NCBI RefSeq assembly: GCF_947077765.1
Contig: NZ_CAMTTF010000002.1
Coordinates: forward strand, 496,001 to 560,000
Direction: 5' to 3'
Source of the DNA: Salinibacter grassmerensis
Lineage (GTDB): Bacteria > Bacteroidota > Rhodothermia > Rhodothermales > Salinibacteraceae
Length of the DNA stretch: 64,000 nt
Shown here: positions 1-64,000 of the stretch, piece after piece
How the letters are laid out: the number at the start of each line of letters is the position of its first letter
Position numbering within the stretch: the first letter of the stretch is position 1
Translations under genes and position numbers: made by a program
Notes under the pieces: generated by a model
The model's database searches: none
Told to the model about the DNA's origin: nothing
What the model saw: the letters and a program-made list of their open reading frames with translations, nothing else

Positions 1-507
1 GCCCGGCGCGTGGCACTGGCCCTCTCGGAGCTCATCATGACCCAGTACCCGAAGGATTCTCTCGACATCGTGGCCTTCGGCAATGACGCCTGGGAGGTGG
101 ACGTGGAGGACCTGCCGTACCTCGACGTGGGGCCGTACTATACGAACACGCGGGCGGGACTACGGCGGGCGCGCGACATTCTACACCGCCGCAACAACCG
201 CAACAAGCAGATCTTCATGATCACCGACGGCAAGCCCAGCTGTCACATCGAAGACGGAGAAATGTACCGCAACGCCTACGGGCTCGACCGCAAGGTCGTC
301 AACAAGGTGCTCGATGAGGCCACGGTCTGTCGCCGCGAGGACATCACGATCACGACCTTCATGATTGCCCGCGATCCGGGCCTGCGCGACTTCGTCCGCG
401 AGCTGACGGAGGCCAACCAGGGCCGCGCCTACTACTCGGAGCTCGACGACCTCGGCTCCTTCCTGTTCGAAGACTACGTCCGAAACCGGCGGAAGCATCT
501 GGGCTAA
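1..507 (+). CDS. VWA-domain protein, C-terminal part (5' end outside window)
   Basis: The frame is open from base 1, so the start lies upstream. The visible part is the second half of a von Willebrand factor A fold. It has a threonine-containing loop (YYTNTRAGLRRA) and the ITDGKPS strand-loop, which match the later metal-ion-dependent adhesion site positions. The first DxSxS motif would be off-window. The rest reads like the cytosolic VWA proteins that accompany MoxR-type or magnesium-chelatase-like AAA ATPases (COG4867-like), and no signal peptide can be assessed. A MoxR ATPase does occur at 39963-40958, but too far away to be an operon partner. The specific role is unknown. The fold assignment is fairly secure, the subfamily less so. 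Confidence 0.8.
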   Translation, partial: ARRVALALSELIMTQYPKDSLDIVAFGNDAWEVDVEDLPYLDVGPYYTNTRAGLRRARDILHRRNNRNKQIFMITDGKPSCHIEDGEMYRNAYGLDRKVVNKVLDEATVCRREDITITTFMIARDPGLRDFVRELTEANQGRAYYSELDDLGSFLFEDYVRNRRKHLG

Positions 508-583
508 CGGCGACCACGCTGAACGTTGAGGGTTGAGAGGCGTGTGCACAACCTTCACCCGTTCAACTTTCCCCGCGAGTCCT

Positions 584-1387
584 GTGAGCATTCCGTTCCG
601 TCCGAAGCAGAGCCTCGGCCAAAATTTTCTGCACGACCCCAACATGGCCGAGAAGATTGTGGGGACGCTGACGGCCCCGCCGGAGGCGCATGTCGTGGAG
701 GTGGGGGCTGGCACTGGCGTGCTCACCAAACGACTGGCTGAGCGCTACGACCGCCTCACCGCCCTGGAGATCGACGAGCGGGCCGTCGAGGTCCTCCGCG
801 AACGCGTTCCCGGGGTGGACGTGCGGGAGGTAGACGTGCGCGAGACAGACTGGGCCGCCCTCGCCGACGAAAAGGGCGAGCCGCTTCACATCATCAGCAA
901 CACGCCGTACTACCTCACGAGCCCGATCCTCTTCTCCCTACTGGGGCAGCGGCAGCACCTCGCCGAGGCGGTCCTCACGATGCAGAAAGAGGTGGCCGAG
1001 CGAATTGTCGCGGAGCCGAGCACAAAGGCGTACGGCATCCTCAGTGTCCTACTGCAGCTCTTCGCCGAGCCGGACCTCCGCTTCACGGTGCCCCCGCAGG
1101 TCTTCTCTCCGCAGCCCGATGTCACGAGCGCGGTGGTCCGTTTCCGGTTTGGGGACGACGCAGCGCCCGACGCGCCTCCATTCGACGACGTGCGCCGGTA
1201 CGTACGGGCGGCCTTCAACCAGCGCCGCAAGATGCTCCGTAACAGCCTGAGCGCCTGGACGAAAGAACAGGACGTCGACTTTCCGAACGATTGGGGCCGC
1301 AAGCGGGCCGAGGCGCTCACGCCTGGAGAGTTTGCGACGCTCGCGCGTCATTTGAACGCCCACGCCGACCCGGTCTCCGAAGCATAG
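584..1387 (+). CDS. rsmA: 16S rRNA (adenine1518/1519-N6)-dimethyltransferase RsmA/KsgA
   Basis: RsmA dimethylates two adjacent adenines in the 3' terminal hairpin of 16S rRNA during late 30S assembly, using S-adenosylmethionine. The N-terminus carries the family hallmark KQSLGQNFL. Next come the SAM-binding motif VVEVGAGTGVLT (about residues 37-48), the acidic ribose-binding strand ALEIDERAVE, and the catalytic SNTPYYLTSP motif (the NxPY block). The C-terminal helical part (FNQRRKMLRNSL) is also typical. I chose GTG at 584, giving MSIPFRPKQSLG and 267 aa, the usual family length; the in-frame extension to 533 has no homology-like content. The gene is followed after 68 bp by mgtE on the same strand. 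Confidence 0.95.
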   Translation: MSIPFRPKQSLGQNFLHDPNMAEKIVGTLTAPPEAHVVEVGAGTGVLTKRLAERYDRLTALEIDERAVEVLRERVPGVDVREVDVRETDWAALADEKGEPLHIISNTPYYLTSPILFSLLGQRQHLAEAVLTMQKEVAERIVAEPSTKAYGILSVLLQLFAEPDLRFTVPPQVFSPQPDVTSAVVRFRFGDDAAPDAPPFDDVRRYVRAAFNQRRKMLRNSLSAWTKEQDVDFPNDWGRKRAEALTPGEFATLARHLNAHADPVSEA

Positions 1388-1455
1388 TGCACCTCTGGGG
1401 GCAACCCGTCCACCGAATGGACCGGATCTGAATCCCGCCTAGTCCTCGTCGCTCC

Positions 1456-2874
1456 ATGTCCCCCTCCGACGCGTCTCCCTCGTCGTCCTCGCGATCGCCG
1501 GCGGCCTCCGAGGGGCCGCCCTACAGCGGCCTGCTGGAGGTGGACGAGTCGGTCGTGGACGACATCGTGGCCCTGCTGATGGAGCGTCAGCGCGGGATGG
1601 TCCTCAACCTCGTCGCCGATCTCTACCCGGCCGACGTGGCCCTGCTGCTTCGCCGCCTGCCGGACGCGGAGGCCGGTCGCCTCTTCCGGTGGCTCCCGCC
1701 GGAGACGGGCGCCGACGTGCTCGCGGAGATGGAGGACGCGGTGCGGGCGGCGCTGCTGAAAGACCTGCCGCCGGGCACGCTCACCGCCCTGATCGACGCG
1801 CTCGACACCGACGACGCGGCGGACGTGCTCGCCGACCTGCCGGACGATATGGCCCTGCAGGTGCTGCCCGACCTCGACGACACGGAGGACCTGACCGAAC
1901 TGCTGGAGTACGGGGAGGAGACGGCCGGCGGGCTCATGGCCCGTGAGTACGTGGTCATCTCTCCAGAGCAGACTCTACAGGAGGCCACCGAGGCGGTCCG
2001 GCGCAGCGCCGCGGACATCGACGACGTGTATACCGCCTACGTCGTCGACGAGGAGGGGATGCTCCTCGGAACCCTCTCGCTCAAGCAGTTGCTGCTGTCC
2101 GCGGGATCGGTGAAGGTCCGTGACGTCATGGACGCCGACTTTATCTCGATTGCGCCTCAGGTGGACCAGGAGGAGGTAAGCCGTGTTGTGCAGCGGTACG
2201 ACCTCGTGTCCGTGCCGGTGGTCAACGAGTCCGGCCGGATGATGGGCCGCATCACGATCGACGACGTGGTGGACGTCATCCGCGACGAGGCGGAGGAGGA
2301 CATGCAGCTCATGAGCGGCCTCACCGGGGAGGAGGAAACCGTCGATTCGGCGGTGCGCGTGAGCCGGGGGCGCCTTCCGTGGCTGATCGTGGGGCTCGTG
2401 GGCTCCGGGCTCTCCGGCACCGTCATTGGGGCCTTCGAGGCCACCCTCCAGCAGGCCGTGGTCCTCGCCACGTTCATCCCCGTCGTGACGGCCATGGGGG
2501 GGAACGCCGCGGTCCAGAGTGCAGCCATCGCCGTTCAGGGGCTCGGCTCGGGAGAGCTCTGGCTGTCCGATGCCTCGAAGCGCATCGGGAAGGAGATGCT
2601 CGTGGCCCTGCTCAACGGAATCGTCGTGGCGGGGCTGCTCTGCGGAACGGTGGCCCTGCTCGGGATGGGGAACGTGCCGATGCTCGTGGCGACCCTCAGC
2701 CTCACGATGCTGTCCGTGAGCCTGGTCGCGACCACCAATGGGGCGCTCATCCCGTTTCTGCTGACGTGGCTGGGAGTCGACCCGGCCAGTGCGATGGGGC
2801 CATTCGTCACGACCCTCAACGACATCATGGGGCTGGCCATCTACTTCCTGATCGCGACGGCACTCTACCTGTAG
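1456..2874 (+). CDS. mgtE: Magnesium transporter MgtE
   Basis: This is an inner-membrane Mg2+ channel gated by intracellular Mg2+. The 472 aa show the complete MgtE architecture. A short Ser/Pro-rich leader is followed by the superhelical N domain (about residues 30-155, with repeats such as LADLPDDMALQVLPDL). Tandem CBS domains follow (about 155-280; REYVVISPEQT and VRDVMDADFISIAPQ). A C-terminal membrane domain of about five helices starts near residue 305. The pore signature TAMGGNAAVQSAAIAVQGL is present near residue 345. The cytosolic part is exceptionally rich in Asp/Glu, as expected for Mg2+ sensing and for a halophile. The preceding rsmA is on the same strand, but nothing suggests a functional link. 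Confidence 0.95.
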   Translation: MSPSDASPSSSSRSPAASEGPPYSGLLEVDESVVDDIVALLMERQRGMVLNLVADLYPADVALLLRRLPDAEAGRLFRWLPPETGADVLAEMEDAVRAALLKDLPPGTLTALIDALDTDDAADVLADLPDDMALQVLPDLDDTEDLTELLEYGEETAGGLMAREYVVISPEQTLQEATEAVRRSAADIDDVYTAYVVDEEGMLLGTLSLKQLLLSAGSVKVRDVMDADFISIAPQVDQEEVSRVVQRYDLVSVPVVNESGRMMGRITIDDVVDVIRDEAEEDMQLMSGLTGEEETVDSAVRVSRGRLPWLIVGLVGSGLSGTVIGAFEATLQQAVVLATFIPVVTAMGGNAAVQSAAIAVQGLGSGELWLSDASKRIGKEMLVALLNGIVVAGLLCGTVALLGMGNVPMLVATLSLTMLSVSLVATTNGALIPFLLTWLGVDPASAMGPFVTTLNDIMGLAIYFLIATALYL

Positions 2875-2899
2875 TCATCCCGGACGCGGCGACCCTTCG

Positions 2900-3442
2900 C
2901 TACGACGAGGACGACGCGTCGCGGAGGGCGTCCCTGACCGCCTCCAAGAATCGGTTGACGCGGCGCCGGTTCACACCGAGGTCGTTCTGCCCCACCCGGC
3001 TGGCGCTGCGGACGTACAGGGCGCTTCCGCCTTCGTCCCGTGCCCGGACGGCCACGTCCACGTCGTCCTTGAAAATGAGGGCCACCCGGTACACCGCCTC
3101 CAGTCGACGGGCGGAGGACTGGTTGGGGCGACGGAGCGTGACGGGGCCCAGTGCCTCGAGGGCCCGCTCGGCGGCCCCGTACAGCGTGTCGGGGGGAACG
3201 TCGTACCCTCGCGCCACGCGCTCACAGTTGGGCGTGTCGGGACAGGGGGAAAGGGGGGTATCGGGCAGCGACTGGGCCTCGGCCACGATCGGGAGCGCTA
3301 GGGCAAGCAGAGCAATGCCGAGTCTGGACGGGAGCCGCAGAGGGGCGACTACTGCGGCGTAGAAGACGCGGACGGTGTCCCTTGAGACGAGCGGCTCGCC
3401 TTCTGCTTCAGGCCCTGCGCGTCGTTGTATTTCGAGGGGCAT
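2900..3442 (-). CDS. DUF1499 family secreted protein
   Basis: The mature part contains the DUF1499 motif CPDTPNC followed by a conserved arrangement (VYRVALIFKDDVDVAVR, YVRSASRVGQNDLGVNRRRVNRFL). The signal-peptide-like stretch LGIALLALALPIVAEAQS at about residues 41-58 suggests export. The function of DUF1499 is not established. The longest frame begins inside ccmE (94 bp overlap). No ATG or GTG was found between 3442 and the signal peptide, so the start is uncertain: it may be this ATG with a long cytoplasmic tail, or a weaker codon nearer 3373. It is the last gene of the leftward ccm cluster and is probably co-transcribed with ccmE. Confidence 0.7.
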   Translation of the reverse strand: MPLEIQRRAGPEAEGEPLVSRDTVRVFYAAVVAPLRLPSRLGIALLALALPIVAEAQSLPDTPLSPCPDTPNCERVARGYDVPPDTLYGAAERALEALGPVTLRRPNQSSARRLEAVYRVALIFKDDVDVAVRARDEGGSALYVRSASRVGQNDLGVNRRRVNRFLEAVRDALRDASSSS

Positions 3443-3780
3443 TTCACGAGGATGTTTTCGGCTACAAACGTGCCGTCTTGATTCCGCCCCTCCACGACCA
3501 CCTGCTCGGCCTCCTCAAAGTTGGCCGGCTTCGGGTTGTTGTACCGCACCTTCCGTACCGTCCCGTCCTCATCACGCATGTAAAAGGTGAAGACGTTCTG
3601 CGCGCGGCTGTAGCTCGTGGGACGGTTTTCCGCCCATGTGCCGACCACGTGGGCCGTGGCTCCCGTGCGGGTGGCCTGCTCAAAGTTCATGTACCCGCCT
3701 ACCTGACTGCCAAAGTTGACGAACAGCAGGGCGCCAAAGCCAATCATGGCGGCCAGGCCAAGAACGGTTTTCCACTTCAT
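3349..3780 (-). CDS. ccmE: Cytochrome c maturation haem chaperone CcmE, CXXXY variant
   Basis: CcmE is a periplasmic, membrane-anchored chaperone that receives haem from CcmC and passes it covalently to the apocytochrome ligation complex. The 143 aa protein has one N-terminal membrane anchor (KTVLGLAAMIGFGALLFV). An OB-fold follows, with the family pattern VVVEGRNQDGTFVAENILVKCPSKYN. In classical CcmE the haem-binding residue is His in HXXXY; here the position reads KCPSKY, so Cys replaces His (CXXXY type, known from archaea and some sulfate reducers). The low-complexity tail after KYN is rich in Ser, Thr and Gln. It lies downstream of the ccmD-like gene and ccmC, supporting a ccm operon. Confidence 0.92.
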   Translation of the reverse strand: MKWKTVLGLAAMIGFGALLFVNFGSQVGGYMNFEQATRTGATAHVVGTWAENRPTSYSRAQNVFTFYMRDEDGTVRKVRYNNPKPANFEEAEQVVVEGRNQDGTFVAENILVKCPSKYNDAQGLKQKASRSSQGTPSASSTPQ

Positions 3781-3806
3781 AGAGGCACAGGGAGGAAGGT
3801 GAAAAA

Positions 3807-4088
3807 CTACTCATCGTCTGAAATGGACCGGTCGACGCGCCGTTCCAGGCGCTCAATCCGACGGTCGGTCCGGACGAGGAGGGTGACCACCCCGATCCAG
3901 ATCAGAAGCACGACGGCGAGCACAACGTAAATCTTGCCGTCCTGGCCCATGATGCGGTCCAATCCCTCTGGGGCAGGGGCGTCGGGCTGCTCCGTCCACG
4001 TGCTGTCGTAGGCCGCGGTCGTATCCGGGCGCTCCTGGTCCGGCCGGAGCGCGGGCGGGTCGGAGGGCCGCAAGGGATGGATCGTCAT
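3807..4088 (-). CDS. CcmD-like small membrane protein
   Basis: A 93 aa protein with an acidic, Pro-rich N-terminal half, one membrane segment (IYVVLAVVLLIWIGVVTLLV) and a charged C-terminal helix (RTDRRIERLERRVDRS). Its size class and position between ccmC and ccmE match CcmD, the small subunit that helps release holo-CcmE from the CcmABC complex. CcmD proteins are too short and variable for a firm call from motifs alone. I chose ATG at 4088 (MTIHPLRPS). An upstream in-frame ATG at 4157 would overlap the end of ccmC by 11 bp and cannot be excluded. Confidence 0.7.
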   Translation of the reverse strand: MTIHPLRPSDPPALRPDQERPDTTAAYDSTWTEQPDAPAPEGLDRIMGQDGKIYVVLAVVLLIWIGVVTLLVRTDRRIERLERRVDRSISDDE

Positions 4089-4146
4089 GACGCAGCGGAG
4101 ACGGAAGGAGGGGTCGGCGAGCAGGGACGCGGCACGGCCGTGGGCG

Positions 4147-4899
4147 TCAGCGATCAACGCCCCCGTTGCCGTGGGCGTCTCCGAGGGCCTTCTGCCGCAG
4201 GACCTCTTGGAGCCAGGCCAGGCGGACCCGCTGGGTGTACAGAAGCCAGCAGAGCCCCAGGAAGGCCAGGACGGAGGGGTAGAAGACCCAGCGCATGGCC
4301 GGGGCGAGGTCCGTCTGGCTGAAGGCCGGACTGCCCTCGCCGCCGGGGTGAAGGCTCGGCATCTGGCGGGGCAGGATGTAGAGCAGGAAGGGCATCGTTA
4401 CGACCGCAAACAGGTTGTAGACCGCCGCGATGCGTCCCCGCGTCCGCGGGGCATCGATGGCGTCGCGCAGGACGAAGTACCCGCCGTAGATGAGCAGGAG
4501 GACCGCCGCCATCGATTGCTTCGGATCAAAATTCCACCACACGCCGGTGCCCTCGTACCACGTGAAGCGGGCCCACACCATGCCCGTCACGATACCGAGC
4601 CCACCAAAAATGAGGCCGAGTCGGGCTGCCTCACGGGCGCGGAGATCGCGAATGCGGTCCCCACTCCGAAGATACTGGGCCGAATGATACGCCGAGACGA
4701 TCGTGGCCGCCATCAGCGTAAACCACATCGGCACGTGGAAATACAGGTTGCGCGCCGACTGTTCGAGGATGTCCAACTGCGGGATCTCGCCCAGAAAGCC
4801 GGCGGCGAGGATCCCAGTCAGCGTCACCACCACGACGGCTCGCACCGCGCGGTACAGTCGGCGGCCGACGGGAAACGGGGTCTGTGCTTGGGAAGGCAT
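4147..4899 (-). CDS. ccmC: Haem exporter/handling protein CcmC
   Basis: CcmC belongs to the haem-handling protein family and loads haem onto CcmE in the periplasmic leaflet. The 250 aa form multiple membrane segments. The haem-contacting tryptophan-rich motif appears as GVWWNFDPKQS, and candidate axial histidines lie in LYFHVPMWF and MPSLHPGGEGSP. I chose the ATG at 4899 (MPSQAQTPFPVGRR) rather than the longer frame to 4989. The shorter product starts just before the first hydrophobic segment, and the extension is not hydrophobic or conserved-looking. It belongs to the leftward ccm cluster, 179 bp after ccmB and followed by the ccmD-like gene. Confidence 0.92.
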   Translation of the reverse strand: MPSQAQTPFPVGRRLYRAVRAVVVVTLTGILAAGFLGEIPQLDILEQSARNLYFHVPMWFTLMAATIVSAYHSAQYLRSGDRIRDLRAREAARLGLIFGGLGIVTGMVWARFTWYEGTGVWWNFDPKQSMAAVLLLIYGGYFVLRDAIDAPRTRGRIAAVYNLFAVVTMPFLLYILPRQMPSLHPGGEGSPAFSQTDLAPAMRWVFYPSVLAFLGLCWLLYTQRVRLAWLQEVLRQKALGDAHGNGGVDR

Positions 4900-5052
4900 G
4901 GCGCAGTAGAAGAGCCCAAAAAGCCAATCTCGTTTTCTGGTACGCCGTCCAAAGTGGGGACTTCCCAGGGCGCCTCTGAATTCGCTCAACGTTCAAAGCG
5001 GCGGACTATCATATTAGGTCATATTGGCTGGAACGCGAGAAGGGCCTGTAGG

Positions 5053-5075
5053 ACTCCCGGCTTTGGCCGGGGGAG
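5053..5075 (-). terminator. Hairpin after ccmB
   Basis: A GC-rich inverted repeat (CTCCCGGC / GCCGGGGGAG around a short TTTG loop) lies directly downstream of ccmB on the minus strand. No clear U-tract follows, so it may be a weak terminator or an mRNA-stabilising hairpin between ccmB and ccmC. Confidence 0.4.
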
Positions 5076-5078
5076 AAG

Positions 5079-5747
5079 TCAATCGTCCCACACGTAGTCG
5101 AACAGCACCACGGCCGCGGAGATGGTCGCCCCGGCGAAGCCCACGAGGGTGAGGAGCTCGTCCTGCGCCGATACCCACTGCTGGCCAAGCAATGCCTTGC
5201 GCGTGGCCCCGACCCCCGACACCAGCACCGGCACCAGCACCGGAAGGAGGAGGACCGGCAGGAGCGGTCCGCCGCGGGAGGCGCGGGCCACGAGGGCCGA
5301 CAGCAGCGTCGTAGCGCCGGTGAGGCCGAGCGCCCCGAGCGCAAGTGTGCCCGCGAACAGGCCGGGCGTCCCGACGGAGACGCCGAGCAGCAGCAGGAAG
5401 ACGCCGGTGGCGACGAGCGTGAGAAGCGCCACGAGGCCAAAGTTGAACAGCAGCTTGCCGGCGAACACCATGCTCGCCCGCGTGTGGAGTCGGAGTAGAA
5501 GCGCGGTGCCGCCTTCGTACTCCGCCACGAACGACCGCCCGAGCCCGATGGAGGCCGCGAAAAGGAGGACGATCCATAGGAGCGCGGCCCGCACCCGGGC
5601 GCTCATCGGCTGGGGGCCCACGGCGAAGGCCACGAGAAGCAGGGCCGCAAGGGCAAACAGCAGGAGGGTGTTCGCCGCGTACCGGCTGCGTAGCTCGATG
5701 CGCAGGTCCTTCCGAAACACCGACCAGGCCCCGGCGAGCCAATCCAT
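5079..5747 (-). CDS. ccmB: Haem exporter membrane subunit CcmB
   Basis: CcmB is the permease subunit that works with the ATPase CcmA and with CcmC/CcmD to release haem-loaded CcmE. The 222 aa protein has about six hydrophobic segments. It has the N-terminal pattern FRKDLRIELRSRY that precedes the first helix in the family, and later SFVAEYEGGTALLLRL and LLPVLLLPVLVPVL. The start is the ATG at 5747 (MDWLAGAW); longer frames give unsupported N-termini. No ccmA lies upstream: the next gene, at 5901, is on the opposite strand. CcmA must therefore be encoded elsewhere, or another ATPase substitutes. Confidence 0.9.
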   Translation of the reverse strand: MDWLAGAWSVFRKDLRIELRSRYAANTLLLFALAALLLVAFAVGPQPMSARVRAALLWIVLLFAASIGLGRSFVAEYEGGTALLLRLHTRASMVFAGKLLFNFGLVALLTLVATGVFLLLLGVSVGTPGLFAGTLALGALGLTGATTLLSALVARASRGGPLLPVLLLPVLVPVLVSGVGATRKALLGQQWVSAQDELLTLVGFAGATISAAVVLFDYVWDD

Positions 5748-5900
5748 ACGACGAAAAGAAGGCGGGGAGTGGAACGCGACCGTGTCCCCTCGTTTCGAAG
5801 GGAGCAACGAAAATAGCGACGCGGGCACGGAAAATCGACTGCCCCTCCGCCATTCTCATAGCTTCGTCCGGTTCTACTCACGGATTGCGCTGCCCGTCTG

Positions 5901-6878
5901 ATGAGCACTCCGTCTCCCTCCTCCGATTCGATTGCCGGGGCGCTCCTCGGCACCGCCGTCGGCGACGCGTTGGGCATGCCCGTCGAGGGCCTCAGCCACG
6001 CCAACGTGCGCACCTATTATAAAGGCATCAAGGAGTACCGGGACGATGACCAGCGGGGGGACCTGGACGCTGGGCAGTGGACGGACGACACGCAGATGAC
6101 GTTCGCACTCGTGCGGGCCCTTGCCGACCATCCCGTGTCGCCGGATGCGTGGCCGGCCGCCGTCGCGGACGAGTACGTTTCCCTTCGGCCCGAGGCCCGG
6201 CGCTGGGGGGAAACGACCACGGCCGCCGTCGACCGACTGGCGGACGGCACCGCGCCCGCCGAGTCGGGCGGGCCCGATCGCCCGACCGATGGCGCCGCTA
6301 TGCGGGCGGCTCCCCTCGGCGTGTGGTGGGCGGCTCAGGACCTCGACCGCGGGGCGGCCTTCGAGGCCGTCCGTACGGTGCTGGCCGTTACCCACCGCCA
6401 TCCCGCGGCGCTGGCGGCCGGATGGGGACAGGCGGTGGCCGTCCACACGCTGCTGGACTGGACGCCCGATGCGTTCGACCGCGGGGCGTTCTGGGAGCGG
6501 CTGGTCGACGCGACGGCGTGGGCGGAGGGGCGACTCGACGGCGACAACCGCGTGTCGGGGCGCCTGGAGGCCCTCGCGGACCAGCTCGACGCCTTTCCCC
6601 TCAACCTCGGGGACGCGTGCGACGGGGTAGGGGTTCGGGCGGACGAGGCGTGGCCGTTTGCCTGTGCAATGGTCGCGCGCCGCGCCCACCTCCTCGAAAA
6701 CACACTGCTTTCCGGGATCAACGTAGGGGGCGATGCCGACACCACCGGGGCCATGATGGGGGCGATGCTGGGCGCGCTGCACGGCTGGTCGGCCTTTCCC
6801 GACGAGTGGGTGGAGGGGCTGGAGGCCGCCGACCGCCTCCGCAACGAGGCGCACGCGTTTGGCAAAGCGGTCCGGTAG
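5901..6878 (+). CDS. ADP-ribosylglycohydrolase family protein
   Basis: Members of this family remove ADP-ribose from proteins or small molecules with a binuclear Mg2+ centre. The 325 aa protein starts with the typical SIAGALLGTAVGDALGMPVEG. It has the first metal-binding motif QWTDDTQMT (about residue 54) and the second metal cluster GGDADTTGAMMGAMLGALHG near residue 275. The acidic residues for both Mg2+ ions are therefore in place, and it is probably active. The substrate cannot be read from the sequence. It is divergent from ccmB and convergent with murB, so it is probably monocistronic. Confidence 0.92.
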   Translation: MSTPSPSSDSIAGALLGTAVGDALGMPVEGLSHANVRTYYKGIKEYRDDDQRGDLDAGQWTDDTQMTFALVRALADHPVSPDAWPAAVADEYVSLRPEARRWGETTTAAVDRLADGTAPAESGGPDRPTDGAAMRAAPLGVWWAAQDLDRGAAFEAVRTVLAVTHRHPAALAAGWGQAVAVHTLLDWTPDAFDRGAFWERLVDATAWAEGRLDGDNRVSGRLEALADQLDAFPLNLGDACDGVGVRADEAWPFACAMVARRAHLLENTLLSGINVGGDADTTGAMMGAMLGALHGWSAFPDEWVEGLEAADRLRNEAHAFGKAVR

Positions 6879-6927
6879 AGGGACCCACGGCAGTCCGCGG
6901 GGGCACGAGATGGGGCTCCTCCCCTGA

Positions 6928-7959
6928 CTACGACGCCTTTGCCCGGTCGGCGGCGGTTACGAGGTCGGGATCCTTCGGGACGAACGTCGGCTCCGCATCG
7001 GTCGGCGGAGCAAACTCGCCGATGAAGTCGATCTCCGTCTCCAGTTGGTAGCCGGTCTCGCGCTCCACAGTGTCCCGGGCCAGGTCGATCAGGGCGCAGA
7101 CGTCCGCGGCCCGTGCCCCGTCGACATTGACAAAGATGTTGGCGTGGCGGTGCGTAATCATTGCGCCCCCGATCCGTGCGCCCTTCAGCCCGCACTCGTC
7201 GATGAGGCGCCCGGCGCCGACCCCCTCAATCTTTTTGAAGATCGATCCCACGCTCGGCTCGGTGTCCAGCGGCGGGTGCCGCTCGGCGCGCCACTGCAAG
7301 TTGGCGTCCATAACCGTGCGCATCCGCTCCGGGTCGCCGGGCTCGAGCTGGGAGGTGGTCGCCAGCACCACGTCATCCCGGTCGTGGAGAATCGAGTAGT
7401 CATAGCCGAAGTCGAAGTAGTCGGCGCCCACGGTCCGTCGCTCTCCCTCCTCGGTGAGAATGTCGGCGGAGTGGACGACCTCTTCCCAAAACACCGTCCG
7501 GTCCCGGTCGGGGGGCGGCGACAGAAAGTGTAGGTTTTGCCAGAGCGCCCCGCCCACGGTGGACGGAATGCCCACGTAGTGCTCCAGCCCCGAGAGGCCC
7601 GCCGAAACGGCGTGCTCGATGAGATCGGGATACACGACGGCCCCGCTCTCGGCCCAGACGCGATTCGTGTCGTGATCCACCTGGAGGTCGCGAGCCCGGT
7701 TGTGAACGACGAGGCCCCGGTATCCGTGGTCGCCCACAATCACGTTGGCCCCGGTGCCGAGCAGAAAGAAGGGGAGGTCGTGCGTCCGCGCCGTCCGCGT
7801 GACCGCGGCCAACTCGTCGGCCGAGCGCACGTCGGCGTACCAGTCGGCCGCCCCTCCGAGCTGGAAGGTGGTGAACGGGGCGAGGGAGACATCCCGGCGC
7901 AGCCGGTCGGGGCCGAGAATTTCCCGCAGAACGTTTGCCGGTGGGGAAGAAGAGGTCAC
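6928..7959 (-). CDS. murB: UDP-N-acetylenolpyruvoylglucosamine reductase MurB
   Basis: MurB reduces UDP-GlcNAc-enolpyruvate to UDP-MurNAc with NADPH and FAD, the second committed step of peptidoglycan synthesis. FAD-domain motifs are present: FTTFQLGGAADWY, LLGTGANVIVGD and GIPSTVGGALWQN. So are the catalytic region (PSVGSIFKKIEG, with the proton-donor Ser) and the C-terminal ETEIDFIGEF, with the conserved Glu. I chose GTG at 7959 (MTSSSPPANVLREIL; 343 aa). An in-frame ATG at 8040 would add 27 residues with no family resemblance. The length fits the type I MurB class. Confidence 0.93.
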   Translation of the reverse strand: MTSSSPPANVLREILGPDRLRRDVSLAPFTTFQLGGAADWYADVRSADELAAVTRTARTHDLPFFLLGTGANVIVGDHGYRGLVVHNRARDLQVDHDTNRVWAESGAVVYPDLIEHAVSAGLSGLEHYVGIPSTVGGALWQNLHFLSPPPDRDRTVFWEEVVHSADILTEEGERRTVGADYFDFGYDYSILHDRDDVVLATTSQLEPGDPERMRTVMDANLQWRAERHPPLDTEPSVGSIFKKIEGVGAGRLIDECGLKGARIGGAMITHRHANIFVNVDGARAADVCALIDLARDTVERETGYQLETEIDFIGEFAPPTDAEPTFVPKDPDLVTAADRAKAS

Positions 7960-8564
7960 AGAGGAAGGAAGAACGGTGGCTGAAAAATATAGTCCCCGTA
8001 TGCCGAGGCAATGATACCTAAGGCCACTCAATAGATCCATCTCTGGGGCCCGGTGCCTGAGAAGTTTTCCAAACGTCCACCCACGCCCGGCAAATTATCG
8101 CCCGGATGCGTCTCGTCCTAGCCTGTTCGCTCGAAGGCTGAGGCGCGAGCTTCACGCTCGAACAAAGAGATTGCTTCCGGGGCGCGTTCTCCGGCGATAA
8201 GGCGACTGCCCATCTTCTACATGTCCGCCGCCCCGATTGGTGTCTAGGGGATTCGGGAGATGCGCGGTGTAGTATCGGGCCACACACTAGTCGGTCCGCG
8301 GCCCTCCGAGAGGTTATGCGCCATTGGGGAATCGGGTGCGGTCTAGTGATTGTCAGAAGCGGGTCTTCCAGAGCCTGGTGGAGGCTTCGCAGGCCCCCTG
8401 GTCGGCACACGCTATCACTTGGAGCAGCTAGGCTCGGACGGAAGAACGGCACGCTGGGCCCTGTGTACGTCACCAGTGACCTCGATAAAAACTGTCGATG
8501 CCTCGCCAGTCCCCTTCGTGGTCAATCCCAGTGGCAGCATGCTGTTGACATTCCCGTCTGTACC
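7960..8564. other. Non-coding region upstream of the MGMT gene
   Basis: This is 605 bp between divergent murB and the MGMT-family gene. I see no protein-like frame, tRNA fold or clear terminator. It should hold the divergent promoters. A TTGACATTC string at 8545-8553 sits only 12 bases before the MGMT start and lacks the second half-site seen upstream of the susC genes. Confidence 0.5.
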
Positions 8565-8903
8565 ATGGATAAGCATTCCAACTTGGAGAAGTCGTTCTTT
8601 GAACGCGTCTGGGCCGTTGTTGAAGAGATTCCGGTGGGCCGCGTCACCACCTACGGCGACATTGCCGAACACCTCGGGCGCCGGGGGGCGGCCCGGATCG
8701 TCGGCTGGGCGCTGAAGGACGCAGTGGGGGGCGACCTGCCCTGCCACCGCGTGGTGAACCGCAATGGGGTCCTGACGGGCCGGCGCCACTTCGAAGCGCC
8801 CCACGTCATGGAGGAGCGGTTGCGCAGCGAAGGGGTCACGTTCGTGGCCGAGGATCAGGTGGATCTCGATGCGCACCGCTGGCGGCCCGAAGAGATGAGG
8901 TAG
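8565..8903 (+). CDS. MGMT-family (O6-alkylguanine-DNA alkyltransferase-like) protein
   Basis: A 112 aa single-domain member of the methylated-DNA-protein-cysteine methyltransferase family. It has the helix-turn-helix DNA-binding segment (IPVGRVTTYGDIAEHLGRRGAARIVGWAL), the active-site PCHRVV motif and NRNGVLTG. The acceptor Cys is kept, unlike Atl1-type proteins, which have Trp there. Direct alkyl transfer is thus plausible, although the N-terminal domain of Ada/Ogt is absent. The start is ATG at 8565 (MDKHSNLEKSFF). It is the intact copy of a gene that also appears as two wrecked copies at 15957-16130 and 23905-24216, each at the head of the same repeated leader-susC module. Confidence 0.88.
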   Translation: MDKHSNLEKSFFERVWAVVEEIPVGRVTTYGDIAEHLGRRGAARIVGWALKDAVGGDLPCHRVVNRNGVLTGRRHFEAPHVMEERLRSEGVTFVAEDQVDLDAHRWRPEEMR

Positions 8904-9672
8904 AACGCATGGAAGACCGTCTGCCCACGTCCCCGTCGCAGTCCTCGGGTTGACAAGAAAGTTTCGGGGAGACGGGTCTCCGTTCCGCTCGTGTCTTCTA
9001 GGGACTGCGCACAGAACGTTTGGAGGAGGAAAGGTCGAAATCGCTGTGTAGCGGATCCGTGTTCGTGTATGCCAGGGCCTGGTGGGTCGCGTAGGTACAC
9101 CCTAGAAGGAACAGCGACGAGGCACTCCGGCTCAGCCGATCAACATTCTGGTCCACAATAATTTCATGCTTATGCTCCCATATATTTAAAATATAAGCTA
9201 GTAAATATGAAGAAATAGTGTTGTCAGGTAAGAGAGAACCGCCGGACTTATCCATCAGTCAGTGGGGCCGAAAATCAGGCCCTACTGCATTCATCAAATT
9301 AATAAAAACTCAAATTTGTTCACCATTTTTAGCAAAAAATATATATATGTTGCCGAAAGACGAGCATGAGTCGGGAACTGAGACGGAAGCCCCCCGCGAT
9401 GAGGCCCTCCAAACCCCGTTGGGAGGGCATTCTACCTTTTGACATTCTCTCCATGGCGATTAACATTGGGTTATCGCTGAGCGATAGACGCTGGAAGTTC
9501 TACTTGAAAAAGTGTTAAGAACCGTGTAGTAGTCTCTGCACATTACTTCTTCACGTTTTCTGGCATGGCGTGCCTTCAAGCCGCTGCATGGTTCGTGTGA
9601 AGCGAAACGCCATGCGCTCTAATCTCCTCGCTTAGGACCCCCAGATAGATTACTCACAGACAGCCCAAAACG
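8904..9672 (+). other. Spacer and long leader of susC locus 1, with AT-rich island
   Basis: No gene is seen here. The first half matches the spacer of copy 2. Around 9165-9350 there is a marked AT-rich island (runs such as ATATTTAAAATATAA and AAAAAATATATATATG) in an otherwise GC-rich window. The regulatory box is at 9439-9476, leaving about 200 nt of leader before the susC start at 9673. Confidence 0.6.
9439..9476 (+). promoter_or_regulatory. Conserved susC upstream box, copy 1
   Basis: These 38 bases are identical to 16673-16710. They contain TTGACATT and TTAACATT as a direct repeat whose starts are exactly 21 bp apart (two helical turns), followed by GGGTTATCG. They can also be read as a -35 TTGACA, a 17 bp spacer and a poor -10 (AACATT). 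The box lies 234 bp before the susC ATG. Confidence 0.6.
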
Positions 9673-12600
9673 ATGAAGCGACTGATACCAAGCGTTGTTT
9701 TCGGCCTCGCCCTCCTGCTCCTTCCGGGGCTGGCGTGGGCCCAGCAGGGAACCATCACCGGAACGGTGACAGAGGCGGAAACCGGCAACTCCTTGCCCGG
9801 GGCGACCATCCAGATTGTGGGCGAAAATACTGGTGCGGCCTCCGATGTTGACGGTCAGTATCAGATCACGGGAGTTCCTGCTGGCGAGCAGACCCTTCGG
9901 GTATCGTTTGTTGGGTATCAGGGGCAGGAACGCACTGTGAATGTACCGGCCGACGGTACAGTTCGGGCGAACTTCCAGCTCCGGACGAGCCAGGCTCAGA
10001 TGGAAGAGATCGTCGTGTCAAGTTACGCTGTTGAAGAGGATGTGCGCGTCACGGGTGCCTCCGAGGCGGTGAGCGGGGCCGACATTGAATCGCAGAACGT
10101 ACAGAACGTCTCTGGCGCCCTGCAGGGACGGGCGTCAGGAATCCGAATTACGTCTCAAAGTGGCGCTCCGGGATCGGCCTTTGACGTCCAGGTGCGCGGC
10201 CAAGCAAGCATCAGTGGAGGACAGCAACCTCTGTATATCATCGACGGGATTCAGGTTGGTCCCGAGAACATCTCCAACGAGGGCAACCTGAGTCCCCTTG
10301 CTGGCCTTAGTCCCTCCGACGTAGAGTCGGTGCAGGTATTGAAAGACGCATCGGCCACGGCTATTTACGGCGCACGAGCGGCCAACGGAGTGGTCATAAT
10401 CCAGACCAAGGGAGGCGGTGGAGAGACGCGAGTGAACTTCAGCTCCCAGGTCGGGGCGGTCAGTCCACTCGAGGAATATAACATCCTTTCGGCCAGCGAG
10501 TGGGTAGAACACGAGTTTTTGAAAGCCCGAAATGCAGGCGATTCGCCCGCGGACGTTGCTGATGATTTCGGAATTCCTAGCACCAACCCCGATGAGGTTA
10601 CCGGGCCTGACTGGTACGATCAGTCCACGCGCACTGGCATCACGCAATCGTATCAACTCTCCGTGAGCGGAGGTGGTGAACGGACCAATTTCCGCCTCTC
10701 TGGCTCCTTTGAGCGAGACAAGGGGCAGGTCATTGAGTCTTTCCTGAACCAGACAGGACTCCGGGCCAATGTTCAGCACGATGCCACGGATTACCTCTCT
10801 CTGTCGAGCAAGGTAAATCTCGTGCAGAACAAGTCTCGTGGGACGATCGGAGGTGGAGCCTTCGTCAACAGTCCCTTCTGGGCGTCCTACCTGATCCGTC
10901 CTCACCTTGACGTCCGAAACGAGGAGGGGGATTACAACTTGCCTCTGTCAGGAGGGGGAGCATTCAACAGAAATATTGTTGCGCAAGAAGACTTTAACTC
11001 CCAGAGCACAGATGGCGTTCAGATTCTTGGGAATGTCTCAGCAACACTGAGTCTCACTGACTGGCTCAGTGCCCGTACCGTCTTTGGCCTGGACTTCAAC
11101 GACCTGTCAGAGAAGGATCGTCGAGACCCCCGTCTGCCAAACAATGCAGATATCGGCGGAAGTGCCTTCGTAAGCGACACTCGTGAAGTGGGTCTGAATG
11201 TGAGCCAGACGCTCAACTATGATCTCTCGCCGGGCGAGCGCCATGACGTCTCTGGACTTTTTGGTGCCGAGTACCGCCGCCAGAGAGAAGCGTTTAACGG
11301 GTCTGACGGAGAGGGCTTCCCTCTGTTCGAATTTCAGAATCTCGACAACGCGGCCAACCCGGTCGGAGTCGACGAGTTTGAGACCGAGTCGCGGTTCCTA
11401 GGCTTCTTCGGGGATGCAGAGTATACGTACGACGACCGGTACACCGGAAGCCTGACGCTTCGTTACGACGGGTCCTCCCGGTTTGGTGAAGACTCCCGGT
11501 ACGGCCTCTTCGGGTCGGTCGGCGGGTCCTGGACAATCTCTGAGGAAGCGTTCATGGAAGACGTAGGGTTTGTAGAGGATCTGGAGCTACGTGGAAGCTA
11601 TGGCGTACTGGGGAATAGCGACTTCCAGGCTGCCTTTGGCAACTTCGCTGCCCGACAGCTCTACGGGGGAGGTGGAGAGTATTCGGGAGTTGCCGGAATT
11701 GAACCCGCATCTCTGGGCCGATCAGATCTTACCTGGGAGGAGTCAACTCAGATTAACATCGGGCTTGACTACTCAGTCTTCGGTGGGCGCCTCTCGGGGT
11801 CGGTTGACGCCTTCCGTAACGACACCGACCAGCTTCTGCTTGGACGTGACCTTCCTGCCGACAGTGGCTTTGATACTGTCCTCGACAACGTCGGAGAAAT
11901 TCGAAATGAGGGGCTTGAGTTCTCCTTCAACACTGTCAACATCGACCGGGGCGATTTTCGGTGGGACACGGAGTTCAACATCACCTTCCAGCGGAGCGAG
12001 GTTCTTTCCCTCTTCGATGGGCGCGAGGAAATCCGGAATGACCAACAGCCTGGTGGTGAACTTTACCGCGTAGGCGAGCCCTTGGGCCAATATGAGCAAG
12101 TGCCATGGGCTGGAGTCAACCCGGCTAACGGGCGCCCGCTGTACGAAGACGAAAACGGGAACCTCACTTACTTCGTCGGTGGTCAGTCCGCCGAACAGAC
12201 GTACGGGAACAGCCAGTCGGACTTTTACGGAGGATTCGGAAATACATTCTCGTACGCTGGGCTGACGCTGGATGTCTTCTTTCAGTATGACTACGGCCGG
12301 AATACATTCAACAACGACCGTTACTTCATCGACGGAAACTTCAGCTTCAATCACACCGAGAACGTGACGGAAGACTACTGGGAAGAGCCCGGTGACGTCA
12401 GTGAGCGTCCCCTTCCGTGGGCCGGAAACCGCCCTGGGGGATCTGGTTACAACTCGGGATTCTTTAGCTCCTCAGTGTACATGGAGGACGCCTCCTACAT
12501 CCGACTGAAGCAGGTGCGCCTCAGTTACTCGTTGCCCTCCTCCCTTCTCGAAGGGGTGGGAATCCAGGGCATCACTGTGTACGTCAACGGAAGTAACCTG

Positions 12601-12708
12601 CTTACCTTCACAAACTACACTGGACTGGATCCGGAAATCGTGGGTACAGCTCTTGCCCAATACCCGAACAACCAGCGTATCAGTGGAGGCATTGACTTGA
12701 CGCTGTAG
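9673..12708 (+). CDS. SusC/RagA-type TonB-linked outer membrane receptor, locus 1
   Basis: This 1011 aa receptor should form the outer-membrane barrel half of a SusCD nutrient importer, powered by TonB-ExbBD. A signal peptide (LIPSVVFGLALLLLPGLAWA, cleavage before QQG) is followed by a CarboxypepD_reg-like domain (about residues 25-105, with GTVTEAETGNSLPGA and VSFVGYQGQERTV). The TonB-box region, the plug (about 115-235; LYIIDGIQVG, VLKDASATAIYGARAANGVVII) and a 22-strand-type barrel ending in an aromatic-poor DLTL follow. SusD partner 12869-14302 is 160 bp downstream. The 5' end is nearly identical to that of the locus 2 receptor, while plug and barrel differ. The substrate is unknown. Confidence 0.94.
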   Translation: MKRLIPSVVFGLALLLLPGLAWAQQGTITGTVTEAETGNSLPGATIQIVGENTGAASDVDGQYQITGVPAGEQTLRVSFVGYQGQERTVNVPADGTVRANFQLRTSQAQMEEIVVSSYAVEEDVRVTGASEAVSGADIESQNVQNVSGALQGRASGIRITSQSGAPGSAFDVQVRGQASISGGQQPLYIIDGIQVGPENISNEGNLSPLAGLSPSDVESVQVLKDASATAIYGARAANGVVIIQTKGGGGETRVNFSSQVGAVSPLEEYNILSASEWVEHEFLKARNAGDSPADVADDFGIPSTNPDEVTGPDWYDQSTRTGITQSYQLSVSGGGERTNFRLSGSFERDKGQVIESFLNQTGLRANVQHDATDYLSLSSKVNLVQNKSRGTIGGGAFVNSPFWASYLIRPHLDVRNEEGDYNLPLSGGGAFNRNIVAQEDFNSQSTDGVQILGNVSATLSLTDWLSARTVFGLDFNDLSEKDRRDPRLPNNADIGGSAFVSDTREVGLNVSQTLNYDLSPGERHDVSGLFGAEYRRQREAFNGSDGEGFPLFEFQNLDNAANPVGVDEFETESRFLGFFGDAEYTYDDRYTGSLTLRYDGSSRFGEDSRYGLFGSVGGSWTISEEAFMEDVGFVEDLELRGSYGVLGNSDFQAAFGNFAARQLYGGGGEYSGVAGIEPASLGRSDLTWEESTQINIGLDYSVFGGRLSGSVDAFRNDTDQLLLGRDLPADSGFDTVLDNVGEIRNEGLEFSFNTVNIDRGDFRWDTEFNITFQRSEVLSLFDGREEIRNDQQPGGELYRVGEPLGQYEQVPWAGVNPANGRPLYEDENGNLTYFVGGQSAEQTYGNSQSDFYGGFGNTFSYAGLTLDVFFQYDYGRNTFNNDRYFIDGNFSFNHTENVTEDYWEEPGDVSERPLPWAGNRPGGSGYNSGFFSSSVYMEDASYIRLKQVRLSYSLPSSLLEGVGIQGITVYVNGSNLLTFTNYTGLDPEIVGTALAQYPNNQRISGGIDLTL

Positions 12709-12749
12709 GCGCTCACCACTCCAGTATGAGCTACCTCCTGATCTCCTGT

Positions 12750-12791
12750 GTTCCGTCCTGTCCTCTCAAGAGACAGGGGGCAGGGCGGAAC
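12750..12791 (+). other. Intercistronic stem-loop, susC1-susD1
   Basis: Imperfect inverted repeat GTTCCGTCCTGTCC... / ...GGGCAGGGCGGAAC without a U-tract, between the receptor and its SusD partner. It probably affects processing or stability of the co-transcript rather than ending it. Confidence 0.55.
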
Positions 12792-12868
12792 GGAAGAGGG
12801 GCAGGCCACAGTCCCGTCTTCCACTCGCCCCCTTCGCACGCATTTCGTACTCACTCTTTCCAGATTCT

Positions 12869-14302
12869 ATGAGGATACCGCAACTCACCCCCCGAATTCT
12901 GTTGGTAGGCATGGTCGGGGTCGCCCTCAGCCTTACTCTTTCATCTTGTGATAATCTGCTGGATGTCGAGCCGCAGCAGGATGTCCAGCCGGAGGCGGCT
13001 TTTTCCTCTGAGGGAGGATTCGAGTCGACCCTCAGCTCCACCTACGATGACCTCCAAGATGTTGGTTATTACGGGCAATTCTACATGTTGTACCCGGAGG
13101 CGCTGGCCGACAATGCGATCAACCTCTCGGGGGTAGCCCGCTACGACGGCCCACCCCAGAACGCTGCTCGTGAGCACCTGAACAGATGGGGGGGGCACTA
13201 CACGAGCATCAACAAGGCGAATACGCTCATCGCCGAGAGTCAGAATTTCGACGAAGCCGACGAGGCATTCAAAGAAAGGATACGAGGAGAGGCGCTTTTT
13301 CTTCGGGCCCTCAATTACTTTGACCTCATCCGCACAAAAGCGTACGAGCCGGGGGAGGAGGTGAATGGGTTCACGCAGGGAGTCATCCTGCGCACGGAGC
13401 CCACCAGGTCGGCAGAAGTGGCTTCCGAGCGTCTGCCTCGTGCGCCCACCAGTGAGGTTTACGACCAGATCGAGACGGATCTACAGAATGCCCGTAGCCT
13501 CCTAGCTGGAACGAAAAATGGCAGATTCAAGGCCAACGAGGCGGCGGCGCAGGCTTTGCTTGCACAGGTACGCCTCTACCGAAAAGACTTTGAGGGTGCT
13601 GCCACCACGGCAACTGCTGCTCTGGAGACTGCCAGAGACAGTCTGGATGCCGATCTCCTTACCGAAGACGAGTACGTTGAGGCTCACGTAGGAGAGACGA
13701 TGTCCAGCGCCCTCTTTTCCATCAACATGAACCCTGATTTCGATGGTGACGCGACCAGCGTGAATGAATCCCTCTCGTCACTTACTCACGATCCAGGGTC
13801 GTTCAACTTCCAGCTTCTTCCTACCCAAGACCTCATTGATGCTCACGCGGACGGCGATGTCCGTGCGGAGCTTTACGAGACCCTACCCTCAGGGGACACG
13901 CGCATCAACAAGTATACCCAGGCCGTGGGGAGCTACACCGATAACATTCCCGTCATCCGGGCCGCGGAGGTGCTTCTGATCCGCGCGGAGGCGCGATTCG
14001 AGAATGGTAACGAAAGTGGTGCCCTCGAAGATGTGAATACACTGCGCTCCGCCCGTGGGCTAGAGAAGGTCTCGCTCAGTGGTGAAAGCCTCATTGACGA
14101 GATTCTGAAACAGAAGCGCTTAGAATTGGCCTTCGAAGGAGAGCGTTTCTTCGATCTCAAGCGGCGGGGCATGGATATCCCGAAGCCACAGGTTGCCACC
14201 CCCGACGTGTCCTTGGCTTACGAGGACCGACGCGTCTTAGCACCGATTCCCTCAGGCGAGGTCCAGCTCAACGGTCAGCTTGACCAGAATCCCGGCTATT
14301 AA
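12869..14302 (+). CDS. SusD/RagB-type outer membrane lipoprotein, locus 1
   Basis: The extracellular lid and ligand-binding lipoprotein that pairs with the SusC-type receptor just upstream. The lipobox is at about residues 24-27 (LSSC, then DNLLDVEPQ). The 477 aa show family landmarks: a helical TPR-like N-terminal part (IRGEALFLRALNYFDLIRTK), the KANEAAAQALLAQVRLYRKDFEGA repeat, and C-terminal RAAEVLLIRAEARFENGN, LKQKRLELAFEGERFFDLKR and PIPSGEVQLNGQLDQNPGY. The last is the classical SusD C-terminus. It lies in an operon with susC1 and probably with the lipoprotein at 14472. Confidence 0.94.
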   Translation: MRIPQLTPRILLVGMVGVALSLTLSSCDNLLDVEPQQDVQPEAAFSSEGGFESTLSSTYDDLQDVGYYGQFYMLYPEALADNAINLSGVARYDGPPQNAAREHLNRWGGHYTSINKANTLIAESQNFDEADEAFKERIRGEALFLRALNYFDLIRTKAYEPGEEVNGFTQGVILRTEPTRSAEVASERLPRAPTSEVYDQIETDLQNARSLLAGTKNGRFKANEAAAQALLAQVRLYRKDFEGAATTATAALETARDSLDADLLTEDEYVEAHVGETMSSALFSINMNPDFDGDATSVNESLSSLTHDPGSFNFQLLPTQDLIDAHADGDVRAELYETLPSGDTRINKYTQAVGSYTDNIPVIRAAEVLLIRAEARFENGNESGALEDVNTLRSARGLEKVSLSGESLIDEILKQKRLELAFEGERFFDLKRRGMDIPKPQVATPDVSLAYEDRRVLAPIPSGEVQLNGQLDQNPGY

Positions 14303-14344
14303 CCACCAGGGTAAAAGCGCGTCGTCGTGACGAGGAGCGAATAG

Positions 14345-14379
14345 GATCATCCCGGTGCGGGGCTGGCACTGGGATGATC
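14345..14379 (+). other. Stem-loop between susD1 and the following lipoprotein gene
   Basis: Inverted repeat GATCATCCCGGTGC / GCACTGGGATGATC around a GGGGCTG loop, with no U-run. It is probably an mRNA processing or stability element inside the operon. Confidence 0.55.
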
Positions 14380-14471
14380 GTCTGCTCTTCGCCGTTTTGG
14401 AAGGCTGCTTTCCTCCGCCTCCCCCTGTCCACTACAGACTATCTTGTAAATAAGGTCGAATCCATAGACAC

Positions 14472-15284
14472 ATGAACACCGCTAAACGTTGCTTCGCGCT
14501 TACCCTGGTCGTGCTCGTTTCAGTAAGCATGATGGGGTGCTTTGACCAAGTCGTCGAGCCCGAGTACGATGGCCCCCCCAAGGTCCAGTTTGATCCAACG
14601 AGTAATTCTGTTCCTGATGGTGCGGGAGCCCAGGAACTCAATATCCAGCTCATTGCGCCGCAACAGTCCAGTGACAGCCAGTTCCCGGTGACCGTTGTCG
14701 ACACGGGAGACATCGCGACGACTCTGCCATCGGACGAGTACGAATTGGTTTCTGAAACCGCTACAATTCCTGCTGGCAGCAGCTTTGGAACGGTACAGGT
14801 GCGTGTCGACTCGTCTGGAATCCCACCGGGGGAAACACAGCTCTTGACGCTGGCCCTGGAAGAAAGTTCGAACAGTGACATCGTCCCGGCGACCAACTTT
14901 CAGTTCTTTGAGCTCACGGTCGCCGGGCGCTCAGCGGACGTTCGTCCAGAACCTGCCTCTCTTTCCTTTGACACCATAGAGGCTGGTTCTACGGCCCGGG
15001 ACACACTTGCGGTTGTCAACGAGGGGACTGCGCCCTCCGACGTCAGCAACCTAGCCGTTTCGGGCATGGATGCGGGCCGCTTTAGCATCGAAGCACCGGC
15101 GGGAGATTCGTTTACCCTCCCTCCTGGAGAAAGCCAGGAGGTCGTTGTCGATTTCGCGCCCGAGGGCACCCTGTCCGATACGACCGACTACGCGGGCTCG
15201 GTTGACTTCCAGTTCACGAACGTTCCGGACGGCCCGGGAGAAGCTAGTGCGGAGCTGACAGGAACCGGGATCCCACAACCCTGA
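14472..15284 (+). CDS. Surface lipoprotein with Calx-beta-like and choice-of-anchor-D-like domains
   Basis: A 270 aa lipoprotein (SVSMMGC lipobox near residue 23). The N-terminal half resembles the Calx-beta/DUF4843 type of Ig-like domain that often accompanies SusCD pairs (VPDGAGAQELNIQL, TIPAGSSFGTVQVRV). The C-terminal half (about residues 150-268) has the pattern of a choice-of-anchor D/ASH-type beta-sandwich (PASLSFDTIEAGSTARDTLAVVNEG, LPPGESQEVVVDFAPEG, GTGIP). It is the third gene of locus 1 and is followed by a strong terminator, so it probably closes the operon. It is a candidate surface glycan- or protein-binding accessory; the ligand is unknown. Confidence 0.75.
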   Translation: MNTAKRCFALTLVVLVSVSMMGCFDQVVEPEYDGPPKVQFDPTSNSVPDGAGAQELNIQLIAPQQSSDSQFPVTVVDTGDIATTLPSDEYELVSETATIPAGSSFGTVQVRVDSSGIPPGETQLLTLALEESSNSDIVPATNFQFFELTVAGRSADVRPEPASLSFDTIEAGSTARDTLAVVNEGTAPSDVSNLAVSGMDAGRFSIEAPAGDSFTLPPGESQEVVVDFAPEGTLSDTTDYAGSVDFQFTNVPDGPGEASAELTGTGIPQP

Positions 15285-15322
15285 TCTGACCCCGAGCGTT
15301 CAGCTGATTCCTGACGTCTTTC

Positions 15323-15361
15323 AAAGCGGCGGTGCTCCGATCGGGGCACCGCCGCTTTTTA
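15323..15361 (+). terminator. Rho-independent terminator of susCD locus 1
   Basis: A long perfect stem (AAGCGGCGGTGC / GCACCGCCGCTT) with a short loop and a following T-run, 39 bp after the last gene of locus 1. Confidence 0.9.
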
Positions 15362-15956
15362 TTTGTGATGGATGTCGTTCGTGACGGATAAATCCTGTGC
15401 GGCCCGCAGGGAATATGCGCACTGCACCCCCAAACGCCTGCTTCCGACAATAAAGCTGCTCTGGCGCGACAGGTCGGCTCGATGCCGGGCCGGTCCGTGT
15501 GCGGTCTCGTCACCAGAAAAGGTTCAGGGCCACAGCCCTGCGCACGTGCGTCCCGCGCGATAGGCGAGCGAGCTCTTCATCCCCTCAGATCTCTTGACCT
15601 GCTTGAAGGGGTTGCTTCTGCGGGTCTCCATTACCGCCTGCGACAACATTGCCGGTTCGTTCGAGCAGTGGAAAGTGGGACTACAGTCCCGTCGGCCATT
15701 GGTCCTGGTCAACGCAACTGAGACTGACGTGGCCCGCTCCACGACCCTCTTTGTACACAACACCTCAGGCATTGACTCGACCTGAAGGTTGATGGTGTTC
15801 CACGGAAGAGGGCCGCTGCTGCCTGCAGTGGTCCTTTTTGTGCGCTGATGTGCGTCGCATTCCGTCACGACCACACCCACGACCACACCGTGCCCCCATC
15901 AGAAAATCCGGCACGTGAGTTTCCAATCTCCAATTAACGCCCCGAGTCCAACTGGC
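15362..15956 (+). other. Unassigned region ending in an orphan terminator
   Basis: No coding frame is recognised. The stretch has no clear counterpart in copy 1. It ends with a terminator-like hairpin at 15809-15839, which implies that something is or was transcribed rightwards through it, such as a decayed gene or a small RNA. Confidence 0.4.
15809..15839 (+). terminator. Orphan terminator-like hairpin
   Basis: An 11-bp stem including G-U pairs (AGGGCCGCTGC / GCAGTGGTCCT), a 5-nt loop and a following T-run. No intact gene lies immediately upstream. Confidence 0.6.
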
Positions 15957-16130
15957 AGCAAGCCGCCCGGCCACCGCGTGGTGGGCCGTAATAGGGTCCT
16001 GACGGGCCGGCGCCACTTCGAAACGCCCCCCGTCATGGGGAAGCGTCTGCGCAGTAAAGGGGGTACGTTCGTGGCGGAAGACCGGGTGGGTCTCGACGCG
16101 CACCAATGGCGGCCCGAGGAAACGAAGTGA
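15957..16130 (+). pseudogene. MGMT-family gene stub (module copy 2)
   Basis: The C-terminal half of the 8565-8903 gene. The frame reads PPGHRVVGRNRVLTGRRHFETPPVM and continues to the same C-terminus (DAHQWRPEETK). The N-terminal helix-turn-helix half is missing and the acceptor Cys is Gly (PCHRV to PGHRV), so it cannot be an alkyltransferase. The reading frame of the stub has stayed open to the original stop. It sits at the head of module copy 2. Confidence 0.85.
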
Positions 16131-16910
16131 AACGCACGAACAGGGGGCGACTACCCCGTGCCGTGGTCGTTGGAACCGTGGAGAGAGAAGTGTAAGGCAG
16201 GTGCATCTCCGCGCCGTTCGTATCTTCCAAGAACTTCGCCCAAGACGTTTGAGGAGAGGAAGCTGAACTGGCGCGTGGTGAGAGCCTGTGTCTGTGCATG
16301 TCAGGCCCCAATGCACTGCGGAGATGCATCTTGGGAGGAAAAGCGATCGAGCATTCCGGCTCAGCCTCAATTTCCTCGGTCCCCAGAGCCTGTACCGCTG
16401 CACTTTATTCGTTCGTAGACACGGCGATGTGAAATACAAAGCTTTTGGAAGATTACCCACCCTACGCAGTGTAGAGTCGCCGGGTTCGTCCGTCTGTGAA
16501 ACCAAAACTGGTCTCTATTATGTTCATTAAGTCAAGAAAAAGTTAATTTAAACTGCCGCGTTCTGGTCTTGAACGCAAGTGAAATGCTAGAAGACAAGCG
16601 TGAGTCGGGAATTTGAATGGGGAACTCCCGGAACGAGCCCATCCAGGCTTCGTCGAGGCTTCTTGCGGTCTCTTGACATTCTCTCCATGGCGATTAACAT
16701 TGGGTTATCGTCAGATAAGAAAAACCGAAAATCTTGTTTTAGGCAGCGTTAAAATAAATTTGCTGGTTCTGTAATCCTAACATTCTTTTTCCTACCTAGG
16801 GTGGAGGGGGCCCCGGTTCAGCGCACGATCCGATGACGGTAGGATGTTACGCGGCCTAGAAGATTTTACTCAAGAGCCTCAAATAGATTACTCATACACA
16901 GCCCAAAACG
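16131..16910 (+). other. Spacer and leader of susC locus 2
   Basis: No gene is seen. It is homologous to 8904-9672, with shared blocks such as GTGAGTCGGGAA near 16600. AT-rich patches flank the regulatory box (about 16515-16555 and 16720-16780). Confidence 0.6.
16673..16710 (+). promoter_or_regulatory. Conserved susC upstream box, copy 2
   Basis: Identical over 38 bases to 9439-9476, with TTGACATT and TTAACATT 21 bp apart. It lies 238 bp before the susC2 ATG, almost the same distance as in copy 1. Confidence 0.6.
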
Positions 16911-19900
16911 ATGAAGCGACTGATACCAAGCGTTGTTTTTGGCCTCGCTCTCTTGCTCCTTCCGGGGCTGGCGCGAGCCCAGCAGGGCACTGTCACAGGA
17001 ACAATTACGGAGGCGGAAACAGGCAATCCCCTGCCCGGAGCCACTGTCCAGGTTCAGGCCGAGGGCACAGGTACCGCTAGTGGCTCTGACGGCCAGTACC
17101 GTATCCCCGGTGTTCCGGCTGGAGAGCAGACCATCCGGGTGACCTTCGTCGGATACCAGGCGCAGGAACGCTCCGTGAATGTGCCGGACGGAGGTACCGT
17201 TCGGGTGAATTTCCAACTCCAGGCGGGTCAGGCTGAACTTGATGAGGTCGTCGTGACGGGAGTTTCGCAGGGGACCGAGACCGCAAAGCTGGGGTTTTCC
17301 GTCGAAAAGGTTGACGGTGAAGATCTAAATCGGGTGCCGAGCACTGACCCTGCGAACGCACTCCGTGGACGAATATCAGGAGCTGAAATTGTTCGGCCTT
17401 CCGGAGAGCCTGGATCTTCTCCGAATATCCGGCTCCGCGGCACGACAACCCTTCAGGGGTCACAGTCGCCACTCATCGTGGTAGATGGCGCGATCACGCA
17501 GGGGTCCCTGGAAGACATTGACATGCAGAACGTAGAGTCGATAGAGGTCATCAAGGGGGCCGCGGCCGCCTCACTTTACGGGTCGCTTGCTGCTAACGGA
17601 GTAGTTCAGATTATCACCAAGCAGGGAAGCGGAGACGTTGGGGATACACGCGTTACGGTTCGGAGCGAACTGGGAACGAACCAGCTTGCCAACAAAGTCC
17701 CTACTGCAGACCACCACCGTCGGCAAGGCGCATATCGCCCGTTGGCATCGGAGAGCTCCACCTGTGATTTCAATCCGTGCGGCGCGAATCCGCTGGCCGA
17801 AGACGGTGTGATCGATAATGATTATCAGGGGGATACCTTCGATAACCAGGAGCGACTCTTCGGGGGCAATACGTTCTCGACGAACTACGTTGAACTGGCC
17901 TCTACCCAAGAGAATCTGCGGTATACTCTCTCTTTCGAAAACCTTCAGCAGGGAGGAATCGTCAAGGAGGTTGACAACTACACACGTCGAAACTTTCGGG
18001 TGAACCTCGGAAACGACATTCGAGAGTGGGCAACCGTGCAACTCTCGGGGCTCTACTCCAGGCGAAACGGGCCTGACGTGACGGAGCAGGGGCAGGGTGG
18101 GAATCCCTTCTACAGTACCCTTATTGCACCTGATGACCTCAACCTGTCGGCACCTCCGCCTGACTCGGCCAACATCGACGCAAAGTATAATCCCTTTACC
18201 AATTCCGGAAATGCCGGAAACCCGCTGTACGAACTGGCCACGAACAACGACGAACTTGATGAGGAGCGCCTGTTCGGAAATGTTCGTCTCAATCTGGAGC
18301 CGACGGACTGGCTAACAGTAAATGGCCAGTTCAGCTACGACCGTGAGGAAAATGACTTCAATACGTTCACGGCGGCGGGAACGCAGCCCGCTTCCCCGAC
18401 GGGAACGCCCAGCACGGGTTCTATCTTTGAGTCGGACGGCTTTGAACGCCTCTACATCGCCGAAGGGAGCTTTACGCTGGAAGAAGAGGTGGCCAACCTC
18501 AGGGCTCAATTCACCGGCCGATACAACTACGAGAACAGGGAAGGGAGAAACATAAGTAGCTTCGGCGAAAACTTTCAGGCCCGCGGAGTACCTCAGTTTG
18601 GGAACACGGATCCGGAGAACCTCAGCGTGAACTCAAGCGAGTTTACCGTGAAGGCTGAAAACCAGATTGGAAACCTCGTCCTGGACTACGACGACACCTA
18701 CATCCTGGATGGTGTCCTGAGACGAGAGGGCGTTTCGCTGTTCGGAGCCAAAGACAGATACAAGACATACTTCCGAGTCGCGGGAACCTATCGCCTCACG
18801 CAGGACCTTGATATTCCGAGTGTCGGTCAGCTCAAGCTCCGAGGGTCCTACGGGACATCAGGCCAGCGCCCGCCCTTCTCGGCACAGTACGAGACGTTCA
18901 ATGTGACATCAGCGGGAATCAACAAGCAGCAGCTCGGAAACGAAGATCTGCAGCCCTCCACCGTCTTCGAGACCGCGGTTGGAATAGACGTTGCCTTTCT
19001 TGAGCGCTTTAACTTCAGTGGCACGTTTTCCGATCAGAGCGCGGAAGACCAAGTACTTTCCGTACCGCTGTCATCTGCACTCGGATTTACTTCTCAGTTC
19101 CAGAACGCCGGAACCGTCGAGTCTACTACATGGGAGTTCAGTCTGGGTGGACGCGCATACCAAGGAGACAGCTTCACAGCTGATTTCAATCTGACCTGGG
19201 ACCGTACCCGGCAGGAGGTAACGGAACTCAATCGCTCAACCTTCATCCGGAGCGCCGGATCGGCGGCCTCAATCTACCGGATTGGAGAGGGCATCAGCTT
19301 GGGGTCTATCTTCACGAACAAGATTGCCCGTTCGGTCGATCAGGTTAACTTTGACGAGAATGGTGAGGTTATCGGACGGCAGGGCCCTGATGGAAATGCG
19401 CTTACGGAAGATGACCTCACGATCAACGACCAAGGGTTCGTTATCGTGGACGGAACGCAGTACACTTCCAACGAGGCTCCAGTCTTCATCCGAGAAGACA
19501 ACGGAAATAAGAAGACGTTGAAGACTGGAAATGCCATCCCGGACTTTAGCATGGGACTGAGCACGACCCTCAGCTACGACAACTTCACCCTTTATGCACT
19601 GGCCGACTGGCAGCAAGGGGGAGACGTCTACAACTATACCCGACAGCTGCTCACCTTCAACGAACAGAGCGCTCTCGTCGACCAGGCCGATAGGCCTGAG
19701 GGGCAGCGTCACACCTTCGGGTACTTCGAAAGTGGGGTCTACAATACTTCAAACCCGTCCGCTTTCTGGGTCGAAGATGGAAGCTACCTAAAGATCCGAG
19801 AGATTTCTCTGTCCTATAGGATTGGCACAGGTCTTCTGCAACGAGCAGGCATCGGAAATGTGCTCCAGGGTGCAGAAATTTCTCTCTCTGGGCGAAATCT

Positions 19901-20042
19901 CTTCACGTTTACCGATTACACGGGGTACGACCCAGAGGTGTCGGTGCAAGGGGGAGACAACCAGCCCACTAACTTCCGGGTCGATGACTACGCATACCCC
20001 AACTTTCGAACATACACTGCCCAGGTTGAGCTGACGTTTTAA
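16911..20042 (+). CDS. SusC/RagA-type TonB-linked outer membrane receptor, locus 2
   Basis: A 1043 aa receptor with signal peptide, CarboxypepD_reg-like domain (about 25-105), plug (about 115-235; PLIVVDGAITQG, VIKGAAAASLYGSLAANGVVQI) and beta-barrel ending in AQVELTF. The terminal Phe is the usual outer-membrane assembly signal. Its first 26 codons and leader are nearly base-identical to locus 1. The CarboxypepD domain is still similar, but plug and barrel have diverged, so it should bind another substrate. It has two Cys in an extracellular-type segment (STCDFNPCGANP). Partner SusD2 lies 105 bp downstream. Confidence 0.94.
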   Translation: MKRLIPSVVFGLALLLLPGLARAQQGTVTGTITEAETGNPLPGATVQVQAEGTGTASGSDGQYRIPGVPAGEQTIRVTFVGYQAQERSVNVPDGGTVRVNFQLQAGQAELDEVVVTGVSQGTETAKLGFSVEKVDGEDLNRVPSTDPANALRGRISGAEIVRPSGEPGSSPNIRLRGTTTLQGSQSPLIVVDGAITQGSLEDIDMQNVESIEVIKGAAAASLYGSLAANGVVQIITKQGSGDVGDTRVTVRSELGTNQLANKVPTADHHRRQGAYRPLASESSTCDFNPCGANPLAEDGVIDNDYQGDTFDNQERLFGGNTFSTNYVELASTQENLRYTLSFENLQQGGIVKEVDNYTRRNFRVNLGNDIREWATVQLSGLYSRRNGPDVTEQGQGGNPFYSTLIAPDDLNLSAPPPDSANIDAKYNPFTNSGNAGNPLYELATNNDELDEERLFGNVRLNLEPTDWLTVNGQFSYDREENDFNTFTAAGTQPASPTGTPSTGSIFESDGFERLYIAEGSFTLEEEVANLRAQFTGRYNYENREGRNISSFGENFQARGVPQFGNTDPENLSVNSSEFTVKAENQIGNLVLDYDDTYILDGVLRREGVSLFGAKDRYKTYFRVAGTYRLTQDLDIPSVGQLKLRGSYGTSGQRPPFSAQYETFNVTSAGINKQQLGNEDLQPSTVFETAVGIDVAFLERFNFSGTFSDQSAEDQVLSVPLSSALGFTSQFQNAGTVESTTWEFSLGGRAYQGDSFTADFNLTWDRTRQEVTELNRSTFIRSAGSAASIYRIGEGISLGSIFTNKIARSVDQVNFDENGEVIGRQGPDGNALTEDDLTINDQGFVIVDGTQYTSNEAPVFIREDNGNKKTLKTGNAIPDFSMGLSTTLSYDNFTLYALADWQQGGDVYNYTRQLLTFNEQSALVDQADRPEGQRHTFGYFESGVYNTSNPSAFWVEDGSYLKIREISLSYRIGTGLLQRAGIGNVLQGAEISLSGRNLFTFTDYTGYDPEVSVQGGDNQPTNFRVDDYAYPNFRTYTAQVELTF

Positions 20043-20061
20043 GCCCTCCTTCTTCCTTGCA

Positions 20062-20088
20062 GGGCTGGCGGGCATGATCCGCCAGCCC
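20062..20088 (+). other. Intercistronic stem-loop, susC2-susD2
   Basis: Perfect 10-bp stem GGGCTGGCGG / CCGCCAGCCC with a 7-nt loop and no T-run, between receptor and SusD partner. Confidence 0.6.
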
Positions 20089-20147
20089 CTGAAGGGAAAA
20101 GCGCACGGTATCTCGGTATATTCTGTACCTGCACAACTCCAAACGCT

Positions 20148-21962
20148 ATGATAAATCGACAGTTACGAAGAATCGTATTCCCCTTGCTCTTCCTCGCAGG
20201 AGCGGTGTTTCTTGTCTCCTGCGACGGAGTGGCGGACCTGGACGTTGAGAACAAAAATGCTCCTGACCGTGAGCAGGCGGTCACAGATCCCGGAGATGTT
20301 CAGTCGATTCTTCAAGGAGCCTACCGAAGCTTTTACGTAGGAATATACAGTTCGGGTAACTTCCCGGGTCCTCACTTGGACATGATGGGTGGGGCAGTCA
20401 CCACGACGAACGCTTTCGATGAATTTATTAGCTTCTCTGTCAAGCCGATGGGGCAGGTTCAAAACACCAGCGGATACTCCGGTGCTGGTGTCATGGAGGT
20501 TCCATGGAATAACCTCAACGCAGCCCTCTCCTCATCAAACGATGTGCTTACCTCAATCGAGGTGGACGATCTCGAGATTACTATCGACGGCAACGACCAG
20601 ACAGCGCGGACTCGCGCGGGAGCGTACCTGGTTCGGGGGCTCTCCCACGGATACATTGCCAATCTCTTCAACCAGGGATACGTCCAGACCTTGGATTTTC
20701 CCCAGAACGCGAGCCAGCCAGCATTGAGTGGATACGGGACAGTTGTAGACCAGGCCATCAGTGACCTGCAACAAGCCCGAACGATCGCCGAAAACAATTC
20801 CTTTGACCTTGCCGGATTGCTTCCCTGGCAGTCTCCCCCCTCCTCACCGCAGGTGGCGAGCATTGCAAACACCATGTCTGCGCGTTTTCTGGTCCAAAAT
20901 AGCCGTACTCTCGACGAAAACACCAGCAGCACGATCGGTGGGTCTGAAGAGTACGGGTGGAATGACGTTTTGGGCTGGACCCAGAATGGCATCGATGAGG
21001 ACATTGATCTGCAGCTTTCTACAAATCCATACGAAGATAGTTACGCGGGCCTGAGTACCGTTGTAAACTGGTATTACCGGGCTGACCATCGCATTATCAA
21101 CCTCATGGACCCAGACTACCCGGCCCGCTACCCGGTAGGCCGGGCCGAGGCCGCTGAGGCGATCCCTTCCTCTGAGAACCTGGGCTCCCCCCCAGCAGAC
21201 GATCGAATCTGTGAAGAGCCGAAATCACTGGATACGGACGGTGGCTTTGGCCATATCGACGGCGCTGGCCGAAAACCTGAAGGGTGCTTTTACATCTACA
21301 CCAATGACTTTCAGGCCGGGTTTGACGCAGGGAGAGATGCGTCCTCGTTCAGTACCTACTTCTGGGCGCCGCAGTGGGCAACCACTATCGGCAATGAGAC
21401 GCCGTACGGAGGAGGCCCGAGGCCCCTCTTTTTGGTGAACGAAAATCGCACCCTTCAGGCCGAAGCGGAGATTCGAGCTCCAAATGGAGGTGGAGTCTCT
21501 GCGGCCGAGGCAATTATTAACGATGGAAGCCGCACCAATATCGGAGGGCTTCCTGACCTCAACGGCTCCACCGAGAATGAGGCCCTAAGGGCGATCTACT
21601 ACGAGCGAGCCGTGCAACTGCAGCGCACCGTGCCTGCGCTGGCCTGGACGGACCTGCGACGGCGGGATGCGCTTTTCGAGGGCACCCCCAAGCACCTCCC
21701 CGTTCCTGCGGAGGAGCTTAACACCGTCCAGCGTGACCTGTACACCTTCGGTGGAGGCGGGAATGCAGGCCAACCGGGGACTGCATCTGGCGAGTCGGCC
21801 TGGTGCACTGGTGACAATCCGCTTGTCGGCAACACGGTCCCCTCCTCTGGATGCGATCCCTCCGGATACAGCGCTCCTGCGGCATCAAACAGCAGCCTAG
21901 ACGGTTCCAAGGGCGTGGAGAGTTCTTCATCACGCTCATCTGCACGCACACCACAGCAGTAG
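20148..21962 (+). CDS. SusD/RagB-type outer membrane lipoprotein, locus 2
   Basis: A 604 aa lipoprotein (lipobox LVSC near residue 25, then DGVADLDVENKNAPD), the substrate-binding partner of the receptor at 16911-20042. SusD features include VENKNAPDREQAVTDPGDVQSILQGAYR, a helical repeat region (ARTRAGAYLVRGLSHGYIANLFNQGY) and late family motifs (EALRAIYYERAVQLQRT, LAWTDLRRRDALFEGTPKHLPVPAEEL). Four Cys occur in the second half (RICEEP, EGCFY, SAWCTG, SGCDP), possibly two disulfides. The tail after about residue 560 is Ser-rich and low complexity. It is longer than SusD1 and not closely similar to it. Confidence 0.92.
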   Translation: MINRQLRRIVFPLLFLAGAVFLVSCDGVADLDVENKNAPDREQAVTDPGDVQSILQGAYRSFYVGIYSSGNFPGPHLDMMGGAVTTTNAFDEFISFSVKPMGQVQNTSGYSGAGVMEVPWNNLNAALSSSNDVLTSIEVDDLEITIDGNDQTARTRAGAYLVRGLSHGYIANLFNQGYVQTLDFPQNASQPALSGYGTVVDQAISDLQQARTIAENNSFDLAGLLPWQSPPSSPQVASIANTMSARFLVQNSRTLDENTSSTIGGSEEYGWNDVLGWTQNGIDEDIDLQLSTNPYEDSYAGLSTVVNWYYRADHRIINLMDPDYPARYPVGRAEAAEAIPSSENLGSPPADDRICEEPKSLDTDGGFGHIDGAGRKPEGCFYIYTNDFQAGFDAGRDASSFSTYFWAPQWATTIGNETPYGGGPRPLFLVNENRTLQAEAEIRAPNGGGVSAAEAIINDGSRTNIGGLPDLNGSTENEALRAIYYERAVQLQRTVPALAWTDLRRRDALFEGTPKHLPVPAEELNTVQRDLYTFGGGGNAGQPGTASGESAWCTGDNPLVGNTVPSSGCDPSGYSAPAASNSSLDGSKGVESSSSRSSARTPQQ

Positions 21963-21997
21963 GCCTTTTCTAATCCTTCCGATTAGGTCTTTCCATG

Positions 21998-22030
21998 GCC
22001 GGAGCCCATGCAGGGCTCCGGCTATTTTTA
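21998..22030 (+). terminator. Rho-independent terminator of susCD locus 2
   Basis: Perfect stem GCCGGAGCCC / GGGCTCCGGC with a 5-nt loop followed by TATTTTTA, 36 bp after susD2. Confidence 0.88.
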
Positions 22031-22822
22031 TTTCCTAGAAAACAGTTTTCGGTCCAATCGACCCATCGGGCGCGTTTTCTCTCAGCGCAACGGACTAGGG
22101 AAGAAAAGGGAATGGTCTCCTCTGAGACTGTCGGTCGTGCAAGTGTCCTTGTGACGAGCTCCTGCAGGTGGTAATCTGAGCGACAATGACGTCCGTCCTG
22201 AAACCCTGTGTGTGTCTCTGTTCGTTGGAGTCGCTGCATCCGGACAGCCTGAAGAAACCGTCTGCGACCTAGTCATCCCTGAGGCTAGGTTTTTATTCTG
22301 CAGAGTACGAACGTCCTCCTCACTGTTCTCGATACGGACGTTCGATGGCGATCACTACCGCCATCCAGGGATGCCACGACCACCAAGACCAAGTCCCCTT
22401 GGTGGGGCATCATCGCTTCTCTGTCCGCTTCGCTGCGTTCAGCATGCACGAAGCGCCCCTTTTGTCTTATCTAGCGAGATCTGCGTCCCAGAATTGTCCA
22501 CATCCTGAAGTAACATAAATCCGGAGAGTTCTGCGTGGAAGAAGGGAAACAACACTGCGGTGAGTCCTTCGCCGGTAGGCTGATGGATAAGCACTTGAAT
22601 CTTGAACCTGAGGCCTGCTCCTAAACAATTGTTAAAAGCCCTATCTTCTCCCAGACGTTCTCTCGATCATGCCGAGTGGGCTGGCAGAACGGAAGCGGCA
22701 ACGAACTGGCCACGTCAGGACGACAAAATACTGAAAGTTCTGTTGTTCAAATAACTGGCCTGCTGCTTCCCTTTTTAAGCAGGGCGAAAGGACTACAGGT
22801 GTTTTCTAAGAATGGGGTCCCG
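22031..22822. other. Gene-free region with one strong hairpin
   Basis: No supported gene. A bulged hairpin at 22370-22411 (GATGCC...CCACCAAG / CTTGGTGGGGCATC) stands out but has no T-run. The rest looks like decayed sequence. Confidence 0.4.
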
Positions 22823-23251
22823 CTAATCATTCTCCTCTTCTGGATCGTCCTCTTTCGCCTGGTGGCGGGTAATAACGTAAATGGCTCCTTCCTCGTGTCC
22901 GAGTCCATGTCGGCTCAGTGCCTTATCGGCCTCCAAGCGGTTAACCCGCTGGACGCGGGACAGAGATATGCTGGAGAGGGCGGAAGACCCTTCCCCATAC
23001 CGTTGACCATCCACGTACACTACGAATCCCTTCCTTCGTGTACCGCGGGCGTACGAGTTGTAGTCGCGGTCGGATTGGTGAAGCCAACTCGGCCGATGTT
23101 GCTGAATTAGTCTGAAGGCAGTGCGGGCAGAGCTTCCGTGGATTTCCTGGATCCCGATCTGAGATCGGGTCGTATTCCGTGTCGTCCCACTGGCGGTACA
23201 CCCAAGAAGAGTGACGACAGTCAAGACGAAAAAGGGGAGAGACAATCGCAT
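22823..23251 (-). CDS. Small lipoprotein with TonB-plug-like domain
   Basis: A 142 aa protein with a lipoprotein signal (VLTVVTLLGC, Cys18). The C-terminal part, about residues 75-130, reads like an isolated TonB-receptor plug segment: GFVVYVDGQRYGEGSSAL, then an ISLSRVQRVNRLEADKALSRHG stretch and EEGAIYVITRH, comparable to the plug pattern with vDG, v-r-i--l and GaI-v-T. There is no barrel. It is the only intact-looking gene in the 4 kb decayed stretch between loci 2 and 3, and the only leftward gene in that block. The role is unknown, perhaps interaction with SusD-like proteins. The plug resemblance is moderate evidence. Confidence 0.6.
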   Translation of the reverse strand: MRLSLPFFVLTVVTLLGCTASGTTRNTTRSQIGIQEIHGSSARTAFRLIQQHRPSWLHQSDRDYNSYARGTRRKGFVVYVDGQRYGEGSSALSSISLSRVQRVNRLEADKALSRHGLGHEEGAIYVITRHQAKEDDPEEEND

Positions 23252-23904
23252 AGCGATTGGAGATTGGGTACACCCTCGGCGTAATCGTGGCGACAGCGGG
23301 ACCGGAAACTGTTCTTGATGTGTAGGGGACCTAAACTTTCCCTGGCCGACTGATAGGAACTCTCCCTCACGCCTCCTGAACTCGACGAATTCAAGTGAGT
23401 TGTGGCCGATATTACCTAAATTCAGGTCCTGATGCTGATTTCCGTTTTTTCCTAGGCGGAAGCATTAATAAAAGTCCAGTAATCGATCATCGACGCCACT
23501 CGTGGCAAGAGCGTAAAGTATGCAAAATTTTTCATCTTAGATCCGATAATGCAAGCGTTTTCGGCGAGGCAAGTTTCATCTCTTTGTCAGCTCCGCACGT
23601 AAATTAACATGCGAGCGTATGAGGACAGACATATGTTCGTAATCATTCCCTCGTGTCCAGATCCGAACTGACTTACAATCGTTTCTCCCGTGCACACAGG
23701 TTTTTTCTCCCTCTTTGAACAGTTGAACCTTAGAGCATTCGTCCTTCTTCGATCAGTCTCAAGGTTCGATGTATGATCGATCTAGGTGGTTGACAGTAAA
23801 GTCCGACCCAGCCGCGAGCAGTTTGAGGAAGTTACCCCGAATGAAATTTGCAAACTTCCGTTCAGCTTCAATGCAAGGAGGAGCTACCGATAGCAGATAT
23901 ATCC
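23252..23904. other. Gene-free region upstream of the MGMT relic
   Basis: No gene recognised. AT content is higher than in the flanking loci. It probably contains the promoter of the leftward lipoprotein. Confidence 0.4.
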
Positions 23905-24216
23905 GCCTCTTGTCTCGTCAAATTTGGAAGGTCGCCGCGGAGATTCCGAAGGGAAGTGTTGCCGCAACAGGTGAGGTTTCCGACCCTTCTCCACACCGAA
24001 GAGTTTTCCAGAGTATCTGCCGGGCGGTGAAAGACGCGGTGAGAGCCTCGGCCCCCCCGTCACCGTGCTGGCGGTCTATGATACGGTATCGATGGGCGGG
24101 CCCTATCTCGAAACGCTCCACGTTACAAAGAAGCAGGTACGCAGTGAAGGAGATACGTTCGTCACACTAGGTCAATTCTGCCGAGCACAACTAGCAGCTC
24201 GGCGAAACGAAGTGGA
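23905..24216 (+). pseudogene. Decayed MGMT-family gene (module copy 3)
   Basis: The translated segments IWKVAAEIPKGSVAATGEVSD and KDAVR match WAVVEEIPVGRVTTYGDIAEH and KDAVG of the intact gene at 8565-8903. After a frameshift, the region around 24090-24216 matches the HFEAPHVMEERLRSEGVTFV part and ends in GGCGAAACGAAGTGGAGTGCACGA, like the end of copy 2. The PCHRV site is not preserved. This is the most degraded of the three copies. Confidence 0.7.
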
Positions 24217-24299
24217 GTGCACGAGACACCAGTTTAGCATCTTGCTACTGCACTATTCTTAATCACCGCGCTGTGTTTGGTCGACCAAGCTGCGTCTGA

Positions 24300-25090
24300 T
24301 AATTATTGTCTGAGGTATTTCTCGACGAACGCCCACGGCAACACGGCTGTGGAGCTTTTGCCCTGGAGTGGATCGCTTTCTTTTCGTATTGGATTATTAG
24401 GCGTCGCCGCTCCTTGAGGTGACCAACACAGTGTTCGACGGTATTTCGGTCACGGTACTTTTGGTCATCACACGTCGGCCGGCGCCGAAGGCCGTCTCGG
24501 ATGTTTCGGCGAGCAGGAATGCCGGCCCCGATGTCTTCGTCGGCGAGCCAGCGTCGGACTCAGGCCGCATCGTACCCGCGGTCGCCAGCGGAAGGCCCTG
24601 CTGGCCGACAGGCAGATGAACCGTGGTGAAGACCCCACCTCACAGAACCGACAAGTTCGTACCCAGGAGCGGGTCCTGTGCCTTCGTCTCGCCAAGTTCG
24701 AGTTCCTTCTTATCGTCGTTCGGACCGCCTGCGGCGGAGGATTGCGCTACGCGCATCCAACTGTCTCCAGTCGATGTGCCCTTCAGAATCGAGTTCACCC
24801 TGTAGATGACGTACGGTCGAATCAAGGGGCCGCCAGTGGCCCAGCGGTGAAACCGGTCGCACACCGTCTTCCGATTGCCCCTGCCGCTCAGGAGCATCCC
24901 GCCGGGGAGCCCTAGAGCGCTCTGGTCCAGAAGAATACCGCACGTGACCTTCCGGTGGTGGTCGCACAGACAGCCGCGGCTCCCCACTTCCGGCAGCAGG
25001 CATTCGATATGCTCGTACTGCCGATATGCTCATACTGCTTATCGGTGAGCTGATAGCGGCGTCGAAGCATGATAGAACGCCCTATTTGGT
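24300..25090 (-). mobile_element. IS5-type transposase remnant
   Basis: On the minus strand, fragments in shifting frames line up with an IS5-family (IS427-like) DDE transposase. In order they are the start MLRRRYQLTDKQYEHI, then CDHHRKVTCGILLDQ, then RGNRKTVCDRFHRW, then ELDSEGHIDW, then TTVHLPVGQQGLPLA, and finally TVEHCVGHLKERRRLIIQYEKKA near 24400. Several frameshifts and a short local duplication near 25015-25035 mean it is inactive. Terminal inverted repeats could not be fixed with confidence, so the ends are approximate. Confidence 0.75.
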
Positions 25091-25903
25091 CCCAAAGCCT
25101 ATGCAAACCGTTCATGCAGCTTTTTCATCAGACAGTGCCTTACAAACACGGATCGGACGCATGCTCGGACGCGCGGAAGGCCTGCTTCGGACGTACTCCT
25201 ATCAGTGTGTTCGCGAAGAAGTCTGGGGACAAGTAAGCCGGCTGTGCGAGAATACTACATGCCTGGACCACACGATTCGGTATATGCGCTCCAGCGGGCC
25301 GTGACATCGACGGTGAAGGTGGTTCATTATCCACTCGGTATGAGATTGAACGGATCCCGGATCCGAGTGGAAGAGAAAGAGAGAGGGCCTTCCCGACTTC
25401 CGGCGATCCGAGAAGAACTCTACGCCCTCTCCCTAACGCGCACTTATCGCATAAAGGCAAGTCCGCACGAACGGACCTGAGTGTCGTGCTATTCGGATAC
25501 CTGCCCTTGGCCTCCGAGGAATGTGCGCCAAAATAGACTTCATATTTGAGAATAGAATAGCGGAGTGATGATCCCGAAGCACGAATTTGGAGGCCCAAAC
25601 GTACTGATGGCTGGTGTGGATGGGAAAGTCCCATGACGAGTTCAATCAGAAGGCCTGGAGAGTACTCCGCCTCTCAACATTCTACCCACGGCGACTGCCA
25701 CTGTAGTATTGCTAAAAAGGACCGCTAAAAGTTTTGCATTAGGTGGTGTCAGGGTCCGTGTACTGGTTCCTCCACCTCAGTTTGCTTGTTCTTACCCTCC
25801 GACGATATTCGGGCCGGTGCATGATCCAGGCAGGACGATGCTCAGACATTCCAGAAGAGTCACCCAGGAGTCCAGGTAGATTTTCCATGGACGGGCCGAA
25901 ACG
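25091..25903 (+). other. Decayed spacer and leader of module copy 3
   Basis: No supported gene. The last 280 bases match the pre-box, box and leader of copies 1 and 2 with many substitutions. Confidence 0.5.
25674..25702 (+). promoter_or_regulatory. Decayed susC upstream box (copy 3)
   Basis: TCAACATTCT aligns with TTGACATTCT, but the second half-site 21 bp downstream is largely lost (CTGCCACT). It is 230 bp before the dead susC start, the same spacing as in the living copies. Confidence 0.5.
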
Positions 25904-25990
25904 ACGTAGCGACTGATGCCAAGCGCTGTGTCTGGTCTCGTCCCCTTGCTCCCTCCGGAGCCGGCGTGGGGGCATCAAGGGACGACCCTA
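25904..25990 (+). pseudogene. Relic of a susC 5' end
   Basis: The sequence CGACTGATGCCAAGCG and what follows match the first codons of susC1/susC2 (CGACTGATACCAAGCG...) through the signal peptide. The ATG is ACG and codon 2 is a stop (TAG), and similarity ends after about 85 bases. A third receptor of this family once started here, or the head module was copied without the rest. Confidence 0.75.
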
Positions 25991-26076
25991 GAAAGCCCTT
26001 AGCCTTCAGCGGGAAATTAATTCACGCTTTCGGTCTGTAACCATTGTTACGGCATGATTTGCAAATTGGGAATCTC

Positions 26077-26109
26077 TTGACATTCTGACTCAAGGGGCTC
26101 ACATTGGGT
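26077..26109 (+). promoter_or_regulatory. susC upstream box, locus 3
   Basis: TTGACATTCT and ACATTGGGT are conserved with the boxes of loci 1 and 2 at exactly the same spacing (half-sites 21 bp apart), although the bases between them differ. It lies 197 bp before the susC3 ATG. Confidence 0.55.
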
Positions 26110-26273
26110 AGCGTAATCCTGAGGTCACACGCTCTACGAGGAATCTTCGCCTGAAAACGGTGAGAACGTAGCAGGGGGAACTGTCCCAAACGACGTGGTG
26201 AGAAAAGTGATACCCCTGCTATTTCTGGTTGACCCTTGCGCACTCCGCTGTTCATCCATCCCCAAGCCGACTT

Positions 26274-29200
26274 ATGTTTCGAAAGCTACTATCCGTGCTT
26301 GCAGGTGTGCTACTGCTCCTCCCGGCGACTGTGCTGGGCCAGGACACGGGCACGGTCGCAGGCACTGTCGTCGATAGCACTACCTCCGAAACCCTGCCGG
26401 GCGTCAACGTGACGGTTCAGGGCCTCACTGTTGGGGCTGCTACTGGTCCGAACGGGCAGTTTGAAATCTCCGGTGTGCCGGCCGGAGAGCAGGTCCTCCA
26501 GGCGTCCTTCGTCGGGTACACCCGAAAAAGCATCCCGGTAGAGGTTGAGGCCGGCGAAACGACGAATGTGAACGTCCGCCTGGCGCCCCAGGCGGTTGGC
26601 CTCGAGGACGTCGTAGTGACGGCCCTCGGCGTTGAGCGCGAGGAGCGCGCCGTGTCAACGTCTGTGCAACAGGTAGACGGGGCGGACCTTGACGCCACAG
26701 ACAACGCCAACTTTGTTAACTCTCTGCGCGGAAAGGTGTCGGGGGCAAACATCCGGTCGTCCAGCACGATGGGAGGGTCCTCGAACATCGTGTTGCGCGG
26801 CTACAGCTCGATCAGTGGCGACAACCAGCCGCTGATCGTGATCGACGGCATTGTTGTCTCCAACCGGTCGCGTCAGAGCGGTGGGGGGACCGTTGAGGGA
26901 AACGGCGGGTTTGACTTCGGAAATGCCGCCTCGTCCCTAGATCCGAGCAACGTGAAATCCGTATCGGTGCTGAAGGGACCGTCCGCCTCCGCGCTGTACG
27001 GATCCCGGGGGGCAAACGGGGTGATTCAGATCACCACGAAGGACGGGTCCAATCTGGACGACGAGATTGGGGTCTCCTTCTCCTCCAGTGTCTCAATGAG
27101 CCAGCCGTACGAGTTCGTCGACTACCAAAACCAGTATGGTGGCGGCGCGCCCGGCTCTTCGTTCTCGACCCTGGATGGAGACTTCAAAAAGCCGGAGGGC
27201 GACCAGTACGTCGTGCAGTACGCCGTGGACGAGTCGTGGGGACCGCGCCTGGATGGGCGCCCAGTCCGGCAGTGGTACAGCTTTGACGACGTGAACGGGC
27301 TGGAGGGAGAAGCGACCCCTTGGGAAGCTCACCCGGATGCCGTGAAGGACTTTATGGATACCGGAGCGGTGTTTACCAACAACGTCTCCCTCTCGCAGCA
27401 GACCGAGTCGCTCAACTACCGGCTTGGGCTGACGAGCCGAAACCAGGGCAGTGTGATGCCGAACGGCTCGATGGACCGCTACCAGGTGAACTTCAACGGG
27501 TCGGTTGATCTGAGCGACGACGTTCGGGCGACGACCTTCGCGAAGTATAGCTACCAGGACGTGAAGGCGCGGTCCGGGATGGGATACGGATTTGAGGAAA
27601 ATCCCTTCGCCGCGTTCAACACCTTCACGCAGCGACAGCTTGATTACGGTTCGGACAGTTACATGCGCGACTACCAGCGCCCGAACGGTCAACAGCGGGG
27701 CTGGAATTACGCAGGCGTGTCCGGGGCACAGGGATCCCAGACTTCGTTCCAGTACACCGATAACCCGTACGTGAATCGGTACGCGAACTTTCAAGAAGAC
27801 GATGAGCAGCGTCTGCTTGGAAAGGCGGAAGTGGAGTATGACATCATCCCGGACCTGACCGGGACAGCGATGGTCACGACCGACTTCCGAACCCACCGGT
27901 TCCAGGATCGCCGCTCAGACATTTCCACTGGTGCCCCGGGCTCCTACAGTGAAGACGTGATTGAAGAGCAGGAAACGAGTTCCGAGCTCCGGTTCGATTA
28001 TTCGCAGACCCTGACGGAGAATGTTGACTTAAACTCCTTCGTAGCCGGTCGAATCCGCTACGAGACGTACGAGGAAAATCTGGGGGCGACCCAGAATGGC
28101 CTCTCGTCTCCAGGGGTGTATACGCTTCAAAATTCCATCGGTCGGCCGGACGTGGAAGAGACCTTCGAGGAAAAGATGGTCTACAGTACCTACGGGCTCG
28201 TCAGTCTGGGCTACCAGGACATCGTGTTCCTGGAGGGCACGCTCCGGAATGACTGGTCCTCGACGCTCCCGGCCGACAACAACTCGTATCTCTATCCGTC
28301 GATCTCGGCGAACCTCATCTTCACCGGTCTGGATGCCCTCCAGGGACAAGACATCCTGTCGTTCGGGAAGGTGCGAGCGAGCTGGGCCCGCGTGGGACAG
28401 GACACCGATCCGTACCGCCTCGGGGTCACTTATCCGGGCAGTACCCCGTTCCAAGGGCAACCCCTGCAGAACGTCCAGCGGTCGGCCAACAACCCGACTC
28501 TGAAGCCCGAGCGAACGACGGGTATCGAGTTCGGAGCAGACCTACGCTTCTTCAACGAGCGGGTGAACCTCAGCACGACGTACTACCGCGACGTGACGAG
28601 AGATCAGATTCTCGCCGTCGACGTTTCGAGCGCCTCCGGCATCAACTCGTCCCTAATCAACGCTGGAGAGGTATCGAACCGAGGGTTGGAGGCCAGCCTG
28701 ACGGTGACGCCGGTCCTCCGAGAAGACCTGCAGTGGGACGTGACGGCCAACTTCAATAAGAATGTGAACAAGGTCGTCGATCTGGCCGAAGGACTGGACA
28801 CGTACAACTTGACGGCTGGTGGTGTGATCTTCGGTCCGACAATCCAGGCCCGGGAGGGCGAGGCGTACGGCGCGATGGTGCAGCCGTCCTTACGCCGCGA
28901 CGCCAACGGAGATGTCGTCTTTCAGCGGAATGGCGTGCCCCGAACGACGTCCAGTCCACAGGTCGTGGGGAATTTCCAGCCGGACTGGACCGGTGGGTTC
29001 TCCACCACTGTGTCTTACAAAGGGCTGACGGTTAGCGCCCTTGTTGACGGTCAGCTGGGCGGAGACGTGTACTCCCTCTCCAACAAGTTTGGTACCTACA
29101 GTGGGCTCGTTCAGTCGACTGTCGCTGGCAACCAGCGTGAAACTGGCGTCATTCCTGAGGGCGTCGTGGTGCCGGAAGGGACCACCCCGAATGAGAATGG

Positions 29201-29555
29201 CAACTACGACATTGAGGGTACGGACTTCGGTGAAGCTGAGGGCCGCATTCCGGCGGCGAGCTACTGGAAAAACTGGTTCTCTGCCGGCGGCGGAGATCAG
29301 TTCATCTACGACGCGACGCACGCCAAGCTGCAGGAGCTGGCGATCACCTATAGCCTCCCGCAGCGCTGGTTCAACGACTTCGCGCTCCGGCGGGCCAGTG
29401 TCTCCCTCACAGGAAGTAACCTGATGTTCCTCTACAAGGAGGCGCCCAACATCGACCCCTCGGTGACGCTTGGGGCCGGGAATGTCCAGGGTGTCGAGTC
29501 GGCGCAAATTCCGCCCCAGCGTCGGTACACCTTCCGTGTAAACCTGAGTTTCTGA
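26274..29555 (+). CDS. SusC/RagA-type TonB-linked outer membrane receptor, locus 3
   Basis: A 1093 aa receptor with signal peptide (LLSVLAGVLLLLPATVLG, cleavage before QDTG). It has a CarboxypepD_reg-like domain (GTVVDSTTSETLPGVNV, ASFVGYTRKSIPV), a plug (PLIVIDGIVVSN, VLKGPSASALYGSRGANGVIQI) and a beta-barrel ending in RVNLSF with terminal Phe. I chose ATG at 26274 (MFRKLLSV); the upstream ATG at 26229 gives a poor signal peptide. Its N-terminus is not the near-identical one of loci 1 and 2, although the upstream box is shared. SusD3 lies 99 bp downstream. The substrate is unknown. Confidence 0.94.
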   Translation: MFRKLLSVLAGVLLLLPATVLGQDTGTVAGTVVDSTTSETLPGVNVTVQGLTVGAATGPNGQFEISGVPAGEQVLQASFVGYTRKSIPVEVEAGETTNVNVRLAPQAVGLEDVVVTALGVEREERAVSTSVQQVDGADLDATDNANFVNSLRGKVSGANIRSSSTMGGSSNIVLRGYSSISGDNQPLIVIDGIVVSNRSRQSGGGTVEGNGGFDFGNAASSLDPSNVKSVSVLKGPSASALYGSRGANGVIQITTKDGSNLDDEIGVSFSSSVSMSQPYEFVDYQNQYGGGAPGSSFSTLDGDFKKPEGDQYVVQYAVDESWGPRLDGRPVRQWYSFDDVNGLEGEATPWEAHPDAVKDFMDTGAVFTNNVSLSQQTESLNYRLGLTSRNQGSVMPNGSMDRYQVNFNGSVDLSDDVRATTFAKYSYQDVKARSGMGYGFEENPFAAFNTFTQRQLDYGSDSYMRDYQRPNGQQRGWNYAGVSGAQGSQTSFQYTDNPYVNRYANFQEDDEQRLLGKAEVEYDIIPDLTGTAMVTTDFRTHRFQDRRSDISTGAPGSYSEDVIEEQETSSELRFDYSQTLTENVDLNSFVAGRIRYETYEENLGATQNGLSSPGVYTLQNSIGRPDVEETFEEKMVYSTYGLVSLGYQDIVFLEGTLRNDWSSTLPADNNSYLYPSISANLIFTGLDALQGQDILSFGKVRASWARVGQDTDPYRLGVTYPGSTPFQGQPLQNVQRSANNPTLKPERTTGIEFGADLRFFNERVNLSTTYYRDVTRDQILAVDVSSASGINSSLINAGEVSNRGLEASLTVTPVLREDLQWDVTANFNKNVNKVVDLAEGLDTYNLTAGGVIFGPTIQAREGEAYGAMVQPSLRRDANGDVVFQRNGVPRTTSSPQVVGNFQPDWTGGFSTTVSYKGLTVSALVDGQLGGDVYSLSNKFGTYSGLVQSTVAGNQRETGVIPEGVVVPEGTTPNENGNYDIEGTDFGEAEGRIPAASYWKNWFSAGGGDQFIYDATHAKLQELAITYSLPQRWFNDFALRRASVSLTGSNLMFLYKEAPNIDPSVTLGAGNVQGVESAQIPPQRRYTFRVNLSF

Positions 29556-29573
29556 CCATTGGGACGCGTGCTC

Positions 29574-29607
29574 TTCGCCCCCGGTGGCCGTGTCCGGGGG
29601 CGGAGAA
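29574..29607 (+). other. Intercistronic stem-loop, susC3-susD3
   Basis: Stem TTCGCCCCCGG / CCGGGGGCGGAG with a short loop and no T-run. It occupies the same position as the hairpins of loci 1 and 2. Confidence 0.6.
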
Positions 29608-29654
29608 GATTCTGGACTCGCAATCGTTTTCCAACAGTTGATCGATTCTCCGAC

Positions 29655-31292
29655 ATGAGACACCACGCTACGCTGACGCTTCTCCTGGCTGGAGGGCTAT
29701 CACTTCTTCTGGCACTGGGGGGATGTGACAATCTCACGAGCTACAATGAGAACCCCAACGAGTCGACCTCGGCCAATCCAAATAACCTCCTCGCCAACGC
29801 CCAGCGAAACCTGGCGGGCGAGGTGTATGCCGGGACCAACATGATGCGTCGCTCCAACGTGTGGGCGCAGTACACTACCCAAAACTTTTATCCGTCGGAA
29901 AGCCGCTACTCCCCTGTAGACTACCCGTTTGGCGACTTCTACACCCGTCTGACGGACCTCGAAACCGCCAAGCAGATTGCGAAGGAGCGGCCGGGCACGG
30001 TCCAAAACCAGGGCAACTTCCAAGCGGTCGCCACGATCATGCAAGCGTGGGGGTTCCAGATCTTGACCGACGCCTACGGAGACATTCCGTTCGGAGAGGC
30101 TCTCCAGCAGCGTGAGAATCAGTCCCCCGCCTACACGGCTCAATCAGAGATCTACCCGGCACTCGTGGATAGCCTAAACACGGCGCTGGAGCAGATCAGC
30201 ACGGGTGCGGCTGGGCCATCCGGAGACCTGATAAACGGGGGAAGTATGGCGATGTGGCAGAAGTTTGCAAACGGCCTAAAAATGCGGATCGCCCTGAGAG
30301 GCTACGAGCTTGAGGCAGACTGGGGGGAGCTTGGGGGGCCGGGCACCATTATTTCAAACGCTGTGGACCCGAACGTGAACGGGGAACCGCTCACCAGAAA
30401 CGCCGACAACGTGTACTTCCAGTTTGGCACGAGTGCGGTCCACCGAAATGACTACTACGAGAACCGAGAGGTCGACTTTCGAGACGACTTTGACGGGTCG
30501 GCCCGGTTCATTGACTTTATGGAAACGAAGTATGGCGCGGCCGATCCGCGCCTGGATGCCTACTTCGAGCAGACGTCCAGCTCCGGGCGTCCCTGCGAAG
30601 ATGGAAGTGGCGAGTACGAAGGATTTCCCTTCGCTCTCGAGCAAGGCGATGCGCAGGGACTGTATGGTGCGAATCCGACCTGTGGGTTCTCCCGGCCGGA
30701 GGCCTGGTTCCCGAACGGGCCTAGCGGAAACGGCGATGCGTTTGCCCCACTGATGTACTACGACGAAGTGCTCCTGACGAGAGCATGGGCCGCCAATGAG
30801 GGCCTCATCAGCGGCGACGCAAACAGCCTAATTGGAGAAGCAATCGAGGCGTCCGTCGACTTTTACGGAAATCAGACCGATGCCGACATCTCGGGCTCTA
30901 GCAGTTCGACACAGAGCTACATCTCTCAGGTGCAGAGCGACTTCGGGTCGGACCCCGAGCAGGTGATCGGGGAGCAGCGCTACATTTCCTTCTACATGCA
31001 CAACATTCAGGGCTGGTCGACCTGGCGACGGTTTGACTTCGAGGGCGTGCTTGGCGCCCCCGAAGGCGGTGTGGCCGGTGGGTTCGACTCCTACGCCCCG
31101 CTGCGGGTGCCATACCCGGCCTCCGAGGCCAACCTGAATGGCGAGAACTACACCGATGCAGCCAACAAGTGTAGTGGAGACTTCCAGGGGTCGTCTGGCT
31201 CCGAGAGTGGTGCGCAGAACGAGGACGAAGACTGCCGGGTTGCCTGGGACGTAGACGGTCCCCCCTCGGGTAACGCATACAGTGCTGACTAA
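29655..31292 (+). CDS. SusD-like (SusD/RagB superfamily) outer membrane lipoprotein, locus 3
   Basis: A 545 aa lipoprotein (lipobox LGGC near residue 24, then DNLTSYNENPNE). The YNENPNESTSANPNNLLANAQ start and the later GEVYAGTNMMRRSNVWAQYT and AWGFQILTDAYGDIPFGEALQ blocks are typical of the SusD-like family represented by PF12771, distinct from the type at locus 1. The C-terminal part has RYISFYMHNIQGWSTWRRFDFEG, followed by a Cys pair (NKCSGD, EDCRV). I chose ATG at 29655 (MRHHATLTLLLAGG); the longer frame from 29559 lacks a signal peptide at its start. It acts with the receptor at 26274-29555. Confidence 0.92.
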   Translation: MRHHATLTLLLAGGLSLLLALGGCDNLTSYNENPNESTSANPNNLLANAQRNLAGEVYAGTNMMRRSNVWAQYTTQNFYPSESRYSPVDYPFGDFYTRLTDLETAKQIAKERPGTVQNQGNFQAVATIMQAWGFQILTDAYGDIPFGEALQQRENQSPAYTAQSEIYPALVDSLNTALEQISTGAAGPSGDLINGGSMAMWQKFANGLKMRIALRGYELEADWGELGGPGTIISNAVDPNVNGEPLTRNADNVYFQFGTSAVHRNDYYENREVDFRDDFDGSARFIDFMETKYGAADPRLDAYFEQTSSSGRPCEDGSGEYEGFPFALEQGDAQGLYGANPTCGFSRPEAWFPNGPSGNGDAFAPLMYYDEVLLTRAWAANEGLISGDANSLIGEAIEASVDFYGNQTDADISGSSSSTQSYISQVQSDFGSDPEQVIGEQRYISFYMHNIQGWSTWRRFDFEGVLGAPEGGVAGGFDSYAPLRVPYPASEANLNGENYTDAANKCSGDFQGSSGSESGAQNEDEDCRVAWDVDGPPSGNAYSAD

Positions 31293-31311
31293 TTGAGGCC
31301 CGTCAGCCATT

Positions 31312-31341
31312 CGTCCCTCCGGGATTGCCTCCGGGGGGACG
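31312..31341 (+). other. Stem-loop after susD3
   Basis: Inverted repeat CGTCCC-TCCGG / CCGG-GGGACG followed by a short CTTTTG. It may be a partial terminator, or a processing hairpin before the fasciclin-domain gene. Confidence 0.5.
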
Positions 31342-31403
31342 CTTTTGAACGGTTCTGCTCTACCGCTTACATCACGAGACACTTCGAAATGGTTACGGTA
31401 CTT

Positions 31404-32657
31404 ATGAGACATCGATATCAAACACTTCTTCTTCTGTTTGCAGGTGCTGCACTGGCGCTTGCGGGCTGCGACCAGAGCTCGCAGAAGGCGAGCCCGGAGT
31501 ACCCAAATCGATACATTATCACTCAGAACAACTCGGCCTCCGGGGACGCGGCCACTGGGTCACTCTCCGACGCAAACGCAGTGAACGTGCCCGACACGGT
31601 GGACTACTACATGCAGGGGTACACCGTCAATAAAGACTACACCTGGACCGTGAACGAGTCCTCGGACCTTCCCACCGCGGCAAGCTCCAATCAGACCTAC
31701 GAGTGGCAGAGCCGTGGAGGAGAATTTATCACGGTGGTGTATGGACCAGGCGATCCCCTCGCGACCACGTCGGGCATGAGTGCAAGCACCAACTCGATTC
31801 AGGTAGACGCAAGCAACGATGACATTGACGCCGAGACGATTGAAGTGTCTGCGGCGGTGACCGACAGCATCAGCGGGCAGATCGGCCGCTTCGGGGCCTT
31901 CGCAACCCTCACGAGCCTGGCCTCGTCCTCCGGCATTGCGGACACGCTTAGTCAGGAAGGTCCGTCCTTCACGCTATTCGCGCCCTCCAGCGCTGCGTTT
32001 GCGGCCGATATCGAAGGAGACGACGAACTTGAGGCGGCGGGGGCCATCGGTGGCATGCCGACGCAGGCCGTGGACGACGATGAAGACGCCACTTCAAGCG
32101 TTCGCGCCGGCATTCTGAAGTACCACGCCATCCAAGGCGATAGCCTCACGGCGAGTGACCTGCCCGCAAACGATGTGGAGACCCTGCTCGGCAGTGAGAC
32201 GGTCTCTGTGACCGCCGACATGGTCTCACAGGCCAACATCCCGGCGACAAACGGCGTGATTCACAAGCTCAACGAACCGCTTCTTCCGCCGACGGCCCTG
32301 GTGGACTTCACGGACCGTACGTTGCCGGACACGACCGTTGTACAGGACAGTACCGTCACGGTGGACGGATCCTACTTTCCTGACGGAGGCGGATACATCG
32401 TGCTGCATGAGGGGAGTGCCGGAGGGCCCGTCGTCGGGAACTCGGAGTACATCGAGGGCCCGGGGATTAGCAATGAGGTGGAGGTGCCCCTCACCGAAGA
32501 CTACAGCGGGCGCAGCAGCGTCACCCTGGTTGCGATGCCGCACAAAGAGACCAATGGCAATGAGTCTTTCGACTTTCCTGGCAACGACACGCCCTACATG
32601 CTCGGTGGTAACCCCGTAACGGATGAGGCCGATATCACAGTGGAGTCCACCGATTAG
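31404..32657 (+). CDS. Fasciclin-domain lipoprotein with a haloarchaeal-type C-terminal domain
   Basis: A 417 aa lipoprotein (LALAGC lipobox near residue 24). The middle, about residues 155-290, is a FAS1/fasciclin domain: LTSLASSSGIADTL, SFTLFAPSSAAF, ILKYHAIQGDSL and the terminal INGVIHKL-like motif (ATNGVIHKLNEPLLP). The last 120 residues resemble a domain common in haloarchaeal secreted proteins (DUF7282-like): VTVDGSYFPDGGGYIVLHE, NSEYIEGPG, VAMPHKETNGNESFDFPGNDTPYM, and a final PVTDEADITV. It is probably surface adhesion or substrate binding linked to SusCD locus 3, which it follows directly. The start could be ATG 31389 or 31404; both give the same signal peptide. Confidence 0.82.
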   Translation: MRHRYQTLLLLFAGAALALAGCDQSSQKASPEYPNRYIITQNNSASGDAATGSLSDANAVNVPDTVDYYMQGYTVNKDYTWTVNESSDLPTAASSNQTYEWQSRGGEFITVVYGPGDPLATTSGMSASTNSIQVDASNDDIDAETIEVSAAVTDSISGQIGRFGAFATLTSLASSSGIADTLSQEGPSFTLFAPSSAAFAADIEGDDELEAAGAIGGMPTQAVDDDEDATSSVRAGILKYHAIQGDSLTASDLPANDVETLLGSETVSVTADMVSQANIPATNGVIHKLNEPLLPPTALVDFTDRTLPDTTVVQDSTVTVDGSYFPDGGGYIVLHEGSAGGPVVGNSEYIEGPGISNEVEVPLTEDYSGRSSVTLVAMPHKETNGNESFDFPGNDTPYMLGGNPVTDEADITVESTD

Positions 32658-32994
32658 CCGGTGTTCTGAAGGACAGCTACTTGCCGTATTTGAATGTGAG
32701 GAGCCGGTTGTCCTTGCTAGGGCAGTCGGCTTCTCCCATTTTGGGAAGGGCCGATGGAGTTGTGAGCTCTGCCCCCTGACGTATCTCCGGCCATTACACA
32801 AAATAGAAAGAGATCTTTTACTCTGTCCCAAAGACTCCTTATCAATAAGCAACTGAGGACCGTTGCCTCAGCGCTCCTAGGACGTCGTGAGATGTGCATT
32901 TTCGTACTGCGTCCGCAAGGGGAGAGGTAGTAGGAGTACACCTTAGGCAACCGTCTTGCACACTTGCACAACAGTTAAAAAGACACTGGTCACC
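32658..32994. other. Intergenic region
   Basis: No gene seen. A small hairpin CTGAGG / CCTCAG occurs at 32853-32871. It separates the susCD block from the next lipoprotein gene. Confidence 0.4.
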
Positions 32995-33570
32995 ATGAAT
33001 GTACATGTAGGTACAGCATGGCTCTCTTTCCTCATCGTGTTCTTGATTGCCGGGTGTGGCACGTCCTCCCCGCCTGTCCAGGTCACTCAGGATGCAGCGT
33101 CCGGTCAAATGACCTACCAAACCCGTCAAATGCGGTTGTCCGGGATCGAGATGACGCAGGGACTTGAGGCGGGGAATCGGTTTTACATGCAGGTTGTGGG
33201 GACGTGCACCAGCCAAGACTGTGTGCCCCGATCCTACGACCTACACTTCGTCAAGGAGGGCATGCAGTCCGTTCAGATTGAGGGGCGGGGGGTGAGTTTA
33301 ACCATTGGGACGGAAACTCTCTCCTGGAAAGACCCTCAGAACCGCTCGGTGAACCGGACCTCGACCATCCGGAGCGGGACGTTCGCTCGCGTCGAGGTAA
33401 CGAGCGAGCAATTGTCCACCATCGGAGGCGTAGATGAAGTCAGCGGAACGGTTGGGGGGGAGGGGTTCTCCATCTCCCACGAGGCACGCGCCCCCATCCG
33501 CCAGTTGTTGAGGCGGTTGGAGGAAGGGACCAACGAGTCTCCTCAGGCGTCGTCTTCGCAAGGGAATTAG
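32995..33570 (+). CDS. Lipoprotein of unknown function
   Basis: A 191 aa protein with a signal peptide and lipobox (FLIVFLIAGC). The mature region looks all-beta: TYQTRQMRLSGIEMTQG, RFYMQVVGTCTSQDCVPRSYDLHFV, IGTETLSWKD, VEVTSEQLSTIGGV. A central CTSQDC pair could form a disulfide. I do not recognise a family. I chose ATG at 32995 (MNVHVGTAW); the longer frame from 32956 would put extra polar residues before the signal peptide. It precedes a TonB receptor gene at 33758, but a 187 bp gap makes an operon uncertain. Confidence 0.75.
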   Translation: MNVHVGTAWLSFLIVFLIAGCGTSSPPVQVTQDAASGQMTYQTRQMRLSGIEMTQGLEAGNRFYMQVVGTCTSQDCVPRSYDLHFVKEGMQSVQIEGRGVSLTIGTETLSWKDPQNRSVNRTSTIRSGTFARVEVTSEQLSTIGGVDEVSGTVGGEGFSISHEARAPIRQLLRRLEEGTNESPQASSSQGN

Positions 33571-33757
33571 CGGATGCCCGCGCTGATGCCGGGGAGCGGG
33601 ACACGCGAAATGGAGGGCAAAAATGCCTGCCCGCTGGCGGTCCGTCGGTACGTGCAGGACGACCGATGGGCCCTAGGGAAAGAGACTGCACGCCAGAGGC
33701 GGGCGCCCTTCCGCTCGGCCTGGACGCACTACACCTCCATAGAGTTGGACGTTGCGG

Positions 33758-36079
33758 ATGCACACGTGCAAGCGCCCTCACCATCGACACTCGTTCTCCA
33801 AGCGCTGGGGGTTCTGGGGGTGGGGCCTTCTGATACTCGTGTATGTTGGCTTGGTGGGACCGGCGCCCGCCATGGCGCAGCCGGACGCGGAGGAGGCCGT
33901 CCTGCGTGGATTTGTGCGGAACGAGGCCGGGGGACGGCCCTTGGAAGGAGCAAATGTGGTTGTGCGTCGAATGTCGGGGGCGATTGAGGCGGCCGGGGCC
34001 GCCGCCGGTCGTGGCTTTTACCAGCTCTCGCGGATCCCCCCGGGCCGCTATCGCCTCCAGATTAGTTTTGTCGGCTACCGGGCCTACCGCGATACGCTTC
34101 GGCTTGCTCCGGGGGCCCGTCGGACGCTCTCGGTGGAGCTGGCGGCGGCGCCCCGCCAGATGGAAGAGGTGACGGTTGAAGGGGGACAAGGGGTTGAGGA
34201 CGCCGAGGCAGGGCTCCGCAAGATCCAGCCCGCCGACGTGGAGAACATTCCCACTCCGGGCCCGGGAAGCGATCTTGCCTCCTACCTGCGCTCTCTCCCC
34301 GAGGTGGCGACGACCGGGGATCGGGGCGGGCGCCTGTACATTCGAGGCGGGACCCCGTCTCAGAATCTCGTCCTGGTGGACGGCACGCCGATCTACAAAC
34401 CGTTTCACATCATTGGGTTCTACTCGGCCTTTCCGGGCCGGCTCGTGTCGAGCACCAACTTTCATGCGGGGGGGTTTGGGGCGGAGCACACCGGGCGCAT
34501 ATCGTCCGTCATGGACGTGCAGCTCCGTCCGGGAAACACGAAACAGTACCAGGGCAGTTTGGGCACCGGTCCGTTTTTGGCCTCGGCACACCTGGAGGGC
34601 CCCCTGCAACGCGGTCGAAAGTCCTTCCTGGTGCATGCCCGGCATTCCCTCATCGAGCAGGCGGGCCCCACCTTCCTGGGCCAGGACGCGCCCTATAAGT
34701 TCTACGACGTAACCGCGAAGGTACACACCCAGGGTGCCTCCAGCCAGTGCTCGTTTACCGGCGTGCGCACTTACGATCGGGGACGCATTGATCCCGACAC
34801 GAACGCTTCCTTCCGCTGGGACAATACTTCCGTCGGGGGAGAGTGCCTCTTGTTTAGCGCCCAGTCGGCCCAGACGCTGCACCTGAGTTTTGGCACGACG
34901 CACTTCAACAATCGCGTGCGGTCGCCCGACGGCACGGTTCGGACTGCGGGGACATGGAAGGTCCGGACGAAATTTGACCTTACGCAACCGGCCCCCTGGG
35001 ACGGTGAACTGCGGTGGGGCGGGAAGGTGCAGGTGGACGACTACGAGTTCGGATTGGACGAGCCGTTCTTGGGGTTCACCAGCGAGGACGAATTTCTGCT
35101 CAGTGCGTCCCTGTATGGGGACCTTGAATGGAAGGTAAACGAGTCGCTCATGGTCAACCCGAGTGTCGGGGCCCAGTCGCTTTTCGAATGGGGAAGCGTG
35201 TCCGTTGACCCCCGCGTGCAGGTGGCGTACCAACCGTGGACGGAGCGGTCGGCTACGCTCACCGCGGCCCTCGGCGTCTATCAGCAGATCCCGACCACCG
35301 TGACTGACGAGCGGGATGTGGGCTCCACGTTTCGCGCCTGGACCCCCAGCCCATTCGAGAATCGCCCCCTCCGGGCCGACCATGCCCTCCTCGGATGGGA
35401 TCAACAGCTCCTGTCCGATGTCCGCCTCTCGGTCGAAGGGTGGTACCGGCGATTCCAAGATCTTCCCGTGCCGCGGTGGACGCCCCTCGTCCGATTCAAC
35501 ACCAACCTGGTCCGGGCGGACGGCACCGGGTACGGGGTGGATCTGTCCCTGCGATACGACCGGGACCCGCTCCGGATCGACGTTACATATGGGTATGGGC
35601 GGGTCGAGTACCGGGCCTCCCGAGACCAGCTCGGGGCATGGGTCGGCGACTCCGTGCTGGAATACTCGCCCCCGCACGACCGGCGGCACAAGGTGGGCAT
35701 TGTCACGTCCCTGGATGCGGGCTGGGGCACGGCCTCCGTGCGGTGGCAGTACGGGTCCGGACGCCCGTTCACGCAGGTGTACGGATACGACACGTTGCTC
35801 GAAGTGAGGGGGCTTCGGGACACGCCGTCCGACGCCGTGGGGGTGCCCCGGGCCCTCTTCGACCGGCCGTACCGGGCACGCCTGCCAAGCTACCACCGGC
35901 TCGACGTGTCGCTAGGACGCTCATTTGACCTGGGCCCGGACTTGGGCCTGTCGGCCGAAGCAGGGGCCATGAACGCGTACAACCGGTCCAACGTGTTCTA
36001 CATTGACCTCTTTACACTCGACCGAGTCGACCAGCTCCCCATTATTCCGTACCTGTCCCTCCAGGTCGACATCCGGTAA
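33758..36079 (+). CDS. TonB-dependent receptor with CarboxypepD_reg-like domain
   Basis: A 773 aa outer-membrane receptor, shorter than the SusC type. A membrane-targeting signal (WGFWGWGLLILVYVGLVGPAPAMA) is followed by a CarboxypepD_reg-like domain (VLRGFVRNEAGGRPLEGANV, ISFVGYRAYRDT). A plug follows (LYIRGGTPSQNLVLVDGTPIYKP, HAGGFGAEHTGRISSVMDVQ), then a barrel ending in YLSLQVDIR. No SusD homologue accompanies it; the next gene encodes a DUF4249-like lipoprotein, a recurring partner of this receptor type in Bacteroidota. ATG at 33758 was chosen; a TTG two codons earlier is possible. The substrate is unknown. Confidence 0.9.
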   Translation: MHTCKRPHHRHSFSKRWGFWGWGLLILVYVGLVGPAPAMAQPDAEEAVLRGFVRNEAGGRPLEGANVVVRRMSGAIEAAGAAAGRGFYQLSRIPPGRYRLQISFVGYRAYRDTLRLAPGARRTLSVELAAAPRQMEEVTVEGGQGVEDAEAGLRKIQPADVENIPTPGPGSDLASYLRSLPEVATTGDRGGRLYIRGGTPSQNLVLVDGTPIYKPFHIIGFYSAFPGRLVSSTNFHAGGFGAEHTGRISSVMDVQLRPGNTKQYQGSLGTGPFLASAHLEGPLQRGRKSFLVHARHSLIEQAGPTFLGQDAPYKFYDVTAKVHTQGASSQCSFTGVRTYDRGRIDPDTNASFRWDNTSVGGECLLFSAQSAQTLHLSFGTTHFNNRVRSPDGTVRTAGTWKVRTKFDLTQPAPWDGELRWGGKVQVDDYEFGLDEPFLGFTSEDEFLLSASLYGDLEWKVNESLMVNPSVGAQSLFEWGSVSVDPRVQVAYQPWTERSATLTAALGVYQQIPTTVTDERDVGSTFRAWTPSPFENRPLRADHALLGWDQQLLSDVRLSVEGWYRRFQDLPVPRWTPLVRFNTNLVRADGTGYGVDLSLRYDRDPLRIDVTYGYGRVEYRASRDQLGAWVGDSVLEYSPPHDRRHKVGIVTSLDAGWGTASVRWQYGSGRPFTQVYGYDTLLEVRGLRDTPSDAVGVPRALFDRPYRARLPSYHRLDVSLGRSFDLGPDLGLSAEAGAMNAYNRSNVFYIDLFTLDRVDQLPIIPYLSLQVDIR

Positions 36080-36133
36080 AGCAGGAGAGTGCCGGTGTCC
36101 CCCCAGTTGTTTTCCGACTGCCCGTCTCATTCG

Positions 36134-37045
36134 ATGCGACAGCTCGTCCCTTCATTCCGGCTGTTTTGTGCACCCGGGGCCGCGGCCATCCTCGCGGCCA
36201 TCCTAATACTGGGAGGGTGCGATCCCTCCGTGTCGGTTCTGAATCCCTCCGATCAGTATCGGTTCTCGCTGTTCGGCACTCTGAATGTGGCGGCCGACAC
36301 GCAGGTGATTCGCGTAGACCCGCTGGGGGACACGAGCCGGGTGGGCAGCCAGAAAGCCCTCGCCGCAACCGTCCGCCTTGAGAATGTGGAGACCGGAACG
36401 CAGGTGACGCTCGCCGACTCCTTCGAGACCATCGGCGAAGGATCCGCCCGCTTTCACAACCTCAAGACGACCCATCCCATCCGGCCCGATACGCGGTACC
36501 GCGTGTCGGTACGTGTGGAGGGGACGCCCGTAACGACGGCGACCACGACGACGCCGGCCCGTCCGCCCACCCTCCGGCACGAGACCACTTCGACGGACGA
36601 CAAGCCGTTTCTCCTCCCGTGCCTCACGAGAGATCGCGAACTCGTGGAGTCGGAGAATACGTTCACGCTTCGGGCCAGCGCTGTTGAGTCGCTTGCGGCC
36701 GTCCAGGTGATCTACCCGATTGAAGGAGCATTCAGCCAGGTGGACCACTACGACGACGCCGAGTATAGAGAAAACAATGACCTGTATCGGATCTCCGTGT
36801 ATTACGGAGCAGACATCCGAGTCGGAACTCTTGGGGGAGAAAGCTGCACCGATCGGTCTCAGTTTGTCCGGCCGCATGCGCGGGTGGCCGTTGCCGCGGG
36901 CGGGCCGGACTGGCCGGATTGGCGGGGCGTGTCACTCAACGACATTGCCCGCCCGGACACCTTTACGAACGTGGAGGGGGGGCACGGCTTTGTGGGCGGG
37001 GTCTACTCGGATACGATTCGGATCCCGATCCGGCAGCGAGAGTAG
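36134..37045 (+). CDS. DUF4249-like lipoprotein
   Basis: A 303 aa protein with lipobox (AAILILGGC, then DPSVSVLNPSDQY). The LFGTLNVAADTQVIRVDPLGD stretch, a beta-rich RYRVSVRVEGTP region and a C-terminal FVGGVYSDTIRIPI resemble DUF4249 lipoproteins, which sit next to TonB-dependent receptors. It starts 55 bp after the receptor stop and is probably co-transcribed. ATG at 36134 (MRQLVPSFRL) was chosen over an upstream GTG-like start because it begins the signal peptide. The biochemical role is unknown; a surface-exposed partner of the receptor is the likely guess. Confidence 0.7.
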   Translation: MRQLVPSFRLFCAPGAAAILAAILILGGCDPSVSVLNPSDQYRFSLFGTLNVAADTQVIRVDPLGDTSRVGSQKALAATVRLENVETGTQVTLADSFETIGEGSARFHNLKTTHPIRPDTRYRVSVRVEGTPVTTATTTTPARPPTLRHETTSTDDKPFLLPCLTRDRELVESENTFTLRASAVESLAAVQVIYPIEGAFSQVDHYDDAEYRENNDLYRISVYYGADIRVGTLGGESCTDRSQFVRPHARVAVAAGGPDWPDWRGVSLNDIARPDTFTNVEGGHGFVGGVYSDTIRIPIRQRE

Positions 37046-37287
37046 CTGTTCGGTTGGGGGGCCGTCGGCCCGGTCTCAAAACGACGAGGGCGATACAGGA
37101 ACGGCGAGGACGGTTCGTCTTTGCCCTCGGGGGGTACGGATCCATCCAGGGAACCCTCCGAATCCGGCCCCGCAAAATCCCCGTGGATTCACGAAATGGA
37201 GCGGGCGGGGGGCGCGTCGCCACAGACCATCCGCCGCGGCTCCCCGTTGGGCATCGCCTCGTTGTCTCGCGGAAACAGACGCGCCCC

Positions 37288-37890
37288 ATGTCGTTCGTTC
37301 CGTCCCTCCCCAACCTGGGCCGCTTTTGGACGGCCGCCAACGTGTTGAGCCTGTTCCGGCTGGCGTTGGTGGTGCCCATTGCGGTCTTTTTGTGGCGGGA
37401 CGGGCCCCTGGGCTGGCTGCTCGGGCTCGTCATCCTGGTGATCCTCACCGACTGGTTTGACGGGCGCATTGCGCGGTGGACCCACTCCGTATCGGACTGG
37501 GGGAAGGTGATTGATCCAGTGGCCGACAAAACTGCGGCCATCATGACCGTGACGGCCCTCACGTTTCGCCCGGCGGATCCCCACCTGCCGCTCTGGTTCT
37601 TCGGGCTCGTGGTGGGCCGGGACGTCGCCATCCTGCTCGGCGGGATGGCGATCGCGCGGCGCTCGGGGCAGATCGTGATGAGCGCCTGGGCGGGGAAAGC
37701 CGCCTCGCTCTGGCTGGCCCTGACAATCCTGAGCGTGATCCTGAGGGCCGATCCGCCGGTCTTCCGCGTCTGCCTCTGGATGGCAACCGGCCTGTTTGTG
37801 TTTTCCTTTCTCCTGTACGTCGTCCGCTACCTGCAGGCCACGCGGAACGCCGAGGGGGCGACGCCCGATTCTGTTCCCCAAGGCCCCTAA
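37288..37890 (+). CDS. CDP-alcohol phosphatidyltransferase family protein
   Basis: A 200 aa membrane enzyme with the complete CDP-alcohol phosphatidyltransferase signature. In DWFDGRIARWTHSVSDWG followed by KVIDPVAD, the spacing D-x2-DG-x2-AR-x8-G-x3-D-x3-D is exact, so it should be active. About six membrane helices are visible (starting NVLSLFRLALVVPIAVFL). The substrate alcohol cannot be decided from the motif; phosphatidylglycerophosphate synthase is the commonest bacterial function for this size and N-terminus (TAANVLSLFRL). ATG at 37288 starts the protein immediately before the first helix. It lies 45 bp upstream of ftsY. Confidence 0.88.
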   Translation: MSFVPSLPNLGRFWTAANVLSLFRLALVVPIAVFLWRDGPLGWLLGLVILVILTDWFDGRIARWTHSVSDWGKVIDPVADKTAAIMTVTALTFRPADPHLPLWFFGLVVGRDVAILLGGMAIARRSGQIVMSAWAGKAASLWLALTILSVILRADPPVFRVCLWMATGLFVFSFLLYVVRYLQATRNAEGATPDSVPQGP

Positions 37891-37935
37891 CGGCCGCCGG
37901 ACCGCAGTGCTTTTTTTGGACTTGTCTCATGCGCT

Positions 37936-38910
37936 ATGGGCTTTCTCGACACGTTTACGAACTGGAACGACGACGATGAGCAGGAGAAGCTTGAGGAAGG
38001 GCTCGACAAGACCCGCGACAGCTTCTTCGGCAAGCTCGACCGCATGGTGCGGGGCAAGGACACGGTCGACGCCGAGGTCCTCGACGAGCTCGAAGAGGTC
38101 CTGATCACCAGCGACGTGGGCGTGGACACCACGCTCGACATTATCGACCACGTGGAGGCCCGCGTGGAGCAGGACCAGTACGTGTCGGCCCAGGAGCTGA
38201 ACGGGCTGATCCGGGACGAAATCGCGAAGCTCATGCTGGAGGGCACGAAGGAGCGCCCGGCCGACTTCGACGCGCCGCTCCCCAATCAGCCCCACGTCAT
38301 CATGGTGGTGGGCGTGAATGGGGTCGGCAAGACGACCACCATCGGCAAGATGGCCCACAAGTACCGCCAGGCGGGCAAGAGTGTGCTGATGGGGGCCGGC
38401 GACACCTTTCGGGCCGCCGCCATCGAGCAGCTTGAGATCTGGGCCGACCGGGCAGATGTGCCCCTCATCAAGCAGAAGCACGGGGCGGATCCGGCGGCGG
38501 TGGCCTACGATACCATCGAGGCCGCCGAGGCGCGAGACGCGGATGTGGCGATCGTCGACACGGCGGGACGCCTCCACACGAAGGGCGGACTCATGGATGA
38601 GCTCGCCAAGATGAAGCGGGTGATGGGGCGCAAGATTCCGGACGCGCCGCACGAGGTGCTGCTCGTGCTCGACGCATCGACTGGGCAAAATGCTCTTCGT
38701 CAGGCCGAGGAGTTCATCGACAGCGTGGACGTGACGGACCTGGCACTGACCAAGCTCGATGGCACGGCAAAGGGGGGCGTCGTGATTGGGGTCTCGCACC
38801 AGTTCCAGGTGCCGGTCAAATACATTGGGGTGGGCGAAGGCATCGACGACCTGCAGGTCTTCGACCGTAAGGGGTTCGTGGAGGGGCTGTTCAAGGGAGT
38901 CGAAAGTTAG
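37936..38910 (+). CDS. ftsY: Signal recognition particle receptor FtsY
   Basis: FtsY is the membrane-associated GTPase that docks SRP-ribosome complexes at the Sec translocon. The 324 aa consist of an acidic helical N domain (about residues 1-115, with VLDELEEVLITSDVGVDTT) and the G domain. G-domain motifs are GVNGVGKTTTIGK (G1), DTFRAAAIEQL (FtsY-specific insertion box), VDTAGRLHTK (G3), TKLDGTAKGG (G4) and YIGVGEGIDDLQVFD (the FtsY C-terminal signature). It lacks the long acidic A domain of the E. coli protein. It stands between a phospholipid synthesis gene and fmt on the same strand. Confidence 0.96.
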   Translation: MGFLDTFTNWNDDDEQEKLEEGLDKTRDSFFGKLDRMVRGKDTVDAEVLDELEEVLITSDVGVDTTLDIIDHVEARVEQDQYVSAQELNGLIRDEIAKLMLEGTKERPADFDAPLPNQPHVIMVVGVNGVGKTTTIGKMAHKYRQAGKSVLMGAGDTFRAAAIEQLEIWADRADVPLIKQKHGADPAAVAYDTIEAAEARDADVAIVDTAGRLHTKGGLMDELAKMKRVMGRKIPDAPHEVLLVLDASTGQNALRQAEEFIDSVDVTDLALTKLDGTAKGGVVIGVSHQFQVPVKYIGVGEGIDDLQVFDRKGFVEGLFKGVES

Positions 38911-38994
38911 AATGGTGGGGAACCAGACGCTCTTTCTCCCGTCGATCGGCCGACCCGTTTCCGCATCTCAGCGCACCAACGCCTCAACGCAAGC

Positions 38995-39918
38995 ATGAAC
39001 GTCGTTTTCATGGGCACGCCGGAGTTTGCGGTGCCCTCGCTCACTGCCCTCGTTGACGCCGGGTACTCTCCTGCGGCCGTTGCCACCGGGCCCGACCGGC
39101 CGCGGGGGCGTGGCCAGGAGGTGACCCCGACGCCGGTCAAAGAAGCGGCACAGGCGGGGGGCATCGACCGCATCCTCCAGCCGGAAGACGTGACGGACCC
39201 GGGGTTCGCCGAGGCCGTGGCGGAGTTAGAGCCGGATGTGATCGCGGTGGTGGCCTACAAGATTCTTCCGCCCGAGGTCTTTACGACTGCGGGCGAGGGG
39301 GCCTTCAACCTGCACGGGTCGCTTCTGCCCAGGTACCGCGGGGCCGCGCCCATTAACCACGCCGTCATGGCGGGGGAGAGCAAAACGGGCGTCACGACGT
39401 TCTTCTTGGAGCCGTCCGTCGACACCGGCGACATTATCCTACAGAAGGAGATGGCGGTCGGCCCCAACGAGACGGCCGGCGAGGTGCACGATCGGATGGC
39501 CGAGCTCGGGGCCGAGGCGGTGGTGGAGACGGTCCAGCAGATCGACAACGGCACCGTCGAGACGCGCCCCCAGGACGACGAGAAGGCGACTCCCGCCCCC
39601 AAGATCCACGACGAAGACGGCGAGATCTCGTGGGACGCGCCGGCCGCAGAGGTGCACAACCATATCCGCGGGCTGTCGCCCTATCCCGGGGCATGGACCC
39701 TGCACGACGACACGCGCCTGAAGCTGTACCGCACGCGGCGGGCGGAAGGCACGGGGACGCCCGGCGAGGTGCTCGACGCCGACGGGCGCCTGCTCGTGGC
39801 CTGCGGCTCCGGGGCCGTGGAGGTGGTCGTCCTGCAGCAGCCCGGGCGGAAGCGACTCGATGCTACCGACTTCCTGAACGGCTATTCCCTCTCCGAAGGC
39901 GACCGCCTCGGCGAGTAG
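38995..39918 (+). CDS. fmt: Methionyl-tRNA formyltransferase
   Basis: Formylates initiator Met-tRNA using 10-formyltetrahydrofolate. The 307 aa carry the N-terminal Rossmann start VVFMGTPEFAVPSL, the catalytic and folate region NLHGSLLPRYRGAAPINHAVM (Asn, His and the SLLPxxRG motif), DTGDIILQ, and a C-terminal OB-fold (LSPYPGAWTL, RLLVACGSGAVEVVVLQQPGRK) that contacts tRNA. Its length is typical. The next gene on the same strand encodes a MoxR ATPase, only 44 bp away. Confidence 0.96.
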   Translation: MNVVFMGTPEFAVPSLTALVDAGYSPAAVATGPDRPRGRGQEVTPTPVKEAAQAGGIDRILQPEDVTDPGFAEAVAELEPDVIAVVAYKILPPEVFTTAGEGAFNLHGSLLPRYRGAAPINHAVMAGESKTGVTTFFLEPSVDTGDIILQKEMAVGPNETAGEVHDRMAELGAEAVVETVQQIDNGTVETRPQDDEKATPAPKIHDEDGEISWDAPAAEVHNHIRGLSPYPGAWTLHDDTRLKLYRTRRAEGTGTPGEVLDADGRLLVACGSGAVEVVVLQQPGRKRLDATDFLNGYSLSEGDRLGE

Positions 39919-39962
39919 GGACCGCTCGCCGTCCGTACGCTCTCTCCCGATCCATCCGCCCC

Positions 39963-40958
39963 ATGTCCGAGCACAACCTCTCCGAGCTTGAGGACCGCAT
40001 CGCCACCGAGAGCGCGTTCGTCGACGACTTGCTGGAGGAGATTGGCCGTGTGGTCGTGGGGCAGCGATACATGATCGAGCGCCTCCTCATCGGCCTCTTG
40101 GCCGATGGGCACGTCCTGCTGGAGGGCGTCCCGGGCCTCGCGAAGACCCTTACCGTGCGCACCCTCTCCGACGCCATCGGGACAGACTTTCAGCGCATCC
40201 AGTTTACGCCGGACCTGCTCCCCGCCGACCTCCTTGGCACGCAGATCTACAACCAGAAGACCGGCGCCTTCTCCATCAAGAAGGGGCCGATCTTTACCAA
40301 CGTCATCCTGGCCGACGAGATCAACCGCTCGCCCGCCAAAGTGCAGAGTGCGCTTTTGGAAAGCATGCAGGAGCGGCAGGTCACCCTCGGCGAGAAGACG
40401 TTTCCGCTCGACGATCTCTTTCTGGTGCTGGCCACCCAGAATCCGATCGAGCAGGAGGGCACCTACCCCCTTCCCGAGGCGCAGGTGGACCGGTTCATGC
40501 TGAAGATCGACGTCACGTACCCGACGGGGGAGGAGGAGTTGGAAATTATGCGGCGCATGGCACGGACCGACGAGTCGTCCTCCGTGGACGCCGTCGCCAG
40601 CCCGCAGCAAATCCTTCGAGCCCGCGAGGTGATCAACGACCTCTACGTCGACGAACGGGTGGAGCAGTACATCGTCAACCTTGTTCTGGCTTCCCGCGAC
40701 CCGGACGCGTACGGACTCGGGGAGCTGGAGCCCCTCCTGGAGTACGGCGCGTCGCCACGGGCCAGCATTAACCTGAACCTGGCCGCGCGGGCCCACGCGT
40801 TCCTGCGTCACCGGGCCTACGTGACGCCCGAGGACGTGCGGGCGGTGGCGCAAGACGTGATGCAGCACCGGCTCGTCATTACGTACGAGGCGGAGGCCGA
40901 GCAGGTGGAGGCTGCGGACCTCGTCGATCGCATCCTGAGCAGCGTGGAAGTGCCCTAG
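39963..40958 (+). CDS. MoxR-family AAA+ ATPase
   Basis: A 331 aa AAA+ chaperone-like ATPase of the MoxR/RavA clade, usually working with VWA proteins in complex maturation. It shows Walker A EGVPGLAKT, Walker B VILADEINRSPAKVQSALLESMQE (the MoxR signature), sensor 1 LATQNPIEQEGTYPLPEAQVDRF, and the C-terminal lid (LEYGASPRASINLNLAARA, with the sensor 2 Arg). Start ATG at 39963 (MSEHNLSEL). No VWA gene follows here; hprK is next. A VWA protein sits at the start of the window, 40 kb away. Confidence 0.94.
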   Translation: MSEHNLSELEDRIATESAFVDDLLEEIGRVVVGQRYMIERLLIGLLADGHVLLEGVPGLAKTLTVRTLSDAIGTDFQRIQFTPDLLPADLLGTQIYNQKTGAFSIKKGPIFTNVILADEINRSPAKVQSALLESMQERQVTLGEKTFPLDDLFLVLATQNPIEQEGTYPLPEAQVDRFMLKIDVTYPTGEEELEIMRRMARTDESSSVDAVASPQQILRAREVINDLYVDERVEQYIVNLVLASRDPDAYGLGELEPLLEYGASPRASINLNLAARAHAFLRHRAYVTPEDVRAVAQDVMQHRLVITYEAEAEQVEAADLVDRILSSVEVP

Positions 40959-40995
40959 CGCGGCTCTCTTTCTCGACTGGCCTGTCTGTCCCGCT

Positions 40996-42012
40996 ATGGA
41001 CCGCCCCAAGACCTTTCAAAAGGAGTCGATCACAGTAGCCTTCATGGTCCGCCAGTTGCGCGAGACCGTGGGCGTAGAAGTGATGCCGGTGAACGATGAG
41101 GTGGACGCCGCCGAGCGGGCGGTGACCGAGAGCACGCTCCACCGCCCGGGCCTTGCCCTCGCGGGGTACGTCGACCTGTTCACCCACCAGCGCGTCCAGA
41201 TTCTGGGCAACACCGAGACGCGGTACCTGCATCAGCTCGACGACGCCGATCGGCGGGACGCGCTTGGACACCTGACGCAATTTTCGGTGCCCTGCATCGT
41301 GCTGACCGACGACAACGAGATCGACGCCTCGCTCGTGGACATGGCGACGGACGCGAACATTCCGGTGTACCGCACCCCGCTGCCCACGGTGCAGTTCATG
41401 TCGTCGCTCCGCAACTTCCTGGCCGACCAGTTTGCGCTCCAGCGGGCCGTCCACGGCTCCCTCGTCGACGTCTACGGCATCGGGCTCCTCCTGATCGGCA
41501 AGCCCGGGATTGGAAAGAGCGAGGTGGCCCTGGACCTGGTCGAACGGGGGCACCGCCTCGTGGCGGACGACGTGGTCATCGCGACCCAGCGGGATGAGTC
41601 GATTTTGATGGGGGCGGGCACCGACCTGGTGCAGCACTTCATGGAAGTGCGGGGGCTCGGCCTCGTGGACATTCGCTCCATGTTCGGCATCCGGGCGATC
41701 CGCTTCCAGAAGCGCATCGAGATTGTCGTCAATATGGAGCTCTGGGATGAGGATAAGGAGTACACCCGGATTAACATGGTAAAAGATACCCATGAAGTTC
41801 TGGGAGTCGACCTGCCGATGGTACGGGTGCCCATCACGCCGGGCAAAAACATTACGGTGATCTGCGAGGTGATCGCCATGAATTACCTGCTTCGCCACTA
41901 CGGGCACGACCCAGCGGAGGTCTTTACCGAGCGGCTCCGAACGCGCATTCAGCAAGATGGCCCACCCGCCCCCCGCCGGGGCATTGAGTACTTTGAGCAG
42001 GACTACGAGTAG
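40996..42012 (+). CDS. hprK: HPr kinase/phosphorylase
   Basis: HprK phosphorylates and dephosphorylates Ser46 of HPr or HPr-like proteins in carbon regulation. The 338 aa have an N-terminal MurF-like domain (about residues 1-130) and a kinase domain. Kinase-domain landmarks are the P-loop GKPGIGKSE, the HRLVADDVV strand and the capping region FMEVRGLGLVDIRSMFGIRAIR. The C-terminal regulatory segment (VDLPMVRVPITPGKNITVICEVIAMNYLLR) contains the motif essential for phosphorylase activity. No sugar phosphotransferase genes are in the window, so its partner HPr must be elsewhere. Confidence 0.95.
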   Translation: MDRPKTFQKESITVAFMVRQLRETVGVEVMPVNDEVDAAERAVTESTLHRPGLALAGYVDLFTHQRVQILGNTETRYLHQLDDADRRDALGHLTQFSVPCIVLTDDNEIDASLVDMATDANIPVYRTPLPTVQFMSSLRNFLADQFALQRAVHGSLVDVYGIGLLLIGKPGIGKSEVALDLVERGHRLVADDVVIATQRDESILMGAGTDLVQHFMEVRGLGLVDIRSMFGIRAIRFQKRIEIVVNMELWDEDKEYTRINMVKDTHEVLGVDLPMVRVPITPGKNITVICEVIAMNYLLRHYGHDPAEVFTERLRTRIQQDGPPAPRRGIEYFEQDYE

Positions 42013-42359
42013 ACGTACAGGAGCGCCAGGAGCTCCTCTGGAAGAGAAATCGGCATGGCCATTGTGCCTACATTGCCCCCGGCGTCGTCGCGGGGAAAAC
42101 CGATTCTTTTTTACAGTTCTGAGAACAGATCCCGACAAGAACGAAGCATTCAATGGGTCGAGTCAAGATACGATGGGCCCGCCGACTCCGGTTGACAGGC
42201 ATACTTCATCCCACTATTTTTGCCGATGGCTATAGCGAAATGTACAGAAAACTCTCTTTGCTTTGAGCGCGCCCGCGCCTCAGCGGTGCGCACGGGCCGG
42301 ACGTCTCCTTGCCGTCCTGGCACACGCTTCCCCACCGGACTCGAATAAGCGCCGTTGCC
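42013..42359. other. Intergenic region
   Basis: 347 bp with no recognisable gene, terminator or repeat. It presumably holds the promoter of the M23 peptidase gene. Confidence 0.4.
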
Positions 42360-43367
42360 ATGGACCGAGACCAAACGTACATTTACGATCCCGAGACCTG
42401 CTCCTTCAAGGAGGTCGAGGCGACCTGGACCGACTGGGCAGCCCGCGCGGGACAGATCGTGGGGCTCGCCGTCATCCTCACGGGTCTTCTCTTCTGGGGA
42501 ATTGATCAGCAGTGGATTGCCTCGCCCAGTGAGAAGACACTTCGGGTCGAAAACACGGCTCTTGAACAGCAGCTCGATCAGGTGAACGGGCGAATGACGA
42601 CCCTATCGTCCCGGCTCGACACGCTGGCGAAAAAGGACCGCACGCTGTACCGCCGGCTGTTCCAGATGAAGCCGATCTCCGAGGACGTGCGGCAGGTTGG
42701 GGTCGGGGGCGCCGACCCGTACCGACAGTTTGACGATCTGGGAGCGGACACCGAGGCACTCCTGAAAAAGACGGCCCAGCGGCTCGACAAGCTCGAGCGT
42801 CAGATGAGCCTGCAAAAGTCGAGCTACCAGGAGCTTTACGACGTGGCGAAGCAGCGTCAAGATCGGCTTCGTCAGCTCCCGGCCATCCGTCCGGCCAACG
42901 GGCGCATCGTCTCGAACTACGGAATGCGGGATCATCCCATCCTGAAGGTCCGGAAGATGCACGAAGGGATTGACTTCTTGCTGAGGCGGGGCACCCCTGT
43001 CATGGCGACGGCCCGGGGGGTCGTGCAGCGGGCCGAGCAGAATCCGGGCTACGGAAAGGTCATTGAAATCAAACACCCGGAGTCGGAGTACATGACCCGG
43101 TACGCGCACCTGTCCGAGATCCCGGACAAGATCTACCGCGGGGCCGAGGTCCAACGCGGGGACACCATCGGGTACAGTGGCAATACGGGGCTGTCGACCG
43201 GCCCGCACCTTCACTACGAAGTCCACCGGCTCGGTGGGTCGGCCCTGAACCCCATGCAGTTCTTGATGCCGGACATGAGTCCGGAAAGCTACCGTACGCT
43301 TGAGCGCCGAACTCAGGAGTACCGGGCGAGTGTGGACAGGAGCGCGTCCCCCGCGTCGGCACGCTGA
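42360..43367 (+). CDS. M23 family (LytM-type) metallopeptidase
   Basis: A 335 aa inner-membrane-anchored cell-wall peptidase. A short cytosolic N-terminus is followed by one membrane segment (AGQIVGLAVILTGLLFWGI). A coiled-coil stretch spans about residues 60-175 (LRVENTALEQQLDQVNGRM, TAQRLDKLERQM), then the M23 domain. Zinc-ligand motifs are intact: KMHEGIDFLL (HxxxD), YAHLSEI and GPHLHYEVH. It is probably an active endopeptidase rather than a degenerate EnvC-like activator. ATG at 42360 (MDRDQTYIYDPETCSF) was chosen. The acidic N-terminus resembles the M23 proteins common in Bacteroidota. Confidence 0.92.
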   Translation: MDRDQTYIYDPETCSFKEVEATWTDWAARAGQIVGLAVILTGLLFWGIDQQWIASPSEKTLRVENTALEQQLDQVNGRMTTLSSRLDTLAKKDRTLYRRLFQMKPISEDVRQVGVGGADPYRQFDDLGADTEALLKKTAQRLDKLERQMSLQKSSYQELYDVAKQRQDRLRQLPAIRPANGRIVSNYGMRDHPILKVRKMHEGIDFLLRRGTPVMATARGVVQRAEQNPGYGKVIEIKHPESEYMTRYAHLSEIPDKIYRGAEVQRGDTIGYSGNTGLSTGPHLHYEVHRLGGSALNPMQFLMPDMSPESYRTLERRTQEYRASVDRSASPASAR

Positions 43368-43547
43368 TCCCGATCTAGGGGATTGGCGCCGGACAGGGCG
43401 CTGTGCACGTGGGGGGAGACGCCTGCGTGCGTGCGATCGTCTTGATTCAGGCAAGGGGGCAAACGCATCCGGCACTGTCTGCAGACTGAAGCGTTGGCCC
43501 TGATCCACACGCAGGCACTTTCCTGGATCTGCCGACCGCCGCGCTCC

Positions 43548-46127
43548 ATGGTGACGCATCCTTCATCGACTGCTCGGACCCCCGTCCGGCCGGGCGAGAG
43601 CGTCGCGAAAAGACTGCTGGTGGTGGGGACTGTGCTTCTGGTCGGCATGATCCAGACCACGCAAGCATCTCAGTCGGAAGGCGGGGCACGGGCGGCGGCC
43701 GACACCACCGCCCCAATCGTCCGCACGGTCGACATTCAAGGCAATCGCCAGTTCTCGGCGGGGACGCTGAAGGAAAACATTCGCACTCGGCCCAACCGAC
43801 GCGTCCTGGGCATTCCGGGCCTCACATGGTGGCGCTGGGTCCACCAGTTGGGAAGTGCCGACTGGATGTGGGAGCGCCTGGGCACGGCCCTCCGGTCAGG
43901 GGGCGAGCCACCCGCCTACATCGACTCGACCACGGTGGGGGGCGACGCCGAGCGCCTGGAGCTGTTCTACCGCCAGCGCGGATTTCAGGACGCCGCGGTG
44001 TCGTACCGGGTCGAGCCCCGAGAGGAAGACAATCGGGTGCGGGTGGTCTTCGAAATCGAACCAGGATCGGCCACCTATCTTCGGCGGGTCCAGTACGCGG
44101 GGCTTGATTCGTTGCGGACCGGACAGAAGCAGCGCCTCGTCCAAGGGACGGTCTTTGAGGCCGGGTCCGTCTCGCTGAAAGATACACTGAGTGTGCGGGT
44201 GCAGGAGCAGCGCTACCGGGAGCCGATGCTCCTCGAAGAGCGCCGGCGCATCCTGACCTTTCTGCAAAACGAGGGATACGCCGCGGTAAGCCGCGACTCG
44301 GTCCGGGCGGTGGTGTATCGGGTGGCGCCCGACTCGTTTGATGTGACGCTCCGCGTACAAACGGGACCCCGGTATCGGTTTGGGGACGTGCGTTTCGAGG
44401 TGACGGGGCCGGAGGACGCGCCGCCCCGCTCCGACACGGTCGACCTGACCGCGGATACGACCGGAGGGGAAGCGCCCCGGGTTGTCTCCCGAATTGTGGA
44501 CGAGCGCCACCTCGATCCCACCATTGTGCGTCGCAGTCTTCGGTTTACGCCGGGAGCGTACTACGACCAGTCGGCGGTCCAGGCTACGAAGCGCCGCCTC
44601 GACGGCACGGGCGTGTTTGCCTTCACCAATCTGTCTCCGCAGTACGACGACGCCGTACTGAACGACACGACGGGAACGCCCTATCTGCCCCTTCAGATTA
44701 ACGCGCAGACCCGGCAGCGACATCGTCTACAGGCAGAGACCTTTGCGCTGCAGCGCGAGTCGGTGGGGGCGAGCGAGGCGGGGGTGCGGCTCAACGAATT
44801 TGGGGTGGGGCTGAGCGGCACGTACGAGAACGTGAACGCCTTTGGGGGCGGCGAGACGTTTCGGCTCCGCACGTCGGCCTCCGTGGCCACGGGCCTCGAC
44901 TCCCTGCTCATCAGCTCGAATCAGTTTGAGGGCAGTGCCTCCCTCGTGCTCCCGTACCTCATTCGTCCGTTCCAGTCCCTCGACCGGGCGTTTGACCTGT
45001 CGAACGCCCGCACACGCATCTCACTCACGGGCCTGACGGCCCTGCGCAGTGACCTTGGGCTGCGGATCCGAAGCCGCCTGAACGCGCGCCTGCGTCTGGA
45101 GATGGACCACACGCCGACCCAGTCCTCGCTGGTCGACGTCATGGACCTGAGCCTGAGCAACCCGGACACCCTCGACCAGTTCAGCAAAAAGTTCCTCCGG
45201 CGCGTATTCGGGCGCGGGGGAGAAAACGTGCAGGATCCGGTGCAACGGCAGCAGATTCTGGAGGACTACACGCAGCCGCAGGTGAATACGGCCCTCCGGT
45301 ACACGTTTCGGGACGCCACGGCGGGCCCGATGCGGCGGCGGAGCGGGCACATCTACGAGGTGTCCGGGGAGGTGGGGAATACGCTTCCCCTCCTGGTTGA
45401 TCGGTTCGTGTCCACGCCCGGGAGCCTGGACTACTCGCTGCCCAGTCTCTTCGGGGGGGCTGGGGGGCTCACAGGGCGGCTCCTCTACCGCCCGTACCTC
45501 CGGACGTCGGTGGACCTGCGCCGGTACGTGCCCCTAGGGGCGGGCACGACGCTTGGGCTCAAGTTCTTCGGGGGATGGGCACATCCCACGGCGGGGCCGA
45601 CGGTGGTGCCGTTCGACCGCCGCTTCTTCAGTGGAGGGGCGAACAGCGTGCGGGGGTGGCGCCTGCGGGAGCTGGGGCCGGGGGAGGGCCTCCCGGCAGA
45701 CACGACGGCGGCGGTGCCGGAGAGCCCCTCGAACATTTTGGGCGGTGACGTGAAGCTTGAGTCGAGCATCGAGCTGCGAACGACGCTCCTGCAAAGCGTG
45801 CTGGCGGCCCGATGGATCGGGGCGACGTTTCTGGACGTGGGGAACGTGTGGTTCGGCCCGCGCAACCGTGGGTTTGGGCGTGTGGACGAGGACCGCGACG
45901 ACACGAATGTCCGGCGCGATGGCCGAGACGGGCGATTTGATGGACCGGAGGCGCTGCTTGATGTTGGGGTCGGGAGCGGAGCGGGGCTGCGCCTGGAGTG
46001 GCCATACCTCATCGTCCGCCTTGATCTTGCCTATCGCCTGCACGACCCCTCGCCCCGAAACGACGATGTGTTCGGGGAGAACTTCAGTGGCCCGCTTCTT
46101 CACTTTGGCATCGGCCACTCCTTCTGA
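43548..46127 (+). CDS. BamA/TamA-family (Omp85) outer membrane protein
   Basis: A large outer-membrane assembly-type protein of 859 aa. After an N-terminal signal region (RLLVVGTVLLVGMIQTTQA) come POTRA-like modules (IVRTVDIQGNRQFSAGTL; ERLELFYRQRGFQDAAVSYRV; YRFGDVRFEV; ATKRRLDGTGVFAFTNL). The 16-strand beta-barrel follows, with the Omp85 loop-6 motif RRFFSGGANSVRGWRLRELGPG (VRGW in place of VRGF/Y). It ends in LLHFGIGHSF with the terminal Phe. It is more like the accessory TamA/BamA-like group of Bacteroidota than canonical BamA. ATG at 43548 is preferred; a TTG 54 bp upstream remains possible. Confidence 0.9.
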   Translation: MVTHPSSTARTPVRPGESVAKRLLVVGTVLLVGMIQTTQASQSEGGARAAADTTAPIVRTVDIQGNRQFSAGTLKENIRTRPNRRVLGIPGLTWWRWVHQLGSADWMWERLGTALRSGGEPPAYIDSTTVGGDAERLELFYRQRGFQDAAVSYRVEPREEDNRVRVVFEIEPGSATYLRRVQYAGLDSLRTGQKQRLVQGTVFEAGSVSLKDTLSVRVQEQRYREPMLLEERRRILTFLQNEGYAAVSRDSVRAVVYRVAPDSFDVTLRVQTGPRYRFGDVRFEVTGPEDAPPRSDTVDLTADTTGGEAPRVVSRIVDERHLDPTIVRRSLRFTPGAYYDQSAVQATKRRLDGTGVFAFTNLSPQYDDAVLNDTTGTPYLPLQINAQTRQRHRLQAETFALQRESVGASEAGVRLNEFGVGLSGTYENVNAFGGGETFRLRTSASVATGLDSLLISSNQFEGSASLVLPYLIRPFQSLDRAFDLSNARTRISLTGLTALRSDLGLRIRSRLNARLRLEMDHTPTQSSLVDVMDLSLSNPDTLDQFSKKFLRRVFGRGGENVQDPVQRQQILEDYTQPQVNTALRYTFRDATAGPMRRRSGHIYEVSGEVGNTLPLLVDRFVSTPGSLDYSLPSLFGGAGGLTGRLLYRPYLRTSVDLRRYVPLGAGTTLGLKFFGGWAHPTAGPTVVPFDRRFFSGGANSVRGWRLRELGPGEGLPADTTAAVPESPSNILGGDVKLESSIELRTTLLQSVLAARWIGATFLDVGNVWFGPRNRGFGRVDEDRDDTNVRRDGRDGRFDGPEALLDVGVGSGAGLRLEWPYLIVRLDLAYRLHDPSPRNDDVFGENFSGPLLHFGIGHSF

Positions 46128-46249
46128 GCCCGATGCGTTTTGAGTACGATGCGCCGATATGCTTGAGAACGAGCGCCCTTGCCGATGGGGCGAACGGTCC
46201 CGCACTTCCGCCTGTTAGCCACGCTTCTCGCTCGACTCGCAGCTGGGTC

Positions 46250-46849
46250 ATGTCCCTCTTTCGTCCGCTTTTTCGGGCCGTCACGCGACTGTACCGCCGA
46301 GTCTTCCGGCGCCGGCTGGATTCCCGCACCCGCGAAATTGCGGAGCGCTTGCGGAACGTGCCGGCCTTCAACCACCTCTCGTCGAGTGCCCTGTACGCCA
46401 TGGCCGACGTGACACACCGGCGTAGGTATCGCCGCGGGGAGTCGCTGTACTACGAAGGCGATCCCGGGCTCGGGCTGTATGTCGTGGAGTCGGGGCGGGT
46501 GCGCCTCGTGACGGACCGGGTGCCGGAGGCGCCCCACGAGCTCCGGGCGATCGAAACGGGCGGGATGATCGGGGGGCTGTCCCTGCTCGGTGACTTCCGG
46601 CGGCTCGAAACAGCCGAGACCACCACGGAGACGCAGGTACTGGGCTTCTTTCGGCCCGACCTCAAGAACGTCATGCGCCGCAATCCGAAGGCCGGAATGG
46701 AAATCACAATGGCACTGGCCCGGCACCTAGCGGCCCAGCACGTAGGGCTCATCCGACGGTATGAAGAGCAGGCGGACGCCCGGACGGCGCTCCGGGCCTA
46801 CGCCGAGGCGGCCGAGTCGGTCGGGGACGAGGTGCTGGCCGACGTGTGA
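46250..46849 (+). CDS. Cyclic nucleotide-binding domain protein
   Basis: A 199 aa protein with a very basic N-terminus (RPLFRAVTRLYRRVFRRRLDSR). A single cNMP-binding beta-roll follows (about residues 38-155): VPAFNHLSSSALYAMAD, YRRGESLYYEGDPGLGLYVVESGRVRL, ETGGMIGGLSLLGDFRR. No C-terminal helix-turn-helix is visible, so it is not a CRP-type transcription factor as it stands. The phosphate-binding cassette is weak and cAMP binding is uncertain. It starts 122 bp after the Omp85 gene on the same strand. Confidence 0.85.
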   Translation: MSLFRPLFRAVTRLYRRVFRRRLDSRTREIAERLRNVPAFNHLSSSALYAMADVTHRRRYRRGESLYYEGDPGLGLYVVESGRVRLVTDRVPEAPHELRAIETGGMIGGLSLLGDFRRLETAETTTETQVLGFFRPDLKNVMRRNPKAGMEITMALARHLAAQHVGLIRRYEEQADARTALRAYAEAAESVGDEVLADV

Positions 46850-47050
46850 TGCGACATATACTGCTGTCTTGGCCGCAATGGCCTTCGTGGCCAGCCGCGA
46901 TCCGCTGTGGGCGGGCGGTCTGTAATGATCGTGTCGTCCATATCCCAAGCCGTTCCGACGGCGACGCTCCGGGGGACATGCGGGGATCAGCCGTTCTGTC
47001 CTCTGCGTTGATGTCCACAAGCATTGTTTGTCCAAACTCCTGTCTCCGAG

Positions 47051-48850
47051 ATGGGCCCACTTGCCCGCCTCAACCACTTTTTCTGGCGATATAAGTACCT
47101 GTTCGTGCCGGGGCTCCTCTTCACAATGATCTCGGCCGGCTTTCAGATCACGGTGCCGATGGTGGTGCGACAGGTCGTAGACAGCATCCCCCGGTTCGTG
47201 CGGCTGTACACGCTGTACGGCGACACGCCGGCGCAGGCGGAGCTCTACGCCTACTTCTTTGTCGCCCTGGTGCTGTTCGCGCTCGTGATTATTGCCCTGT
47301 CTGGGACGAGCGGCCTCTTCATGTTTCTGATGCGGCAGACCGTCGTGGTCGCGTCTCGCCACATCGAGTACGATCTGCGCAACGACCTCTACGACCACCT
47401 GCAGCGGCTGTCTTCCACGTTTTATCAGGAGTACTCGACCGGGGACGTCATCACGCGGGCCACCGACGACATCGAAAAGGTGCGGCGCTACATCGGCCCG
47501 GCCATCATGTACGTGACGCGCTCCCTCGTGATGGTGCTGGTGGCGGCGTCGGTCATGTTCGTCATCTCACCCACCCTGACGCTCTACGCACTCACGCCGC
47601 TGCCGGTGCTGGCGGTGGCGGTGTTTTTCATGGCCCGCATGGTGCACCACCGCAGCGATCGGCTGCAGCAGCAGTACTCGACGCTGACCAGTCGTGTGCA
47701 GGAGGCGCTATCGGGGATTCGGGTGCTGAAGGCCTACACGCGGGAGGCTGCGGAGGCGGAGGCCTTCGACGACGAAAGCCAGGAGTACCGGGCGCGCAAC
47801 CTGAACCTGGCGCTCGTGGAGTCGGCGTGGCGGCCCTCCTTTCTGCTGCTCGTGGGCGTGTCGACGGTGATCGTGGTGTGGATGGGCGGGCAGCTCGTGG
47901 CGGAGGGGACCATCACCATCGGGAATATCGCCGAGTACATCATTTACATCAACATGATGACGTGGCCGGTGGCCTCGCTGGGCTTCGTGATTACGATGAT
48001 CCAGCGGGCCTCCGCGTCGGTCATGCGGCTGCAGAAGATCATGGACCGGGAGCCGGACATCGACGATGGGCCGCAGACCAATCCGGCGATTCAGAGCCTG
48101 GAGGGACGCATTACGTTCCGCGACGTGTGGTACAAGTACGAGGACGAAGACGAGCCGGCCCTGCGGGGGGTAAGCTTCGACCTCCCGGCCGACCAAACCC
48201 TCGCCATTGTCGGGCGCACGGGGTCCGGCAAAAGCACCCTCGTCCGCATGATCCCGCGCCTTCTGGAGCCGGACGCCGGCACCGTTGCCGTCGACGGGTA
48301 CGAGATCGACACCATCCCGCTGCGGACGCTGCGCGAGCACATGGGGTACGTGCCGCAGGATGTGTTTCTGTTTAGCGACACGGTCGGCAACAACATCGCG
48401 TTCGGCGACCTCGACGCCGGGCATGAAGAGATCCGGGCGGCGGCCGCGGAGGCGGACCTCGTAGAGAACGTGGAGAACTTTGCGGACGGCTTTGACACGT
48501 ACGTGGGCGAGCGGGGCATCACACTGTCGGGGGGGCAGAAGCAGCGGACCTCGATCGCCCGAGCCCTCATCCGCGACCCCCGAGTGCTGATCTTCGACGA
48601 CGCGCTCTCGGCCGTCGACACGGCGACGGAGCGCAACATCCTTCGGTCGTTGCGGGAGCGCCAGGGCAACCACACGCTCGTCATTGTGAGTCACCGTCTC
48701 AGCACCGTGCAGGAGGCCGATCTCATTCTCGTGATGGAGCAGGGAAAAGTGGTGCAGCGCGGGACTCACGAGGCGCTCGTGGGCGAGGAGGGCCTCTACG
48801 CGGACCTCTATGAGAAGCAGTTGCTGGAGGAGGAAATCGAGGCGCTGTGA
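47051..48850 (+). CDS. ABC exporter half-transporter, subunit with degenerate Walker B
   Basis: A 599 aa fused permease-ATPase of the multidrug/lipid exporter type. Six membrane helices occupy about residues 1-320. The nucleotide-binding domain has Walker A IVGRTGSGKST, a Q-loop (GYVPQDVFLF), the signature LSGGQKQR, Walker B VLIFDDALSAVD and H-loop VIVSHRLST. The usual catalytic Glu after Walker B is Asp here (DDALSAVD), the mark of the degenerate subunit in heterodimeric exporters such as BmrC or TM287. The probable partner is the subunit at 50154-52013, separated only by rnz. ATG at 47051 was chosen; an upstream TTG at 47024 is possible. Confidence 0.9.
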   Translation: MGPLARLNHFFWRYKYLFVPGLLFTMISAGFQITVPMVVRQVVDSIPRFVRLYTLYGDTPAQAELYAYFFVALVLFALVIIALSGTSGLFMFLMRQTVVVASRHIEYDLRNDLYDHLQRLSSTFYQEYSTGDVITRATDDIEKVRRYIGPAIMYVTRSLVMVLVAASVMFVISPTLTLYALTPLPVLAVAVFFMARMVHHRSDRLQQQYSTLTSRVQEALSGIRVLKAYTREAAEAEAFDDESQEYRARNLNLALVESAWRPSFLLLVGVSTVIVVWMGGQLVAEGTITIGNIAEYIIYINMMTWPVASLGFVITMIQRASASVMRLQKIMDREPDIDDGPQTNPAIQSLEGRITFRDVWYKYEDEDEPALRGVSFDLPADQTLAIVGRTGSGKSTLVRMIPRLLEPDAGTVAVDGYEIDTIPLRTLREHMGYVPQDVFLFSDTVGNNIAFGDLDAGHEEIRAAAAEADLVENVENFADGFDTYVGERGITLSGGQKQRTSIARALIRDPRVLIFDDALSAVDTATERNILRSLRERQGNHTLVIVSHRLSTVQEADLILVMEQGKVVQRGTHEALVGEEGLYADLYEKQLLEEEIEAL

Positions 48851-49070
48851 TGCAGCAGCGCGCTCTGAGACCGCAGGGCCCTGTTGTACAGAACGCCCAG
48901 GACTCTCAGTGAGAGCGGGGTGCGGAGGGCTCCACCCCTGTGCAAGGAAAGTTGCAGACTGCTCCTTTCCGTGCGTGTCCCGATCCATTTTCCGCGTCCT
49001 GCCCTCCCACGCGGCCCCTACGCAGCGAGCGTGGACGTGCAACGAAACATCCATCCTTTCGTCGCAAGTC

Positions 49071-50039
49071 ATGACGACCAATGTAATCCCCCTCGGAACG
49101 GCCTCCGCGGTGCCGACGGATGAGCGTCACCTCTCGGCGCTAGCGGTTGAGCGGAAGGGGCAGGTGTTGCTCTTCGACTGCGGGGAGGGGACGCAGTACC
49201 GCCTGCGAGAGGCTGGGCTCAGCTGGGCACGCGTCGAGGCCATCTTTGTGACACACCTGCACGGGGATCACTGCTACGGGCTGCCGGGCCTGCTCTCCAC
49301 GATGGAACTGCAGCAGCGGACCGATCCGGTGACGCTCGTCCTCCCCCCCGGTGGGCCGGCCATGCTGCGGGCCGTGCCCGGCGCCACGCCGGAGCGCCTG
49401 TCGTTTCCGGTACACATGGTCGAGGTGGATGCGGCGCTGGACCAGGGCGCAGTGTACGAGACCGACGAGGTTGCCGTGAAGGCCCGGCGGCTGGACCACC
49501 GTGAAGAGCGAACGACGGGCTTCCGTGTGGAGGAGCGAACGCGGCCCGGTCGGTTTGACCCCGAGGAGGCCCGAGCACTGGGCGTGCCGGAGGGGCCGGC
49601 GTTCGGGCAGCTGCAGAACGGGAGCCCGGTGACAACCCCGGACGGAACGACGGTGCGTCCGGAGCAGGTGCTGGGCCCGCCGCGCCCGGGTGTCGTGGTG
49701 GCCTACGTGACCGACACGCGGCCCTGCGCCGGCGGGCGTGCCCTCGCTCAGGAGGCCGATCTGCTCTACCACGACGCCACCTTTGCGGACGACCACGCAG
49801 AGCGGGCCGACCAGACCGGGCACTCGACGGCCCGGCAGGCGGCGACGGTTGCCCGTGAGGCCGGGGCCAACCGGCTGCTTCTGGGACACCTCAGTGCCCG
49901 CTACCCGGATCCCGCACCGCTGGAGCAGGAGGCGCGCTCGGTATTCTCCGCGGCCGAGGCGGCTGAGGAGCTGCGCCGCTACGAGTTGGACCCCCGCGAG
50001 AAAGAGCCCGGCCCGGCGGGCTCGGCGAGCGAATCGTAA
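49071..50039 (+). CDS. rnz: Ribonuclease Z
   Basis: A metallo-beta-lactamase-fold endonuclease that removes the 3' trailer of tRNA precursors. The 322 aa show the start VIPLGTASAVPT and LLFDCGEGTQYR. The zinc motif THLHGDHCYGLPGLL is followed by AYVTDTRP (third metal region), DATFADDHAERADQTGHSTARQAA (His/Asp ligand region) and LLLGHLSARY. All metal ligands of the long beta-lactamase core are visible. ATG at 49071 (MTTNVIPLG) was chosen. The gene lies between two ABC exporter subunits, which is probably incidental. Confidence 0.94.
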   Translation: MTTNVIPLGTASAVPTDERHLSALAVERKGQVLLFDCGEGTQYRLREAGLSWARVEAIFVTHLHGDHCYGLPGLLSTMELQQRTDPVTLVLPPGGPAMLRAVPGATPERLSFPVHMVEVDAALDQGAVYETDEVAVKARRLDHREERTTGFRVEERTRPGRFDPEEARALGVPEGPAFGQLQNGSPVTTPDGTTVRPEQVLGPPRPGVVVAYVTDTRPCAGGRALAQEADLLYHDATFADDHAERADQTGHSTARQAATVAREAGANRLLLGHLSARYPDPAPLEQEARSVFSAAEAAEELRRYELDPREKEPGPAGSASES

Positions 50040-50071
50040 CACACCGGCGACCAATGCCACATTGTCGTTCT

Positions 50072-50099
50072 GGAGGACGCAACACTGCGTGTGTCCTCC
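50072..50099 (+). other. Hairpin after rnz
   Basis: Inverted repeat TGGAGGAC / GTCCTCCA, followed after a few bases by T-rich sequence. It could terminate rnz. Its position argues against the GTG at 50091, which would lie inside the stem, as the start of the next gene. Confidence 0.5.
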
Positions 50100-50153
50100 A
50101 AGTTGCTTGATTGTTGTTTTGTCGATTCCCTTCACCCATCCGCTCCATCTCAC

Positions 50154-52013
50154 TTGGCTGACGACGCGTCCGACGACCAATTTGAACCGGAAGACACTGT
50201 CGATGAGGTGAACACCTTCGACGGGCGCCTCATCCGTCGCCTGGGGCAGTACCTGACCCCCTACGCCGGGTACATCGTCCTGGCGCTGTTCATTACACTC
50301 GGGGCGTCCTTCCTCGGCCCACTGCGCCCGTGGCTCGTGCAGAAGGGCATCGACAACTACATCGTGGTGGGGGACCTGGAGGGCCTGCAGTACATCATCC
50401 TGTACCTGATGCTTGCGCTAGTGGGGGAGGGCATCCTCTCCTTCGGCGAGAACTACCTCACGCAATGGATCGGGCAGCAGGCCATCTACGACCTGCGCAC
50501 GACGCTCTTCCGGCACGTCGAGGGGCAGTCCCTCTCGTACTTCGACCGGACGCCCGTCGGGCGCGTCATCACCCGGACCACCAGCGACGTGGAGGCCCTC
50601 AGCGATGCCCTCTCGTCGGGGCTCGTGTCGGTATTGGGGGACCTGTTCAAGCTCGTCTTCATCGCCTACTTCATGTTCACCCTCAACTGGATGCTGGCGG
50701 TGGTCACGCTGCTGGTGATGCCGCTGATGGTGTGGGTGACGTTCTGGTTTCGGCGCAATGTGCGGGATCAGTACCGCGAGACGCGCAAGCAGATGGCCCG
50801 GATCAACTCCTTCATCCAGGAGCACGTGACGGGCATGCACATCGTCCAGCTCTTCAACCGGGAGGCGGAAGAGGAAGACCGGTTTGAGGGAATCAACGAT
50901 AAGCATCGGGCGGCGCACCTCCACACCATCTTCTACTACGCCATCTTCTGGCCGTCCATCGAGTTCATCTCGAACCTGGCACTGGCGGGGGTGCTTTGGT
51001 TTGGCGGCTTTCGGGCCCTGGGCGGGTCGGCCCTCACGCTCGGCGTGCTCGTGGCGTTCATCCAGTACGCGCGCCAGTTTTTCCGGCCCATTCGCGACCT
51101 GTCCAACCAGTACGACACCCTGCAGAAGGCGATGGCGGGGGCCGAGCGCGTCTTCAGTCTGCTCGACACCGACGAGAGCATCGAGGCGTCCCGTGCGCCG
51201 GTTGAGCTCGACGCGGTCGAGGGGACGATCGAGTTCGAGAACGTGTGGTTCGCCTACGAGGAGGACGACGAGGGCACTCCCGACTGGGTGCTCGAGGACG
51301 TGTCGTTCCGGGTAGAGCCCGGCGAAATGGCGGCACTGGTGGGGGCCACCGGCGCGGGCAAGTCCACAGTGATGAACCTGCTGCTGCGCTTCTACGAGAT
51401 CCAGCGTGGCCAAATCCGGGTGGACGGACACGACATTCGTGACCTGCGGCTCCGCGACCTGCGCGAGCACATCGGCCTCATCCCTCAAGATGTGTTTCTG
51501 TTCAGCGGGTCGGTGCGGCGCAACCTGACACTCGATGACCCGAGCATCGACGAGGAGATGATGCGACGCGCCGCCAAGACGGTGCAGGCCGATCAGCTCA
51601 TCGAGCGGCTGCCAGACGGGTACGACCAGGACGTGAAGGAGCGTGGCTCTTCGCTCTCGCGCGGCCAGCGACAGCTGCTGGCGTTCGTGCGGGCGCTCCT
51701 GTACGACCCAGATGTGATGGTGCTCGACGAGGCCACCTCCAGCGTCGATACGGAGACGGAGGCCCTCATCCAACAGGCCCTGGAGCGGGTGACGGAGGGA
51801 CGCACCACGCTCGCCATCGCGCACCGCCTCTCCACCATTCAGGACGCGGACAAGATCCTGGTGATGCACAAGGGCGAACTCCGCGAGCGGGGCACCCACC
51901 AGGAGCTGTTGGCGATGGATGGCCTTTACCGAAAGCTGTACGATCTGCAATATGCCGATCAGGTGGCGCCACGAGGGGACGGAGCGCGGACGGATCAGCG
52001 TGTACAGACGTAG
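50154..52013 (+). CDS. ABC exporter half-transporter, canonical catalytic subunit
   Basis: A 619 aa fused permease-ATPase. Membrane domain about residues 30-330, with the coupling-type segment SYFDRTPVGRVITRTTSDVEAL. The nucleotide-binding domain has Walker A LVGATGAGKST, Q-loop GLIPQDVFLF, signature LSRGQRQ, Walker B VMVLDEATSSVD (catalytic Glu present) and H-loop AIAHRLST. It is probably the partner of the subunit at 47051-48850. I chose TTG at 50154, giving an acidic N-terminus (MADDASDDQFEPEDT). A GTG at 50091 lies inside a probable hairpin after rnz, so it is less likely. Confidence 0.88.
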   Translation: MADDASDDQFEPEDTVDEVNTFDGRLIRRLGQYLTPYAGYIVLALFITLGASFLGPLRPWLVQKGIDNYIVVGDLEGLQYIILYLMLALVGEGILSFGENYLTQWIGQQAIYDLRTTLFRHVEGQSLSYFDRTPVGRVITRTTSDVEALSDALSSGLVSVLGDLFKLVFIAYFMFTLNWMLAVVTLLVMPLMVWVTFWFRRNVRDQYRETRKQMARINSFIQEHVTGMHIVQLFNREAEEEDRFEGINDKHRAAHLHTIFYYAIFWPSIEFISNLALAGVLWFGGFRALGGSALTLGVLVAFIQYARQFFRPIRDLSNQYDTLQKAMAGAERVFSLLDTDESIEASRAPVELDAVEGTIEFENVWFAYEEDDEGTPDWVLEDVSFRVEPGEMAALVGATGAGKSTVMNLLLRFYEIQRGQIRVDGHDIRDLRLRDLREHIGLIPQDVFLFSGSVRRNLTLDDPSIDEEMMRRAAKTVQADQLIERLPDGYDQDVKERGSSLSRGQRQLLAFVRALLYDPDVMVLDEATSSVDTETEALIQQALERVTEGRTTLAIAHRLSTIQDADKILVMHKGELRERGTHQELLAMDGLYRKLYDLQYADQVAPRGDGARTDQRVQT

Positions 52014-52179
52014 GGCGGGAGGACGATTGGGGAACACGGGACGGTTTGCGAAATGCTCACATCTGGCCACGTAACAGTCCTGCTCTTGAGTCCATCCCAT
52101 CGGACAGGGCACGGCTGCTTGCAGTCGGCGTCGGTTTCTTTCACTCCTGCAGTACATCGTTCCTGCACGCCGAATCGCC

Positions 52180-52881
52180 ATTGGTACCCCCGATACAGAC
52201 ACCGCCATTCTGTTTTTCAGCCGCCGCCCAGAGCGGGAGGGGCTGAGCAAGCGGCTCGTGGGACAGAACTACGCCCAAAATCGACGGGTGGCCACGGCGT
52301 TTTACGACCATGCCCGGCGGGCGGTGGTGGACAGTGGACTGCCCGTGCTGGAGGTCAATGGTGCGCAACAGCGCGGGCATGATTTCGGCGCGCGGCTCGC
52401 CAACGCCATCGCCGACGCGTTTGCGGCGGGGTACGAGCACGTCATCGCCGTGGGGAACGACTGTCCGACCCTGCATGAGGTTGACTGGGCCGCGGTCACC
52501 GAGCAGTTGGAAGCGGGGCGACCGGTGCTCGGGCCTACGTCGGACCACGACGGGGCCTACCTGATCGGGCTGTCCCGCGATCAGTTTGGGCGCGAGGCGT
52601 TTGCGGCGCTCCCCTGGACCACCGATACTCTGTTTTCGGCCCTGCACCGTCACCTTGCGGCCACGTCCGGGGCCGCGCCGGCCTGTCTTGCCGTGCGCGA
52701 CGATGTAAACCGCCCCGTGGAGCTTCGCGCGCTGCTACGCCGGAACCGCGCTGAAAGCCTTGTGGCGCGTCTTCGTCGGGTGCTCGGAGTGACCCATCGC
52801 ACCTCTCGTCCCCCGAATCGAGGCACGACGCGTCCGGTCTTGGAGCGTCGGTCCCGGGCACCTCCCTACAGTTCGTCCTGA
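52180..52881 (+). CDS. DUF2064 (glycosyltransferase-like) protein, start codon unusual
   Basis: The protein follows the DUF2064 pattern, a GT-A-like fold of unproven function: DTAILFFSRRPEREGLSKRL near the start, then HVIAVGNDCPTL (DxP motif), RPVLGPTSDHDGAYLIGL, LPWTTDTLFSAL and a DDVNRPVEL end. The homologous region begins near 52195, but from the upstream stop (52087) to GTG 52258 the frame holds no ATG, GTG or TTG. I therefore place the start at ATT 52180. If translation began at GTG 52258, the first strand of the fold would be missing. The tail after about residue 205 is Arg/Pro-rich. Confidence 0.7.
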   Translation: MGTPDTDTAILFFSRRPEREGLSKRLVGQNYAQNRRVATAFYDHARRAVVDSGLPVLEVNGAQQRGHDFGARLANAIADAFAAGYEHVIAVGNDCPTLHEVDWAAVTEQLEAGRPVLGPTSDHDGAYLIGLSRDQFGREAFAALPWTTDTLFSALHRHLAATSGAAPACLAVRDDVNRPVELRALLRRNRAESLVARLRRVLGVTHRTSRPPNRGTTRPVLERRSRAPPYSSS

Positions 52882-53098
52882 AGTCGCCGCTGAAGGGCCT
52901 GACGGTCCTCATCGTCACGCGGCGACTCACTGAAGACGGGCGTCGGTCCCGTCTGCTTCTGTTCACCCAGGGTATACTACGGATCTCCTGTGGGAGGACT
53001 GTATGCCACGAACGGCTGATGTGCCTCCCGGCTCGTGTGCCCGCGGTGAACGTCGTCTACGAGCTGTAGGTCTTTCGTGTCCAGCCTTGATGTATCCC

Positions 53099-56000
53099 AT
53101 GACTCTACGCAATACCCCCACGCTGTCTCCGCAAGTCCGAAGTGCGTTGTGGACCGCGTGTCTGTTTCTTCTGCTTGCCGGCCTCACTGCGCCGAAATCC
53201 CACGGCCAGGCGGCCCTGGAGGTGCACGCGTTCGACGTTGGCGCAAACGAGTCGGTGTCCGGCGCGGCTGTTCACCTCGTGAATGAGGGCATCGGCTTTG
53301 AGGCGACCCGCCGAACCGACGACCAGGGCACCACGCAATGGGGCGGACTCTCCACGGCGGGGACCTATTCGGTGTTCATCGAAGAAAACGATCAGTTTTA
53401 TGAGGCGCGCGTGTCCGGCATCGAGCTGCGGGCGAACGCGACCCGGAGCGTGACCCTTGTCCTTCGGCCCGTGGCCGAGTACGCGCTCGACGAGGTCGTG
53501 GTGGAAGGGGGACGGAGTGTGGCGGAGGTGAACCGGGTGAACGGAGAAGTGTCGTCGAGCCTCGACGCCGCGGCGCTAGAGGACCTGCCGGTGGAGGGTC
53601 GCAACTTCACGCAGAGCCTCTACCGCCTGCCCAATGTGACCCCGTCGACGGGCTTCTTTGCCGAGGCGCCCAACGTGAGCATTAACGGCGCCAACGGCCT
53701 CTACACGAACTACCTCATCGACGGCATGGACAACAACGAGCAGTTCCTAGGCGGCCCGCAGTTCGACGTGCCGACGGGCGTGGTAAAGGACGTGACGGTG
53801 CTTACCAGTACGTACTCCGCCGAGTACGGGCGTACCGGAAACGGCATCTTCAATGTCACCACGAAGTCTGGGAGCAACGAGTACGAGGGGGAGGCCTTTT
53901 ACCTCACCCGTCCCGGCCAGCCGCTCGACGGGGAGTTCGGCGAGGACACCCCGACGCAACGCGACCTGTCGGGCAACACGGTTAAGAGTGGCTTCCAGCG
54001 TCAGCAGGGCGGCTTTGCCCTCGGCGGTCCGATCGTGGCGGATCAGACCTTCTTCCATGTAAGTCTGGAGCATACGACCGACTTCAAAGACAACCTGCTG
54101 GACGCGCCGGGGGTGCGGGAGACCATCGACGGCCGGAACCAACTCACGTACGCCTCGGCCCGGGTGGACCACCGCTGGAATGACCAGTGGCGCTCCACGG
54201 CACGGCTGAACGCCAACCGGGTTCATCTCGACAACCAGGGCGGTCGGCTCACCGGCGGCGTCAGGTTCGCCAGCGCGGCCAACACGGAGGAGCGCGACGG
54301 GGTCCACGCGGCCCTCCAAAACACGTACACCGGCGATCAACTCGTGTACGAGAGCAACTTCCAGTACAGCTGGTTCAATTGGGACGCCGGAAACCCGAGC
54401 AACCCGAACAGCCCGCGGGTGACGGTGCAGGATACGAGCGGTCTTACCATCGCCGCCCTCGGCCACCCGGGCTTCCAGTTCGATAGCGTGGAAAACACGT
54501 TTCAGACGCAGCAGAAGCTCACGTATCAACTCGGCAGTCATACCCTGAGGGCCGGGCTCGATGTTCTTACGTCCGGCCACCGCCTGGCGGGAGGCGGAAA
54601 TCCGAACGGAAACTATGCTGTACGGCTCGACTCTGCGCAGACGGAAGCCTTCGCCGACGCGCGCCTTTCCCCCTCGCTGACGCCCTCGGAGCTGCCGGGT
54701 GCGCTCGGGGTAAATCGGCAGGCGCTCAATGTCACCAGTTACACTGTGGAGCAGCGGCCCTCTACGTTCGGGCGGCGGCAAAACCTGATTGGGGTGTACG
54801 TGGAGGATCAGTTCACGCCGCTGCCCAACCTGACAGTGACGACGGGCCTGCGGTACGACTACGACAGCCTCACAGAGGGGGGCGGTGGGGCCGATGAGGC
54901 CGACTACAACAACCTCGCCCCACGCCTCAGCTTCAACTACGCACTCGACGAGCGCACAACCCTACGCGGCGGCTACGGCATCTTCTACGATAAGATTGTC
55001 TACGCCGTTACCAGCGACGCGCTGGAGAGCAATTCGAATGACCCGGCGTTCCAAAATGAAGTCCGCACGCTCGTCGAAGAGGGCATTCTACCGGGCGACA
55101 CCGACATCGATGAGGTCACCTTCAACGGCACACGGTCGGCACAGCGCGACAGTGCCGGGTATCTTCAACGCCCGTCCGACGTGACGCCCCTGGGAGGTGG
55201 GCGACGCATCCTCAACCCCAACGGCTATGAGAATCCCCAGACGCACCAATTCTCGCTCGGCGTTCAGCGGCAGTTTGGGAACGAGTGGCTCGCGTACGTC
55301 GACCTCATCCACACCCGTTCCTACGACCTCTTCCGGATCCGAGAGCTCAACGCCCCGGAAGCGTACGACATCTCCGCGACGGAGCTGGCGGCGGCCCGCC
55401 AGGACCCGAACCGCGATCCGGCGGACCTCGTGCGGTCCCCCGCGGCGGCCGACGCGACGCGGCCCATCCCCAGCGGGCGGAGCATCACCATGACGGAGAC
55501 CGAAGGAGAAGCCCGCTACTGGGCCGCCAATTTCAATCTGGTCAAGGATCGGGGGGACGACTGGTACTCGGGTCGCCTCAGCTACACGCTCTCCCGCCTC
55601 CGCAACAACACCGACGACATTAACTTCCGGGCGGAGACGGGAAACCAGTACGAGGCGGAGTGGGGGCCCTCGGTGAACGACCGCCGGCACGTGATCAGTG
55701 CCATCGGCACGGCGTACCCGACGGATCGGCTCCGTGTGACGCTGGCGAGCCTCATTCAAAGCGGCCAGCCCGTCAACTGGGTGCCGGACGCCTCGATTTT
55801 CGGTACACGCGACCTGAATGGGGACGGGCGCGAGTACGGGGCGCAGTACGTGGGCAACAGCGACCGCTGGCCCGGGGCGGAGCGCAACAGCGGCCGCCTG
55901 CCGTGGTCCTACCGATTGGATCTGAGCGCGCAGTACGCCTGGCCGGTGGCCGATGGGCGGGTAGTGGCCCGCGCCGACGTGTTCAACGTGCTCAACACGA

Positions 56001-56134
56001 AGAACCTGAGCGGCTACGCCAACAATGCCACGCAGAGCAATCAGATTCAGGTGGGGCCGCCGGGGTCGGACATCGAGGAGAAAAATGCCGGACCGCCCCG
56101 CCAATTCCAGTTCGGCCTACGGTACGAGTTTTAG
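53099..56134 (+). CDS. Oar-like TonB-dependent receptor
   Basis: A 1011 aa outer-membrane receptor of the Oar/CarboxypepD_reg type. Signal peptide (ALWTACLFLLLAGLTAPKSHG), an Ig/CarboxypepD-like domain (ALEVHAFDVGANESVSGAAV; RTDDQGTTQWGGL). The plug has INGANGLYTNYLIDGMDNNEQF, VLTSTYSAEYGRTGNGIFNVTTKSG and an FALGGPIVADQTFFHVSLEH block typical of Oar proteins. The barrel ends with RQFQFGLRYEF (terminal Phe). It has no SusD partner. The start could be ATG 53090 or 53099. The genes downstream encode cytosolic salvage enzymes, so no functional link is apparent. Confidence 0.92.
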   Translation: MTLRNTPTLSPQVRSALWTACLFLLLAGLTAPKSHGQAALEVHAFDVGANESVSGAAVHLVNEGIGFEATRRTDDQGTTQWGGLSTAGTYSVFIEENDQFYEARVSGIELRANATRSVTLVLRPVAEYALDEVVVEGGRSVAEVNRVNGEVSSSLDAAALEDLPVEGRNFTQSLYRLPNVTPSTGFFAEAPNVSINGANGLYTNYLIDGMDNNEQFLGGPQFDVPTGVVKDVTVLTSTYSAEYGRTGNGIFNVTTKSGSNEYEGEAFYLTRPGQPLDGEFGEDTPTQRDLSGNTVKSGFQRQQGGFALGGPIVADQTFFHVSLEHTTDFKDNLLDAPGVRETIDGRNQLTYASARVDHRWNDQWRSTARLNANRVHLDNQGGRLTGGVRFASAANTEERDGVHAALQNTYTGDQLVYESNFQYSWFNWDAGNPSNPNSPRVTVQDTSGLTIAALGHPGFQFDSVENTFQTQQKLTYQLGSHTLRAGLDVLTSGHRLAGGGNPNGNYAVRLDSAQTEAFADARLSPSLTPSELPGALGVNRQALNVTSYTVEQRPSTFGRRQNLIGVYVEDQFTPLPNLTVTTGLRYDYDSLTEGGGGADEADYNNLAPRLSFNYALDERTTLRGGYGIFYDKIVYAVTSDALESNSNDPAFQNEVRTLVEEGILPGDTDIDEVTFNGTRSAQRDSAGYLQRPSDVTPLGGGRRILNPNGYENPQTHQFSLGVQRQFGNEWLAYVDLIHTRSYDLFRIRELNAPEAYDISATELAAARQDPNRDPADLVRSPAAADATRPIPSGRSITMTETEGEARYWAANFNLVKDRGDDWYSGRLSYTLSRLRNNTDDINFRAETGNQYEAEWGPSVNDRRHVISAIGTAYPTDRLRVTLASLIQSGQPVNWVPDASIFGTRDLNGDGREYGAQYVGNSDRWPGAERNSGRLPWSYRLDLSAQYAWPVADGRVVARADVFNVLNTKNLSGYANNATQSNQIQVGPPGSDIEEKNAGPPRQFQFGLRYEF

Positions 56135-56200
56135 AATCCCGCGGCCATGCCGCGTGGCGCATCAAACCGTCCGTCTCTTTTCCGACACCCTCCCCGCGAT

Positions 56201-56998
56201 ATGTCTGCTGTGGCCGCCATTCTTGGGAGTGCCTTCGCCGACTCCTTCCCAGAAGAGCTTGACCTGGAGCCGGAGACGGTGGCAACAGAGTGGGGGACGC
56301 AAACGCTTCATCGGGTCGGCGGCCTTGACCGACCGGCCTACGTGCTGTTTCGGCACGGCCTGCCGCACCGGCTGCTGCCCAACCAGATCAACTATCGCGC
56401 CCAGGCCGCGGCGCTCCAGACGGTAGGGTGCGGGGCGCTGCTCGTGACGAGCTCGGTCGGCGTGCTGGACCCTGACGTGCCACTCTACCGGCCGTTGCTG
56501 GTGGACGATCTGCTCATGCCCGACAATCGCCTGCCGGACGGAAGTGCCTGCACCATGTTCACGGAGCCGTCGGAGGCCCACGGGCACCTCGTCCTCGACG
56601 ACGGCCTCTTCGCGACGCGGCTCTCCGCGCAGGTGCAGGACCTGGCCGAAGGGGCAAAAGTGCCGATCGGGGAGGCGGTTACGTTCGCCTACGTGCAGGG
56701 GCCCCGCTCCAAGACCGCGGCGGAGAACCGCATGTGGCCCCGGATGGGGGCGCAGGTCAATTCCATGACGCTGGGGCCGGAAATCGTCCTGGCCAATGAA
56801 CTGGAGATTCCGTGTGCTGGGCTGGTGGTGGGGCACAAGTACTCGATCCCCGATCGCGACCCGCCAGAGGATGGCGCCCTCACCTCCACCCTGGATCGCT
56901 CCCGTGAAGAGCAGGAACGCATCGTCACGGCCTTTCTACGCCGGGCCGAGTCCGTCGCTTTCCCGAACACCATCTACCGCTTCGGCACCGATGAGTGA
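56201..56998 (+). CDS. Nucleoside phosphorylase family protein (MTA phosphorylase-like)
   Basis: A 265 aa enzyme of the PNP/MTAP type that splits purine nucleosides or methylthioadenosine with phosphate. It has the hallmark FRHGLPHRLLPNQINYRAQAAAL followed by LLVTSSVGVL, equivalent to the RHG-x-H, INYRAN and NAVGSL regions of MTAP/PNP. Then YVQGPRSKTAAENRM and MTLGPEIVLANELEIPCAGLVV correspond to the T-x-GP-R-ET and MT-x-PE-xxLA blocks. ATG at 56201 (MSAVAAILGSA) was chosen. Its stop overlaps the start of an MtnK-like kinase by 8 bp, so the two are translationally coupled. A role in methylthioadenosine recycling is inferred from that pairing. Confidence 0.82.
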   Translation: MSAVAAILGSAFADSFPEELDLEPETVATEWGTQTLHRVGGLDRPAYVLFRHGLPHRLLPNQINYRAQAAALQTVGCGALLVTSSVGVLDPDVPLYRPLLVDDLLMPDNRLPDGSACTMFTEPSEAHGHLVLDDGLFATRLSAQVQDLAEGAKVPIGEAVTFAYVQGPRSKTAAENRMWPRMGAQVNSMTLGPEIVLANELEIPCAGLVVGHKYSIPDRDPPEDGALTSTLDRSREEQERIVTAFLRRAESVAFPNTIYRFGTDE

Positions 56999-58082
56999 GA
57001 CTGACGCCGCTCCTCGCCTACATACCGCCGAGGGGGCCCGGGCCTACGTACAAGACCGGCTGGGCCATTTTGAGGCTGCGGGAACGCCCACGCGCCTGCC
57101 GGAGGGCAACTTGAACGTCGTGTGGCGCGTGCCGGGCACGGAGCGCTCCCTGATCGTCAAATACGCGCCGCCGTACATTGCGGCCAATCCGGAGACGCCG
57201 CTCGACCCGTCCCGGCTGCTGGTGGAGGCCCGGTGCCTGCGTGCGCTGGGGCGGGGCGGGCACCTGCACCAGTCTATGGAGGGGACGGTGCGTGCCCCTG
57301 AGCTGCGCGACCAAAACTCCGAGATCCCTGTCCTCATCATGGAGGACATCGGCCCTGTGCCGTCGTTTGGGCGGTGGCTCCAAGAGACGGAAGCCCAAGA
57401 CCTCACGGCGACGGCCGCGGCGCAGGGACGGCGGCTGGGGGAGTTTTTGGGCCGCCTTCACGCAGCGACGTACGACGACGACCACTGTGCGGACGTGTTC
57501 GACAACCGGCCCATGCAGGAAACCCGCCACGCCGTGCAGTACCAGGGAGTGGCCGACATGCTACGGGAGGCGGGCGTCCATGACGCGGACGCGCTCGGCA
57601 CACGTGCCGCGGCGGTGGGCCGGAGCCTGCTGGAGCCGGGCCGCTGCCTCACGATGGGCGACCTCTGGCCGCCCTCCGTGTTGATTGCGTCCAGCAACCA
57701 CCTGCGGATTATTGACTGGGAACTGGCCCACTACGGGCGCCCGCTCCAGGACGTGGCGCATTGGTGTGCGCACCTGTGGATGCAGGTCCAGCGCGCCCCG
57801 TCTGAGGCCGTCGCCCGGGCCGTTGCGGGTCACCGTGACGCATTCCTGGAGGCCTACGAGAACGCCCTGGGCGATACGAAAGAGGCTCTTTGGGACCCGG
57901 CAGAGCGGCGCGACGCTGCGATTCACGTCGGGGCCGAAATCCTCGTCCGGGCCGTGGGGCCGTTTCAGGACGGCTACGTCTACGCCGGCCTCGGCGCCGA
58001 GCACCCGGCGGTACAGACCGCAGTGGCGACGGCGGCGGAGCACATCCGGGCCCCGGACACCGCTGGCGTGCTTGAGCGGTAG
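56991..58082 (+). CDS. Phosphotransferase, 5-methylthioribose kinase-like
   Basis: A 363 aa kinase of the APH/choline-kinase superfamily. The N-terminal PEGNLNVVWRVPG and RSLIVKYAPPYI resemble the dGNlNlvf and slvvKqa-PY blocks of MtnK. The middle (RLGEFLGRLHAAT) and catalytic parts (LTMGDLWPPSVLI, RIIDWELAHYGRPLQDVAHW) give the GDL and DWE metal sites. MtnK normally phosphorylates 5-methylthioribose. It starts at ATG 56991 inside the phosphorylase gene. If the neighbour makes methylthioribose 1-phosphate directly, this kinase would be redundant, so its substrate may differ. Confidence 0.78.
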   Translation: MSETDAAPRLHTAEGARAYVQDRLGHFEAAGTPTRLPEGNLNVVWRVPGTERSLIVKYAPPYIAANPETPLDPSRLLVEARCLRALGRGGHLHQSMEGTVRAPELRDQNSEIPVLIMEDIGPVPSFGRWLQETEAQDLTATAAAQGRRLGEFLGRLHAATYDDDHCADVFDNRPMQETRHAVQYQGVADMLREAGVHDADALGTRAAAVGRSLLEPGRCLTMGDLWPPSVLIASSNHLRIIDWELAHYGRPLQDVAHWCAHLWMQVQRAPSEAVARAVAGHRDAFLEAYENALGDTKEALWDPAERRDAAIHVGAEILVRAVGPFQDGYVYAGLGAEHPAVQTAVATAAEHIRAPDTAGVLER

Positions 58083-58083
58083 C

Positions 58084-58500
58084 TCACCGCAGGCCCAGGT
58101 CGGGCATCGGCACCGGATCGCCGGTCTCCGCACTTACCCACACGAGGACGGCGGTGCCGGAGGCCGCCGTGTCGCCGGACGCATCGAGGCGGGCGGCGTA
58201 GTGGGTCGTGAGGCTCGACCGCCCTGGGGGCTCGGCGTACACGTCGAGGTGAAGGGTCGCGGGGTGGCGCACCGGGCGCTCGAAGTCGCACGACGCGTGG
58301 GCCAGCACCGGGCCGCTCTCCGTGAACATTGTAGCGTCGAGCGTGGCCTTGAGCCACTCCACCCGCGCCTCCTCGAAGTAGGAGAAGAAGCGGCTGTTGT
58401 TGACGTGGCCCACGGCGTCCATGTCGCCCCACCGGACTGCGAGGTCGGCCGTGTGTACGTGCTGAGTGCCGTCGGGAAGAGCATCCGGAACGTCGGGCAT
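58084..58500 (-). CDS. Acyl-CoA thioesterase, hotdog fold (4HBT family)
   Basis: A 138 aa single hotdog-domain protein of the 4-hydroxybenzoyl-CoA thioesterase type. It has the DLAVRWGDMDAVGHVNNSRFFSYFEEARVEWL signature, with the active-site Asp in GDMDAVGHVNN, then SCDFERPVRHP. It should hydrolyse an acyl-CoA; the chain is not deducible. It is convergent with the kinase gene, with one base between the stop codons, and lies 30 bp downstream of the thioredoxin-TPR gene on the same strand, probably co-transcribed with it. Confidence 0.9.
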   Translation of the reverse strand: MPDVPDALPDGTQHVHTADLAVRWGDMDAVGHVNNSRFFSYFEEARVEWLKATLDATMFTESGPVLAHASCDFERPVRHPATLHLDVYAEPPGRSSLTTHYAARLDASGDTAASGTAVLVWVSAETGDPVPMPDLGLR

Positions 58501-58530
58501 CGAAAAAAAGCGATTGGAAAAGGACTACGC

Positions 58531-59343
58531 CTAATACAGCGCCATGTCGAACGTGCGGCGGTGCTCCTGGGTGGTGGGGTGCTGCTCCCCGAGTAGCGTA
58601 AAGAGGGCAATGCACGCCTTTCGTGCGCCGTCGTCGTCGTAGTCGCGGTTGGTGCGCACGACGTCGATGAACTGATCCAGCGCCGCGTCAAAGTCCTGGT
58701 CGGACAGCGCGTTGAGGGCCGCGACGTACGTGTCCTTGGCTCCGTTCTCGGGGAGGGCAGACGGGTCCTCGGCAAGCTCCAGGAGACGGGCAATGGTCTC
58801 CACACCGTCACGCATCTGACGGAGGGTCGGATCGGCCACCTCGGCTTCTTGGGCCAGTACCTGTGCCCGGTTCGGGTCCTTGAACGCCAGGGCGCGCGCC
58901 ATGAGCACCTGTGCCTCGTCGTGGTCGGGGTTGTCCTCCAACACGGGCCAGAGAAGGTGCTCGGCTTCCTGATGGTTGCCCGAGTCGAGGGCCTCGCTCG
59001 CCTCTTCAATCCGGCTCTTTTCTTCGCTTGGGAGGTGCTCGTCCAGCCAGCTTTTGAGCTGGGGCTTGGGCTTTATGCCGGCAAACTCGGCCTCAATGTC
59101 CCCGTCCACGAACAGCTTCACCGCCGGAATGCCGCGCACGCCGTACTCTTGTGCCGCGGACGGATGGTCGTCCACGTTTACCTTCACCAATGTCCAGTCG
59201 TCGGCCGCTTCCGCGAGCGACTCAAGCACCGGACTGAGCTGTTGACACGGGCCGCACCACGGGGCCCAGAAGTCGACCAGGACGGGCGCATCCGCACTTG
59301 CGTCGAGTACATCGGTCTCGAAGTCGTTGACCTCGTAGGACAT
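58531..59343 (-). CDS. Thioredoxin-domain protein with C-terminal TPR-like region (CnoX-like)
   Basis: A 270 aa cytosolic protein. An N-terminal thioredoxin domain (about residues 1-105) has the redox motif WAPWCGPCQQL and the cis-Pro loop RGIPAVKLF. Helical repeats follow (about 115-265; ALDSGNHQEAEHLLWPVLEDNPDHDEA, ALNALSDQDFDAALDQF). This architecture is that of CnoX/YbbN chaperedoxins, which protect chlorinated or unfolding proteins. Here both redox Cys are kept (CGPC), so reductase activity is plausible. ATG at 59343 (MSYEVNDFE) was chosen because it is right before the fold; the open frame extends upstream without homology. Confidence 0.9.
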   Translation of the reverse strand: MSYEVNDFETDVLDASADAPVLVDFWAPWCGPCQQLSPVLESLAEAADDWTLVKVNVDDHPSAAQEYGVRGIPAVKLFVDGDIEAEFAGIKPKPQLKSWLDEHLPSEEKSRIEEASEALDSGNHQEAEHLLWPVLEDNPDHDEAQVLMARALAFKDPNRAQVLAQEAEVADPTLRQMRDGVETIARLLELAEDPSALPENGAKDTYVAALNALSDQDFDAALDQFIDVVRTNRDYDDDGARKACIALFTLLGEQHPTTQEHRRTFDMALY

Positions 59344-59521
59344 GGGGGAAAGGCAACTATGCAGGAGAGTATGCAACGCAGTGCATTCCACGAACATCGC
59401 CGGGAAATGCTTCCGGCCTCCACGAGAGTTTCGAACACCAAGTCCCCATAACACCCCCGACGGAGATCCGTAGAGACCCTATCGAAACGCCGTAGCTCCA
59501 TTCTATCAAACACGTCCGACC

Positions 59522-59812
59522 ATGGCAGATCACGTGTTTTCCCCCGAAGATGTGAGTCGTATCGTAGGGCATATGAACGACGCCCACTCCGAGGATTTAG
59601 TCCGCTACGCGGAGGCGTACGGGGACGTGACGGAGGTAGAGGGGGTACGCATGACGGGCATCGACGTGGAGGGCTTCGACCTCGAGGTAGAGCAGAAGAG
59701 CGCCACGGTGCCGGTGCGCATCGACTTCGACGCGCCCCTCGACACGGTCGACGAGGCCCGGGCTGCGCTCGTGGAGATGGCGATGGCGGCCCAGGACGCC
59801 GCGGAACGATAA
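59522..59812 (+). CDS. DUF2470 domain protein
   Basis: A 96 aa protein made almost entirely of a DUF2470 domain: the HMNDAHSEDLVRYAEAYGDV motif, then RMTGIDVEGFDLEV and VRIDFDAPLDTVDEARAALVEMA. This domain forms the C-terminal part of HugZ-type haem-degrading or haem-binding flavin-like proteins, where the H-MN-x-H residues contact haem. As a stand-alone unit its role is unknown; haem binding is a possibility only. It is divergent from the thioredoxin-TPR gene. Confidence 0.88.
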   Translation: MADHVFSPEDVSRIVGHMNDAHSEDLVRYAEAYGDVTEVEGVRMTGIDVEGFDLEVEQKSATVPVRIDFDAPLDTVDEARAALVEMAMAAQDAAER

Positions 59813-59912
59813 CGTGATCTCCCCGCCGGGGTCTCGTCAGAGGGGATCCCCGTAGTCGGGGGCTGGTACGCTTCCATACATTATACTGCAGTCCAAATAC
59901 ATCCCGACTGCC

Positions 59913-60386
59913 ATGTACGCACTCATTGAGCGGCTCCAAAATTGGTGGCAGGCCCGTCGCACCCGACGCATCACGGAGGACCGCGTGCAGGAGCGGGTAG
60001 ATCGGGGGGCAACGTACCTCGACGAGGTAGATCCAGGATGGCATCGTCGGGTGAGTGCCGAAACGCTGGAGCTGGAGGATGGAGAGCAGTGCGTGCTCGG
60101 CCAGCTCCACGGCGGGTTCCGGCTTGGCCTCGGCCGCTCGCAGGTATTGAGTCTGTCGAGCGCCCCGCGGGCGAGCCTCTCGCCGGTGGCCTACGGGTTT
60201 AAGTGTGTGGAAGGGGTGTCCGATGCGTGGCAGGCACGGGACTACGAGTTGCTGACGGCAGCCTGGCGCGGGGCCGTCCGGACACGGACCGTCGCGGACC
60301 ACCGCGGCGACGGCCACGTGAGCGAGGCCGTTCCCGAACTGGCCGTCGGGGGCACGGAGGAGACTTCCGAACCCGTGTCGGCGTAG
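59913..60386 (+). CDS. Conserved small protein of unknown function (CVLGQL motif)
   Basis: A 157 aa protein with a basic N-terminal helix (RLQNWWQARRTRRITEDRVQERV), then RGATYLDEVDPGWHRRVSAETLELEDGEQCVLGQLHGGF and a PVAYGFKC segment. The LDE-x2-PGW ... CVLGQL-x-G ... GF pattern recalls a small-protein family seen in actinobacteria and phages without known function. I assign no role. It starts 100 bp after the DUF2470 gene and ends 2 bp before the stop of cimA on the opposite strand. Confidence 0.7.
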   Translation: MYALIERLQNWWQARRTRRITEDRVQERVDRGATYLDEVDPGWHRRVSAETLELEDGEQCVLGQLHGGFRLGLGRSQVLSLSSAPRASLSPVAYGFKCVEGVSDAWQARDYELLTAAWRGAVRTRTVADHRGDGHVSEAVPELAVGGTEETSEPVSA

Positions 60387-60388
60387 CG

Positions 60389-61993
60389 TCACGCCGAGGC
60401 CGCGGGGCTCGGAACCTGCTTGGTGTCTGAGGTAGGGGCCGCGTGGAAGAGGGCGTACCGCATGCCGTCGGCCAGGGCCTGCCAGCTCGCATCGAGGATG
60501 TTCTCGGAGACCCCCACGGTGTTCCAGGTGCTCGTGCCGTCGCCGTGTTCGATGAGCACGCGGACCGTCGCGGCCGTGCCGTCCTGAGGCGTAAGCACCC
60601 GGACCTTGTAGTCGGAGAGGCGCACATCGTCGAGCGAGGGGTAGAACGAGAGAAGCCCCTCCCGCATGGCGTTTGAAAGGGCATCGACGGGCCCGTTCCC
60701 CTCCGCGACGGCCAGGGTGCGCTCGTCCCGTACGGTGAGGGCGAGGGAGGCCTCGACGGTTTGCTCATCGTCGTCCTGTCCGCTCCACACGCGCATTCGG
60801 TCGAGGCCAAAAAAGTCGGGCACTTCATCCTGAAGGGTGCGCAGAAGAAGCTCAAACGAGGCCTCGGCCCCCTGAAACTCGTAGCCGAGATGCTCCAGGT
60901 CCTTGATGCGCTCGACGGCCCGCGCGGCGGCATCCGAGCCGAGATCGATGCCCATCTCTTCGGCCTTGTACTGGATGTTGCTGCGGCCCGAGAGATCGGA
61001 GACGAGGGCCCGTCGGCGGTTGCCAACCACCTCTGGCTCCACGTGCTCGTAGGTGCTGGGCTCCTCCATAACGGCCGAGACGTGCACGCCGCCCTTGTGG
61101 GTGAACGCGCTGCGGCCCACGTATGGCGCGCCGTCGTTGGGGTCAAGGTTGGCCACCTCGTTGGTAAACCGGGAGAGGTCAACCAGATCGTCGAGCCGGC
61201 CCGGGGCGACGCACTCGAGGCCCATCTTAAGCTGCAGGTCGGGAATGGCGGTGCAGAGGTCGGCGTTGCCGCAGCGCTCGCCGAGGCCGTTGATGGTGCC
61301 CTGCACGTGCCGCGCTCCCGCCCGCACGGCGGCGAGGCTGTTGGCCACGGCGCACCCCCCGTCGTTGTGGGCGTGGATGCCGAGGGACGCGTCAACGTCG
61401 TCGGCGACGGTCGCCGTGATGCGGTGGATGTCGTGGGGAAGGGAGCCTCCGTTCGTGTCGCAGAGGACGAGTGTGTCCGCTCCGGCCTCAGCGGCCGCCC
61501 GGAGCGTGCGGAGGGCATACTCGGGGTTGTCGGCGAAGCCGTCGAAGAAGTGTTCGGCGTCGTAGATCACCCGCTTTCCGTGCCTGTGGAGAAAGGCGAC
61601 GGAGGACCGAATCAACTCCAGGTTGGTCTTTGGCGAGACCCCGAGTGCCTGCTCCACGTGCAGGGTCCACGACTTGCCAAAAATTGAGACCACGTCGGTC
61701 GCGGCCTCGACCAGGGCCTGCAGGTTGGCGTCCTCCGACGGGGCATTGGACGCGTGCCGGGTGGAGCCGAACGCGCAGATCGATGTCTGCGCCCAGGCCT
61801 CCCCGTGGCGGGCCTTTTCGAAGAAGGCCTGGTCCTTCGGGTTGGAGCCGGGCCAGCCGCCCTCGATCACGTCAATTCCGAACGCGTCTAAGCGACGGGC
61901 AATCCGCATCTTGTCGCGGGCCGAGAGGGTGACGTGCTCGCCCTGTGTGCCGTCGCGGAGCGTCGTATCAAAGAGTTCAACCGAGTCTGCCAT
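60389..61993 (-). CDS. cimA: Citramalate synthase
   Basis: CimA condenses pyruvate and acetyl-CoA to (R)-citramalate, the first step of the threonine-independent isoleucine route. The 534 aa carry the DRE-TIM motif LFDTTLRDGTQGEHVTLS, IEGGWPGSNPKD and YDAEHFFDGF. Also present are the metal site GIHAHNDGGCAVANSLAAV and the CimA-type GTINGLGERCGNADLCTAIPDLQLKMG. The C-terminal regulatory dimer domain (about residues 400-525) matches LeuA/CimA proteins. Length and the GWPGSNPKD block separate CimA from isopropylmalate synthase. It lies 60 bp downstream of ilvD, a direct pathway neighbour, so they probably form one transcript. Confidence 0.93.
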   Translation of the reverse strand: MADSVELFDTTLRDGTQGEHVTLSARDKMRIARRLDAFGIDVIEGGWPGSNPKDQAFFEKARHGEAWAQTSICAFGSTRHASNAPSEDANLQALVEAATDVVSIFGKSWTLHVEQALGVSPKTNLELIRSSVAFLHRHGKRVIYDAEHFFDGFADNPEYALRTLRAAAEAGADTLVLCDTNGGSLPHDIHRITATVADDVDASLGIHAHNDGGCAVANSLAAVRAGARHVQGTINGLGERCGNADLCTAIPDLQLKMGLECVAPGRLDDLVDLSRFTNEVANLDPNDGAPYVGRSAFTHKGGVHVSAVMEEPSTYEHVEPEVVGNRRRALVSDLSGRSNIQYKAEEMGIDLGSDAAARAVERIKDLEHLGYEFQGAEASFELLLRTLQDEVPDFFGLDRMRVWSGQDDDEQTVEASLALTVRDERTLAVAEGNGPVDALSNAMREGLLSFYPSLDDVRLSDYKVRVLTPQDGTAATVRVLIEHGDGTSTWNTVGVSENILDASWQALADGMRYALFHAAPTSDTKQVPSPAASA

Positions 61994-62053
61994 GATCGTC
62001 TGCGTCTGGGCGTGGGGGCGTCGGAAGCGCGTGGAACCGCGGGCGGCGGCACG

Positions 62054-63766
62054 TCACGAGTCCGGACGCACATGGCTGACTGCCCCGTCCGCGGCGGAGC
62101 CGAAGAGGGCGGCGTACTTGGCGAGAACGCCGGTCGTGTACTGCGGATCGGGGGAGGACCAATCCTCGAGGCGCTTCTCCAATTCGGCATCGGATAGGTC
62201 GACTGCTAGGCGACGCTCCGACACGTCGATGATGATCGGGTCTCCGTCCTGGATCGCGGCGATGGGCCCGCCGGCCGCGGCCTCGGGCGCAACGTGGCCG
62301 ATGGAGAGGCCGCGGGTGGCCCCGGAGAAGCGCCCGTCGGTGATGAGGGCCACGTCCTCGGCGTGTCCCTGCCCGTCGCGGGCGGCGGTTACCCCAAGCA
62401 TCTCGCGCATGCCAGGGCCACCCTTCGGGCCCTCGTTCCGGATGATGATGGCGTCGCCCGACTCGATGCGGCCATTCTGGACGTAGGCCGTCGCGTCCTC
62501 TTCGCTCTCGAAGACACGAGCCGTGCCGTTGAACTGCCAGTCGTCGGCGTCGGTGATCTTCAGAACGGCGCCATCGGGCGCAAGGTTGCCGGTGAGAATG
62601 CGAATGGCCCCCTCTTCGTTTTTCGGGGCGTCGACGGGGTAGAGGTAGTCGACATCGAGGTCCGCGATGGCGGGCGGGTCGACGCGGTCGAGGGCCTCGG
62701 CGATGGTCTCGCCCGTCACGGTCTGGGCCTCGCCGTGCAGCAGGCCCGCATCGAGAAGCTCTTTCAGTACCACCGGCACGCCGCCCACCTCGTGCAGGTC
62801 GTTCATCACGCGGGAGCCGCCGGGCTGAAAGTCGCCGATCTTGGGCGTCCGCCGGCTGATCTCGTCGAACTCCTCAATCGAGAGGTCGATGTCCGCCTCC
62901 GCCGCCATCGCGAGCAGGTGGAGCACGCCGTTTGTGGACCCGCCCACGGCCACCTGGAGGGCGATGGCGTTCTCGAAGGACTTCTTGCCGAGGAACTCGG
63001 AGGGCCGACGCCGTTCCTCGATTGCATCGACGGTCAGCCGTCCGGCCTCCTGGGCGACGGCATTGCGCGCCTCCGTCTCGGCAGGAGGGCTTGCGCTGCC
63101 CAGCGGCGCAAAGCCAATCGCCTCGCTGATGGAGGCCATCGTATTGGCCGTGAACATGCCGCCGCAGGACCCGGCGCCGGGACAGGCGTGGCGCTCCATC
63201 TCGTCGAGCTCTTCTTCGGTCATCTGGCCGGTGGCGACGGCCCCGCACGCCTCGAACACGTTCTGGATCGTGACCTCCTGCCCGCGGTGGTGCCCCGGCA
63301 TGATGGACCCGCCATAGAGGAAGACGCTTGGAAGATCGGCCCGGATGGCCGCCATCATCATGCCCGGCATGTTCTTGTCGCAGCCGCCCATGATGACGAG
63401 GCCGTCGAGCCGCTCGGCGAAGGCCACGAGCTCCACCGAGTCGGCAATCACCTCGCGGGAGATGAGCGAGCCCTTCATGCCCTCCGTGCCCATCGAGATG
63501 CCGTCGCTCACCGTGATGGTCCCAAACTCGATGGGGGTCCCGCCAGCCTCGGCGAGCCCCTCGCGTGCGGCGTCGGCAAGGCCGTCGAGGTGCACGTTGC
63601 AGGGCGTCACGTCCGCCGCCGGGTTGGCGATGCCGATGAGGGGCTGGTCGAGGTCGGCGTCGTCGTAGCCCATCGCCCGAAACATCGCGCGGGCCGGCGC
63701 CTGGTCGAGGCCCTCGGTGACGTCTTGGCTCTGGATTTTGGAGGAGTGGCCGTTGGTGGAGGACAT
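62054..63766 (-). CDS. ilvD: Dihydroxy-acid dehydratase
   Basis: IlvD dehydrates 2,3-dihydroxy-isovalerate and -methylvalerate in valine and isoleucine synthesis, using an Fe-S cluster and Mg2+. The 570 aa have the cluster Cys in [24 protein letters not shown] and [17 protein letters not shown]. Substrate and metal regions appear as [26 protein letters not shown] and [15 protein letters not shown], plus [22 protein letters not shown] at 63766 ([10 protein letters not shown]) was chosen; the longer frame adds a non-conserved tail. It is upstream of cimA on the same strand, which links citramalate-derived 2-oxobutyrate to isoleucine. Confidence 0.95.
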
Positions 63767-63875
63767 TGGCAGGGGAGGAGAGTGGAAAAGAAAGGTCGTG
63801 CTGCTTCCATTGAACGTCGTGATGCGTAAAACGCGAGGCTTTTGTCCCCTCACGTCTTCCCGCATCACTTGACGC

Positions 63876-64000
63876 TTAGCAGCCGGCAAAATCGTTTAGG
63901 TAGGACAGAGAACCGGCGGTCGCCTCCACCTCATCCATGTAGCTCTTCATGAGGGCGGTGGTGTCCCAGACGCCCTGCAGGAGCGCCTCGCGCTGCGCGT
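63876..64000 (-). CDS. C-terminal end of an unidentified gene
   Basis: The frame runs leftward into the window and ends at 63876. The readable end is TALMKSYMDEVEATAGSLSYLN followed by DFAGC and stop. It lies 109 bp upstream of ilvD and could be the preceding gene of the branched-chain amino acid cluster. I do not recognise a family from these 41 residues. Confidence 0.5.
   Translation of the reverse strand, partial: AQREALLQGVWDTTALMKSYMDEVEATAGSLSYLNDFAGC

Follow-up and report, generated by a model that had tools for sequence, protein, structure and literature searches.

A TTGACA-N17-[A/C]ACATT box ahead of three Salinibacter susC genes is probably the core promoter of a tandemly duplicated cassette

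Background

In Bacteroidota, the promoter used by sigma-ABfr consists of the elements TTTG and TAnnTTTG (PMC7366714, PMC9723704). The box studied here, which stands ahead of three susC genes in a 64-kb stretch of DNA from Salinibacter grassmerensis (the window, meaning the whole stretch that was analysed), resembles this promoter in its upstream TTG and in a TTG near the 3' end of its -10 region; however, the TA is absent in the third copy, and the genome-wide architecture in this organism is TTGACA-N17-TANNTT. The box is also like the sigma-70/sigma-A core promoter (TTGACA, 17 bp, TATAAT) in its -35 element, its 17-bp spacing, an A at -11, a T at -7 and its position before a gene, but its -10 element reads [A/C]ACATT, the common form in this lineage apparently being TACATT/TANNTT.

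SusC/RagA genes have been found in genomic islands of Salinibacter (PMC6060240), and the metagenomic islands of S. ruber are reported to have an atypically low GC content and many pseudogenes (PMC2800850). The susC and susD genes of the window likewise lie in a variable region, its 8-32 kb part, which has a GC content of 0.52-0.60 as compared with approximately 0.66. Surface genes of Bacteroides are controlled through DNA inversion and invertible promoters (e.g. PMC4747536, PMC10939037). A promoter end shared among variable surface transporters is common to those systems and to this locus, but here no inverted repeats flank the box, and the cassettes are arranged in tandem and in direct order; around the three boxes, the search for flanking inverted repeats yielded nothing beyond local palindromes and a single weak pair of 13 nt (16457/16792, 85%).

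Results and discussion

Three copies of the box and the genes behind them

All features described below lie on the forward strand, and the genes were called with a simple codon-usage caller. The first cassette contains susC1 (9673..12708; CarbopepD_reg_2, Plug and TonB barrel domains), susD1 (12869..14302; SusD_RagB) and a lipoprotein-like gene (14472..15284), after which there is a terminator-like hairpin at 15323-15358. The second comprises susC2 (16911..20042; CarbopepD_reg_2 and Plug) and susD2 (20148..21962; a weak SusD-like_3 match), followed by a hairpin of the same kind at 21995-22025. Because strong terminator-like hairpins follow both cassettes, they look like separate transcription units. 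The third operon, of a different type (type 2), begins with susC3 (26274..29555; MFRKLLS...; CarbopepD_reg_2, Plug and TonB barrel) and continues with susD3 (29559..31292; SusD-like_2) and, as its third gene, one encoding a fasciclin/DUF7282 protein (31293..32657). Rfam gave no match at the locus, and we do not claim a riboswitch, the consensus structure being weak for both the type 1 and the type 2 leader.

Three exact matches to TTGACATT-N16-ACATTGGG were found in the window, at 9439, 16673 and 26077, where the expectation is 0.14 even with three mismatches allowed. The distances from the box to the ATG are 234, 238 and 197 bp for susC1, susC2 and susC3, respectively. A pattern search of the 3.78 Mb genome, of the kind that the original prediction had proposed, returned only the same three sites at zero to two mismatches, all of them ahead of the three susC genes; the box thus precedes 3 of the approximately 28 SusC-like N-termini in the genome and no others. 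Two near-matches elsewhere were rejected as chance-like, one in another genus (L058) with an unrelated gene downstream and one inside a gene (G009:C4:1830157).

The original prediction described two half-sites exactly 21 bp apart, with conserved ends and a free middle. Its 38-base identity between 9439-9476 and 16673-16710 was exact on re-examination, and the third copy (26077-26109) indeed retains TTGACATTCT and ACATTGGGT in an unchanged register. The 21-bp spacing holds between the two occurrences of ACATT, one in each half, but the half-sites as quoted start 24 bp apart and leave a gap of 14 bp. Similarly, the middle is free between promoter types and within type 2, but in type 1 the spacer is invariant at 12 of 15 positions.

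The box as a probable core promoter

From the sequence we read the motif, its rarity and spacing, its architecture before unrelated genes, its conservation in sister species and the decay of a relic copy; usage by sigma-A, start sites and promoter activity of the boxes are what we infer from these. The box is probably the core promoter of a susC-susD cassette that was duplicated in tandem, rather than a special switch for one signal. The main (sigma-A/sigma-70-type) RNA polymerase would read it as a -35 element TTGACA, a 17-bp spacer and a -10 element [A/C]ACATT, the latter a putative variant of the organism's common -10 element TACATT, and transcription would start approximately 7 bp past the -10 element, giving susC leaders of 160-200 nt. 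In the susC1 promoter (type 1, 9439..9470), the -35 element TTGACA lies at 9439-9444 and the -10 element AACATT at 9462-9467 (N17), with a predicted start at approximately 9474. The corresponding positions in the susC2 promoter (type 1, 16673..16704) are 16673-16678 and 16696-16701, with a predicted start at approximately 16708, and those in the susC3 promoter (type 2, 26077..26108) are 26077-26082 and 26100-26105 (CACATT), with a predicted start at approximately 26112. A literature search found no transcription starts for Salinibacter.

A TTGACA-N17-AACATT promoter had been offered as the second choice in the original prediction, and an independent genome-wide test now backs it. First, spacings were examined in 632 upstream regions with a co-directional neighbour, taken from outside the window and drawn from approximately 1.66 Mb of the genome, while the pattern searches covered all of it. 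With one mismatch allowed in TTGACA, pairs with TANNNT peaked at N17 (n=11), followed by N18 (n=4), and other spacings gave 0-2; pairs with.AC.TT, the form found in the box, also peaked at N17 (n=5). Second, TTGACA-N17-TACATT with one mismatch allowed had 16 matches in the whole genome, three of them being the boxes, as compared with 1 for the reversed control. Among the 13 non-box matches, 11 are intergenic and ahead of a gene in the sense orientation, ten of them at 62-288 bp and one at 659 bp. The genes behind non-box matches include those for a cold-shock protein, two ParA proteins, two universal-stress proteins and a response regulator, as judged by reading their N-terminal sequences rather than by family searches. 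Third, the same pattern had 41 matches against 4 for controls in three sister species, many of them at the same sequences. The general-promoter reading is the best one because the site precedes such unrelated genes.

The details of the box agree with those of sigma-70/sigma-A promoters in that the spacer falls within 16-18 bp (N17) and A and T occupy -11 and -7, respectively. Neither the three copies nor any of the listed orthologous boxes deviates from the -35 hexamer TTGACA, and conservation extends past it, with TT after the hexamer and CT before it. The consensus T at -12, which is common but not required, is absent from the boxes, being A in type 1 and C in type 2; it is at this single base that they differ from TACATT. 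In the N16 register, type 1 reads TAACAT, and an E. coli-type scan scored copies 1 and 2 in that register with 10 of 12 matches and missed copy 3. This simple scan called no more promoters in the region than expected (6 vs 6.4), and a two-block promoter search run without supervision settled on pyrimidine tracts and was abandoned.

Conservation in sister species and a possible operator

The type 1 promoters of susC1, susC2, G003, G010 and G006 and the type 2 promoters of susC3, G003, G010 and G006 were compared. In type 1, invariant positions numbered 8/8 in the extended -35 element, 12/15 in the spacer, 6/6 in the -10 element and 7/40 in the upstream flank. In type 2, the values were 8/8, 6/15, 4/6 and 18/40, with 33/48 downstream. 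The eight -35 positions together with A-11 and T-7 are retained in every type 1 and type 2 orthologue of the four closest species, and the set conserved across both types is CT.TTGACATT...AC.TTG.

These patterns leave room for additional elements around the core promoter, such that a shared polymerase site would be combined with different signals: an operator in the type 1 spacer, with the imperfect dyad TCNCC-AY-GGNGR, and a type 2 element, CGTAATGCTAAGGTCACACGCTCTACAGC, in the conserved initially transcribed region of that type. Such elements would be an addition to the core promoter and not an exclusive alternative to it, and we regard them as possible but rather doubtful. The invariance of the type 1 spacer stands out against its upstream flank, the type 1 middle occurs without a mismatch solely at the type 1 promoters of four species, and in type 2 a loose spacer is combined with a largely invariant downstream region. 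However, upstream regions hold no more copies of the dyad than expected (3 vs 5.7), and the spacers of ordinary orthologous promoters are also nearly identical among these species, for which reason we make no claim for an operator in the type 1 spacer.

The proposed dimeric regulator and single signal

The original prediction preferred a site for a dimeric regulator. According to this explanation, an activator or response regulator would bind directly repeated ACATT sequences separated by two helical turns, and the three susCD operons would answer to one signal. Each of the three copies does carry two ACATT sequences exactly 21 bp apart, and the exact box stands solely before these susC genes. 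However, duplication explains this restriction; ACATT-N16-ACATT shows no enrichment ahead of genes, with 0 ACATT pairs at 21 bp in 976 other upstream regions; and the same half-sequences at the same distance recur as -35/-10-like pairs before many unrelated genes, so that the conserved ends are accounted for as -35 and -10 elements. A repeat-binding regulator still draws its strongest support from the orthologous type 2 site in G004 and G005, which reads TTGACATT-N13-TTGACATT, a perfect repeat at 21 bp. There, the second TTGACATT has an N17-TAGACT or N17-TAGGGT of its own, and we read the double sequence as two overlapping promoters. In addition, the genes called at the locus include no evident regulator. 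Thus, we consider a dimeric regulator unlikely.

The further claim that the three uptake systems respond to one signal does not follow either, because operons with a common basal promoter may still be controlled separately. The spacer and the initially transcribed region differ by type, and the boxes would be alike through duplication. The basal promoter appears to be common to the three operons. Pfam matches in the SusC proteins were limited to CarbopepD_reg, Plug and barrel domains, without an STN signalling domain, and no ECF/anti-sigma pair was apparent beside susC among the locus gene calls, in the part of the genes that was searched.

It is equally improbable that the box is a classical Bacteroidota sigma-A promoter, with TTTG at approximately -33 and TAnnTTTG at approximately -7, the latter represented by TAACATTG. 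One mismatch separates copies 1 and 2 from TTG-N19-TAnnTTTG (TAACATTG), but copy 3 and its orthologues have TC, CC or AG in place of TA, the genome-wide peak is at TTGACA-N17-TANNTT, and the exact pattern TTTG-N17-22-TAnnTTTG gives 11 matches against 5 for controls. For this lineage, TTGACA-N17-TACATT/TANNTT is better supported by these sequence comparisons than the textbook TTTG/TAnnTTTG, and it would provide a usable promoter model for a halophilic lineage related to Bacteroidota.

Duplication of the cassette and decay of a dead copy

Copies 1 and 2 form a tandem duplication with an offset of 7.23-7.24 kb. The first cassette is headed by an MGMT/ogt gene (8565..8903; PF01035), which encodes an O6-methylguanine-DNA methyltransferase. 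A copy of the MGMT 3' end precedes cassette 2 (15958..16136; 82% identity to 8731-8909), and an MGMT remnant (24182..24224) precedes a dead cassette. The promoter regions of copies 1 and 2 are 73% identical over 120 bp and the susC starts 81% over 209 bp. MGMT 3' copies thus stand ahead of the type 1 cassettes, and in the sister species G003, G005 and G006 they are found before the type 2 cassette too. The G003 copies, of 112 aa and 110 aa, are 98.9% alike over a 279-bp DNA stretch; in G006, the copy before the type 2 susC is broken, and in G005 the MGMT gene itself lies directly before the box. The boxes most likely came to be common to the three operons by descent, because MGMT copies and susC starts repeat around them. 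We propose that the MGMT locus of this Salinibacter-like lineage underwent tandem duplication of a cassette that would have consisted of the MGMT 3' end, the promoter, the leader, and the SusC signal peptide and N-terminal domain. An apparent regulon would then become an ordinary promoter that was duplicated along with its gene.

The box is also better preserved than its surroundings. Within their 120-bp block, copies 1 and 2 agree at all 38 bases (100%) and at approximately 60% of the remaining positions, and the box thus appears to be under selection. The dead cassette survives as remnants at 25674-25980, shortly before the third box; these include a decayed type 1 promoter, the fourth copy (25674..25705; TCAACATTCTACCCACGGCGACTGCCACTGTA), and a relic type 1 susC start (25904..25980), in which ATG has become ACG at 25904 and the second codon is TAG. 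This box has neither an intact -35 element (TCAACA) nor A-11, and the start codon is lost too. Selection would have kept both polymerase contacts in the live copies, and their loss in the dead copy fits with this. It is therefore very improbable that the box has no function and owes its identity to recent duplication alone: although the cassettes are duplicates, the box is a fully identical island in the 73% block, a conserved island between species as well, and degraded where the cassette is dead.

Possible exchange of transporters behind a fixed front

The SusC proteins behind the type 1 promoter appear to be mosaics, which suggests that a fixed 5' module, running from the promoter and leader to the signal peptide and N-terminal domain, was kept while the SusC barrels behind it were exchanged. 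Somewhat short of an even chance, we tentatively propose a movable expression module at the Salinibacter MGMT locus, with the box at its front, behind which barrels and susD genes would be swapped by recombination. If so, the module would be a ready-made expression site into which new transporters are plugged, and the locus would show how such genomes gain transporters under an existing promoter.

Two observations on the SusC proteins underlie the suggestion of exchanged barrels. Between susC1 and susC2, identity is 80% in the first 60-residue bin, 65% in the second and 14-42% thereafter. In G006, the type 1 susC and a neighbouring MNRW-type susC show an identity of 75-93% over most of their length and 58% in the first 60 residues.

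Promoter form and transcribed region

With one mismatch allowed, the sequence TTGACA-N17-TACATT occurs at 16 places in the source genome (L269-L284), among them sites ahead of cold-shock, ParA, universal-stress and response-regulator genes, as named from their N-terminal sequences. Judged by these sequence contexts, it is the putative general promoter form of the lineage. In the type 2 operon, the predicted initially transcribed region (window 26112-26160; CGTAATGCTAAGGTCACACGCTCTACAGC...) is strongly conserved, and its predicted structure is weak.

Composition of the susC cassettes

The GC content is 0.52-0.60 across window 8000-32000, compared with about 0.66; MurB lies on one side of this island and conserved genes follow it. 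Ahead of the susC cassettes lie MGMT/ogt gene copies or fragments (window 8565-8903, 15958-16136 and 24182-24224), as is also the case in three sister species, G003, G005 and G006. Two MGMT copies of G003 are 98.9% alike across 279 bp, a likeness such as gene conversion would leave. A dead susC cassette occupies window 24182-25980: its promoter has decayed, its start codon has become ACG and its second codon is TAG.

The SusC proteins encoded at window 9673-12708 and 16911-20042 are mosaic, with the first ~120 residues conserved and the barrels dissimilar or apparently exchanged behind the same promoter. The susC genes of G006 (L103/L241) are mosaic too, with a shorter conserved N-terminal part of ~60 residues. 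Upstream of another susC gene of the source genome (G000:C1:401751), the region includes a promoter-like site, TTGACATT, followed by a palindrome, GTAAGCGCTTAC, that resembles a LacI-family operator (L143, G000:C1 about 400400); this site lies 78 bp ahead of the gene at G000:C1:400474.
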